Source: Anaerolineae bacterium | Lineage (GTDB): Bacteria > Chloroflexota > Anaerolineae > Aggregatilineales > J027 | Assembly (NCBI GenBank): GCA_019913005.1 | Contig: JAIOHL010000051.1 | Coordinates: 1-43,126 of the forward strand | Length of the DNA: 43,126 nt | Direction of reading: 5' to 3' | In this document: piece by piece, positions 1-43,126 of the stretch | Layout: the number at the start of each line of letters is the position of its first letter | How positions within the stretch are numbered: position 1 is the stretch's first letter | The notes under the pieces: model-generated | Database searches by the model: none | What the model saw: the letters and a program-made list of their open reading frames with translations, nothing else | Told to the model about the DNA's origin: nothing | Translations under genes and position numbers: made by a program

Positions 1-8
1 ATCAAAAC

Positions 9-260
9 ATGAGTATTTTTTTGGAAGGCAAGGCTCGACTGATCTTCGAGAACAGCCCGATTCGGGTCATTTTGGCCCAAAAGCAGGGCATGAACGTCTT
101 TCGGGAAGATGCGGCTTTTCAGCATTTTAATGAACAGCACCTCTCGATTATTTCTTCGCTACCGAGTTTTCATTTTCTACTGGATATACAAGACGAAGGC
201 ACGTTCTACCTTGTTAATCGCGCTTCACGCGATGAGCTACGGCGGTTTAGCTCGACCTAA
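9..260 (+). CDS. Hypothetical protein, 83 aa
   Basis: Small open frame read in the same direction as the genes that follow; I do not recognise a family. The product is mixed alpha/beta in composition with no membrane segment, signal peptide or cysteine cluster. It ends 11 bases before the start codon of the next small gene, whose Shine-Dalgarno sequence lies between them, and that gene overlaps topA by 4 bases. This three-gene tight spacing is the main argument that the frame is real. The first 8 bases of the window are not enough to see its own ribosome binding site, and the start could lie further upstream outside the window. Confidence 0.5.
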   Translation: MSIFLEGKARLIFENSPIRVILAQKQGMNVFREDAAFQHFNEQHLSIISSLPSFHFLLDIQDEGTFYLVNRASRDELRRFSST

Positions 261-271
261 AAGGAGATTTG

Positions 272-445
272 ATGGCAAAAAAGATGACGGATACGACCAC
301 CTTTCAGGTTCTGGAAAAAGATGCCTATCACGCTTTCATTGAGTGGCCGCTGTTTCTCATGCGTAAGCTGAAGCAGTTGGAACAGCATATTGCGGCGGCT
401 GAGGAAAATCTCAAGGGGACGGGCCAACGAAAGGAACAGAAATGA
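272..445 (+). CDS. Small hypothetical protein (57 aa), translationally coupled to topoisomerase
   Basis: An ATG at 272 follows a good ribosome binding site (AAGGAG at 261-266, five bases before the start). The frame encodes 57 residues, starting MAKKMTDTTTFQVL and ending in a Lys/Gln-rich tail, with a predicted amphipathic helix (KLKQLEQHIAAAEENL). Its TGA (443-445) overlaps the topA start codon (442-444) in an ATGA arrangement, which suggests translational coupling. No family is recognised. The strong SD and the overlap support a real gene despite the short length. Confidence 0.6.
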   Translation: MAKKMTDTTTFQVLEKDAYHAFIEWPLFLMRKLKQLEQHIAAAEENLKGTGQRKEQK

Positions 446-2346
446 GCAAATCGAAGGCGGCCAAACGTCTGGTGATTGTCGAATCGCCGGGCAAGGTCAA
501 GAAAATCCAGTCGTATTTGGGGGGCGAATTTCGTGTCATGGCTTCAATGGGCCATGTGCGTGATCTGCCTGCCGATGAGCTTGGCATTGATGTGGAAGGT
601 GGTTTCGTTCCCAAATGGCAGGCAGTCGCAGGCAAAAACACGGTCATCAAGCGCTTAGTTAAGGCAATGCAGGAGGCCGAGGCTATCTATCTGGCAACCG
701 ACCCTGACCGTGAAGGCGAAGCGATTGCCGCCCATATTTTGGCACTCACCAAACTGCCACGTGAGCAACCCGTGATGCGCGTGACCTTCACCGCTATCAC
801 TCAGGCGGCAGTGCGGCACGCGGTGGAAAATCCTCGGCGTTTGGATATGGCTTTGGTTGCTGCCCAACACGCTCGTCGTAAACTGGATCGTTTGGTAGGG
901 TATCTGGTTAGCCCAATTGCTTGTCGGGTACTGGATGGTCGTTATTCCGCTGGGCGAGTCCAGTCGCCAGCCCTGCGTCTCGTAGTCGAACGCGAACGGG
1001 CCATTCAGTCCTTTGCTCCGGAGACCTACTTCATCATTGAAGCATTATTGGGAGCGGGGGAATCCAGTTTCAAAGCCAAACTGACTCAAGTTCAGGGCAA
1101 AGAGCTGCCTCTAAAAGAAGCGGATTTCGTCAAACGGTTGGCTGCGACTCTCAATGCGGCAGTTTATTGGGTGGGTGAAATCAATACCGAAACTGCCCAG
1201 CGGAAACCACCAGCGCCTTTCACCACGAGCACTTTGCAGCAGGCTGCCAGCAGCACTTTGGGGTTATCACCTGAAAAGACGATGCAATTGGCTCAACTGC
1301 TTTACGAGGCTTCACTCATTACCTATATGCGAACCGATGCTGTGTTTATCACACCGGAAGCGCAAACAGCCGCGCTGGACTTTGTTGGCGAGACTTACGG
1401 AGCGCAGTATGTCCCGTCTGAGAAGCCGCAGTACAAGAGTAAACCCAATGCACAGGAGGCCCATGAAGCGATTCGCCCAGCCGATGTTACACTCATACCC
1501 GATCAGATTAAAGAGGAGGTGGGTGAGGGGGCCGTTTTGTATGGACTGATTTGGCGGCGTTTTGTTGCTAGCCAGATGGCCGCTGGAATGGACAGCGTAC
1601 AAACTATCACCGTGTTGGCAGGCAAACAGGCAGGTCAACCCTTTCCGGTAAAACTGACTGCCCGCAGCGTGACACCCCAATTTGATGGTTTTCGGCGAGT
1701 GTATCTGGCTGATTCCGATGTGGAAGCGGATGAATTAGCCGAGACGGAAATTACCCTCCCAGTGTTGCAGGAAGGCCAACCTCTGACCCTGCAAAAACTG
1801 CTGCCCCAACAGAAACAAACCCAAGCCCCAGCGCGTTTCACCGAAGCACAACTGGTACATGAATTGGAAAAACGCGGTATTGGGCGACCCAGCACCTATG
1901 CAGCCATTTTGAGCAATCTCAAGTCACGGGAGTATGTGCGTTTGGAGAAAAAGCGACTCACGCCCACCGCGACTGGCCTGAAGTTGACGGATTATCTGAT
2001 GGGTGGCTTTGCCACATTGCTGGCGGATGATTACACCGCCCGGATGGAAAGTACCCTTGATGAGATTGCGACAGGACAGCGCGAAGAATTGGATGTGCTG
2101 CAAGCCTTTTGGGGTGAATTCCAACCCCTGCTGCGTGGGGCGGCGGCTGAAATTAGCTCTTTGCCCGCCCAAGAAAAACGTCCCGAACCGCCGAAAACAG
2201 GTGAGCCATGCCCGCAGTGTGGCAGTGATCTGGTGTATCGCACTGGCTCGAAGGGGCAGTTTATTGGCTGTTCGGCTTTTCCCAAGTGCCGCTATGCGGT
2301 GGGTTTGGAACACCAGCCCCTGATTCTACAGCCTGCCAAATCTTAG
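442..2346 (+). CDS. Type IA DNA topoisomerase (plasmid/ICE-type topoisomerase I)
   Basis: Single-strand passing topoisomerase that relaxes negatively supercoiled DNA through a 5'-phosphotyrosine intermediate. The N-terminal Toprim domain opens with LVIVESPGKVKKI and carries the metal-binding acidic motif D87-P-D89-R-E91-G-E93. The central gate domain has the nucleophile in SLITYMRTD (Tyr295), and the nearby EAIRPAD motif is also typical of the family. A single C-terminal four-cysteine zinc finger is present (C590, C593, C610, C616). At 634 aa it is shorter than most chromosomal TopA proteins, which usually have several C-terminal zinc or other domains, and this fits an element-borne copy. Translationally coupled to the 57-aa gene upstream. 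Whether it serves replication, transfer or both cannot be read from the sequence. Confidence 0.93.
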   Translation: MSKSKAAKRLVIVESPGKVKKIQSYLGGEFRVMASMGHVRDLPADELGIDVEGGFVPKWQAVAGKNTVIKRLVKAMQEAEAIYLATDPDREGEAIAAHILALTKLPREQPVMRVTFTAITQAAVRHAVENPRRLDMALVAAQHARRKLDRLVGYLVSPIACRVLDGRYSAGRVQSPALRLVVERERAIQSFAPETYFIIEALLGAGESSFKAKLTQVQGKELPLKEADFVKRLAATLNAAVYWVGEINTETAQRKPPAPFTTSTLQQAASSTLGLSPEKTMQLAQLLYEASLITYMRTDAVFITPEAQTAALDFVGETYGAQYVPSEKPQYKSKPNAQEAHEAIRPADVTLIPDQIKEEVGEGAVLYGLIWRRFVASQMAAGMDSVQTITVLAGKQAGQPFPVKLTARSVTPQFDGFRRVYLADSDVEADELAETEITLPVLQEGQPLTLQKLLPQQKQTQAPARFTEAQLVHELEKRGIGRPSTYAAILSNLKSREYVRLEKKRLTPTATGLKLTDYLMGGFATLLADDYTARMESTLDEIATGQREELDVLQAFWGEFQPLLRGAAAEISSLPAQEKRPEPPKTGEPCPQCGSDLVYRTGSKGQFIGCSAFPKCRYAVGLEHQPLILQPAKS

Positions 2347-2360
2347 GGTGAGGTACTGGT

Positions 2361-3503
2361 ATGAGTTTGCTGCCACCTGACGATAATTGGCTGATCGAAG
2401 AGCCGTCGGATGATCTGTTCGATACCTTTGAGGACGAACCACCGGAATGGGACTTTGAAGATGCCACGCCATCCGAACCCCCAGATTTTCCGCCAATGGA
2501 CGATGAACCGGAGGCCTATGCGCCACCGATCCCTTCGGCACCGGATTATGTTGTACCAGAGGAATTATATGCCGATGAACCGCTGGAACTACCTGCCGAG
2601 GCCTATCCCACCCAGACAACCGCCCCTGTATCTGAAACCCTAGTTATCGAACGGGCAAGCACATGGCGGTTGCAGCAGAGTGGCGTCTTGATTGAGGAGG
2701 TCTTTGCCGATGCCCCTGACCCCGACCACTATGCGGTGGGTATCATGGAAGTTTGGCACGATCCCCAGACAGGCGACCAAAAAGGCGCGTATTTGCATAT
2801 GGCGGATGCACCCTATTTGGAACGTGCCGAAGAAATGCGGAACAACATCTACCGCATGGCCGATCAAGCAGGGGTGTCCGATCCCGATCTGGGGAATTTC
2901 GCGCATGGACTCATTCAGCAGCGCGGCGAGTGGCAGCCCTTGACCGATACTCAGTGGGAGGTGGTGGACAACACGCTTGCCGCCGACACACCAGATTTCC
3001 AAGATGAGGCGACATGGGCCGCACGCGATCCCCTGCTGGCACAGGCGGTTGAGATAAGTGGGGCTGAACTGGCTCGTGAGGAAATTGACCAACCGCATGA
3101 ATTGCAGGCCGTCATGCGTGGTTTGGGCTTGCAAGCGGCGGATTTTGACCCGGCCAACACACCGCCGCCTCTTTTTGATGAAAGCACCAATACGGCCTAT
3201 TGGATTGGCGTTTATCAGCCTGACCCGAACAACTCCCATGAGGCGATTACCTCCATCCTCTCGATTCAGCAGGATGAGACTGGTCATCCGATTGCCCATC
3301 TTGCGCCTGTCGCCACTGGGGATTGGGATCATGCTTATCGCACCGCCGAATATCTGCTGGGGGTCGCCGAGCGCACACAAGATGTGGGGCAGGTGTTAGA
3401 TACTGCCGAAGCAATGGCCGTCGCTACCCAGCAGCGCGACCTATGGGGCATTCCTGTGGAGGATGAGATTGCGTTCAGTCCGGTGGGGATGGAAATCGAA
3501 TGA
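2361..3503 (+). CDS. Acidic hypothetical protein with two copies of an element-specific repeat module
   Basis: A 380-aa protein starting 14 bases after the topoisomerase stop. The first ~85 residues are very rich in Asp, Glu and Pro and probably disordered. After that come two related modules. The first starts near HYAVGIMEVWHDPQTGDQKG and the second near AYWIGVYQPDPNNSHEAITS, each followed by an Ala/Glu-rich helix (ERAEEMRNNIYRMAD; AYRTAEYLLGVAERTQ). The same pattern of a short beta-rich start and then a helix recurs several times in the two large proteins encoded at 7223-12634, so these three genes form a family within the element. No catalytic motif, membrane segment or known domain was recognised. 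Confidence 0.8.
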   Translation: MSLLPPDDNWLIEEPSDDLFDTFEDEPPEWDFEDATPSEPPDFPPMDDEPEAYAPPIPSAPDYVVPEELYADEPLELPAEAYPTQTTAPVSETLVIERASTWRLQQSGVLIEEVFADAPDPDHYAVGIMEVWHDPQTGDQKGAYLHMADAPYLERAEEMRNNIYRMADQAGVSDPDLGNFAHGLIQQRGEWQPLTDTQWEVVDNTLAADTPDFQDEATWAARDPLLAQAVEISGAELAREEIDQPHELQAVMRGLGLQAADFDPANTPPPLFDESTNTAYWIGVYQPDPNNSHEAITSILSIQQDETGHPIAHLAPVATGDWDHAYRTAEYLLGVAERTQDVGQVLDTAEAMAVATQQRDLWGIPVEDEIAFSPVGMEIE

Positions 3504-3571
3504 TACACAGTGCAATCAGCGTGAATTGGGTACCTGCATTGCCTGTGAACATACCTATCACTCAAACTAAC

Positions 3572-6500
3572 TCATTTTGACTTGTCCGAATTGCCCTGTT
3601 CCTCCCGCCAGCGCCGCACAGCTTCCAATGCTTCCGGTGTACCGATTTGACCTAATGCCCATACTGCATCAGAGCGCACATCTGCATCAGAATCGCGCAA
3701 GGTGTCTAGCAAGATTGGAATGACAGCGGAATCGCCAATGTTCCCCAATACCACTACTGCTATTCGGCGAACATTGGCTTCAGAATCGTGTAGGGCCACT
3801 AATAACTCGGGAATGGCTAATTCGCCTATATTTTTCAGTACCACCACCGCCCGACCGAGCACCCAAAGGTCATCACAATCATGTAGGGCGTGCAAAAGAC
3901 CGGCGATGGCTGGTGTGCCTATCCTAGTCAATGCTTCAATTGCCTTATATCTCACCCTATCATCGCTATCTCTCAGAGCCTCCGCGAGACCGGGGACGGC
4001 AGTCGAGTCACCGATTTCGCCCAATCTGTAAGCCGCTCCTTCACGAATCGCAGCATTCTCAGCAAGAAGGCCTTTCAGATAAAAAGGCACCGGATTATCC
4101 CACCAGCGATGCACCACCTCTAGACCTTCCGATGTACCGATTTTTTCGAGGGCTTCGGCGGCATGGTCGCAAACAAACTCTTTCCCAGTTCCCAAAAGCC
4201 TTTCAGTGTCCGACAGCGCTTCAATCAGACTTGGTACTGCTGACGGGTTTCCAAGGATGCCTAGTGTTTTGGCTGTCTCACTTCGCACATATGGGTCAGA
4301 ATCACTCAATGTGGATAGCAGCGCAGGAGTGGTGGTTGGATCGCCGATCTGTCCCAATGCCTCGACCACGTTCTTACGCACTACCGCCTCCCTATCGTGC
4401 AAGGTATCCAACAGCACAGGAGTGGCGGTTAGGTCACCGATTCGCCCCAATGCTAATGCAGCCGCGGCTCGTCCATATTTCTTGAGATCACGGAGCGTGT
4501 CTAACAGCCCGGGGATGGCGGGCGTGCCAATTTTTTCTAATGCCTCAACTGCATTTCTGCGTACCAACCAATCGGTATCCCCTAGTGTCTCCAATAGGCT
4601 GGAGATGGAAGCTACGTCCCCAATACTACCTAATGCCTGTGTCGTGTGGGAGCGCACATCACTATCTTTATCGTGTAAAGCCTCCAACAAACTGGAAACG
4701 GCGGTTACATCCCCAATGTTGCCTAGTGCGGCGACGGCGCTGGCACGTACCTGTGGGCTAGGATCGTGTAGCGCCTCTAGTAGGTTGGGGAGAGCGACAG
4801 GGTCCCCGATGTTGCCCAATGCATTTGCTGCCAGACGGCGCACACTAATATCAGAATCGCGTAGGGCGTCTGAGAGAGCAGTGATGGCAATGGGGTCCCC
4901 AATGTTGCCTAGTGCGGCGGCGGCGCTGGCACGTACCTGTGGGCTAGGATCGTGTAGCGCTTCTAGTAGGTTGGGGAGAGCGACAGGGTCCTTGATGTTG
5001 CCCAATGCATTTGCTGCCCCTGCACGCACCTTTTCATTAAAATCCCGCAACGACTCTAATAGTCTGGGGACGGCAGGCGTCCCGATGTTGCCCAATGCTT
5101 CCCACGCCCTCCCTCGCACAATCTCATCGGCATCCCGAAGGATATCCAAGAGAGGAGGGACAGCAGCGGGATCACCGATTTGACCCAGTGCTAATGTCAC
5201 CGAACCACGCATTGTCGCATTGTTATTGTTCAGGGCTGCCGACAATGTGTCAATAACCTTTGCGCGGGCTGAATCTGAAACCTCAATCCCGCTCGCAAGG
5301 CAGTCAGCGGCCAGCAAGGGATCAATCCCGGTGATCTGAATAATAACCGATGAGGAATCAGCTAGAAGACCACATAAAGCTATTACTGCCTCGTCCCATT
5401 TGCCCACTGTTCGCCCGAAATAACCAAAACTGGGCTTCCGCAATTTTGTTTCAAACTCCACTCTTGACAATCCTACCGCTGCGAAATATTCCAGCATCAA
5501 CTGATGGCTAAAGCGCATCTCGTCGCCATTCATCGTAATCAAGTTTGCGCTGCGACCCACATTCAATAAATCTGTGTTGCCTAGCTTGCCTTCAGCGTAA
5601 TCCACTAGCACATCAATCGGTTGGTCTTCATCAATCATGCTAAATGCTAAATTACCGAACCCAGCCTGCATCTGTTCTAACGGAATCCAACTGGGGGTTT
5701 GGCGCAGGCGTTCACGTTCCCACAGTACCGTGACCAATTGATGAAACAATGCACCCGTATTGCGAGGCAAATCGCCGCCATATTCAAATATGAGCGCTAG
5801 AGCCGCAAGCAAATACGGATTGCGTGCCAGATGGAGCAGGGACCGTTCATCTTTGCGCTTCCTGTCCCCATCCGAATCATATCTTTCATACTGCGGAAAC
5901 ACCTTTTCAAGAAACGTCTTGGCCTGCTCCTCACCCAAATGCTGCACCGCGAACTCCCTAATTTTCTCATCCGTCAGCGGCTCGACCAGCACTGTCGGGA
6001 GGTCGCCCAATTTCAAATCGCCATGATAATCCCCTTGCCGGCAGGTGAGGACGGCATAACGTGGGCCGTCAGGGGATTGCAGCCATTGTCGCAGCAGGGC
6101 GGCCTTGTTTTTGCCTTCCCCACCCATCTCATTCAAGCCATCCAGATAGAGCCGCACCTGTCCGGATTGTAGTTTGCGCACCACGTCCCCGCTCATATAG
6201 GTCGCCTCCCATCGGCGGCGGATGAAATCGACAGCAGTAGATTCATCTGACCAGCGCGGCAGATAGACGAGGAAGGGCAAGGCGAATGAGCTATCACCCA
6301 TCTTCAATCCCTCTAAGCGGGCGCGGGCCATTTCTAATGCCAGACGGCGGATGGTGGTGGTTTTGCCCGCACCGGGGTCACCAATCAGCACAAATTTGTC
6401 ATGATCTGCGACAGCCTGCTGAATATTCTCAATCTTTTTGGTTTCGGGGCGCAACTCACGTTCGGGAGTAGGGGACTTCAGCAGCAGGGCCAGACTCGGT

Positions 6501-7063
6501 TCGACATTTTTGCGCGGACGGGGGTCGACGCGGACGACTTCAGATTGAGCGGAGAGAGCAATATGATTTTCGACCCCCTGCTGGCTTTCCAAATCGGCAA
6601 TCAGGCTGGTCAGATATTGGATTTCAGCGGAGGGCACATCCCCAAACGAGTCGTTTTGGTCGCGCTGGATACGTTCGACCAACAACTCGAATTGGGCTTG
6701 ATACGCCTTGTCATCCAGCCAATCCAAAAAATTGAGGCGCTGGATCCGTCGCAGCCGGAAAGGGATGTCATCGTCGTTCAGCCGCCGCAGCAGAATCGGG
6801 AAAATGGGCCAGTCTTTTTCAAGGGCATAGCTCCACTCATCGTGACACACCCGCGATTTCAAATAATCCGGGGTCAGAATGACAATCATACCGCGACAGT
6901 GACGTTTGAGGGCCTCATCAATCGCCTCGTCCCAATTGTCACCGGGTCGGATGTCCATGCGGTCAATCCAGATGTTGACCCCATGATTTTTTAGCGCAGC
7001 CGCTAGTTGGAGGGCGAACGGATTTTCTTCGGATTTATAGCTGATAAAGAGGGTGTCGGGCAT
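3572..7063 (-). CDS. TIR-NACHT-HEAT-repeat protein (NLR-like, putative antiphage STAND ATPase)
   Basis: Three-part 1163-aa protein. Residues 1-135 are a TIR domain: FISYKS at 6-11, and the usual catalytic glutamate position in the stretch SRVCHDEW (Glu76). Residues 215-560 are a NACHT/STAND NTPase with Walker A GDPGAGKTT (228-236) and Walker B LYLDGLNE (305-312), followed by a helical region. From about residue 600 to the end there are roughly sixteen 31-residue HEAT/PBS-lyase-type repeats built on ALGxIGDPxAVPxLLxALxDxDxxVR. In known bacterial antiviral STAND proteins the C-terminal repeats sense a phage product, the NTPase oligomerises and the TIR depletes NAD+; that role here is inferred. 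It stands alone, divergent from the 7223 gene, with its own promoter candidate at 7103-7131. Two HEAT units are duplicated almost exactly at DNA level (4711-4832 and 4897-5018). Confidence 0.9.
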   Translation of the reverse strand: MPDTLFISYKSEENPFALQLAAALKNHGVNIWIDRMDIRPGDNWDEAIDEALKRHCRGMIVILTPDYLKSRVCHDEWSYALEKDWPIFPILLRRLNDDDIPFRLRRIQRLNFLDWLDDKAYQAQFELLVERIQRDQNDSFGDVPSAEIQYLTSLIADLESQQGVENHIALSAQSEVVRVDPRPRKNVEPSLALLLKSPTPERELRPETKKIENIQQAVADHDKFVLIGDPGAGKTTTIRRLALEMARARLEGLKMGDSSFALPFLVYLPRWSDESTAVDFIRRRWEATYMSGDVVRKLQSGQVRLYLDGLNEMGGEGKNKAALLRQWLQSPDGPRYAVLTCRQGDYHGDLKLGDLPTVLVEPLTDEKIREFAVQHLGEEQAKTFLEKVFPQYERYDSDGDRKRKDERSLLHLARNPYLLAALALIFEYGGDLPRNTGALFHQLVTVLWERERLRQTPSWIPLEQMQAGFGNLAFSMIDEDQPIDVLVDYAEGKLGNTDLLNVGRSANLITMNGDEMRFSHQLMLEYFAAVGLSRVEFETKLRKPSFGYFGRTVGKWDEAVIALCGLLADSSSVIIQITGIDPLLAADCLASGIEVSDSARAKVIDTLSAALNNNNATMRGSVTLALGQIGDPAAVPPLLDILRDADEIVRGRAWEALGNIGTPAVPRLLESLRDFNEKVRAGAANALGNIKDPVALPNLLEALHDPSPQVRASAAAALGNIGDPIAITALSDALRDSDISVRRLAANALGNIGDPVALPNLLEALHDPSPQVRASAVAALGNIGDVTAVSSLLEALHDKDSDVRSHTTQALGSIGDVASISSLLETLGDTDWLVRRNAVEALEKIGTPAIPGLLDTLRDLKKYGRAAAALALGRIGDLTATPVLLDTLHDREAVVRKNVVEALGQIGDPTTTPALLSTLSDSDPYVRSETAKTLGILGNPSAVPSLIEALSDTERLLGTGKEFVCDHAAEALEKIGTSEGLEVVHRWWDNPVPFYLKGLLAENAAIREGAAYRLGEIGDSTAVPGLAEALRDSDDRVRYKAIEALTRIGTPAIAGLLHALHDCDDLWVLGRAVVVLKNIGELAIPELLVALHDSEANVRRIAVVVLGNIGDSAVIPILLDTLRDSDADVRSDAVWALGQIGTPEALEAVRRWREEQGNSDKSK
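4711..4832. repeat. Direct repeat copy 1 inside HEAT-repeat region
   Basis: 122 bases that recur at 4897-5018 with 4 mismatches by direct alignment. The offset is 186 bases, exactly two 93-base (31-aa) HEAT units. The surrounding HEAT units match each other only at protein level, so this pair points to a recent in-frame duplication. Confidence 0.9.
4897..5018. repeat. Direct repeat copy 2 inside HEAT-repeat region
   Basis: Second copy of the 122-base segment at 4711-4832, with 118 of 122 bases identical. The reading frame is kept because the spacing is a multiple of 93 bases. Confidence 0.9.
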
Positions 7064-7102
7064 GTGGGTGTCCCATAGAACAGGTCAGTCACAATACCCA
7101 AA

Positions 7103-7131
7103 ATTATAGGATTGGAGATGGAAACGTGCAA
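7103..7131 (-). promoter_or_regulatory. Sigma70-like promoter for the TIR-NACHT-HEAT gene
   Basis: On the minus strand a TTGCAC box (7131-7126) is followed after exactly 17 bases by a perfect TATAAT (7108-7103). The -10 box lies 40 bases upstream of the start codon at 7063. The match is good for a housekeeping promoter. No operator-like palindrome is evident between it and the gene. Confidence 0.55.
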
Positions 7132-7222
7132 TTTTCGATATGGATTTCCTCGATTGTGATTGATCCTCTTTCGTCAAACCATTGAACAACCCCAAATCCT
7201 TACCGCCTCTACACTTTTTATT

Positions 7223-10200
7223 ATGACTACGGCAGCAATTCGACAATTCCCCAACGATACTTTTAGCGTGCTGGATGAGGATGGTTCAGCGCATCTTGTC
7301 GCGTTCGATGAGGGCGCGGTCTATGGCGTCGAATTGCCGTTCCCCGAAAGTGATGATGACCGTTACCGCGTGGATTTAGTCCGCAGCACTCGTCAAACGC
7401 ATGGGGTCGAAGTCGAACAGCGGCTGACGTTGGCGGAGTATGTCAGTCATACCGAAGCCGAAGAACACCTCCACGAAGCCTCCACCGCCCTCTATGAGCA
7501 GGGCCGCGCCGCCATTGAGGAGCATCTACCCAGTATCCAGAACCAACCTATTGAATATGCGGCAGGGTACATGGTTGCCAGCTATCCCCCCGATGCAGTG
7601 TTCACGGGGGAGTCGGCTTCGGTCTCCATTCTCGCGCTTAACGAACAGGGTACTGCCAATGCCGTAATTGGCCGGAATATATCTCCTCATGAAGCCTCAG
7701 CCTTGAGCATGACACTCGAAGAGGCACAGGCTAAGGGGAATTTACCAATGCTGATGGAAACCGCTGCCCATGAAGCGCAGGCACGTGGTCATTTGTCAGC
7801 CGATCAGCCGCTGTTCCCTGCCTCCCCTAACTCCCCAACATTCTATTTAGACCATCGGGCGGAGATGGAACGTGCTGCTGAAATGGAGATAGACGCTCCA
7901 TCAGATGTGGGCTGGGGCTGGCATGAAACTTGTTTTGCTGTTTTGCCGCCGACGCAATCCGGGCAACTCTATCAAACAGCACTGCTGGATGTGTACCGCG
8001 ATGTTTTGAGCGGTGATCTGGCAGGTAGTTATCTGCCACTGGGTCAGCATAACACCCTAGCAGGAGCGCAGGGACAATGTGATGAACTGGAAGCGGTAGC
8101 TTTCGATGCCCATGATTCTTCGGAAGGCTGGGTGAAATTTTCTGAAAAGCAAGTGGATACCCCCACATGGCAGCCGATGCAGCCTGCCCATTATGCCTTA
8201 TATGAACAACGGGTTGGGCGCGAGCCACTATCTGACCTGCCCACTTATCCCGAGATGGACTCCTTGTTAGCTGAGGCGCTGCGTTTGGGTGGAGAGATTA
8301 CGGATATAAAAAGAGAGGAACAAGGTATGGCAAATACATTAAAAGCCGAACGGGTAGCTTGGCAAACCGACCTGAATGAACATGTGAGTTATCTCCCACC
8401 TTACGTCATGGCGGCTTATCGTTCGCCCGAAAATGCCACTGGTATCGCTCCCCTGCGTATCCATCCACAGAGTGATCCCACATCACCGCTGTACGGGTTT
8501 GAAGTATCGGCCCCGAATGACAAAGGGGATGTGACATTATCGGCAATCAAAACGTTTGAAAGCGATATCCTACAAAAAGAAGTCACCGAATCTGCCGTTC
8601 TCAAAACGTACCGCCCCCGCGACTATGATGAATCGGTCTCGTATCTTGACCCGCGCTCGGATGCCATCGCCGATGCCCGCGCCTTGGTTTATGAATGGGG
8701 TCGTCATGATCTTGACCATGCAATGGGATCGGCGCTACGGCTGGCCCAAGATAATGGTTTTAAGGGCGATACGCTCTTTGAACATGGTCCGGCGGACGCC
8801 TTCACCATCCCCGATGATGCCCGCCCAATCGCGACCATTCATCGGGAGCGGGAATGGGAACGGGATGCCGAATTGTTTGGCTTGAATGGGTACAAAGTTC
8901 CCCTGCCTGCCCATGTGATTCATGCCCAAGAAGTTGGGCGATACGGTGGCGAGATAGAAGTCGAACCCGGCCTTTTTTATGGGGTGATGGTGCGTGAAGA
9001 AGCATCGGAAGGCAGCGAGCAACCCACCTATCTGGTCGAAGGGGTCAAAGCGTGGCTCGAACATGAGACGCTCGAGACCAAAATGGAAGCCGTGACGTTG
9101 GGCATGGAATCAGACCGCGCCGCAGCATTCCAAACTGCCTATCAGGTTGTGGAATCCCCGGATGTAGTAGATCGGTTGGAAACAATGGCCGGGCTGGCCC
9201 ATGACTTTGCCCAACATGCTGCCGACTTGCCTGAAGATAGAATGCCCACCTCTCTGCATCTACGCAATGAAGGTTTATTCCATGAAGGGCCACCTGATCC
9301 GGCACGTCATGGGCTAGAAATGGATTGGGGAAGTCATGAGGCGGCAGCAATTGTGACCCCTCCCCCTGCATCGAATCATTTTGCTCCCCCACGCCTTGAT
9401 TACAGCCGGATGGTTGGCGAAGCGGCCTACGACCTGCCTTTGGAAGAGGGGCTGGGTTATGAATTTCGGATGCGCCCCATCCCGGACTTGGAAGTTGAAG
9501 TGGCTCGTTATGGGGTCGATGCGCTGGCGGTTGAAACTGTCAAACACTGGCAGGCAAACGATGAACCTCAGCAAGAGGTGGTAACTCTGGGTATTTACTT
9601 TGACCGCGATGAAGCCCGCGAAGAAGTGGATACCTATGTTTCTATGGCAGAACGAGAAGGTATTCAATCCGCTATGACCCGTGCGGCGATGCTGGCGGAT
9701 GTGCAAAGTTACCCGGATATGGTGAGTCGAGCTGAGGAACTAGACCTCCACCTCAACGCGGATGTGCGTTTTGGGGAGATGTTTCAGGAAGGCCCGGATG
9801 ACCCTTTCCTTGCCGAGCGGGAAATAAACTATGCGGCCCAACAGTATGCAGCGGATTATCCGCCCCACCATGAGCTATCCTTTGAGGTTGTGCCCGTTCA
9901 CAGTCCCACCGGAGCGTCTTTAGGGCATTCAGTCGTGGCGCTCGATGCAGCATGGGAACATGATGAGACCTCCCGCGACTGGGATACATCGCAGATGGTG
10001 ACGGCCTACGAAGTCGCCCAGTTTGAGCAGCAGCACGAAGCCGACTTCTACGCGGCATCTCTGCGAGAATACTTGGACAAACGCGATTTGGAGATACAAG
10101 GGAGCAACCTTGTACCGGCACTTGAGTTTGTCCAAAGTGTGCAGTCGGTCAATGGGGTAGGCGAAAACAAGTATGTGCTCAATCCCTCGGAAGTCGCACG

Positions 10201-10309
10201 CGTGGAACGGAATGAATGGGCCATCCAGCACCACATCGAGGACTTCCATCCCATCTCCATGCAGCCTACACTCGAACAACAATCCGTCGTGATGGATTGG
10301 GAACTCTAA
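7223..10309 (+). CDS. Large repeat-module protein of unknown function (about 1028 aa)
   Basis: Cytoplasmic, acidic protein without recognised enzyme motifs or membrane segments. It is built from at least four diverged copies of a module that starts with a short beta-rich segment (LYGFEVSAP, LFYGVMVRE, YEFRMRPIP, LSFEVVPVHSPTGASLGHSVVALD) and continues with an Ala/Glu-rich helix. Three copies carry a second signature, LFxEGPxDPF-like (TLFEHGPADAF, GLFHEGPPDPA, MFQEGPDDPFLAERE). The last module is strikingly like two modules at the C-terminus of the next gene. The ATG at 7223 (MTTAAIRQF) is preferred; an in-frame TTG at 7160 would add 21 residues. Neither has a clear Shine-Dalgarno sequence. 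The next gene starts 3 bases after this stop, so the two are probably co-transcribed. It may be a scaffold or binding protein; function unknown. Confidence 0.82.
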   Translation: MTTAAIRQFPNDTFSVLDEDGSAHLVAFDEGAVYGVELPFPESDDDRYRVDLVRSTRQTHGVEVEQRLTLAEYVSHTEAEEHLHEASTALYEQGRAAIEEHLPSIQNQPIEYAAGYMVASYPPDAVFTGESASVSILALNEQGTANAVIGRNISPHEASALSMTLEEAQAKGNLPMLMETAAHEAQARGHLSADQPLFPASPNSPTFYLDHRAEMERAAEMEIDAPSDVGWGWHETCFAVLPPTQSGQLYQTALLDVYRDVLSGDLAGSYLPLGQHNTLAGAQGQCDELEAVAFDAHDSSEGWVKFSEKQVDTPTWQPMQPAHYALYEQRVGREPLSDLPTYPEMDSLLAEALRLGGEITDIKREEQGMANTLKAERVAWQTDLNEHVSYLPPYVMAAYRSPENATGIAPLRIHPQSDPTSPLYGFEVSAPNDKGDVTLSAIKTFESDILQKEVTESAVLKTYRPRDYDESVSYLDPRSDAIADARALVYEWGRHDLDHAMGSALRLAQDNGFKGDTLFEHGPADAFTIPDDARPIATIHREREWERDAELFGLNGYKVPLPAHVIHAQEVGRYGGEIEVEPGLFYGVMVREEASEGSEQPTYLVEGVKAWLEHETLETKMEAVTLGMESDRAAAFQTAYQVVESPDVVDRLETMAGLAHDFAQHAADLPEDRMPTSLHLRNEGLFHEGPPDPARHGLEMDWGSHEAAAIVTPPPASNHFAPPRLDYSRMVGEAAYDLPLEEGLGYEFRMRPIPDLEVEVARYGVDALAVETVKHWQANDEPQQEVVTLGIYFDRDEAREEVDTYVSMAEREGIQSAMTRAAMLADVQSYPDMVSRAEELDLHLNADVRFGEMFQEGPDDPFLAEREINYAAQQYAADYPPHHELSFEVVPVHSPTGASLGHSVVALDAAWEHDETSRDWDTSQMVTAYEVAQFEQQHEADFYAASLREYLDKRDLEIQGSNLVPALEFVQSVQSVNGVGENKYVLNPSEVARVERNEWAIQHHIEDFHPISMQPTLEQQSVVMDWEL

Positions 10310-10312
10310 AAC

Positions 10313-12634
10313 ATGGCTTATGAGTTACCCGTGCCCCGCCCCGGCCAAAAAAGCGGCGGTATCTATTCGGTGGGCTATAATGCGTGGCAGGGTGGTAAGG
10401 GACTGTCGGGCATGTTCGATGCCCTAGAAGCCGAAGGCGTCACTATTCTGGTAGATACCCGCAACAGCGACTTTCGCGGCAGGTACAGCTATGACCAACT
10501 GACGCAGACTGCCGCTGAGCGAACGGGCATCAATGGTCGCCCGATGCGTTTTGCACCTCGATCGGCCTTGACGGGCAAACCGCGTCAAGACGAGGAATAT
10601 ACCTCCGCAGGGCAGGCGGACTATGCCATGATGGATACCCGCCCGGATGCCACGCATGTTCTTAATGGCATGGTTGAAGCTGCCCATAAAGGCGAACGTA
10701 TCGCGCTTTTGTGTGCTTGTGCGGACACCTGTACCTGTCATCGCACCCGCTGGTTGGCTGAATCGCTGGCGCAACGGGGTGTGGATGTGGGCCATATTGA
10801 GCCGGGTGAATTTGATCGGGAACGCTATCGAGAAGAAGGCGTGCAGGAACTCTATCGCATTACCCCTCATTCCGAGTTGCCCCATCTTTCTTCCCACAGC
10901 GATGTCAACTGGCGTGAACAGGCGGAGCGGTGGAATCAGCCAAAAGAACCACAACCGATTCCCAAAGGATATCGTTCACCTCAAGCGACCAAACCAATCC
11001 CAACCAATCCTCGTCAAATCCTGATTGCGGGCAGTATGAATGCCAATAATGCCCAGTTGAACTATGCGTCGGCGTTGGTGGTGCGGGCGGCTGAAATCGG
11101 GGCACAAATCCATGTGGGCGATAATGATCAAGGGGTGGATGCGCGGGTGGTTGAGACGGCCAATGCCATTGGTTATCACGATGTTGTGGTTTGGACAGCG
11201 GGCGGCACACCTCGCAATGGCGGTGTTGAGGGTGGGCAAGTGTATCAAGTACCCTATAACTATAAAGAACAAGGCAACCGTTATATCCAGCGTGACCGCA
11301 CGATGATTCGTGGGGTAGATGACGAGGAGGGTGCAGCCTTTTTCATTGACAACGGACACACCCATCACCGCAATGGGCGAATGACCGGCACGGAGGCAGG
11401 TTATGTCTTTGCGGTGGAGCATAGCAAAGCGGCTCGCAAGGTTTCTTTCGGGAGGCAGCAAGATCGGGAAGCCGAACTGAAGCCCCTGCCAACCACCTAT
11501 GTACCCCAATATCGTCCTCAACTGCCCGAGTTCGACCCCAGTCTTTTTGAGAAACCTGCGCCGCCGATTAATGATCCCACCCCTGCCACTTCGTCTTTGG
11601 GGGAAGTTGATTCAGCACCCCAACCTCCAAAACCACTCACCGATGTCGAAAAATGGGGTATGGCACTGGAGACAGCCGAAACATTGGCGACTGAACGCGA
11701 ACATAACGCCGTATACACCCGACGACCCGGTCATCGGACAGCCGAAGTCTTGGACATGCAGGTTCTACCTGTCACCGACCAAAAAGGGGATTCATTGGGT
11801 TATGCAGTTGCGGCGGTGGATGTGCGCTGGCGAGCCACGCCTTTCAAGCTTAATACGGAGGATTGGCGGAGTGCGGATACCGTCAGCGTGACCGAAGTTG
11901 CCCATTTCAAACACGAGCATCAAGCCGAGACATATAAGGAACACCTACATGGGTTTATGGAAGTCCATGACATGACCGATGATCCTGCGCAACGTCGAGA
12001 TTTTTTGCGCGAGGTAGGGCAGTTGAATGGACTTCGGGCTGGCATCCACACAACCGACCTGATTCGCATGGGCGCAACCCAACTGCCGGACCATCGGGCT
12101 GAAATCGGCGCATTACAATCTGGCGAGTGGGAACTCAAAACCGTGAAATTGGGTTTTCACCCGATGGATAAAGATGTACCCGAACCTCCCCCTGAGCCAT
12201 TCTATGGATTTTCGATTCATGCAGTCCAAACCGTAGATACGGAAGGGCAGCACTTGGGTTATTCGACTGTCGCGCTACGTGATGTCTATGAAAATGGGCT
12301 ACCAATTGGAAATGAAATCACTGAGAGCTACGTCATGGAGCTTGCTCGATTTGAGAAACAAGATGATGCAAAACAATATGCCGATGGGCTGATGGAGTAT
12401 ATCAAGGACAAACCGGGCTTGGAGTTCATTGGTTCACCAGAAAACACAGCGGAGACACACGCCTTTTTAGAAAAGGCGGCTCAGGAGAATGGTTTGCTAG
12501 GGAAGGAACAAGTCATCGAACGTGAAATCCTATTTCAGGAACAAACCCTCACTTCACTCCATAACCTCGAAGCGTCAGTCATTCACCAAAGGTTGTTCAA
12601 TATTGAGGGTTTAGATGCCTTAACACTCGAATAA
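10313..12634 (+). CDS. DUF488 - SLOG/DUF2493-like - repeat-module fusion protein
   Basis: 773-aa protein. Residues ~15-180 are a DUF488 domain: YSVGYNAW near the start, LVDTR (47-51) and the cysteine-rich LLCACADTCTCHR (132-144), which is the classic DUF488 core. Residues ~234-375 look like a SLOG Rossmann domain of the DUF2493/YAcAr type, with ILIAGSMNANN, then GDNDQGVDARVVETANAIG, then VVVWTAGGTPRN. The remaining ~300 residues hold two copies of the module shared with the preceding gene (MQVLPVTDQKGDSLGYAVAAVD and FSIHAVQTVDTEGQHLGYST), each followed by a VxExAxFExxxxAxxY helix. SLOG domains bind or process nucleotide-like ligands, and DUF488 has been linked to nucleotide and stress contexts. 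The joint role here is unknown. It starts 3 bases after the upstream stop. Confidence 0.82.
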   Translation: MAYELPVPRPGQKSGGIYSVGYNAWQGGKGLSGMFDALEAEGVTILVDTRNSDFRGRYSYDQLTQTAAERTGINGRPMRFAPRSALTGKPRQDEEYTSAGQADYAMMDTRPDATHVLNGMVEAAHKGERIALLCACADTCTCHRTRWLAESLAQRGVDVGHIEPGEFDRERYREEGVQELYRITPHSELPHLSSHSDVNWREQAERWNQPKEPQPIPKGYRSPQATKPIPTNPRQILIAGSMNANNAQLNYASALVVRAAEIGAQIHVGDNDQGVDARVVETANAIGYHDVVVWTAGGTPRNGGVEGGQVYQVPYNYKEQGNRYIQRDRTMIRGVDDEEGAAFFIDNGHTHHRNGRMTGTEAGYVFAVEHSKAARKVSFGRQQDREAELKPLPTTYVPQYRPQLPEFDPSLFEKPAPPINDPTPATSSLGEVDSAPQPPKPLTDVEKWGMALETAETLATEREHNAVYTRRPGHRTAEVLDMQVLPVTDQKGDSLGYAVAAVDVRWRATPFKLNTEDWRSADTVSVTEVAHFKHEHQAETYKEHLHGFMEVHDMTDDPAQRRDFLREVGQLNGLRAGIHTTDLIRMGATQLPDHRAEIGALQSGEWELKTVKLGFHPMDKDVPEPPPEPFYGFSIHAVQTVDTEGQHLGYSTVALRDVYENGLPIGNEITESYVMELARFEKQDDAKQYADGLMEYIKDKPGLEFIGSPENTAETHAFLEKAAQENGLLGKEQVIEREILFQEQTLTSLHNLEASVIHQRLFNIEGLDALTLE

Positions 12635-12653
12635 CATGACCTGAAATGTTATT
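12630..12653. terminator. Hairpin between convergent genes, possible bidirectional terminator
   Basis: Perfect 8-base inverted repeat AATAACAT (12630-12637) and ATGTTATT (12646-12653) with an 8-base loop. It overlaps the stop codon of the DUF488-SLOG gene and abuts the stop of the convergent gene at 12653. The stem is AT-rich and weak, so termination is only suggested by position. Confidence 0.35.
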
Positions 12654-13414
12654 TATGATCTGATCCATTCGCCGCCTTGAGTATCAATCCAGCGTGGAAT
12701 GCGCCATTGTGGATTATCGGGAGACATAAAATAAAAGGTGGTGTGGAGCTTTTCAGCTAACAGTTCCCCAATTCTGATAGCTTCCTCAGTGGGTGTGCGC
12801 GAAGGAATGGATTGACCGCGAATTATGCGCCCCATATCTTCTTTATCCCAATAAAGTTTGCCAATTTTGTGCGACTTATATTTGAGCGGATGGCTTGCCC
12901 GATCTTCAAGCGTAATAACTGCTAGACGTGGATGCCAAGTATGCAGGTATCCCCAATATGCCTCTACCACTGCAATCTCAGCTGTCGAAAATCGGTCAAT
13001 TACAACTTGGGAGTCAATTAACCCAATGGGAATACTGGACACCCGCCCCGCCTGCCAGTCTACCCAACGGGGTACTTCATCACCAACTGGCTTTTCGGGC
13101 GAGGGGAAATACAACGGTACATTGAGTTGATCAGCTATAGCTTGTCCAAGTTCATAGGCTAATTTCCCTTCAGGGTATGGTGGGATTTGCCCAGTCAACA
13201 TCCTATTAAAATCATGAATTTCTCCTAGACCATGCCCAATCGAAGTCAAAAGATGTGTTCTAAAGTAATGTGAGAGAAGGGGTTCTTCAATAGCCACTAG
13301 ATCAACACACCACCCGCTGCTATCGCCATCCCACACACCTTCAATAACCACGATGTTTGGAGGTAATTGCTTTACTTTCTCAAAGACTTGTTCCCGATTG
13401 ATAGTGATACTCAT
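12653..13414 (-). CDS. Hypothetical protein made of two tandem copies of a ~100-aa domain
   Basis: 253-aa protein with no recognised family. It is clearly an internal duplication. Residues 21-119 (IVVIEGVWDG, then FNRMLTGQIPPYPEGKLAYELG, then LYFPSPEKPV, PRWVD) match residues 147-244 (IAVVEAYWGY, then MGRIIRGQSIP, EEAIRIGELLAEKL, FYFMSPDNP, PRWID). No catalytic motif, signal peptide or membrane helix is evident. It is convergent with the DUF488-SLOG gene and divergent from the frameshifted HTH gene downstream. The tryptophan- and proline-rich motifs suggest a small globular binding domain; function unknown. Confidence 0.75.
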   Translation of the reverse strand: MSITINREQVFEKVKQLPPNIVVIEGVWDGDSSGWCVDLVAIEEPLLSHYFRTHLLTSIGHGLGEIHDFNRMLTGQIPPYPEGKLAYELGQAIADQLNVPLYFPSPEKPVGDEVPRWVDWQAGRVSSIPIGLIDSQVVIDRFSTAEIAVVEAYWGYLHTWHPRLAVITLEDRASHPLKYKSHKIGKLYWDKEDMGRIIRGQSIPSRTPTEEAIRIGELLAEKLHTTFYFMSPDNPQWRIPRWIDTQGGEWIRS

Positions 13415-13499
13415 AATCAGCCTCTTCTACAACGTCTGCATCTATTTTCTCATATCTTATTGGTTGGTGCGAAGCCCTACTTGAGCTTCTTGCTAAGTC

Positions 13500-14203
13500 A
13501 TGAAAATCCTCTCGGAGAACACCGAACTGACCACTATTCAGGTGGCGGAAATCCTCAATGTCTCACGTCCCCTCCTGATTAAGCTGTTCGAAATTGGCAG
13601 GATCCGCTATCACAAGATCGGTATAGACATCGGCGCGTGCGGATTGAAGATGTCATATACTACAAAGCAGTATTAGATTATGTGACTTTATCGTTTGATT
13701 ACCACTATCTTAATCAGTTCTATCAAAGGAACGCCCGTGATCAACTTAACCGAGCATGTCGCTATATTGATCGATTCTGTCTCAGATTGTACAAAACTCA
13801 AAATTATTGGATGACTCTAAGCGAACTCGACATTAAGTTACGCGAGTTTGTACCTGATTACGAAAAGAGATTTGGAAAATATCAGCTACTCCAATGGCTG
13901 AATAATTTTGATTGGTATCTCGAAATTGATATGGATGGTCAAAGGATGCGACAAAATCCCAAATACGTTCGCTACTCTCTCTTGGTACAGGCTTATTGGA
14001 AAACAAGGAGCCGCTTGCCTTTTTATTCAGATTTCGTCTCATTAGCTCAATTTGGCGAGGTTCTCCGAGAATTAAGCCGTGATTATGAAAGCGAATTTGG
14101 GAATAGAAAACTATCAACTTGGCTAAAAGAGTATCCGGATAAATTCAAGATTAGCGAGGGTTCGGTCACTATCCTACCATATCGGCCACCTCTTTTCTCA
14201 TAG
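13500..14203 (+). pseudogene. Frameshifted gene: excisionase-type HTH plus two OST-HTH/LOTUS-like repeats
   Basis: An ATG at 13500 opens a frame whose product (ELTTIQVAEILNVSRPLLIK, then GRIRYHKIG) matches the MerR/excisionase-type HTH found in many Xis and antitoxin proteins. Right after KIG the frame breaks: the expected continuation (RHRRVRIEDVIYYKAV) is in another frame from about 13625, a net loss of one or gain of two bases near 13623. The first frame stops at 13676. The second frame runs to 14203 and holds two related segments, MTLSELDIKLREFVPDYEKR and VSLAQFGEVLRELSRDYESE, each followed by an FGxxxLxxWLxxxxxxxxI pattern, as in OST-HTH/LOTUS winged helices. The region is AT-rich compared with its neighbours. 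It could also be a sequencing error or a recoded gene. Confidence 0.6.
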
Positions 14204-14230
14204 CCGTGCATCAGAATCACTATCCTGTGT

Positions 14231-14575
14231 TTAATCATTTTTCTTGATACCACTCTTTTGGATATGTGGCCGATAAGACCCGCTTCGTAAATTTTCTTTC
14301 CTTAGTCGTTGTTTCAGGACATTGCTCATCCGCGCATCCACGCGATAAGCCACTTTTTGCATGGGAGTATCCTCTCGATGATGCAGCAATTTGCCACGCC
14401 GATGGGTTTTCATTTGTGTAACCTTAATGCTCAGAAAACCCTGAATGGAAATTTGCTCACCATTTGTTAGTGCATCCGTCCATACTTCAAGCAATGCTTC
14501 CAGCGTGGTTTGTACCTGAAAGTAGGTGTGTCCAGTCTTGCGGGCGACTGCTCGAACGGTGGTTTGTTTATTCAT
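14231..14575 (-). CDS. HU/IHF-like DNA-binding protein
   Basis: 114-aa basic protein of HU-family layout: an N-terminal helical pair (TTVRAVARKTG, LEALLEVWTDALTNGEQISI), then QGFLSIKVTQMKTHRRGK as the short beta segment, and a C-terminal helix (DARMSNVLKQRL), plus a basic tail. In place of the usual DNA-bending Pro arm it has a short basic stretch. Its start overlaps the coupling-protein stop by 4 bases (ATGA), making it the last gene of the mobilisation operon. HU-family proteins bend DNA and help assemble relaxosomes and recombination complexes; that role here is an inference from position. Confidence 0.75.
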   Translation of the reverse strand: MNKQTTVRAVARKTGHTYFQVQTTLEALLEVWTDALTNGEQISIQGFLSIKVTQMKTHRRGKLLHHREDTPMQKVAYRVDARMSNVLKQRLRKENLRSGSYRPHIQKSGIKKND

Positions 14576-16617
14576 GCTCCGGCTCTCCGTAAATCCTTCA
14601 AACTCGCATTAAACACCTGATGGTTGGGAGCAACTACGGCCAATAGATCATCACTGGCCTGCGCTCGTTGTTCGGCGGGTAATTTCTGGCTTTTCTGATA
14701 AATGGCATCAAAATGGGCGTCAAGGCTAGGATGCACGGAGCTAGCCTGTGGCTCAGGGACAAGGGGTCTGGTCTGCATATTGAGTGCTTCAATCAAACGA
14801 ATTGTGATGCCACGCTCTAATAATAGCGGTTCACGTTCCACACTATTTTTAAGATGCACTGCCCAATCTTTACGCTCATATAGGCGGGTCAAGCGACAAG
14901 TCAGGATAATCTGGGTGGCATAACCCGGATCAACATAACGAGCGAGAAGGGTAGCATTCCCCGCCTGTGGCGTAATCACTTCGTCCACTGTCAGCAAGGG
15001 GCGACTGCGATAGGTGGGGTGGTCTTTATCCCCATCTTGTTGGGTTGCAGTACCAGAAGCACGACTGTAGAACTCGGCGGTTTCCGCATCACACCCACCA
15101 TAGACAATCTGGGTTGCCAACCCTGTAAAGAGAGCCTGCGTGCCATCATTGCCGTAAATGAGGTGGAACTGCCCTTTGGTCTGGGCAGCAATCAAAATGC
15201 TGATACGCCGCTTACGGACAAGGTTCACATCTGCGACAAGGCTGTCGAGCCTGCCGAGTGTCGGAAACTCGTCCAAGATGATATTGACGGGCATGGGCAA
15301 CGGCCCCTGATTGGCTTCCCCGATGGTATCCAAGTCCAGCATCAGTTTGCGGAGGACTGCTCCGAGATAGGAGGCATAAACGGCTCGCATTCGTCCGGGG
15401 CAGGTCAATACAACGACCGTTGGCTGCTGCACGATGAGGTCAGCATCGAAATCACTGGCACCCGTATTCTGGCGCACATCAATCGAAGCCCAGCCTGTCA
15501 GGGCAGTGGCGAGCGTCGCCACGACATTGGAGGCTACTTTGCCATCGGAATTGACGCTGGCAATAAACGAGTTTGCCAGTAGCGCGGCGTCATCGACTTT
15601 TTTGCCAAAGTCGCTTGCCATCACCTTGAGGTCTTTGAGAGCCTCATAAATCTCGCCCAGATTGCTATAACGAATGAGACAGGCGGCCAGCAACGCGGCG
15701 GCACTGTCTGACCAGAACTTGTTATCACCTTGGGCTGATGGAACCAGCACGTCCGCGATGGCCCGCGCATCGGAAACAGTTTGGATGTTCTCAGCCAGAT
15801 TAAAACGCGGCGAATCCGTACCGGTGGGATCATGGATTACGACCAGATGTCCAGTCACCCGCGCATATTTGAGGATGTGATGTTTGAGTTCCCCTTGTGG
15901 ATCGGCGACGATTAGGCTGTGGCGATTCATCATGTTATCGGCAATCGCGGGCAGGATCACCCCTTGAGATTTACCTGACCCCGGGCCGCCGAGTGCTAGA
16001 ATGCCTCTAGCCGCATCTTCGCCGTTCAGACAAAACATGCCTTGCCCCGCATCCAGTCGCATTTTCCGCTCCCCCCAGAATGCCCCGTAGAAGGTCATGC
16101 CTTCTAAATCGGATCGGCGATAGCGTTTGTACTCGCGGTGGGTACAGAAATGGGATGAACCGAGTTCACCACGCTGGACACGCGGATTGCGCTGTTGATC
16201 AAGTTTCTGCCGCAGCCAGCCACCCGGTTGCAAATTCTGATAGATGACCATGTTCACCAGAAAGAGGGTAATCCAGTGTCCAATCGCAAAAATAAGGATG
16301 CGTGGCTGATTTACATACCGGGGTGGTTGTCCAACGACCATCCCGAGAAAACCCGTCAAGTCAGTGCTGTACCCGCGCACCACTGCAAAATGGCTGGTGA
16401 CGCCTATATAGATGAAGGATACGATCAAGGTGACGGCTAGGTGCAGCACCACTCGTGACCTATGACCCGACTGCCCACCCGCTTCACTGCGCCGGATATC
16501 TGCACCTAAATGCCATGCAAAGCCGATGACCAATATCGGCAGCAGGCACAAGAGGGGTGCAATCAGGAAAGGACTGCCGAGTAGCGCCTGTCCATCGGTG
16601 AACAGCTTGAAATACAT
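14572..16617 (-). CDS. VirD4/TraG-type type IV coupling protein
   Basis: Inner-membrane ATPase that hands the relaxase-DNA complex to a type IV secretion channel. Three hydrophobic segments lie at roughly residues 18-37, 57-80 and 106-126, before the cytoplasmic ATPase domain. Walker A is GGPGSGKS (210-217). Walker B is VNIILDEFPTLG (Asp449/Glu450). The stretch following Walker B, with VDADLNLVRKRRI-like and AAQTKGQF features, is typical of TraG/TraD. The length (681 aa) is normal for the family. It sits between a small membrane protein and the HU-like gene in one leftward operon with a relaxase-like protein. No VirB/Tra channel genes are in the window. Confidence 0.92.
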   Translation of the reverse strand: MYFKLFTDGQALLGSPFLIAPLLCLLPILVIGFAWHLGADIRRSEAGGQSGHRSRVVLHLAVTLIVSFIYIGVTSHFAVVRGYSTDLTGFLGMVVGQPPRYVNQPRILIFAIGHWITLFLVNMVIYQNLQPGGWLRQKLDQQRNPRVQRGELGSSHFCTHREYKRYRRSDLEGMTFYGAFWGERKMRLDAGQGMFCLNGEDAARGILALGGPGSGKSQGVILPAIADNMMNRHSLIVADPQGELKHHILKYARVTGHLVVIHDPTGTDSPRFNLAENIQTVSDARAIADVLVPSAQGDNKFWSDSAAALLAACLIRYSNLGEIYEALKDLKVMASDFGKKVDDAALLANSFIASVNSDGKVASNVVATLATALTGWASIDVRQNTGASDFDADLIVQQPTVVVLTCPGRMRAVYASYLGAVLRKLMLDLDTIGEANQGPLPMPVNIILDEFPTLGRLDSLVADVNLVRKRRISILIAAQTKGQFHLIYGNDGTQALFTGLATQIVYGGCDAETAEFYSRASGTATQQDGDKDHPTYRSRPLLTVDEVITPQAGNATLLARYVDPGYATQIILTCRLTRLYERKDWAVHLKNSVEREPLLLERGITIRLIEALNMQTRPLVPEPQASSVHPSLDAHFDAIYQKSQKLPAEQRAQASDDLLAVVAPNHQVFNASLKDLRRAGA

Positions 16618-16811
16618 TAGCCCCCATCCTTTCGATTGCGCCGGAGGAGCAGGTGTACGGTTGCTGAAAAGAATAGGATGACTACAATGGCAGCCAAATA
16701 GAGGGCGTCAGCCACTTGCATCCCGGCCATTCCGAAAAGGCTCAGGGTGATATTAAAAGCGATCCCCATAATCAATGCACCTATACAGGTGGGGTGATGC
16801 ATTTGTCTCAT
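16617..16811 (-). CDS. Small two-helix membrane protein of the mobilisation operon
   Basis: About 64 aa. The start at 16811 is chosen because that ATG overlaps the stop of the upstream relaxase-like gene (ATGA); an in-frame GTG or other codon further upstream, up to 16832, would give 71 aa. Two hydrophobic segments are visible (IGALIMGIAFNITLSLFGMA and ALYLAAIVVILFFSATVHLL), then a basic cytoplasmic tail RRNRKDGG. The stop abuts the coupling-protein start. Small membrane proteins beside VirD4-type genes are common in mobilisation operons. No named family is claimed. Confidence 0.7.
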   Translation of the reverse strand: MRQMHHPTCIGALIMGIAFNITLSLFGMAGMQVADALYLAAIVVILFFSATVHLLLRRNRKDGG

Positions 16812-17641
16812 CGCGTCTCCCGTCCAAACCATGCATCAAGACTGTTCTTGTTACGGTCAAGTGAAGCCAGCCATTCATTGAAGGTATCTGCGGTGGTGAC
16901 ATGCGGCGGGATTTGCTCGATGGAGAAGCCTTGCTCATATAGTTGTTCGGCGAGTTCGGTTAAATTGGAGGGAAGTTCCTCCCCCTGCATCGCTTGGAAA
17001 TACTTCTTGAGATGTTCCTCCCGTTGGATGGCTGCCCACTGTGTTCGCCACTCTTTTCCTAGTTGTTGATCCATGTGTAGTTCAAAGAGGTCTTCGACCA
17101 GTTCATTGAACTCACGCAGATCAGTGGGGCGATTATCAAACCGTTCGCGTCCGGCGGAAGTTTCAACAGTTCCCGGCAGGATGATGTGGGTATGTAACAT
17201 TTGCAATCCCTCCTCGGAAGTGGAGCGATCATGGGTCACATAGCTGTAGAGGGGGTCAACATAACCCCGTGCTTCAAACCACTGCTCGACCACATCTTCG
17301 GTCAAGTTTTCCAGAAATTCGCGGCGGTCTGTTGCCTGCTCAATGAGTGCCATTAAGCGTGGCTTGGGGCTGAGCATCACGCTCCATGCCAAACGGTCAT
17401 CGCTGGTGAGTGTCTGGCAGTTTTCTAAGATTTCGCGGTGTGTCCCACCCAAGCCATGGTTGACCCAGCGCCGCCCACCTGCAGGCGCTTTTACATCCCG
17501 ATCATCCCGATAGGTGAAATACCGTAGCTTCTCTCTGAGGGACTGCACACCTGTCCCGTATCCGGTGCGTTCTGGGTGTATCCAGCGCAAGTTTGACCAG
17601 ATAGTGCCGCGTCGTTCGCGTTTTTCCTTGGGCTTTGTCAT
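16808..17641 (-). CDS. Relaxase-like protein (putative HUH nickase)
   Basis: 277-aa protein in the place expected for a relaxase, between an RHH accessory gene and the coupling protein. The stretch YSYVTHDRSTSEEGLQMLHT followed by HIILPG gives His137 and a His150-x-His152 pair, which resembles the histidine triad that holds the metal in VirD2/MobA-type relaxases. Tyr41 and Tyr44 (LRYFTYRDD) near the N-terminus are candidates for the nicking residue. It is small for a relaxase and I cannot place it in a MOB family. The acidic C-terminal half has no helicase or primase motif. Overlaps the next gene by an ATGA and is preceded by a 3-base gap. Confidence 0.6.
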   Translation of the reverse strand: MTKPKEKRERRGTIWSNLRWIHPERTGYGTGVQSLREKLRYFTYRDDRDVKAPAGGRRWVNHGLGGTHREILENCQTLTSDDRLAWSVMLSPKPRLMALIEQATDRREFLENLTEDVVEQWFEARGYVDPLYSYVTHDRSTSEEGLQMLHTHIILPGTVETSAGRERFDNRPTDLREFNELVEDLFELHMDQQLGKEWRTQWAAIQREEHLKKYFQAMQGEELPSNLTELAEQLYEQGFSIEQIPPHVTTADTFNEWLASLDRNKNSLDAWFGRETR

Positions 17642-17644
17642 AGG

Positions 17645-18094
17645 CTACGACTCTGGTTGAATGTTTTCATCTTTGCGAACGGCATTGGCTGCTTCAATCA
17701 GGCGCTTGGATAGTTTTTTGCTGTCAACAATCGAGCTTTCAATCAACCACATTGGATCAACGTCGCGCCCGTCACGGCTTTTGATGATATACACAAACAG
17801 TCGCGCCACTAGGAGTAGGAGCGCATGAATGCTGAACAACATGGTTTGTTCATGCAAACTCAGACTGCGTTGCAGGGATTTGCTGAAATGTTTGCGGCTG
17901 CCAATCAGATCTTCCTCACTATCCAAATACAGCCGAATAGCCTCCCGTACTGCATCACTGGTTTTGAATTTGGGGTCACGGCGATTGGTGACGACTTGGC
18001 CCAGCTTCTCCCACATGGCTTGGGTCATGCTAATGCTGCTGCGATGGGTATAGCGAAAGTCCAAATCGCTGTTGAGTTGATAATCTTCTGGCAT
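17645..18094 (-). CDS. Ribbon-helix-helix-like relaxosome accessory protein
   Basis: 149-aa protein. Residues ~18-56 (SSISMTQAMWEKLGQVVTNR and TSDAVREAIRLYL) fit an RHH/MetJ-Arc fold: a short beta strand and two helices with the SDAVREAIRxYL ending typical of the family. A long helical region follows, with one hydrophobic stretch (MLFSIHALLLLVARLFVYII) that could be a membrane helix. It is the first gene of the mobilisation operon and lies next to the hairpin-rich non-coding region, as RHH accessory proteins that bind oriT usually do. Confidence 0.72.
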   Translation of the reverse strand: MPEDYQLNSDLDFRYTHRSSISMTQAMWEKLGQVVTNRRDPKFKTSDAVREAIRLYLDSEEDLIGSRKHFSKSLQRSLSLHEQTMLFSIHALLLLVARLFVYIIKSRDGRDVDPMWLIESSIVDSKKLSKRLIEAANAVRKDENIQPES

Positions 18095-18329
18095 GGGTTT
18101 CCTTTCCAGATAGCAACGCTAATCTGGTGGCAGTACAGGCTTTGAGAGGGATAGGAATCTGAAGTTATGGGCTTGGTTTCATGAGGATAGTGACATTGTA
18201 TAGGAACGAAGATGATGCACGCGGGATGTTTTATGACATCAGCGGGGAAATCTTTGGCATTTCACGATCACTGGCTTAGGTGATCGGTTTGGTGGCATGG
18301 GATAACCGAAGGTTAGTCCCGGCCATCAC

Positions 18330-18501
18330 CACTTCCGCAGGAAGTGATGCGTGACGAGGGAACGCATACCCCTTTGCACGGCACGTGCAGGGGCAAGCTG
18401 TTAGGCTTGCTCCATTTTTGCCCTTTACGGCGGCGGTTTTTCAAAGATGCGGGGGCAAAAATGTCGGAACGCTGCGGCGTTCGGGGCAGCGCACGCTGCC
18501 C
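18330..18501. repeat. Cluster of inverted repeats
   Basis: Visible stems: CACTTCC/GGAAGTG (18330-18336, 18340-18346); TGCACG/CGTGCA around 18375-18389; GCAAGC/GCTTGC around 18393-18410; CATTTTTGCCC (18413-18423) with GGGCAAAAATG (18453-18463), a perfect 11-base pair of arms; GAACGC/GCGTTC (18467-18472, 18477-18482); and GGGCAGCG/CGCTGCCC (18484-18491, 18494-18501). Six stems in 172 bases is far above what the neighbouring sequence shows. Confidence 0.8.
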
Positions 18502-18759
18502 AAAAAGCGGCGCTAAAGTGGTGTGTTTTGATAGATCGCAGACGATGCCACAGTCGAGCCAGCCGAACGAAGATTTCAGAACAGCGACAGGTGTTGTGGA
18601 ATAGGTGGCGGATTTTGGAGAGGGTACTGTTTTGGTAGTTATGTTTTGACCCGCTGGAAAATAATTTGCCTTTCGGGTGTAAGTAATTCTGGTGCAATGT
18701 CGCCTAGCTAAGGCTGAGGATTGTCTCTTTGGGAGAACAAAACTGAATAGTCAACAGAA

Positions 18760-18789
18760 TTGCCCGATGGGTCAAGGAAGGATTATCAT
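18760..18789 (+). promoter_or_regulatory. Promoter candidate for the TIR fusion gene
   Basis: TTGCCC (18760-18765), an 18-base spacer, then TATCAT (18784-18789), 35 bases ahead of the ATG at 18824. A moderate sigma70-like match. Confidence 0.35.
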
Positions 18790-18823
18790 ATGATTAGGTT
18801 TAAACTTATTGCGAGGCAGTTTA

Positions 18824-20938
18824 ATGGGATCAAAAACAGGGAAATTGGTTATAGGCGTTACCGGAAGTATCGCGACAGGAAAAAGCCTTGTATGTCGAAT
18901 GCTTGCACATCTTGGCGCCCATGTGATTGATGCAAACGCTTTATTTTTTCGAGTAATGGAACCAAATGCACCAGCCTACAAACCTGTGATCGAAAAGTTT
19001 AGTGAGCTAATCAACTCTGATGGCGTGATCGATTCAGAATATCTAAATAATCTTATATTCTCTTCTCCACAGCAGTTCGAGAATGTCGAGAAAATCGTTT
19101 TTCCTTTTGTCAAACAAGCCTGTGATACTTTGATTGCTGCCTCGAAGGGGAAATTTATCGCCGTAGAGGTCACAAATATTTTTAGTAGCGGGCTTTCCGA
19201 AATAATAGACTTAGTTTGGGTCGTTGATAGTACGGCAGAAAATCAGCTTCGACGTTTAGTTGAGAAAAGAGGGTTCGAACCTCAACAGGCCATCCAATAC
19301 CTAAATTGCTCACCTTATCAAAAAGATAATTTATTGAAAAATGACGTTTTAATTAACAATGACTTGACTACTGAGGATCTATGGGTGCAAGTACAAAAAG
19401 CTTGGAGTTCCATTAATCAGACGCAAGCATCAATACCTGCTGCTTTGTCACCTGTAAAATCTGTAGCCAATGAGCCTATAGCAACTGTTGCGGCCACGAA
19501 TACTTTTTCTCTAACTATAAAACGCCTTCACCCTCAGTCTTTAGAGCAACTTGCCAGTTTTATTAATCGTGTTACAGGCAGTAATTTGAGTCGTAGTGAT
19601 GTGATGATGGATTTTGCTGAAGCATCCTATGGTATTGCAGAGGCAAATGGAGAAATTGCGGGCATAATTCGATTTATGGTGGAAGATCAGACCACTATCT
19701 GTACAAAAATCATTCTAGACCCACAATTACCCTCCTCACCTATCATTCAATCTCTGATGTCATATATGACCACGATATCAAATGATTTGCAAAGTGAGGC
19801 TTCATTTATCCTTCTAGATTTTGACACCCATGACGCAATTATCAACATCCTTTCCAACGAGTTTCATTATCAGCAAATTGAGATAACGGGGCGTTTATCA
19901 CAATGGCTTAGTAGTTATAAAGATTCATCACTGAAGCCTAAAATTGCCCTTTTTAAGCAGTTGCGACAGACACGTATACTCACCCCCTTTGGCAATACAA
20001 GGCCTAGTATCTCTTCAAATGACATTAAGGCGACCGCTATTGAAAAACCTTCATTAGCCCAAATGCCAGGAAATCTAAATGATCAGGTGCATTTTTCCGT
20101 TATCACAAATGCCCAAGTGCGTCCAGGTGACCCGTTTTTGATAGAAATTTTGGCATACTTAAAGGAGCAAAAATTTGAGGCAATCAAACTGGCAAAAGAA
20201 AATCTAGGTATCAAAAATGATGCTGATTTAAACATAACTACCAAAGGGCATATCATTGTTTCTCGAGGAACCGTATTAACGGTTCATTTATCACTGCAAG
20301 GGATAGAAATAGATGATCCTGAAGACACAATTCTTTGGGATGGTGAAATAGGAAACACTTCTTTTGCAGTTCAAGTGCCTGAAGATACAAAATTGGGTAA
20401 GCGACTTGGAAAGGTAAATATATATGCCAATGGGCTTTGTGTTGTTCGCCTGAATTTCATGATTACCATCGGGCTTAATTTAGCGGAATCAAAGGTTGAA
20501 CTACCTACTACGGAACATCGTTATCGTTCAGCTTTTGCTTCGTATGCTAGCAAAGATCGAGAAGAAGTAGTCAGTGTCATTCAGGGGATGAAGAAAGCTG
20601 CGCCTCACCTTAATATCTTTTTGGATGCTTGGTCTTTACATTCTGGGAGCAAATGGCAATCCGAATTGGTAAAAGCAATCGAATCCTCAGATATTTTCTA
20701 TCTATTCTGGTCGGAAGCCGCAAGTCATTCGGAATGGGTAGAGCGAGAGTGGCGTTATGCCTTAAATGCAAAAGGTATAGATTTCATTGACCCTGTGCCG
20801 TTAGTAGCTCCAATGCTAGCTCCACCGCCACCGGAGCTAGCAGAACATCTTCACTTTAATGACTGGATACTTGCTTTTAAGCGTTTGAAATCCAATAATC
20901 AACCAAGTGACCCAAGCTCGAATATGAAGCCCATCTAG
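18824..20938 (+). CDS. CoaE-like kinase - GNAT-like - beta-sandwich - TIR fusion protein
   Basis: About 704 aa; the ATG at 18824 follows a weak GAGG, and a TTG at 18809 is the upstream alternative. Positions below count from that TTG. Residues ~11-200 resemble dephospho-CoA kinase: P-loop GSIATGKS (19-26), VIDANALFF, NSDGVID. They lack several conserved CoaE residues: DAD is DAN, the Arg after the DG-x-D segment is missing, and so is the usual His-Pro. Residues ~230-395 look like a diverged GNAT fold (LTIKRLHPQSLEQLASFINR, GIAEANGEIAGIIRF). Residues ~430-560 are beta-rich. Residues 571-695 are a TIR domain (AFASYASKDREE, then SEWVEREWRYAL with Glu647 at the catalytic position), of the type often joined to a beta-sandwich. 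The gene is clearly AT-rich compared with its neighbours. Likely an NAD-consuming or signalling protein; not a housekeeping CoaE. Confidence 0.85.
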   Translation: MGSKTGKLVIGVTGSIATGKSLVCRMLAHLGAHVIDANALFFRVMEPNAPAYKPVIEKFSELINSDGVIDSEYLNNLIFSSPQQFENVEKIVFPFVKQACDTLIAASKGKFIAVEVTNIFSSGLSEIIDLVWVVDSTAENQLRRLVEKRGFEPQQAIQYLNCSPYQKDNLLKNDVLINNDLTTEDLWVQVQKAWSSINQTQASIPAALSPVKSVANEPIATVAATNTFSLTIKRLHPQSLEQLASFINRVTGSNLSRSDVMMDFAEASYGIAEANGEIAGIIRFMVEDQTTICTKIILDPQLPSSPIIQSLMSYMTTISNDLQSEASFILLDFDTHDAIINILSNEFHYQQIEITGRLSQWLSSYKDSSLKPKIALFKQLRQTRILTPFGNTRPSISSNDIKATAIEKPSLAQMPGNLNDQVHFSVITNAQVRPGDPFLIEILAYLKEQKFEAIKLAKENLGIKNDADLNITTKGHIIVSRGTVLTVHLSLQGIEIDDPEDTILWDGEIGNTSFAVQVPEDTKLGKRLGKVNIYANGLCVVRLNFMITIGLNLAESKVELPTTEHRYRSAFASYASKDREEVVSVIQGMKKAAPHLNIFLDAWSLHSGSKWQSELVKAIESSDIFYLFWSEAASHSEWVEREWRYALNAKGIDFIDPVPLVAPMLAPPPPELAEHLHFNDWILAFKRLKSNNQPSDPSSNMKPI

Positions 20939-20954
20939 AAAGTTGGCCCATAAT

Positions 20955-21785
20955 TCAACCGCTTATTTGCTGAAAATTTGACAAACATATTCGCAGCTCC
21001 GCTGGAGTAATTTGCTTTGAAATGGTGGTTTGAGAGTGCAAATCCACTAGGCTCATGAAGGTGGTCAAAGGCTGACGGTTGATTAATTTATAGAGGTAGC
21101 TGCTGCACACCATGGCTACGGCATCATTAATTAGGAGATGCTGGTCTTGGGCCATAACCAACTCGGCGCAGGATAGGTCAGATTGCATTTCAGGGGTTGG
21201 TGGCTCTGGTTGAAGCAACTCAGGATAGAGCAAGGCGATGTTGGGTAGGTGTTGACAGGGATAGTAGAGTTCGCGGCGAGCATACGGCTGATCACTTTCC
21301 ATGTGCTGGATGGCTCGCATGATCTTTTCATGTGACCCGGTAGAGCCACAGACCACCTGCCCATAAGTGCGATCGTTACCCACATCGAAATATGTAATTC
21401 CTTCAGCCGCATTCACGAGGGCTTGTCGTGCCATGTGGTTATCCACACAACCGATCAAAACCGTGCCATGCTGAAGGTGTTTTTCAGCATCAAAGGCTTC
21501 GTTTGACCACAGAATAGGCAACCCGTAGAGCAAACTCAGGCGGCGGGCCGTGACTTCAGCTTTGCCCATGCCGATATCGAGTGGTAAAAAGTGCTGCCGT
21601 CCCACATTTTTTTCTTCCACAACATCAGGGTCGACCAGATGCAGCAGCGGGACACTCTGCCCCATTTGCCGACGTTGCCATAGGATACGGGCAACGATCT
21701 GGGCCAAAGCCGAACCCGTCCCACCCACACCCACCATCAGCAGATGGTCAATCTGCCATGCGCCTTCATAAGCATAGAGTTTCAT
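20955..21785 (-). CDS. PRTRC-type ThiF/E1-like adenylyltransferase
   Basis: 276-aa member of the ThiF/MoeB/E1 superfamily, which adenylates the C-terminus of a ubiquitin-like partner. It has the nucleotide-binding GVGGTGSALAQ (19-29), the acidic HLVDPDVVEEKNVGRQ motif, then GMGKAEVTARR and LIGCVDNHMARQAL. Cysteines that might carry a thioester are in YYPCQHLPN and SDLSCAEL. It is the last gene of a leftward operon and overlaps the B gene by an ATGA. In PRTRC clusters ThiF normally sits beside proteins A and B; here A is missing. Its substrate is unknown. Confidence 0.85.
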   Translation of the reverse strand: MKLYAYEGAWQIDHLLMVGVGGTGSALAQIVARILWQRRQMGQSVPLLHLVDPDVVEEKNVGRQHFLPLDIGMGKAEVTARRLSLLYGLPILWSNEAFDAEKHLQHGTVLIGCVDNHMARQALVNAAEGITYFDVGNDRTYGQVVCGSTGSHEKIMRAIQHMESDQPYARRELYYPCQHLPNIALLYPELLQPEPPTPEMQSDLSCAELVMAQDQHLLINDAVAMVCSSYLYKLINRQPLTTFMSLVDLHSQTTISKQITPAELRICLSNFQQISG

Positions 21786-22516
21786 TTACGAAATCCCTCC
21801 AATATATCTTCCAGCGTGCGGTTAGCAGGTATCAAATCTGACTTGGGATAGACGCGGGTCTTGGCTTGCTCCATTGCCAGATACTTTTTGCGGATGTCAT
21901 CCGGATGGCTTTTGCTGCGCCGCCCTGCATTATGTGAACCAAAACGTGTGCCTAGCAGGATTTTCCAATCTTCCGTGAGATCGGTGCCGGTAAGCTGATG
22001 AACCTGCAATTGCTGAACACTGCCCCAACAGACCCGGCCATCCTCATAGATATTCGGCAGCGGCACATGGAACATTTTGGCTTTCAGGTCGGTTGGTCGC
22101 TCTTTGACCGCAAATACGCGGTAGTCAGGGATGCCTTTATCATGGGTGCGCCGAAACAACAGCATATCCGGCATCGGGATAATCACCGGTGCGTCAGTGC
22201 CTTCGAGAAAGAGCGCCGTTTTTTGACGTTTGCGGTATTCCACCACCACTTTTTGCACCCCTTCTTGAGATATGTAGATGGTGCTGGATGACAAAATGCC
22301 TGTATCCAAACGCACAGTGGCGGCTAACTGTAAGGCGAGTTGAGCCGGGTCAACCAGATATTCCATACACCCCTGTGGTGTTTTACGCTGCATCAGCACC
22401 CCAAAGGGATAGACTTTCAGTGTCAGGAGGGGTTCGGTTCGCATCAACTGGCTCAGGGCGGTCAGACCATCGGATGCGTTTTGCAAGGCGATGGGCATGG
22501 GTGTCGCTAAAGTCAT
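21782..22516 (-). CDS. PRTRC system protein B
   Basis: 244-aa protein matching the PRTRC B pattern. The middle has MLLFRRTHDKGIPDYRVFAV, then FHVPLPNIYEDGRVCWG, the hallmark of this family, and it sits directly ahead of ThiF. The start at 22516 is backed by an upstream AAAGG eight bases before the ATG. The first ~44 residues overlap the 3' end of the upstream F-like gene by 134 bases in another frame, much longer than the 4-base overlaps elsewhere in this operon. No enzymatic function is established for the family. Confidence 0.75.
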   Translation of the reverse strand: MTLATPMPIALQNASDGLTALSQLMRTEPLLTLKVYPFGVLMQRKTPQGCMEYLVDPAQLALQLAATVRLDTGILSSSTIYISQEGVQKVVVEYRKRQKTALFLEGTDAPVIIPMPDMLLFRRTHDKGIPDYRVFAVKERPTDLKAKMFHVPLPNIYEDGRVCWGSVQQLQVHQLTGTDLTEDWKILLGTRFGSHNAGRRSKSHPDDIRKKYLAMEQAKTRVYPKSDLIPANRTLEDILEGFRK

Positions 22517-23339
22517 AACGGTTTACCTTTCGGACAGATCGGGCGATTATTTCAATATTGGCACGTAGTGTGGTCTGCAATGCCGAGTCATTCAACAGAG
22601 CGGTCATACCCTGCTGGGCGCAGGTCAGGATTTCAGCGGCCTCGGTGTGCATCTGGGCATTGAATTCAATTTCATCTAGCTGCCATGGCAGGGGTTCGAG
22701 ACCCATTTCGTAGAGGTCGTTATCGGTGTAATCTGCGGCAGTATTGCCTGTTTGAGCAAACATCCAATCTAGCAGCGAAGCCAGATTGCCATAGAGGGTA
22801 TCCTCAGTCTCGCGCAGACTGTAAGCCAGAACATGGGCGACTTGAGCGGCCTGAGGATAACCTTCCGGAATGGCATACTCACCAACTGTCACGTCAAATA
22901 ACGCATAGAGTTGTACCAGTGGTGCATGGTCAGAATCACTGAAAAACTCTGGTGAAGTGATGTCTATGCCCATCCCGACGAAAGGCAGGCCAAAGTGGAG
23001 TTGCTCAAGATCATGCAGTTCGACACCGCCGAGGTGCTGGTTAATGCCCTGACACAACTGGCTTGAGATTTGAGCCTCACTTGCACCCCTTCGCAGGGCC
23101 AGCGTCGTTTCGGCATACACCTTCGGAAAGCAACGGCGGGCAATGTCCCACCCAAAAGCGATGTTTAGCCAAGCATCATCCGTATCTATATAAGGCGTTT
23201 CAAAATCATCCAAGAAGGTGTTTGTCTGCGTGACAAGGGGGTCAAGCCATGCCAGACTGCTGCATAAGGCCAACACCGGGTCAGCCAGTGCAGCGGCGCT
23301 CAAAAAGGTTGCAGCGGCTTGTAGGTCGTTGAGATTCAT
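22383..23339 (-). CDS. PRTRC protein F-like (assigned by position and size)
   Basis: 318-aa acidic, mainly helical protein without recognised motifs. It lies between protein C and protein B, where PRTRC F is normally found, and has the expected size. The start overlaps the upstream 89-aa gene stop by an ATGA. The last ~43 residues run 134 bases into the B gene. Close to the B start other frames stop early (TAA or TGA at about 22513-22525), so the long C-terminal tail may come from a frameshift. The F assignment is an inference from synteny. Confidence 0.6.
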   Translation of the reverse strand: MNLNDLQAAATFLSAAALADPVLALCSSLAWLDPLVTQTNTFLDDFETPYIDTDDAWLNIAFGWDIARRCFPKVYAETTLALRRGASEAQISSQLCQGINQHLGGVELHDLEQLHFGLPFVGMGIDITSPEFFSDSDHAPLVQLYALFDVTVGEYAIPEGYPQAAQVAHVLAYSLRETEDTLYGNLASLLDWMFAQTGNTAADYTDNDLYEMGLEPLPWQLDEIEFNAQMHTEAAEILTCAQQGMTALLNDSALQTTLRANIEIIARSVRKVNRYDFSDTHAHRLAKRIRWSDRPEPVDANRTPPDTESLSLWGADAA

Positions 23340-23605
23340 GGCTGAGACTCCACCACAGGTACATCACGCAGTGGAATAGGTTGTAATTGTGACAGCAGGC
23401 GTGCCATGTTTGCACTACGCCGGGTATAGGCCACCAGTTCGACAGTCGCGGTGATGACCTGTTCCTTTGTTTCTGGTGTCAGGGTGGTGGGCAACCATTC
23501 ACTTGTTTGAGATCGTAGAGTCTGCAACAGGTTCACGGCTTCTAGTTTCAGTGGATCAAGGGTTTCGAGGGTGGTGACTAGTTGGTGTAAATGGGCATTG
23601 TTCAT
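23336..23605 (-). CDS. Small helical protein in the PRTRC operon
   Basis: 89 aa, largely helical (HQLVTTLETLDPLKLEAVNL, QVITATVELVAYTRRSANMA). It has a good Shine-Dalgarno (GGAGAA, seven bases ahead of the ATG) and overlaps the F-like gene by an ATGA. I do not recognise it as a standard PRTRC member. It occupies a slot between C and F and may be an extra component specific to this lineage. Confidence 0.65.
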   Translation of the reverse strand: MNNAHLHQLVTTLETLDPLKLEAVNLLQTLRSQTSEWLPTTLTPETKEQVITATVELVAYTRRSANMARLLSQLQPIPLRDVPVVESQP

Positions 23606-23626
23606 GGATGGTTCTCCAAACAGAAA

Positions 23627-23674
23627 ACCTGCTGCCCACAGCGGAACTTTTATGCTTTAAATTGGACAGCAGGT
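23627..23674. repeat. Intercistronic inverted repeat in the PRTRC operon
   Basis: Perfect 8-base arms ACCTGCTG (23627-23634) and CAGCAGGT (23667-23674) in the gap between the C gene stop and the start of the 89-aa gene. Could slow transcription or protect the upstream message. Confidence 0.35.
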
Positions 23675-23682
23675 ACGGGCAA

Positions 23683-23904
23683 TTAACCTTTACGACCGGG
23701 TTTTTGGATCCACTCGGTCACAATCATACCGCTGGCATCATCGGTGCGTTCGCGCACGGTGGCATTTTCAATCTGAGGGTAGAGAGGCGTCAGCATTTTT
23801 TGAATTTCATTGGTGCTTTTGCCTGCCATCGAAGCGTCTTCCACGATACGCACCCCGCCGATGACAAATACGCGAGTTTGAGGCGTTGCAGCATGATCGG
23901 TCAT
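23683..23904 (-). CDS. PRTRC system protein C
   Basis: 73-aa protein that fits the short PRTRC C family well: RVFVIGGVRIVEDASMAGKS, then NEIQKMLTPLYPQIENATV and a basic GRKG end. The YPxxxNA core after a short helix is the most recognisable feature. It has a strong Shine-Dalgarno (AGGAG, eight bases ahead of the start at 23904) and follows the E-like gene by 23 bases. Some authors compare C proteins to ubiquitin-like partners of ThiF; the C-terminal Gly is compatible with that but proves nothing. Confidence 0.8.
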   Translation of the reverse strand: MTDHAATPQTRVFVIGGVRIVEDASMAGKSTNEIQKMLTPLYPQIENATVRERTDDASGMIVTEWIQKPGRKG

Positions 23905-23927
23905 GATTTTTTCTCCTAATCTTTGGG

Positions 23928-24380
23928 CTAGAACAAGGACATTTGATCAGTATTGGCTAGAATCGCACTCTCAGTAGCATGGGGTGCACTGGTGATGCGG
24001 GGTGAGGGTTCCGCATCGGCTGAGATGACGCTGATGACTTCTGTATTTTCGGTTTCTTCCTCCTCGTTTGTGTCGGTATCATCATCGGAGCCAGTAGCAT
24101 TTTCCTCAAGTGGTGTATTCGGGATGTCAACACCGTCCGTTTGGGTTGATGTATCGGGGGTGAATTTTGGCGGCGGAGTGGCTTCCAGTTTTGCCAACGC
24201 AATCAGGGCATTTTGCACCGCTTCGGCGATATTGCCCCGCAGGGTCAGGCCCGTATAGTTGAATTGCTGAAGATGCCCTAGATCACCTCTTTGGATGGTG
24301 ATAGAACCTTCACCACTCCGGGCTTTGATATCTGGGATACGTAGCAGGATTACAGTTTCTTTGGCTTGTTCCTTCGCCAT
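23928..24380 (-). CDS. PRTRC protein E-like
   Basis: 150 aa. The first ~70 residues are folded (ETVILLRIPDIKARSGEGSI, LTLRGNIAEAVQNALIALAK). The rest is a low-complexity acidic Thr/Glu/Asp tail ending DQMSLF. Position at the head of the operon directly before C, together with the size, fits PRTRC E. The Shine-Dalgarno AAGGA lies nine bases ahead of the ATG at 24380. Sequence similarity alone would not justify the name. Confidence 0.55.
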   Translation of the reverse strand: MAKEQAKETVILLRIPDIKARSGEGSITIQRGDLGHLQQFNYTGLTLRGNIAEAVQNALIALAKLEATPPPKFTPDTSTQTDGVDIPNTPLEENATGSDDDTDTNEEEETENTEVISVISADAEPSPRITSAPHATESAILANTDQMSLF

Positions 24381-24480
24381 AGGTCACATTCCTTTCAGTT
24401 GTAAATAGGGTGCTAGTCATTAAGAGCTTGGGTTGATTTGATTATGTACATAGGGAGATAGATGATATTTTCGAGTACGA

Positions 24481-24847
24481 ATGATGTCAGAAAAAACTGG
24501 TGAATGGACTTTCTACCTCGAATTTCTCAATTTGCATCACACAGGCGAAAAGGCTGGCTTCCAGCTTAATGCATACTCTGATCTCGCCCGCACTTTGAGA
24601 TCTCAACCTGATGTGCTTAGAAAGATGCTAACTGAGTCTCCTTGGTGGTCTTCCCTTGAGGCAAACGTTGTCATCATCTTGCTCCGTGCTCAAGAATTTG
24701 AAAAAGATTTGGTTCAGCGATTAGTGCAGGGGTTCGTAGGTTGCTCCACAACTGGCGGTTTCTACTGATTTGATCTCAATCGGACGTGAGATTGCGACAT
24801 TAGAAGATAGCCTAGATCAGCTCATGGCTCAGTTCTATATTATGTAA
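24481..24847 (+). pseudogene. Small hypothetical gene, probably frameshifted
   Basis: An ATG at 24481 opens a 95-aa frame (EWTFYLEFLNLHHTGEKAGF, ILLRAQEFEKDLVQRLVQGF) ending at 24768. The next frame from about 24743 continues with a convincing helical sequence (QLAVSTDLISIGREIATLED, then SLDQLMAQFYIM) to a TAA at 24847. One frameshift near 24738-24745 would join them. No family recognised; the N-terminal part may be a small helical adaptor. It is divergent from the PRTRC operon, and the 100 bases between them should hold both promoters. No clear boxes were picked out. Confidence 0.4.
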
Positions 24848-25044
24848 CCCATTCATCAAAATATTTCTGAACTATTTTCCCCGACCTATATTTCCATTAT
24901 TTCACGAGGCATTCCAGACGCTGGGGACAATTCCACATTATAATATCTTCAACGACTGTTCTCTCTATGTAATGGAGCGACCTTGTGTTTTGCGGCCAAA
25001 TATTGTTGAGAAGATCGTTCATTAGCTGTCCATAAGCTCAAATT
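24848..25044. other. Intergenic region upstream of the STAND/LuxR regulator
   Basis: 197 bases without a gene. It must hold the promoter of the regulator gene. I see no clear -35/-10 pair or strong palindrome. Confidence 0.4.
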
Positions 25045-27426
25045 ATGGGAACCTTTGATGAAAACGCGCAGGTAAAGCGGGGCATAGAATCACTATTTCC
25101 AAGTCTGCCTGTCCCGCCAACACCGCTTGTCGGACGCCAGAATGAGGTGGCTACCGCTACCGACCTGCTTCGACGTGCGGACGTGCGTTTGGTAACCCTC
25201 ACCGGTCCACCGGGTGTCGGCAAAACACGCCTTGCGCTAGAAATCGCCAATCGGCTGCTTACCCATTTCACAGATGGGGTTTACTTCATCAATCTGGCTC
25301 CTATCGCAGAGTTCCATCTAGTCTTGCCAACTATTGCACACACGTTAGGTTTCAGACAGGTTACCGCTCATCCGCTCATCGAGGAATTGAAGTATTTCCT
25401 AGTGAACCAGCGCGTGCTGCTGGTCTTGGACAACTTCGAGCAGGTGATTCAGGCTGCGCCCGCCTTGACGGACCTGCTGCAAGCGACACTCCACCTGAAG
25501 ATACTGGTGACCAGCCGTGAACTGCTCCGCGTTTCTGGCGAACACATCTTTCCGGTGCCGACGCTCCCACTCCCACCCGTGCTGGTGGATCAGCGGGTGC
25601 CTCGAGTTTGGGCTGCACTGCCACCTGAGCGCCTGATTGACTACGGAGCGGTGAAGCTCTTTGTGCAATGCGCCGTTGCTCTACAACCGGACTTTGCTCT
25701 CACACCGGATAACGCCTTAATCGTGGCGGGAATCTGTTGTCGGTTGGACGGCTTGCCATTGGCAATCGAGCTGGCGGCGGCACGTATTCGCCATCTACCG
25801 CCGCAGGAGATTTACGACCGGTTGGAGCATCGGCTACATCTGCTCACGGGTGGAGCACGCGACCTACCCCTGCGCCAACACACGCTGCGTGCCGCGATTG
25901 AGTGGAGCTATAACCTGCTGGAGACCAGCGAAAGACTCCTGTTTGCACGGCTCGCAGTCTTTAGCGGCGGATGCTCACTCGAAGCGGCTGAGGCCGTATG
26001 CGCGGAAGCGCTGTCAATACCAGTATTTGATGGCCTAGCTTCCCTTGTCGATAAGAGTCTCGTCCAGCGCAAGGCGACATCAGGCGGTGCAACTCGTTTT
26101 GTTCTGTTGGAAATGATGCATGAGTATGCCCGTGAGCTGTTGCAGGCCAGCGGCGAACTGGACACGCTCCGTAGGCAGCACGCTGTCTATTTTCGAGAAT
26201 TGGCTGAACGCGCCGAAATTGAACTGAGGCTGGCTCACCAGAAATACTGGTTTCACCTGCTGGATACGGAAATCGACAATTTACGTGCAGCACTGGAATG
26301 GTCACTTGAGAGCGGCGATGTGACCGTTGGAATCTGCATTATGAGTGGAACCTTCCTCTATTGGATTGTTTATTCACGCCAAGATGAAGGCATTCAGTGG
26401 ACTCAATCATTGCTCGTGCGGATAGACGAAGTCGTGAAGGAGTACCAAATTCATTTACTGCGCAGTGCGGCCCCTTTGATCGCATACCGCGATCTAGAGG
26501 CTGCCAGCCGGCTAGCTCAGCAAGCGGTAGCCATTGCACGCGAGTATGGGGATAAAAGACAGCTTGGGTGGTCACTGTGGGCTTTGAGTACGACACTCGC
26601 GCGTGACTCTGAAGCAGAGGCGTGGATTCAGGAAGCCCTCGTTCTGTTCCGGGAAGTGGGCGATCAACCCGGTCTTGGGCTGGTGTATAACTCCATGGGC
26701 GAGCGAGCGCGTTTGCGGGGTGACGATGTGCGAGCCAGAAGTGCCTATGAAGAATCTCTAGCCATCGCTGAGCGTACCGGCGATGCACGCCGCCAGTATT
26801 ACGTCCTTTTCAACCTCGCATTTGTTGCACAACACGAAGGCAATCATCAGGATGCGATTCGGCTGATACTCCGTTCACTCGCGCTATGTCAGGACCTCGG
26901 TGTGCCAACCGATGTGGCTCAGGAATTGCTGGCGCTTGCCGGGTCGCTGGGAGCGTTAGGCGAACCTGAGAAAGCGGCGCGTTTGTTCGGCGCAGCACAC
27001 ACCTTTCTTGAACGCAGTGGCGCGTTGATTGACCCCAGCGACCAGCCCGAACATGATCGGAATATCGCCTTTGTGCGCACCCAGCTTGGCGAGGCGGCTT
27101 ATGAAGCGGCATGGGCCGAAGGTCAAGCGATGACGCTCGATCAGGCAGTCGCCTATGCACAAACCGTACCCAACTCCGACGAGCTGCCTGTGTCTCGCCC
27201 CCGACTCGACCAAGAAACTCAGCGACCTAGCGGACTGACCCGCCGCGAACTGGAAGTGGCGCTCCTGATCACGGAAGGCAAATCAAACCGCGAAATTGCC
27301 GATGCGTTTGTGATCGCCGAACGCACTGTCGAGGGGCATGTCAGCAATATCCTCTCCAAGTTAGGCTTCCGGTCGCGTGCTCAGGTCTCCGCTTGGGTGG
27401 TCAAGAACGCGCTGTCAGACCGCTAA
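25045..27426 (+). CDS. STAND ATPase / LuxR-family transcriptional regulator
   Basis: 793-aa regulator of a type abundant in Chloroflexota and Actinomycetota. After a short N-terminal stretch with PTPLVGRQNEV comes an NB-ARC-like ATPase with Walker A GPPGVGKT (54-61), Walker B VLLVLDNFEQV and ILVTSREL. A helical TPR-like region follows, and at the C-terminus (~724-785) a LuxR HTH: GLTRRELEVALLITEGKSNR, then EIADAFVIAERTVEGHVSNI. Such proteins are usually ligand-gated activators of nearby genes. The FAD oxidoreductase gene begins 166 bases downstream in the same direction and is the obvious candidate target. GC content seems a bit higher than in the flanking element genes, so the pair may be cargo. 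Confidence 0.9.
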   Translation: MGTFDENAQVKRGIESLFPSLPVPPTPLVGRQNEVATATDLLRRADVRLVTLTGPPGVGKTRLALEIANRLLTHFTDGVYFINLAPIAEFHLVLPTIAHTLGFRQVTAHPLIEELKYFLVNQRVLLVLDNFEQVIQAAPALTDLLQATLHLKILVTSRELLRVSGEHIFPVPTLPLPPVLVDQRVPRVWAALPPERLIDYGAVKLFVQCAVALQPDFALTPDNALIVAGICCRLDGLPLAIELAAARIRHLPPQEIYDRLEHRLHLLTGGARDLPLRQHTLRAAIEWSYNLLETSERLLFARLAVFSGGCSLEAAEAVCAEALSIPVFDGLASLVDKSLVQRKATSGGATRFVLLEMMHEYARELLQASGELDTLRRQHAVYFRELAERAEIELRLAHQKYWFHLLDTEIDNLRAALEWSLESGDVTVGICIMSGTFLYWIVYSRQDEGIQWTQSLLVRIDEVVKEYQIHLLRSAAPLIAYRDLEAASRLAQQAVAIAREYGDKRQLGWSLWALSTTLARDSEAEAWIQEALVLFREVGDQPGLGLVYNSMGERARLRGDDVRARSAYEESLAIAERTGDARRQYYVLFNLAFVAQHEGNHQDAIRLILRSLALCQDLGVPTDVAQELLALAGSLGALGEPEKAARLFGAAHTFLERSGALIDPSDQPEHDRNIAFVRTQLGEAAYEAAWAEGQAMTLDQAVAYAQTVPNSDELPVSRPRLDQETQRPSGLTRRELEVALLITEGKSNREIADAFVIAERTVEGHVSNILSKLGFRSRAQVSAWVVKNALSDR

Positions 27427-27592
27427 TCTTCCCAGCATTTAACCCAAACTCCCGTACTCTATCTCCAAAACCACGTGTTTTCCACCGTGTCCGGAATGGG
27501 CTGTCCTGTTACAGTGAATTTGCCGGTACGCAAACCGACACTCGTACAAGTTCAGCTCAGGCAATTGGTCATGTCTAGTGAGGAGAACACAA

Positions 27593-28987
27593 ATGTTAGA
27601 ACAGATGGTACTCGACCAACAGCAAGTCCAGACGCTGCAAAGCAGGCTGCGCGGACAGCTTCTGCGCCCAAGTGACACGGCATATCCTGAAGCCTGTCAC
27701 ATCTATAACGGAATGATCGACCGCCATCCTGCTCTGATCGCCCGCTGCGTTGATGTGGCTGATGTCATCGCTGCCGTCAATTTCGCCCGTGACAATCAGC
27801 TTCCGCTGGCGATACGTGGCGGCGGGCACAACGGGGCTGGCTTAAGCCTAGTAGATGATGGGCTGGTAATTGATCTTTCGCTGATGAAGAGCGTCCACGT
27901 TGATAAGAAAGCAGGAACGGTGCGCGTCGAGGGCGGCTGTGTATGGGGCGATGTTGATCATGCGACTCACCCATTTGGCGTGGCTGTACCGAGTGGTTTC
28001 ATCTCCACAACGGGCGTAGGCGGGCTGACACTGGGCGGCGGCTTGGGTTATCTCACGCGCAAATATGGATTGACGATTGACAACCTGCTGGCGGTGGAGA
28101 TTGTGCTAGCAGATGGACGTTGTATTACGGCGAACGCTGATACAAATGCTGATCTGTTCTGGGCCGTGCGCGGTGGCGGTGGCAATTTCGGAGTAGTTAC
28201 CTCGTTCCTGTTTAGAGCAAATTCAGTCAGCACGGTATATGGTGGTCCGATGTTCTGGTCGCTCGACCAAGCGGCGACCATCATGAAGCGCTGGCGTGAT
28301 CTCATTCTGAGCGCGCCAGAAGACATTAACGGCTGGTTCGGATTCCACCATGTGCCGCCCGTGCCAATGTTCCCACAAGAGCATCATCTGAAGAAGGTCT
28401 GCGTTGTGACTTGGTGTTATACTGGCGACCCAGCACGCGCGGAGGATGTTTTTGCGCCGATCCGTCAGTGGGCAACGCCGTTAATGGACTTTGTGGGGGA
28501 AATTCCTTGGCCCGCACTTCAGAATCTGTTCGATGGGCTTTACCCGCCGGGCTTGCAGTGGTACTGGCGAGCCGACTTCGTCAAAGAAATTAGTGATCAG
28601 GCGATTGACCTGCACCTGAAGTATGCTGAACAACTTCCGACCGGGCATTCGACCATGCATCTGTATCCGATCAATGGCGCAGCTCATCGCGTTGGAAAGA
28701 ATGACACGGCATGGAGCTTCCGGGACGCCAATTTCGCGCAGGTGATCGTTGGCGTTGATCCCGACCCATCGAACAACGCGCGGATGATCCAGTGGGCGCA
28801 GGATTACTGGACAGCGTTGCATCCCCATTCAGCGGGCGGCGCCTATGTGAACATGATGATGGAAGAAGGCGAAGATCGGATCAAGGCTGCCTATCGCGAC
28901 AATTACCAGCGCCTAGCAGCGATTAAAGCGAAATACGATCCCAACAATCTGTTTCACGTGAACCAGAATATTAAGCCACAGCCGTAG
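27593..28987 (+). CDS. FAD-binding oxidoreductase of the berberine-bridge/VAO type
   Basis: 464 aa from the ATG at 27593, chosen because AGGAG (27581-27585) lies seven bases ahead. An earlier in-frame start at 27578 is less likely. FAD_binding_4 domain: PLAIRGGGHNGAG with His79 as the probable covalent flavin attachment site, then FISTTGVGGLTLGGGLGYLT and DLFWAVRGGGGNFGVVTSF. The C-terminal berberine-bridge (BBE) domain ends YDPNNLFHVNQNI. The cysteine that gives a second flavin link in bicovalent members is not seen at the GVGGLTLGGG segment, so attachment would be through His only. Oxidises an unknown alcohol, sugar or aromatic substrate. Probably regulated by the upstream STAND/LuxR protein. 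Confidence 0.9.
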   Translation: MLEQMVLDQQQVQTLQSRLRGQLLRPSDTAYPEACHIYNGMIDRHPALIARCVDVADVIAAVNFARDNQLPLAIRGGGHNGAGLSLVDDGLVIDLSLMKSVHVDKKAGTVRVEGGCVWGDVDHATHPFGVAVPSGFISTTGVGGLTLGGGLGYLTRKYGLTIDNLLAVEIVLADGRCITANADTNADLFWAVRGGGGNFGVVTSFLFRANSVSTVYGGPMFWSLDQAATIMKRWRDLILSAPEDINGWFGFHHVPPVPMFPQEHHLKKVCVVTWCYTGDPARAEDVFAPIRQWATPLMDFVGEIPWPALQNLFDGLYPPGLQWYWRADFVKEISDQAIDLHLKYAEQLPTGHSTMHLYPINGAAHRVGKNDTAWSFRDANFAQVIVGVDPDPSNNARMIQWAQDYWTALHPHSAGGAYVNMMMEEGEDRIKAAYRDNYQRLAAIKAKYDPNNLFHVNQNIKPQP

Positions 28988-29004
28988 CCGCCGGAATTTT
29001 CGGA

Positions 29005-29039
29005 GACCCGTGACGGGCAAACGATCGCTTTCACGGGTC
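29005..29039 (+). terminator. Hairpin after the FAD oxidoreductase gene
   Basis: Perfect 9-base arms GACCCGTGA (29005-29013) and TCACGGGTC (29031-29039), starting 18 bases after the stop codon. No U-run follows (AAAACAA), so intrinsic termination is uncertain. Confidence 0.4.
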
Positions 29040-29134
29040 AAAACAATAAGCAGATGGATGAGTCGTCGGTAGTTTCCCCAGCTTCTCGTATGTCAACGGT
29101 GCGGGTTGTACGAAGCCTTTCGTGGCAGCATTAA

Positions 29135-29332
29135 ATTCGGTTCATCGCCACTCTCAAGTTATCTGGAAGTCATCGGGCTGTCGAATTTCAAAACTCGACG
29201 TACTTTCATGAGATCACCACTCCTTCAGAAGTGGCAAAAGATAACTGGCGACATGCCGATAATCTAAGATGGGTGCAATTGATACAAGCGCAGTGGGACT
29301 TTTGGAGCGCTATCGATCCTATCAAGGGTTAG
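29135..29332 (+). pseudogene. Gene remnant, 65 codons without a start
   Basis: An open stretch to a TAG at 29332, with no ATG, GTG or TTG start in frame after the preceding TAA. The translation looks protein-like (IRFIATLKLSGSHRAVEFQN, then HEITTPSEVAKDNWRHADNL and RWVQLIQAQWDFW). Probably the 3' end of a broken gene left at the boundary of the FAD/regulator cargo. It overlaps the convergent primase stop by 11 bases. The rest of 28988-29321 shows only the hairpin at 29005-29039. Confidence 0.35.
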
Positions 29333-30266
29333 GTGACTTTGCATATAATCCACCATAGCGGGTAGGGTCTACACCGATGAGGGTGCATAACTCCTTCAAC
29401 AAGATTTGGCCGTGCCGCCCAAAGCAGCGACCCATGCCATGTAGAGGTGAAAAGCCGAAGTGACGACCCGGTTGATCGCGGGTATGTCCACAAGGACACA
29501 GGCTGCCAATCCAGCCGTTTTTTTGAACGAAGCCAGCGTAATTTCGTAAGAGGACATGGACGACTGCCTCCACTAGATCAGAGTTGAGTTCATCCGAAAG
29601 TGTGGGAGGAGCACGCCAACAGGTAGGAGGCCTAGCCTGCTGGCGCGGTGGTGACTCGATTTGAAATGCCCGGAAGTCAGCTAAGGTGTAACGACGGTGT
29701 TCGGCTAACCACAATAGTTGGCAGGGGCAGTTCACATCCGGTTTGGTATTGTAGCTGCCGGGCAGCCGAAGGGCATTGGTCGGTGTGGTGACATCACCAC
29801 CCAACTGCTGCGCTAGACCTGCCAACACCCGATGGGCGGTGTGGAAATCGGTGGTCGGTGTAATGAACCAGTAGAGGTGCAGCCCACGCCCACTACCAAC
29901 CATCGCCGAAGCCGCTGGCATTCCCGCTCGCCCAGCTGTCTGAATACGCTGAAAGCTGGTGGTTAAGTCCCCATCCAGATCAGCAAACAAGGCAGGCAGC
30001 ACCAGCAAGTCAGATTGCCCACCCCGTTTCCAGCGTTCTAAGGGATACTTCCGCAGCGCTATGGAGAAGTAGGCTCCCCAACCCTGTGCATTGGCGGTCA
30101 TAAGATCGGTGAGCGCCTGATGTACCGCTGTTTTATCCGTGATTTCAATGTGACGGGAGGGGGTCGGGAGGCGTTTACTCGGATGAATAGCGGTCAGCGT
30201 GAGATACCCCGCCGACTGACCCTGATAGATGGTGCATAAGAGGTGCAGGGTGGTGTCGGGAATCAT
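29322..30266 (-). CDS. Archaeo-eukaryotic-type DNA primase (RepB/PrimPol-like)
   Basis: 314-aa protein with AEP signatures: the acidic metal site LFADLDGD (Asp96 and Asp98), the GSGRGLHLYWF strand-helix motif (His130), and ALRLPGSYNTKP. The C-terminal part has a zinc-binding cluster CPCGHTRDQPGRHFGF followed by GMGRCFGRHG, as in many plasmid and phage primases. It would synthesise primers for element replication. It follows the helicase-methyltransferase by 8 bases in the same operon. No separate helicase domain is fused. Confidence 0.83.
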   Translation of the reverse strand: MIPDTTLHLLCTIYQGQSAGYLTLTAIHPSKRLPTPSRHIEITDKTAVHQALTDLMTANAQGWGAYFSIALRKYPLERWKRGGQSDLLVLPALFADLDGDLTTSFQRIQTAGRAGMPAASAMVGSGRGLHLYWFITPTTDFHTAHRVLAGLAQQLGGDVTTPTNALRLPGSYNTKPDVNCPCQLLWLAEHRRYTLADFRAFQIESPPRQQARPPTCWRAPPTLSDELNSDLVEAVVHVLLRNYAGFVQKNGWIGSLCPCGHTRDQPGRHFGFSPLHGMGRCFGRHGQILLKELCTLIGVDPTRYGGLYAKSPNP

Positions 30267-30274
30267 AGACCCGC

Positions 30275-33200
30275 CTAACCCTCGAACAAAGCCAGTTGAT
30301 GCACCTCATGGGTTGGGGCTGATTCACAGCGCGGTGCTTTCGACAGGATTGGTTGAGTAGGCTTCAGTGCAGATTCAAGCGCATCAGGTGCAGTGGATAG
30401 GCTGACCCGGCGACGCGGCAGTTTGGTTTTGGGTGGCAACTGGGAGCGACTAGGTGACTGGTCAGCCTTAATCGCTGGTTGATCGGGTATCCCGCCTAAC
30501 TCGATAGCACATTGCTCGAGGGCATCATAGTTGGCATGTTCAGGCAGACGGACTTGCGCGGCCTGTTGGATGACCCGACGCGCTAAACCCTCGAACTGGA
30601 TGAACTGGGGTTGCGAGTCAGGATAACCAATCACGCGGTAACGGTAAGGCGCTTGGGCTGCTAATTGTTGAGCCGACTGTTCAGCCTCAGCAAGTGAGGC
30701 AAAAAGATTGATGGGCAGGGAGCCATTCACATGATGGGAGATAATCTGCCAAGTGCGGGTCTCGGTTAACCAGCGTTCGACTACAAACCACTGCGGGGAG
30801 GGGACAGGTTGAGATTCAGGTGTTTGTTCATTGGCATCCACCATCCAGAGGCTTTCACGCCCCGCTTCCGCACTGGACGCCGCTTGGAAGAGGTCACGCA
30901 GATTGGTCACACCCGTGTCCTCATCGAGGGACTTCGCCAGTTCGGCAATCAGATCGTTGGCCTCATCCCCGCCATCGGTGAGTTCACTCAAGCCAATGTC
31001 GCTGTCGCCATACAATAACTTGGCGGCCCGTTGTTTGCGCCCAATGAGAGCAACGGCACGGGCTTCCATACTCTCCTCATAATAAGGATAGTAGGTGCGG
31101 CAGGCATCGGTTTGGATAATGCGCCATGCCCGCCGTGAGGCTTGAATGGTGACGTAGAGGCTGTAATTGATTTCAAAAAATACCAACGTTGGAAAAGCCA
31201 CTAAGTCAAGCCCCGTTTGAACCAACTTGGGATTGGCAAGGAAGATATTGCAGCCCGCCTTGAGTTGGGTTTCCAACACGGCTTCACGCTTTTTGGGTTC
31301 AACCTTGCTATACAGGATAAAAGGCTTGGCGCTAGGGATATGTTGGGTCAGCAACTGCACCAGTCGTGGTTGAATATCGCGGGTCGCGCTTTGTTCAACA
31401 AAAATGCCAACTTTACGCCCCTCGGCCAATTCCGCTTGCACGGTCTCGATGAGCCACTGTTCTTTGGCATACAGGCGTTCCTCGCCTAAGTTCGGCATGG
31501 CCCAGACCGCACGTTCCATTTGGATCGGCACACCGTCGTCACCGCGCAGCTTACGCCGATGCATCACTTTTTCGGCACGGAAGGGTGCATTGGGATAACT
31601 CAACAACGTGCGGAGATAACGCCCTAAAAAGCTGGCATCCCCTTCTAAACGACATTGAAAGAGGTACTCACCCAGCGCCTGTTTGGTATCATCATAAACA
31701 TCCCGCAGGTCAGCATCCATTTCGATGGGTACTGGGATTTCCTCATAGGGGGGCATGTCACTAATGTCGGTCAAACCGACAAACAGGGCATGGTCGAGGA
31801 TTTCACGTACCAGCATGGGTGAGGTACCGGGCGCTTCCTGCGGTTGATGTTCGATACGGGCTTTACCGGTGTAACGTCCCGATTGATCATACTGCGGTTT
31901 GTATTCCACGATGCGTTCCAACGACCCCATCTGATCCACCCAACGGGCCAGTTGTTTGCCTTTGTTGGCATTCTGTTCACCCCAATTGTAGCGACGGGTC
32001 ACTCTTGGATTGAGTTGATATTCCAGTCCAAAAATGGATGATGCTACACCGCCGTAGAGTGTTCCTGTCAAGCCGATAATCTTCTCTGCGGCATTGCACA
32101 AGACTGCGAAGGCATTGCCCTGATCGGAAGCCAACCCTTTCATTTCGTGGACTTCATCGCTTACGAAAAGATAGACTCGCCCCGGATGGACTCGCGCAAG
32201 GTAATCGGCCAGTGCCATACGTGGGTTCTTGCGGGGGAATTTTTCACCCGCTTTGGGTGCGCTGAAGGTGCGTTTATCTTGCCAGAGAGCACCACCACAG
32301 GTGTGACAGGTACGGGGCGCATCATTCAACCATGCCCGTGTCGCTACCTTCTCGCCCTTCTGATCTTTGGTGATTACTGCACCACAACTGGGACAGAGTG
32401 GCACATCGTAGGTGTGAATACGGGAGCGCCCTTTGAGATCATCAGGTGGTTCCGTGCCGATGTGCCATAGAGCGGTGTGATGTTTGTGCCATTGAACAGC
32501 GGCTTCCCAGCCTTCATCCAGCTTGGCCCGTTCGCGTGCAATGATGCCCACTTTAAGTGTATGCGGCAGCAGGCGACCACACTTGTCCATAAAGGCCCGG
32601 GTGTCGTCGACACTTTCGAGGATTTCCACATAGCTGCTGGGCGTAACCTTGCCAATCTCACGTTTCCACTTTTCGACGAGGTGGGGTGGGCACATCACGA
32701 GCGTCACTTGATCGGGCTTCATGTGGGTCTGCATGGCTGCGGCGAGGGTAGCGCCCATCACCGATTTCCCAACCCCGGGTTCACCCACCAGATAAATGCC
32801 CTTACGCTGTTGGAGAGCGGTGTAGGCGGCGGCAATGACGTGTTTTTGGGTGCTGAAAAGCCCTTTGCCGATGCGAACCCGGTTGAGGATGGGTGCGATA
32901 CAAGCATAGTTAAAGTCGTAGAGCGGTTTAAAGTGGGTGTTGAGATAATCCAACAGGGCGGTCTTGTGTTCGTGTATGAAGGTCACCAGCGCCGCATCAC
33001 CTGTCATGGGTAGCATTTCGCCACGTTCGGTCAACAGGGTAATCGTGACCACCGGGCGGGTGCGATAGACCTCACGTTCGGTAACGGTGGGGTCATCCTC
33101 GTTCACCTCCTCCGGTGCTTCGCGCAGTTCTTCAACGGTGCGAATGGTGCTGCGAACGGCGGTGCGTCCCAATTCGCCATGTTCCAGAATCAGGCCATTA

Positions 33201-34045
33201 AACATACCAGCGGCCAATACCAGACCAATTTGCATCCCGCGTGGTTGCACGATGGGACGGATGTCGTCTAGCGGCGGTGGTGGTTCGAGTAGGGTCTGAA
33301 ATTGGGCCGTCTGATGGGCACTCCCAGTTTGGAGGGCGGCCAGCATCAGTTCCGGTGTGAGAATTTTCGGCGCGAATAGGAAACGCTGACTGGGATGTGG
33401 AGCAGGAAACTGATAACGCGGTTCGGGTAATATCTCCAACTGACTGGGCTTCTGGACGCTCTGTAGAATCCGTTGGGCCAAGACTGAGGGTTCTTGATTG
33501 GCTTGACCGATACGCCCAATGACTACCACCTGCCGATATTCACCTAGGTGCAGTTCCGGGACTTCCCAAATGTCCACCTGCGAACAGTTTTTTGCCAATA
33601 CGACGGCAGATTCGGCAGTGACATGGTGGGCGTACACGACCCATGCCACATATCCACCCGTTTGCACCCATTTGAGGGTGTGTTTAAGAAAACTCAGTTC
33701 ACGCCGCTTCTCCTCACTGCCCATATCCCATGTATACGGGGGATTCACCCATGCCATGAGAAAGCCGCTGGTCGAGGTGCGCAGTTGAAAGAGATCGCCT
33801 TGAACCGCCTGCACCGTGCCGAATTTCTCCACGCAAGCCGCCGCTCGTTCGGTGTCAAGTTCATTGGCATAGGGTGTCAGATGCCAACTTTCAGCGAGGT
33901 GCTGTAGAGCCACTCCTTCGCCAGCACAGGGATCGAGCAGTCTGCCACCCTGTGTCGCCGGGGCGAATAGACCAGCAACATGTGGTAAGTAGTTCTCAGG
34001 GAATGGATAATACCCTCCCTTTTCCAGTGAGGTTAGTCTGGGCAT
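30275..34045 (-). CDS. DNA adenine methyltransferase - SF2 helicase fusion
   Basis: 1256 aa. Residues ~10-190 form a class I SAM-dependent methyltransferase (DUF6094-like): LLDPCAGEG (37-45), ANELD, and the amino-methyltransferase catalytic NPPY (101-104). After a linker, an SF2/SNF2-like helicase follows. Motif I is GEPGVGKS (421-428) and motif II is DEVH (630-633). LTGTLYGG serves as motif III, and the C-terminal lobe has QTGLDLVAF and QASRRAWRI. Between motifs I and II sits a four-cysteine zinc insert (CPSCG and CHTCGG, ~545-582). The ~300-aa C-terminus is of unknown fold. Methylase-helicase fusions on phages and plasmids (for example DarB of P1) protect incoming DNA from restriction; that role or a replication role is possible here. 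Starts with AAGGAT upstream; likely co-transcribed with the primase. Confidence 0.88.
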   Translation of the reverse strand: MPRLTSLEKGGYYPFPENYLPHVAGLFAPATQGGRLLDPCAGEGVALQHLAESWHLTPYANELDTERAAACVEKFGTVQAVQGDLFQLRTSTSGFLMAWVNPPYTWDMGSEEKRRELSFLKHTLKWVQTGGYVAWVVYAHHVTAESAVVLAKNCSQVDIWEVPELHLGEYRQVVVIGRIGQANQEPSVLAQRILQSVQKPSQLEILPEPRYQFPAPHPSQRFLFAPKILTPELMLAALQTGSAHQTAQFQTLLEPPPPLDDIRPIVQPRGMQIGLVLAAGMFNGLILEHGELGRTAVRSTIRTVEELREAPEEVNEDDPTVTEREVYRTRPVVTITLLTERGEMLPMTGDAALVTFIHEHKTALLDYLNTHFKPLYDFNYACIAPILNRVRIGKGLFSTQKHVIAAAYTALQQRKGIYLVGEPGVGKSVMGATLAAAMQTHMKPDQVTLVMCPPHLVEKWKREIGKVTPSSYVEILESVDDTRAFMDKCGRLLPHTLKVGIIARERAKLDEGWEAAVQWHKHHTALWHIGTEPPDDLKGRSRIHTYDVPLCPSCGAVITKDQKGEKVATRAWLNDAPRTCHTCGGALWQDKRTFSAPKAGEKFPRKNPRMALADYLARVHPGRVYLFVSDEVHEMKGLASDQGNAFAVLCNAAEKIIGLTGTLYGGVASSIFGLEYQLNPRVTRRYNWGEQNANKGKQLARWVDQMGSLERIVEYKPQYDQSGRYTGKARIEHQPQEAPGTSPMLVREILDHALFVGLTDISDMPPYEEIPVPIEMDADLRDVYDDTKQALGEYLFQCRLEGDASFLGRYLRTLLSYPNAPFRAEKVMHRRKLRGDDGVPIQMERAVWAMPNLGEERLYAKEQWLIETVQAELAEGRKVGIFVEQSATRDIQPRLVQLLTQHIPSAKPFILYSKVEPKKREAVLETQLKAGCNIFLANPKLVQTGLDLVAFPTLVFFEINYSLYVTIQASRRAWRIIQTDACRTYYPYYEESMEARAVALIGRKQRAAKLLYGDSDIGLSELTDGGDEANDLIAELAKSLDEDTGVTNLRDLFQAASSAEAGRESLWMVDANEQTPESQPVPSPQWFVVERWLTETRTWQIISHHVNGSLPINLFASLAEAEQSAQQLAAQAPYRYRVIGYPDSQPQFIQFEGLARRVIQQAAQVRLPEHANYDALEQCAIELGGIPDQPAIKADQSPSRSQLPPKTKLPRRRVSLSTAPDALESALKPTQPILSKAPRCESAPTHEVHQLALFEG

Positions 34046-34166
34046 ATTGTGTTATCCTTTGAGTACAAATTTAGGAATGCTTGCTGTGGTAAAGAAAGTG
34101 GCTGCTACAAGCTAGACTGCGAGTTTTAGAACGACTCGGTGAGAATTACGATTAGGGAGTTCTCTT

Positions 34167-34556
34167 ATGCGAATAGTGAAATACAAAACGCATTGGGCAT
34201 ACGCCGGAAAAGGCGTTCCATGTGAAGAAGCATTAGCTGAATTCATCCTTGATTTCCCCTATTTGATGTCAACACATGCAGGGGTAATTCCGCCGCTACA
34301 TATTTTGAACGAGGTTCTAAAAACAGGTGGTCATAACGGTGGAATGGGGCCGGGTGCAACGTGGGAGCCATTTCAAATTGATGAGGTTGAGTATTCTGAA
34401 TTGGTGGATGGCCTCACAAAGATGGACTTTGAAAGCATCCGCGAGAAACATCCCTATTTTCGATTTAACGCTGCCTTTGTGGATGAAGCCTTGCACGACT
34501 GCAAAAATCATACCGATTGGCTGGGGCAAGTACGTAAGAAATACCAAGGCAAATAA
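34167..34556 (+). CDS. Hypothetical protein, 129 aa
   Basis: Rightward gene inserted between leftward ones. The start at 34167 is preceded by GGGAG at a normal distance. The product is soluble, starts MRIVKYKTHWAYAGKGV and has a Gly-rich loop (KTGGHNGGMGPGATWEPF) followed by helices. It ends 1 base before the stop of the convergent 34558 gene. No family recognised. Its opposite orientation inside a leftward operon suggests a later insertion or an immunity/adaptor role, but nothing in the sequence decides this. Confidence 0.6.
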   Translation: MRIVKYKTHWAYAGKGVPCEEALAEFILDFPYLMSTHAGVIPPLHILNEVLKTGGHNGGMGPGATWEPFQIDEVEYSELVDGLTKMDFESIREKHPYFRFNAAFVDEALHDCKNHTDWLGQVRKKYQGK

Positions 34557-34557
34557 A

Positions 34558-35154
34558 TCAAGGCTGCAATTGAATTGCCGATTGACTTAATCCTCGACAG
34601 ATCATTCGTTCCCACGGAGATTTATCCAGCGTTATACGGAACATGTTCACCCCGCCATAGCAGGTCAAGGGCGTAATGAGACCCTCCAATCTTCCCTGCT
34701 GTACCAAATAGGCATACCACTCTGGGAACACGGCGATGTCGACCAACTGCTGAATGTGGGAACCGAGCTTGGCGGTTGTTTGTGTTTTATCGGCCAAAAA
34801 CAGATACGTCGTGCTGAGTTCAGCGTAGGTGGGGGTCAAAAGGTCTTGGTGCAGGAGCAGCAGGTGATGAATCCCGATGCCTTCGATTTTGCGCTGGATA
34901 CGTTTAAGCAGCCCTTCATCGGTGCGGAGGGTGATTTTCTGAGCATCATGATCGGGTGGCAGGAGGTAACATTCTTTGGCTTGGGCCAGTTTTGCCCAGA
35001 CCGCCTCAACTGACGTGGCCGGGCCAGCCACATCCAGATAGACCAACTGCTGACCATCCACTGCACAGCCATAACAAAAACATTCACCCACCACGGTGAT
35101 TTGCCCCACGTAGGATTGAGCAATCTGGTTTTTAGGTACACTTTTTTGTGACAT
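34558..35154 (-). CDS. Hypothetical protein, 198 aa
   Basis: Unrecognised soluble alpha/beta protein (GQITVVGECFCYGCAVDGQQ, AKLAQAKECYLLPPDHDAQK). Several paired cysteines near the N-terminus (CFCYGC) might bind metal. It starts 6 bases after the 474-aa gene, so it is the last gene of the 37783-34558 leftward operon. A JAB/MPN motif (as in PRTRC protein A) was looked for and not seen. Confidence 0.65.
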   Translation of the reverse strand: MSQKSVPKNQIAQSYVGQITVVGECFCYGCAVDGQQLVYLDVAGPATSVEAVWAKLAQAKECYLLPPDHDAQKITLRTDEGLLKRIQRKIEGIGIHHLLLLHQDLLTPTYAELSTTYLFLADKTQTTAKLGSHIQQLVDIAVFPEWYAYLVQQGRLEGLITPLTCYGGVNMFRITLDKSPWERMICRGLSQSAIQLQP

Positions 35155-35160
35155 AGTGGG

Positions 35161-36585
35161 TTAACTCCAAGGATCATCAATCGGCGGGGTGGATTGAGCG
35201 GGTAAGGCTTTGCAGGAGGTCAGATGGTGCAGCCCTTCGGCAAAGGTTTGGCACATTCGTAATGCCGCCTGAAACTCGTGATAGGGTTTCATCGCTGCTT
35301 CCAACGCACGTTTGCGCTCGACTTCAGCCAAATATGTTTGGTGACGTTCTTCAAAGGCGCGGCGTCGGCATTCGGCATCGGTCAGAATTCCCAGTTCATC
35401 GGGTAGGAACTTATTCGAGGTAGCAGCCACCTGCTCGATGGCACGGCGGAGCGATTGGCGCATAAACTGAGGGTCACGTTGAATGGCAGGATCGGTGAGT
35501 TCGTCTAGTGAAAGTGTTACCCATTGACCTGTGACTGTACCCTCGCCTAAGTTGAGTTTGTACCCGTATAGGCTGCGCTCGGTCAGACTGGCATTGGCGA
35601 CAAAAAACAGCCAATGGGCCTCCGGGTGACTTAACTTACACCAGACATCCGGATTGCCATAGTTCCACTCATGCTTACCCGTGTTGGCATCATACAAAGA
35701 CAGCGGAATAAGGGGTTCGCGTTCGGCTGCCTGATCTGCCGCGAGGGTTGCTTCGATCATCTGAACGAGTTCGGGCGGCATAGCTGCTGACGATGTAGGG
35801 GAATACCCCACCAGTTCCAGCCACTTTGAAGGTGGTTGTGATCCACCCGTGTAGTACCACGCCGCAAAACCTTTGCTCCAACGCGCATGAGGCGTGGCTT
35901 TGAGTGTGGCATAGTGCCGATACGTCGCCGATTGGTTCTTGGGGACGCGATGTTCATCACGTATCCACCAAACCGGAGGTTTATCTTCATACCCACGTTT
36001 CCACTCCAATACCATGCCATTACCCGTGATGGTCGTTGGTAAATTGGCTGGCCCATCAGGTCGAATGTTGGGTTTGGTGCGGTTGAGTTCAAAACCCGGC
36101 CCTTGGGAGTGTTCATAGGTCGAACGAATACGCAGACCTGATTTTTCAATTTGATGCTCACGGATTTCGTGAACATTGCCAAAGAGGTCGCCAATCGTGG
36201 TACGCATGGTGGTCATCTCGCCTGTGTTGTAGATTTCCAACTGGGGCAATGTCCACCACTGATCGTCCCGCCACAAGTAGACGGGTGGCCTGAGTTCGGT
36301 CTGGGTAATGGCTTCAATCTCTTGTAACTGACTATCGCTCACCGGTAGGATGAAATAGCTGCCCTGCTGACGCACGGTTTCAGCGACGGTGACATAGTGG
36401 TATTCCACAATGCGTGAGCGGGGAATGTCGGTGACTTGATCGCCGACCAACAGCTTGAGAATGTGGTAGCTCGGCTTGACGAGTTGGTAGCCTGAAATTT
36501 TCGGTTTGCGGCTGCGGGGGGTATCCGTTGGTGAGTAGCTTTCATAACGGCCCTTTTCATGAAAACGCAGGGCGATGTGCAGCAT
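35161..36585 (-). CDS. Hypothetical protein, 474 aa
   Basis: Large soluble protein of unknown family, rich in Trp, Tyr and Pro. It starts MLHIALRFHEKGRYESYSPT, has a beta-rich first half with WRDDQWWTLPQLEIYN and WKRGYEDKPPVWWI, and ends in a charged helical region (ERHQTYLAEVERKRALEAAM). The start lies 1 base after the stop of the 229-aa gene, and the product gene is followed by a 6-base gap. No catalytic motif was found. The operon position near primase and helicase suggests a part in element DNA metabolism, which is only inference. Confidence 0.7.
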   Translation of the reverse strand: MLHIALRFHEKGRYESYSPTDTPRSRKPKISGYQLVKPSYHILKLLVGDQVTDIPRSRIVEYHYVTVAETVRQQGSYFILPVSDSQLQEIEAITQTELRPPVYLWRDDQWWTLPQLEIYNTGEMTTMRTTIGDLFGNVHEIREHQIEKSGLRIRSTYEHSQGPGFELNRTKPNIRPDGPANLPTTITGNGMVLEWKRGYEDKPPVWWIRDEHRVPKNQSATYRHYATLKATPHARWSKGFAAWYYTGGSQPPSKWLELVGYSPTSSAAMPPELVQMIEATLAADQAAEREPLIPLSLYDANTGKHEWNYGNPDVWCKLSHPEAHWLFFVANASLTERSLYGYKLNLGEGTVTGQWVTLSLDELTDPAIQRDPQFMRQSLRRAIEQVAATSNKFLPDELGILTDAECRRRAFEERHQTYLAEVERKRALEAAMKPYHEFQAALRMCQTFAEGLHHLTSCKALPAQSTPPIDDPWS

Positions 36586-36586
36586 A

Positions 36587-37276
36587 TCACTTCTCCTCCA
36601 GACACTTGAGTAGATAGACCGAGGCGCGGCTGAAGATATGCGGTGAATCGGGGTCGACGGCGATTTCGGTCAGGCCATACACCATGTCCCGCAAAGCACG
36701 GCTGAACTTCTCAGCAGTATAGTCTCCCAAGACATCATTGCTTTTAAGGAGCAAAGCAGCTGTTCGCAGTAGTCCGACACATGCGGCAGTCAGATGATAG
36801 GCAGCACGTCCGCGGCGACTTGGTAGATCGCTGGTGGTGCGAACACTCTCTTCTAGTAGGATCAATGCCCCTTCCATTTGGGAAATAGCTTTGGAAGTCG
36901 GTTCGTCATTCCAGCGATTTTCATGGGTGGTCACCGACCGTCGGAACAAATCCAGATAAATTTCCACTGCTGCAAAGGTATGCTGTACAACTGATAGAGT
37001 AACAGCGCCACGTTCGAGGTGATTAGAGGCAAGTTGGTGTAGTCGGAAGGCGAGTGTCCAGCCGCGCCCGTGATAAGCCGGATGCCCACAGATTTCTAGG
37101 GCGGTGTCGGTCATGAGATTGGTGAGTTCGATATATTCCGGCGTATGGGTGACATCCACTAGGGGATGACTTGTCCCGGCTAGAAGATAGGCGATGAGCT
37201 TACAAATGCTCCGATAGGCCATATTGTTATAAGCAAGATGGTACTGATCCAGTGCTTGCTGGGCGGTTCTGTCCAT
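36587..37276 (-). CDS. Hypothetical helical protein, 229 aa
   Basis: All-helical by composition (RSICKLIAYLLAG, LHQLASNHLERGAVTLSVVQ, ALILLEESVRTTS). It resembles four-helix-bundle proteins such as the avd/S23-type fold found in diversity-generating and intervening-sequence contexts, but the likeness is only in overall layout and I do not assign it. AAAGGA precedes the start at 37276. Confidence 0.65.
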   Translation of the reverse strand: MDRTAQQALDQYHLAYNNMAYRSICKLIAYLLAGTSHPLVDVTHTPEYIELTNLMTDTALEICGHPAYHGRGWTLAFRLHQLASNHLERGAVTLSVVQHTFAAVEIYLDLFRRSVTTHENRWNDEPTSKAISQMEGALILLEESVRTTSDLPSRRGRAAYHLTAACVGLLRTAALLLKSNDVLGDYTAEKFSRALRDMVYGLTEIAVDPDSPHIFSRASVYLLKCLEEK

Positions 37277-37336
37277 CGTTTCATATCCTTTCGTTCAGGG
37301 GTTATTCAACCAGCGCAGGGGTGGGTTGCCGGGGGC

Positions 37337-37783
37337 TTATTGGGCAGCCATCAATTTGAGGATGACCTTGCGTTCCCGCTGCTCAAATTGCAGTTGGGGG
37401 AAACGAGCAGCTAGCTTGTCAACATAACCCGTTAAGGTCTTGGGCAAATCGGCTTTACGTGAAGTAGGATCGGTCAGCCACGTCTGGACAGCCTTGCTTG
37501 AATGCACGATAACGAGTCGGTAGCCAGCGTTGCCCTGCTCAGGCAGTTTGCTGGTTAGGCGTTTGAGGGCCTTGATAATGGCAATGACTTTGGCGTGGTC
37601 GCCCGTCAATTTGGCGTCGTTAAAGGTGAAATCTTGGGCAGCGAGTTCGACGGTTTGTTCGGCAATGATGGTCTGCCAGCCCTGTAGTGCACGCAGGACA
37701 ACCTTCCCACCCTGCGGGGTGACATCAATCAGAACCAATACACGGTTTACTTTGGCGGCAGTTGTTGTGGAAGATTTCGACAT
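37337..37783 (-). CDS. Hypothetical alpha/beta protein, 148 aa (first gene of the right-hand operon)
   Basis: The start at 37783 (MSKSSTTTAAKVNRVLVLID) is chosen because AGGAG stands eight bases ahead; an upstream in-frame start at 37873 would add 30 residues with a poor start context. Predicted beta-strand pattern at the N-terminus (RVLVLIDVTPQGGKVVLRAL, WQTIIAEQTVEL), a helix (AKVIAIIKALKRL), then YRLVIVHSSKAVQTWL. The order resembles the RNase H fold, but the acidic active-site residues are not conserved, so no function is claimed. Confidence 0.7.
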   Translation of the reverse strand: MSKSSTTTAAKVNRVLVLIDVTPQGGKVVLRALQGWQTIIAEQTVELAAQDFTFNDAKLTGDHAKVIAIIKALKRLTSKLPEQGNAGYRLVIVHSSKAVQTWLTDPTSRKADLPKTLTGYVDKLAARFPQLQFEQRERKVILKLMAAQ

Positions 37784-37992
37784 GGGGATTACTCCTGATG
37801 AAGATGAAAGGTGAGCAATAAATGCCGAGTTCAAACAACTCCCACCATGACCGAACAGGCTGTTGGAACACACTGGATATGTGCGATTCTGTCTTGATCG
37901 CGGCGGGAGTCCGCCTCACGATTGTTATACTTCCCAATGCGGAAGTGCATCGGCTCTTGCGAGCGTCTGCCGTACCATGCCCGGACGTGGCT

Positions 37993-38019
37993 GTCTGGTT
38001 GTAAGATGAGGAACCAGAC
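37993..38019. repeat. Inverted repeat in leader region
   Basis: GTCTGGTT (37993-38000) and AACCAGAC (38012-38019), perfect 8-base arms with an 11-base loop. It could form a hairpin in the leader transcript of the leftward operon. Confidence 0.5.
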
Positions 38020-38251
38020 CGCAGATTCAGAGGTCTTACCGACCTACCACCCCAAGGTGTCAGCTTCGAGTGATAGAGTCCGCGACATGCGATAACTTCA
38101 GACGAGCATCTGAGGTAGATACTCCATCTGAGTGAGGTTGGCATCCCCGCCTGCCTATTCTCTGAGTCAGGACGGTGAGTTTTGCACGGGCATCCGTAGC
38201 AACGTGAGTTCGGTTCTGCATTTGTAAAGGTGCTTATGACAACGATCCATC

Positions 38252-38371
38252 AACCCACCCCATCAGGCCCACTGTCAAGGACAAGAGGCAAATGGGTCGG
38301 CTGGTGAGTGCAACGGCGCAAGCCCGGAAGCCGACCCATTTGAATCCCTTGATAGTGGGCCGGGGTGGGTT
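38252..38371. repeat. 120-nt long-stem hairpin
   Basis: Three nested stem blocks: AACCCACCCC with GGGGTGGGTT (38252-38261, 38362-38371); GGCCCACTGTCAAGG with CCTTGATAGTGGGCC (38266-38280, 38347-38361; one G-T position); and CAAATGGGTCGGCT with AGCCGACCCATTTG (38289-38302, 38329-38342; perfect). That is 39 pairs around a 26-base loop. It may be a structured RNA, a replication or transfer origin, or a protein-binding palindrome. No family was recognised. Confidence 0.8.
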
Positions 38372-38639
38372 AGGGTAAGAGAGTCATAAGCGCCTGATGC
38401 AGTAACCGACGACAGCCCACGCCATGCCTGAAACCCGCTGTGATTTCCAACGCAACTGTGAAATAAACAATTATTCCAATGTAAACACGAAAAAAATCTC
38501 CCTCACAAGAACCTCTAATTGATATGTTTTTCATTGATAGATGGTGTTTGGGCGATGAAATGGTGATTCTGAGAGCTTGTTTGGAGCAATTCTCAAGCAA
38601 ACTGGATAAGTAATACTAGATTTGGCTGATTGATAGACG

Positions 38640-38861
38640 GAAAAGCTGGAGGAGTCACTCCTCCCTTGTATAATAAGGAAAAGAGAATCACTCAGGTCAC
38701 TGTTCAAGCACGTTGGACTCCTCCCAAAGCCGAAGAGCTTGCGGCGTAGATAAACACTTGGACAGGCAACCCCTACCACACGTCGAACGGTATCTGAAAC
38801 CAGTGGGTTTGGATGAACAAGGCGGACGGGGAGCCGGGGGTGTGACGCTAGGAGCAACCAG
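38640..38861 (+). ncRNA. Possible IS110 bridge RNA region (by position)
   Basis: In the IS110 subgroup the non-coding end upstream of the transposase encodes a bridge RNA of roughly 150-250 bases. Here that place holds a hairpin GGAGGAG/CTCCTCC (38648-38654, 38658-38664), a TATAAT at 38669-38674, and a second GACTCCTCC at 38716-38724 that could pair with 38648-38656. Exact RNA ends and guide loops cannot be fixed by eye. Confidence 0.3.
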
Positions 38862-39836
38862 ATGAATAATGTATTAGGGATTGATATAGCCAAAGAGAGC
38901 TTTGTGGTGGTGTTGGTCGTTGGGGAAACGCGCCAGCAAGCCGAATTTCCCAACGCGCCAGCCGGGTATGAACGGCTAGACCGCTGGTTGAAGAAGCGCC
39001 AAGTCAAGACCGTCCATGCCTGTCTGGAAGCGACGGGACGCTATGGGGATGAGTTGGCGTGGTGGCTGCATGAGGCGGGGCATACCGTGAGTGTGCTGAA
39101 CCCGGCACGCCTCAAAGCCTATGCCCAAAGCCGCCTGAGCCGGACTAAAACCGATGGGGTGGATGCGGGCTTGTTGGCAGACTTTTGCCTCACGCAGCAG
39201 CCCGAGGCGTGGACGCCACCGGATCCGGCCTGGCGCGAATTGCAAGCGATGGTACGGCAACTGGACGCGCTGCAAGCCACCCGTCAACAAGAACTCAATC
39301 GCTTAGGGGCCAATCCCCCCTCGGCGGTCGTACGGGCTACGATTGACGCCCATGTCGCCTTTCTGGAGGCCCAGATCAAAGCCCTTAAAGCCCAAATCCG
39401 CTCGCACATTGACCAGCACCCCGACCTCAAAGTACAACACGACCTCCTGACCTCCATTCCGGGTATTGGCGACACCACCGCCGATCTCATTCTGGCGGAA
39501 GTCCGCGATTTACGTGCCTTTGACGATGCCGGACAAGTGGTCGCCTATGCCGGTCTCAACCCGCGTCAGCGTCAGTCCGGCAAGTCGGTGCACGGGCATT
39601 CGCCCCTCTCCAAATGTGGCAATGCCCGTCTCCGCAAGGCCCTCTATATGCCTGCGCTGGTGGCCCAACGTTTCAACCCTTGCATTCAAGCCTTTTGCCA
39701 ACGCCTCGCCGCCAACGGCAAATCCAAAATGGTTGTCGTCGGTGCTGCCATGCGTAAATTACTCGTGCTGGCCTATGGCGTCGTCAAGAGTGGGCGACCT
39801 TTTGATCCAGCCCGCTTTGCCCCGCCACACCCTTGA
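38862..39836 (+). CDS. IS110-family transposase (DEDD recombinase)
   Basis: 324-aa, apparently complete. The N-terminal RuvC-like DEDD catalytic set is present: Asp8 (GIDIAKESF), Glu56 (CLEATGRYGDE), Asp98 and Asp101 (KTDGVDAGLLADF). The C-terminal Transposase_20 domain has the helix-hairpin SIPGIGDTTADLILAEV and the RQSGKSVHGHSPLSKCGNAR region, in which Ser239 matches the catalytic serine by spacing. These elements move by RNA-guided recombination and leave no terminal inverted repeats. The left boundary should lie between 38372 and 38650, and the right one between 39837 and 39966, both unresolved. GC-rich compared with the flanking non-coding DNA. Confidence 0.92.
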   Translation: MNNVLGIDIAKESFVVVLVVGETRQQAEFPNAPAGYERLDRWLKKRQVKTVHACLEATGRYGDELAWWLHEAGHTVSVLNPARLKAYAQSRLSRTKTDGVDAGLLADFCLTQQPEAWTPPDPAWRELQAMVRQLDALQATRQQELNRLGANPPSAVVRATIDAHVAFLEAQIKALKAQIRSHIDQHPDLKVQHDLLTSIPGIGDTTADLILAEVRDLRAFDDAGQVVAYAGLNPRQRQSGKSVHGHSPLSKCGNARLRKALYMPALVAQRFNPCIQAFCQRLAANGKSKMVVVGAAMRKLLVLAYGVVKSGRPFDPARFAPPHP

Positions 39837-39966
39837 CTTCATGACGGTATCTACGAAAATATACCTGATACCCGTAGGGAGAAATCACAGACCCATCCTT
39901 CTGAAAGACGCGGTATATATCCGAAAGACAAGGCATCCGCTGCCCGAATGCCGACCCAGATATCCG

Positions 39967-42879
39967 TCACTCGACCTTCACGTTATCGAGATAAACCTCA
40001 AGGCCGCGCTCCAAGATAAACAGCGGCACACCAAAGCGCATAGGGTTGACCTCGGCTTGCTGTACCAACACCTCGTCCAAATACAGGCTTAGGACATCCT
40101 CCACCAATTCAAACCGGATGTGAATCCATGCGCCGCGCTGAATGGTAAACGGCGTATTGATGGTCGGATTCAATGGTTGAAAGTTGTTGTATCGGTCGGC
40201 CAAAGAGATGCCCGACGCGGGTAGAAAAATCACCGCCGAATAGCCTTTGCCATGACCGGGTAGTTCGCTGACCAGATTAAAATTAACCATGCCTTCGCTT
40301 GAATCATCATTCCCCACAAATTGCAGGTCGGCCTCCAACACTTTCGCCCGTCGGCTGACATCGGTGAAGCCCAACGAAATATAATCGGTCTGGGCGCCGG
40401 TGACATGCAGGACTTGATTGCCCTCAACCTCGATGACCTCCGCCGCATCGGACGCATACGACAAATCCCAGCCTGCCAAATCGCCATCGCTAAAATCATC
40501 GAAAAACAGCACCTCGGTGGTCGTAGTGGGGCGCGGGGTAGGGGTGGCTGTGGAGGTTGAGGGAACATCCTCGCGTGCCACGCCCCAGAAGCGAACAATG
40601 CCATCTTGACCGACTGCCAGCAGCAGCGAACCATCCGGGCTAAAGGTCAGGCTGTTGGTGCGTTGACTGATCGGGAACGATTTCAGCAAACGGTGGTGTT
40701 CTACACCATAGACAAACAACTCACCATCATAGGTGACAGCCGCCAGCAGACTGCCATCGGGACTCAGCACCGCCCGCCATACGCTCTGATGATTGGACCG
40801 TGCCATCGTCCACAGCAGTTCACCCGTCGTGGTATCAAACACATAGACCTTGTCGCCATCCGCCGCCGCTACCCGACCCCCATCGGCACTGATGGAAAGC
40901 GATTGGGCGTCATCATAGGGGTTATTGGTGGGCATGGTCAGAATAGAAACCAAAGTGCCATCGCTGCGCCACACCCACACATGCCGATTCTTGCCACTCG
41001 CCACCAGAACTTGACCGTCGGCGCTGAAGACCATCTGTCCGGCGGCTTCCCCATTTTGCGAAAAGCTCAGTTGCTGTTGCCACGTCAGGGGGTCGCGCAG
41101 GGTAATATTGCCGTTGACATCTCCCACCGCGATGAATGTTCCATCGGGGTGATAGGCGAAGCTGGTATAGCTGCTGCTGGCAATCCCGCCGCTGACTAAG
41201 GTGTCCACATTGATTTCATCCGCCAACGGATTGCCCTGTATATCCAACAGTTGCAGGCGATTTTCCCAACTGTTGCCGACGGACAATGCCCCCGACGCCA
41301 ACACACGGTCAGCCTGTGGGGAGAGCAGCGATAGGCCGACGATATGCCATGCCGGAAGGGTAAATTGGCTTTGAATCGCGCCAGTTGGGTCGCGTGGGTC
41401 ATACAAGGCCACTTGGTCGCCGCGTTGCTGGGCTAATACCGCGCCGCTGGCATCCAATTGAAGTGCGCTTGGCCCTGCCGAATAGAGGTCATTCAGCAAG
41501 ACCTCGCCGCTGGCTGTATCCCAAATCGTGAGTGTGCCGCTGCTCAGTGAGATCGCCGCCAACTGACTACCATCGGGATGATAGGCCAATGCGGAATAGG
41601 TCGTCGCGGCGGGCAGGCTGCCTAACGCTTCGCCGCGTGCCATGTCATAAAAATAGACGCCATGATTCAAAAACCGATACCCGACGGCAAGCTGATCGGC
41701 GGTGGGGGAGAGGGCGGCCTGCGTAATTAGCCCCATGTCCAGCGGGGTCTGCACCAAACGTTCCTGCTGATTTTCCACCAGATTAAACACCGTGTAATTG
41801 ACATAGCCCACGATGAGGCGGGCACTGTCGGCGCTGAACAAAAGCGGGCCAGCGTCGTTGATGGTTGCCAGCAGGGTTAGATCGGGCACTGAATAGACCT
41901 GCGTCTTGTTATTGCCGGAATAGGCCGTGTTGCCGCTGACCGCCAATTTCGTTCCGTCCGGGCTAAACGCGACATACCCCACCAGAAAAGGGATTGACAG
42001 GGTGGCCTGTTCATCTTGACGACGGATGGTCTCGGTGGGCGAATTGTACAGCAGTTGGACGAGACGCACGGTGTCATTGCCCGCGACGGCAAACAGATAC
42101 CCATCCGGTGAAAGCGCCGCCCGTTGAAGTGGCATTCCATAACTTATGGCACTGGAATAGGCCGAGCCATAACTATCCTCGCTGCGAAGGGTGGTGCCGC
42201 GTTCGCCTGTTGCCAGATTGACCAGTTGAATCTTGATTTCATCGCCGATCAAGCCCATGTACCACACGTTGCTGGTGTCGCCGACAATCCCCATCTGGGT
42301 CATCAGGGTGAGATTGTCGCCCTCAGTGGACAGCGGATAGATTAATTCGGCCCCGGCGCTGAGATTGGCGGTGTCATACTGCCATAGCCCGCGTGTCGAA
42401 CCCACCAGCAGGTGATCGCCGTCCGGTGACCATGCCAAGCGGCTGATGACACCCTGCCCCCATTCATAGGCCATCTCCAACTGCTGGGCGTTTTCGACGG
42501 TGATGGTTTCATAATCGGGGTTGGGGGGCAATGTGGGGCGTGGCGTCGGCGATGGCGTTGGTGTGACTTCGGCAAGTGTCACCACTCCTGACCACACCCA
42601 CCCGGTTGCGCCATTGGGCAGTCGCACTTGATACCACAGGCTGTTGCCTTGAACTGCTTCACCAGTCGCATCTTCGCCAATCACCACCGCCGTATCACCG
42701 ACATTCAGGGTCGCCACTCGCGCCGCGCTGGTCGAGGGCGTTTCGCGTACATTGGCGGTTTGTTGGGCGGTGATACGGCGGAGGCTGTCGGATTGGGAAA
42801 AAACGGGGTAGAGGGTCAGGGCGGTTATGAGCATACCCATTAGGGCCGCAAGGCTAAGACTGAGACCTTTCTTAGACAA
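39967..42879 (-). CDS. Secreted SH3b - WD40 propeller - LamG-like protein
   Basis: 970 aa. N-terminal signal peptide (LSLSLAALMGMLITALTLYP, likely cut near residue 28). Then an SH3b domain (~35-105; QTANVRETPSTSAARVATL, WYQVRLPNGATGWV) and a Pro/Thr linker (TPTPSPTPRPTLPP). A long series of WD40-type repeats (~130-760) follows, with the recurrent LAWSPDGDHLLVGS / AFSPDGTKLAVSG pattern, long enough for two propellers. After a second Thr/Pro linker comes a C-terminal concanavalin/LamG-like beta-sandwich (LFFDDFSDGDLAGWDL). This is a cell-surface or exported protein of a type common in Anaerolineae, probably binding ligands or carbohydrates. It is separate from the mobile-element functions and could be chromosomal or cargo. 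Confidence 0.88.
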   Translation of the reverse strand: MSKKGLSLSLAALMGMLITALTLYPVFSQSDSLRRITAQQTANVRETPSTSAARVATLNVGDTAVVIGEDATGEAVQGNSLWYQVRLPNGATGWVWSGVVTLAEVTPTPSPTPRPTLPPNPDYETITVENAQQLEMAYEWGQGVISRLAWSPDGDHLLVGSTRGLWQYDTANLSAGAELIYPLSTEGDNLTLMTQMGIVGDTSNVWYMGLIGDEIKIQLVNLATGERGTTLRSEDSYGSAYSSAISYGMPLQRAALSPDGYLFAVAGNDTVRLVQLLYNSPTETIRRQDEQATLSIPFLVGYVAFSPDGTKLAVSGNTAYSGNNKTQVYSVPDLTLLATINDAGPLLFSADSARLIVGYVNYTVFNLVENQQERLVQTPLDMGLITQAALSPTADQLAVGYRFLNHGVYFYDMARGEALGSLPAATTYSALAYHPDGSQLAAISLSSGTLTIWDTASGEVLLNDLYSAGPSALQLDASGAVLAQQRGDQVALYDPRDPTGAIQSQFTLPAWHIVGLSLLSPQADRVLASGALSVGNSWENRLQLLDIQGNPLADEINVDTLVSGGIASSSYTSFAYHPDGTFIAVGDVNGNITLRDPLTWQQQLSFSQNGEAAGQMVFSADGQVLVASGKNRHVWVWRSDGTLVSILTMPTNNPYDDAQSLSISADGGRVAAADGDKVYVFDTTTGELLWTMARSNHQSVWRAVLSPDGSLLAAVTYDGELFVYGVEHHRLLKSFPISQRTNSLTFSPDGSLLLAVGQDGIVRFWGVAREDVPSTSTATPTPRPTTTTEVLFFDDFSDGDLAGWDLSYASDAAEVIEVEGNQVLHVTGAQTDYISLGFTDVSRRAKVLEADLQFVGNDDSSEGMVNFNLVSELPGHGKGYSAVIFLPASGISLADRYNNFQPLNPTINTPFTIQRGAWIHIRFELVEDVLSLYLDEVLVQQAEVNPMRFGVPLFILERGLEVYLDNVKVE

Positions 42880-42991
42880 TTTACTTTACCTATCCTTGTG
42901 TGTCGCTTCAAAATAAATCAAAGGGCATGAACCTTTTGGCATATTCGCTCGGAAAATGACAAATCATACCAGATTCGGGTAAATAACGAAC

Positions 42992-43126
42992 TCATTTAAA
43001 CTTATTGGGTTGAGCAAAGGTGTGGCGCAGATTAATCAAGGCAAAAGCGAGATGATAAGCACCTAAAAAGGCCGTATCCAAACGATCAAAACGTAGTAAC
43101 AAAGCCCGAAACTTGTCCATCCAAGC
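42992..43126 (-). CDS. IS5/IS4-type DDE transposase, C-terminal part (cut by window edge)
   Basis: The minus-strand frame at the window end reads WMDKFRALLLRFDRLDTAFL, then GAYHLAFALINLRH, and stops at 42992-42994. This is the familiar C-terminal end of IS5-family transposases (xxFRALLxRFxRLxxxFLGxxHLAFALINLRH). The start is outside the window, so intactness cannot be judged. The 112 bases between this stop and the WD40 gene start should contain the IS end and the WD40 gene promoter; no inverted repeat can be confirmed without the other end. Confidence 0.75.
   Translation of the reverse strand, partial: AWMDKFRALLLRFDRLDTAFLGAYHLAFALINLRHTFAQPNKFK

What the first reader, a model, noticed from the sequence alone, without database searches (positions are those of the whole stretch)
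3572..7063. TIR-NACHT-HEAT, an NLR-like putative antiphage sensor on a mobile element
Seen: TIR with Glu76, NACHT Walker A/B and about sixteen HEAT units in one protein with its own promoter. Known: bacterial STAND proteins with TIR or nuclease effectors sense phage proteins through C-terminal repeats. Inference: this is an antiphage sensor carried as element cargo, with HEAT repeats as the recognition surface.
Basis: partly seen in the sequence, partly recalled or inferred. Interest (0 to 1): 0.7.

Follow-up and report, generated by a model that had tools for sequence, protein, structure and literature searches.

The report
TIR-NACHT-HEAT immune receptor, mobile-element cargo
A Chloroflexota mobile element carries a gene that looks like an animal or plant NOD-like immune receptor (a TIR enzyme, a NACHT switch and a long HEAT-repeat sensor), most likely a suicide alarm against phages or rival DNA; the design is of a known kind, but its sensor repeats appear to have been rebuilt while the rest of the protein was kept.

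Summary
On the minus strand, 7063 to 3572 is one 1163-aa protein: TIR (Glu76 present), NACHT with Walker A/B, about 17 HEAT helix pairs. Predicted folds match NLRC4/NLRP3/NOD2 (best chains Z 24-27) and SPARTA TIRs (Z about 20). Relatives of the TIR-NACHT half occur in 43 of 151 genomes of its order, own included. No defence model of NCBIfam reaches its cut-off, and PADLOC matches are domain-level. It is cargo: five sibling elements, four of them about 88% identical in DNA, lack it at the same site; one carries a different TIR gene there. The HEAT array looks changeable: a same-genome paralogue, 74% identical up to the array, has about half as many repeats, whereas nine of ten other close pairs keep colinear arrays and the tenth is cut by a contig end. 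Variation concentrates on five positions randomised in alphaRep binders. Antiphage function is inferred, not shown; neighbours of 12 relatives are not convincingly defence-rich. New member of a known kind (bacterial NLR-like STAND receptors), with a testable sensor-remodelling story.

The parts
3572..7063 (-). TIR-NACHT-HEAT protein, 1163 aa (P0001)
6635..7063 (-). TIR domain, residues 1-143
   Evidence: TIR_2 E 4.7e-28; model matches SPARTA TIR, best Z 20.3, rmsd 1.7 over 135 residues
6836..6838 (-). codon of the predicted catalytic Glu76
   Evidence: aligned with a Glu of solved TIR 7uxr
5234..6634 (-). NACHT module with winged-helix region, residues 144-610
   Evidence: NACHT E 4.7e-9; best chains of NLRC4/NLRP3/NOD2 at Z 24-27
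6359..6382 (-). Walker A GDPGAGKT, residues 228-235
6128..6145 (-). Walker B LDGLNE, residues 307-312
3590..5275 (-). HEAT array, about 17 helix pairs plus cap helix, residues 597-1158
4896..5018 (-). first copy of a 123-nt block duplicated 186 nt (two HEAT units) apart
   Evidence: 4 mismatches in 123 nt; unit pair dS 0.04
4710..4832 (-). second copy of the duplicated 123-nt block
3594..3640 (-). 3' tail of the array, the only array DNA found shared with the same-genome paralogue at E 1e-5 (47 nt, 94%); in protein the last 86 residues still align at 62%
7103..7131 (-). possible promoter TTGCAC-17-TATAAT (not listed by the scan)
   Evidence: read by eye
1..3503 (+). left flank conserved in sibling elements (topA and 2361-3503 gene)
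   Evidence: 87-88% DNA identity in four siblings, about 69-70% in the fifth; topA
7166..12459 (+). right flank conserved in sibling elements (7160-10309 and 10313-12634 genes)
   Evidence: 87-89% DNA identity in four siblings, about 65-69% in pieces in the fifth
14572..16617 (-). VirD4-like coupling protein of the carrying element
   Evidence: NF045973 E 3.9e-34, below that model's curated cut-off
20955..22516 (-). PRTRC ThiF-like and PRTRC B-like genes of the carrying element
   Evidence: TIGR03736 E 6.1e-39, TIGR03737 E 1.8e-14, both below curated cut-offs

Best explanation
P0001 is a single-protein, NLR-like STAND immune sensor carried as exchangeable cargo of a conjugative-type element. 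At rest the NACHT/winged-helix module is closed. An intruder molecule, most likely a phage protein, binds the HEAT superhelix; ATP binding then lets NACHT oligomerise, which brings TIR domains together; the TIRs consume or convert NAD+ through Glu76, and the cell stops growing or dies before the intruder spreads. Shown: architecture, conserved catalytic-position and nucleotide-binding residues, predicted folds, cargo status, and array change between paralogues. Inferred: nature of the trigger, oligomerisation, NADase activity, protective effect.
For: Domains and motifs. NACHT module residues 144-610: best NLRC4/NLRP3/NOD2 chains at Z 24-27, rmsd 3.3-3.7 over 379-398 residues; TIR residues 2-143: SPARTA TIRs at Z about 20. 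Solved TIRs nearest in sequence include the AbTIR NAD+ hydrolase, E 3.3e-7. Cargo: absent at the same site in 5 of 5 sibling elements examined; one of these carries another TIR gene there. Sensor-like array: between paralogues 74% identical up to the array, only 47 nt of array DNA matched at E 1e-5, and the repeat number differs about twofold; recent two-unit duplication; entropy concentrated on alphaRep-type binding positions. Tested relatives by design: bNACHT25/32 use N-terminal effector, NACHT and C-terminal sensor against phages (PMC12169576, passages read).
Against: No NCBIfam defence model reaches its cut-off (best: Thoeris ThcB4 45.7 of 220 bits over the TIR, EruA 43.1 of 1000 bits over part of the NACHT); the one model that does, DVU0298_fam (87 of 75 bits), matches the HEAT repeats. 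PADLOC matches are to TIR, HEAT or NTPase parts of other proteins. Neighbours of 12 relatives (97 ORFs) show no convincing excess of PADLOC matches over 134 control ORFs. No match in 50,697 phage records and no plasmid record covering 80% of the TIR-NACHT half among 72,556. Most arrays that could be compared are colinear between close relatives, so fast sensor change is not a property of the whole family. The last 86 residues of the two paralogues still align at 62%, so part of the array end is shared.
Confidence: 0.6

Rival explanations
1. Inter-element exclusion: the receptor protects its carrier element by killing or arresting cells invaded by competing plasmids or conjugative elements rather than by phages.
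For: It is cargo of a conjugative-type element; the host genome holds a second, 88% identical element, so element competition is plausible; another TIR gene occupies the same site in a sibling.
Against: Several relatives of the family lie on contigs of hundreds of kilobases, one of 1.46 Mb, presumably chromosomal, so the family does not depend on an element.
Confidence: 0.18
2. Regulated cell death or non-self recognition within filamentous or aggregating Chloroflexota, triggered by host-derived cues, as proposed for conflict systems of multicellular bacteria.
For: The genome holds 45 places matching the TIR-NACHT half, 31 of them confined to the TIR (residues 1-140), and modular variants such as TIR-NACHT-receiver and NACHT-FGE; vWA-MoxR ternary conflict systems are reported to be widespread in multicellular bacteria including Chloroflexi (PMC7159879, passages read).
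Against: Cargo status and variable presence among elements fit accessory defence better than a core developmental pathway.
Confidence: 0.12
3. Ordinary STAND signalling regulator in which the TIR is a non-enzymatic adaptor.
For: STAND-type regulators of other kinds exist, and the window itself encodes an NB-ARC/TPR/LuxR protein (25045-27426).
Against: Glu76 is invariant in 19 and at least 90% conserved in 29 members; no DNA-binding domain is among the 25 of 30 Pfam families shown for P0001.
Confidence: 0.1

Closest known systems
Bacterial NACHT (bNACHT, NLR-related) antiphage proteins, e.g. bNACHT25/32 (PMC12169576, passages read)
   Same: Central NACHT, N-terminal effector, C-terminal sensor in one protein
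   Different: TIR instead of PD-(D/E)XK nuclease; HEAT array instead of the NCH1 or SNaCT C-terminus; no phage test
STAND (NACHT or nSTAND1) antigen sensors with DGR-diversified C-lectin domains, some with TIR effectors (PMC10907252, passages read)
   Same: STAND NTPase with a variable C-terminal sensor in bacteria rich in conflict systems
   Different: Variation here is in HEAT repeats, with a unit duplication; a diversity-generating retroelement was not looked for
Fungal NLRs with high internal repeat conservation, HNWD of Podospora (PMC12222747 and PMC4986451, passages read)
   Same: NACHT receptor with repeat sensor whose units duplicate; some fungal cases are HEAT repeats
   Different: Bacterial, TIR effector; only one recent unit duplication, median unit identity 0.48 in protein and 0.54 in DNA over 36 pairs, well below the 80% or more of HNWD
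SPARTA (TIR-APAZ/Ago) and TIR-SAVED
   Same: TIR fold and sequence similarity of the TIR
   Different: Other sensors; no Ago, APAZ or SAVED domain is among the 25 of 30 Pfam families shown, and the PADLOC matches to such proteins begin in the TIR
PADLOC TIR-NLR (PDLC03015)
   Same: Name suggests the same layout
   Different: P0001 does not match this model at E 0.01, although the other TIR protein of the window does, E 2.9e-5

Membership tests
STAND NTPases, NACHT clade | NACHT domain with Walker A and B | tested here: met
   NACHT 36.7 bits against cut-off 26.7; motifs
STAND NTPases, NACHT clade | NLR-type NOD fold with winged-helix region | tested here: met
   predicted model, residues 144-610 against NLRC4/NLRP3/NOD2, best chains Z 24-27
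STAND NTPases, NACHT clade | ligand-triggered, ATP-dependent oligomerisation | not testable with these tools
   needs biochemistry
TIR NADases | TIR fold with conserved Glu at the active-site position | tested here: met
   aligned Glu in 7uxr; that this Glu is catalytic is recalled
TIR NADases | NAD+ cleavage | not testable with these tools
   needs assay
bacterial NLR-related antiphage proteins (bNACHT) | effector-NACHT-sensor order in one protein | tested here: met
bacterial NLR-related antiphage proteins (bNACHT) | protection against phage | not testable with these tools
   needs plaque assays
PADLOC TIR-NLR (PDLC03015) | match to the model | tested here: not met
   absent from the 21 families listed for P0001 at E 0.01
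HIC (high internal repeat conservation) NLRs | units of at least about 80-85% mutual identity | tested here: not met
   1 of 36 unit pairs reaches 80% in protein, median 0.48; DNA median 0.54
HIC (high internal repeat conservation) NLRs | unit number and content change between close relatives | tested here: met
   P0001 and L051: 331 gap residues in the array; only 47 nt of array DNA matched

The most novel reading that the evidence does not exclude
P0001 belongs to a bacterial TIR-NLR lineage in which the HEAT sensor is remodelled, or swapped as a cassette, between a conserved TIR-NACHT chassis and a conserved C-terminal tail, and mobile elements ship these re-aimed receptors through a common cargo site: a bacterial counterpart of the repeat-shuffling fungal NLRs, using HEAT repeats whose five helix-2 positions vary as in engineered alphaRep binders. 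(Probability lowered from 0.35 to 0.3 on checking: the last 86 residues align at 62%, and units are no more alike within a protein than between the two, apart from the one duplicated pair, so swap and plain gain, loss and divergence cannot be told apart.)
Probability: 0.3. Interest if true: 0.68.

Novelty: new member of a known kind. Interest (0 to 1): 0.45.

Why it matters
If the array is the exchangeable specificity part, a natural same-genome pair (same chassis, different arrays) makes the question 'what does the repeat domain of a bacterial NLR recognise, and how does it change?' directly testable by swapping arrays between two existing proteins. It would also tie a repeat-shuffling mode of receptor evolution, known from fungi, to bacterial immunity carried on mobile elements.

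Tried and rejected
Considered and rejected: an ORF on the + strand (many stops). Chance repeats (HEAT_2 E 1e-187). Terminal repeats that would mark the contig as a closed circle: no end-to-end direct repeat of 16-300 nt and no shared 20-mer between the first and last 600 bases. A defence-island argument: 97 ORFs of 150 aa or more within 6.5 kb of 12 relatives, chosen for their long contigs, matched 46 PADLOC families at 1e-10, and 134 ORFs from 12 control stretches of the same contigs matched 11; but 18 of the 25 neighbour families shown are PD-T4-6 models with one member each, and the control matches include TIR and restriction models, so I claim no enrichment. A phylum sample of 400 genomes gave only the own genome at E 1e-50, but few first-look candidates per genome were scored there (3 in the rows shown), so it says little about breadth. 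The search for related loci with the TIR-NACHT half found no relative in genome contigs (29 pattern matches, none a relative) and no pattern match in viral contigs; that tool finds close relatives only from a single protein. Foldseek with the whole protein was swamped by HEAT proteins. The idea that the whole family has homogenised repeats was dropped: of 53 genes compared (P0001 and the 52 ORFs), six reach 0.74 or more in best internal 93-nt identity (P0001 .98, L079 .92, L096 .87, L094b .84, L051 .76, L094a .74), four ORFs had no measurable array, and the other 43 reach at most 0.67 (for L096 and L094b the array fell on the other side of my automatic boundary and the value is read from the second column). 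On a NACHT tree P0001, L051 and L096 group together while L079 and L094 lie elsewhere (no support values examined).

Text search: 'TIR-NACHT', 'TIR-NACHT-HEAT' and 'NACHT-HEAT' as strings occur in one paper of the open library, on amphioxus (search listing only); the main bNACHT and Avs papers are not held, so I do not claim that the architecture is undescribed.
Full report
What is there. The + strand of 3572-7063 is full of stops; the minus strand is one open frame of 1163 aa, P0001. Pfam finds TIR_2 at residues 6-128 (E 4.7e-28), NACHT at 224-390 (E 4.7e-9) and HEAT_2 (E 1e-187, 14 stretches). Glu76, Walker A GDPGAGKT (from 228) and Walker B LDGLNE (from 307) are present. AlphaFold2 on a 29-member alignment gives mean pLDDT 87 with an ordered TIR, an ordered NACHT module and, by my count of the helices listed, about 17 HEAT helix pairs plus a cap helix; 163-207, 392-406 and the last residues are poor. 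A second model of residues 1-610 (pLDDT 86.6, pTM 0.86) matches the best chains of NLRC4, NLRP3 and NOD2 over residues 144-610 at Z 24-27 (rmsd 3.3-3.7 over 379-398 residues), and SPARTA TIR-APAZ chains over the TIR at Z about 20 (best: rmsd 1.7 over 135 residues). By sequence, the nearest solved TIRs include the AbTIR NAD+ hydrolase (E 3.3e-7), and Glu76 is aligned with a Glu in 7uxr. That this Glu is catalytic is established knowledge of TIR NADases, recalled.

Family. In the same taxonomic order 43 of 151 genomes, own included, hold a match to the TIR-NACHT half at E 1e-40 or better; 39 of the 47 matches listed span it from residue 6 or earlier to 591 or later. In a relatives sample 18 of 61, own included, match at E 1e-30. 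The C-terminal parts that I printed (29 of the first 30 ORFs; one was too short) look HEAT-like by eye; Pfam confirmed HEAT only in those scanned (P0001, L094a, L079), and two distant own-genome relatives have other C-termini (receiver, FGE). In a 19-member alignment of the N-terminal half Y9, E76, G228, K234, D308 and G309 are invariant. The genus is Chloroflexota: contigs of three sibling genomes have the same lengths as named Chloroflexi MAG contigs (NC_groundwater_1614, CFX5, CFX10). No plasmid record covers 80% of the query and no phage record matches. PADLOC gives only domain-level matches and its TIR-NLR model is not among them. In NCBIfam the best defence models stay far below their cut-offs (ThcB4 45.7 of 220 bits, EruA 43.1 of 1000); one model, DVU0298_fam, passes (87 of 75 bits) through the HEAT repeats.

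Cargo. The gene that follows the site (7160-10309) has matches in 21 of 151 genomes of the order; the closest are of 87-90% protein identity in the own genome (contig C199) and three congeners, and a weaker, split one (59% and 49%) in a genome of the same family. I examined these five loci; in the other 16 genomes the matches are short (at most about 200 residues, 32-41%) and were not examined. Comparing the first 20 kb of the window with the five, DNA identity of 87-89% (about 65-70% in the fifth) runs from the start to about 3500, stops, and resumes at 7166-7168 (7217 and 7309 in two). P0001 is absent from all five. Between the flanks lie about 370 nt in two siblings (a 98-aa ORF in L132), about 80-90 nt in two, and 3.8 kb in G002, which holds a different TIR gene (TIR_2 plus FGE-sulfatase domain) and an SH3/PPC protein. 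So this intergenic site takes cargo, and 2 of the 6 elements compared carry different TIR genes there. The element has a VirD4-like coupling protein and PRTRC-like genes, all scoring below the curated cut-offs of their models; a relaxase was not identified. Two copies of the element, about 88% identical, in one genome (C305 and C199) argue for horizontal acquisition (inference).

The array. A second TIR-NACHT-HEAT gene in the same genome (L051, 873 aa) is 74% identical over the first 600 residues, with dS 0.57-1.5 in segments of codons 1-560, yet it has about half as many repeats. At DNA level the only part of the HEAT half matched at E 1e-5 is the last 47 nt (94%). In protein the arrays are of course alike as HEAT repeats (51% over 163 residues in one stretch), and the last 86 residues align at 62% without gaps, so the last two units and the tail are probably shared by descent and the change is in the middle. 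As a control I compared all pairs with at least 55% N-half identity among 43 of the 53 genes (over 800 aa, L094 left out): 11 pairs, not independent. In nine of the ten other pairs the array is colinear with 0-33 gap residues; the tenth, L052/L056, has 114 but L056 is cut by the contig end. P0001/L051 has 331. So change of array length is peculiar to this lineage among those compared. Inside P0001 a 123-nt block is repeated two units (186 nt) away with 4 mismatches, and the unit pair 692/754 has dS 0.04, far younger than the paralogue split; other unit pairs are old (median DNA identity 0.54, protein 0.48, 36 pairs). Thus a unit pair was copied recently, but the array as a whole is not homogenised to the level of fungal HIC receptors (80% or more; PMC12222747, PMC4986451, passages read). 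Units are as alike between the two paralogues (median 0.48) as within P0001, so a swapped cassette and plain gain, loss and divergence of units cannot be told apart.

Recognition surface. I aligned 19 HEAT units of P0001 (13) and L051 (6); irregular units were left out and both copies of the duplicated unit were kept. The five positions that vary in alphaRep binder repeats (17, 18, 21, 22, 25; read from the solved alphaRep sequence, design recalled) have mean entropy 3.09 bits against 1.20 for the rest; 9e-5 of all five-position sets reach this, and 0.001 of sets within positions 15-31. Positions 15 and 7, outside this set, are also variable (3.11 and 3.01 bits). The units are not independent, and natural PBS-HEAT families vary at these positions anyway (recalled), so this supports a binding surface without proving selection by phages.

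How it most likely works. Array binds an intruder molecule, NACHT opens and oligomerises, TIRs cluster and consume or convert NAD+, and the cell stops. Architecture, residues, predicted folds, cargo status and array change are shown; trigger, oligomerisation, enzymatic activity and protection are inferred by analogy to bNACHT proteins (PMC12169576, passages read) and TIR NADases.

Against. Neighbours of 12 relatives are not convincingly defence-rich. Most comparable relatives have stable arrays. The promoter is only plausible. The genome is a 365-contig assembly, so long-read confirmation of the repeat is desirable.

Unexplained. Between P0001 and L051 TIR codons 36-145 have dN 0.25-0.45 against 0.03-0.06 in codons 1-35 and 146-230, at dS 0.6-1.1 throughout; an exchange of the second TIR half or accelerated change would both fit. 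No other TIR above 39% identity was seen in the own genome.

Verdict. A real, well-formed NLR-like TIR-NACHT-HEAT receptor carried as element cargo: a new member of a known kind. The sensor-remodelling evidence is the part most worth following.

Noticed in passing
window 18809-20938 (+): A 709-aa protein fuses a dephospho-CoA kinase domain (CoaE, E 2.6e-31) at the N-terminus with a TIR domain (E 2.3e-16) at the C-terminus; a second TIR protein on the same element, in an A+T-rich stretch.
   Followed up: no
L133:11877-13481 (-): A sibling element carries a TIR plus FGE-sulfatase protein at the same cargo site, next to an SH3/PPC protein.
   Followed up: partly
L093:8378-11143 and L095:6626-9322: Own-genome variants with the same kind of chassis but other C-termini: TIR-NACHT-response-regulator receiver, and NACHT-FGE.
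   Followed up: partly
L094:8600-13764: Two tandem genes in the own genome, NACHT-HEAT without a TIR (Pfam on the first only; the second by blastp and eye), with high internal repeat identity (best 93-nt 0.74 and 0.84).
   Followed up: partly
L079:6327-8360: A NACHT-HEAT relative with no TIR match at E 1e-5 and with internally near-identical HEAT units (0.92).
   Followed up: no
window about 12460-13500: A second stretch where sibling elements differ from the window, possibly another cargo site.
   Followed up: no
window 20955-22516: PRTRC-type genes (ThiF-like E1 and PRTRC B-like) on the element.
   Followed up: no
L002:3505-4770: Beside the paralogue, a divergent ORF with a TIR-like start and a KGGVGKT ParA/MinD-like stretch (read by eye).
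   Followed up: no
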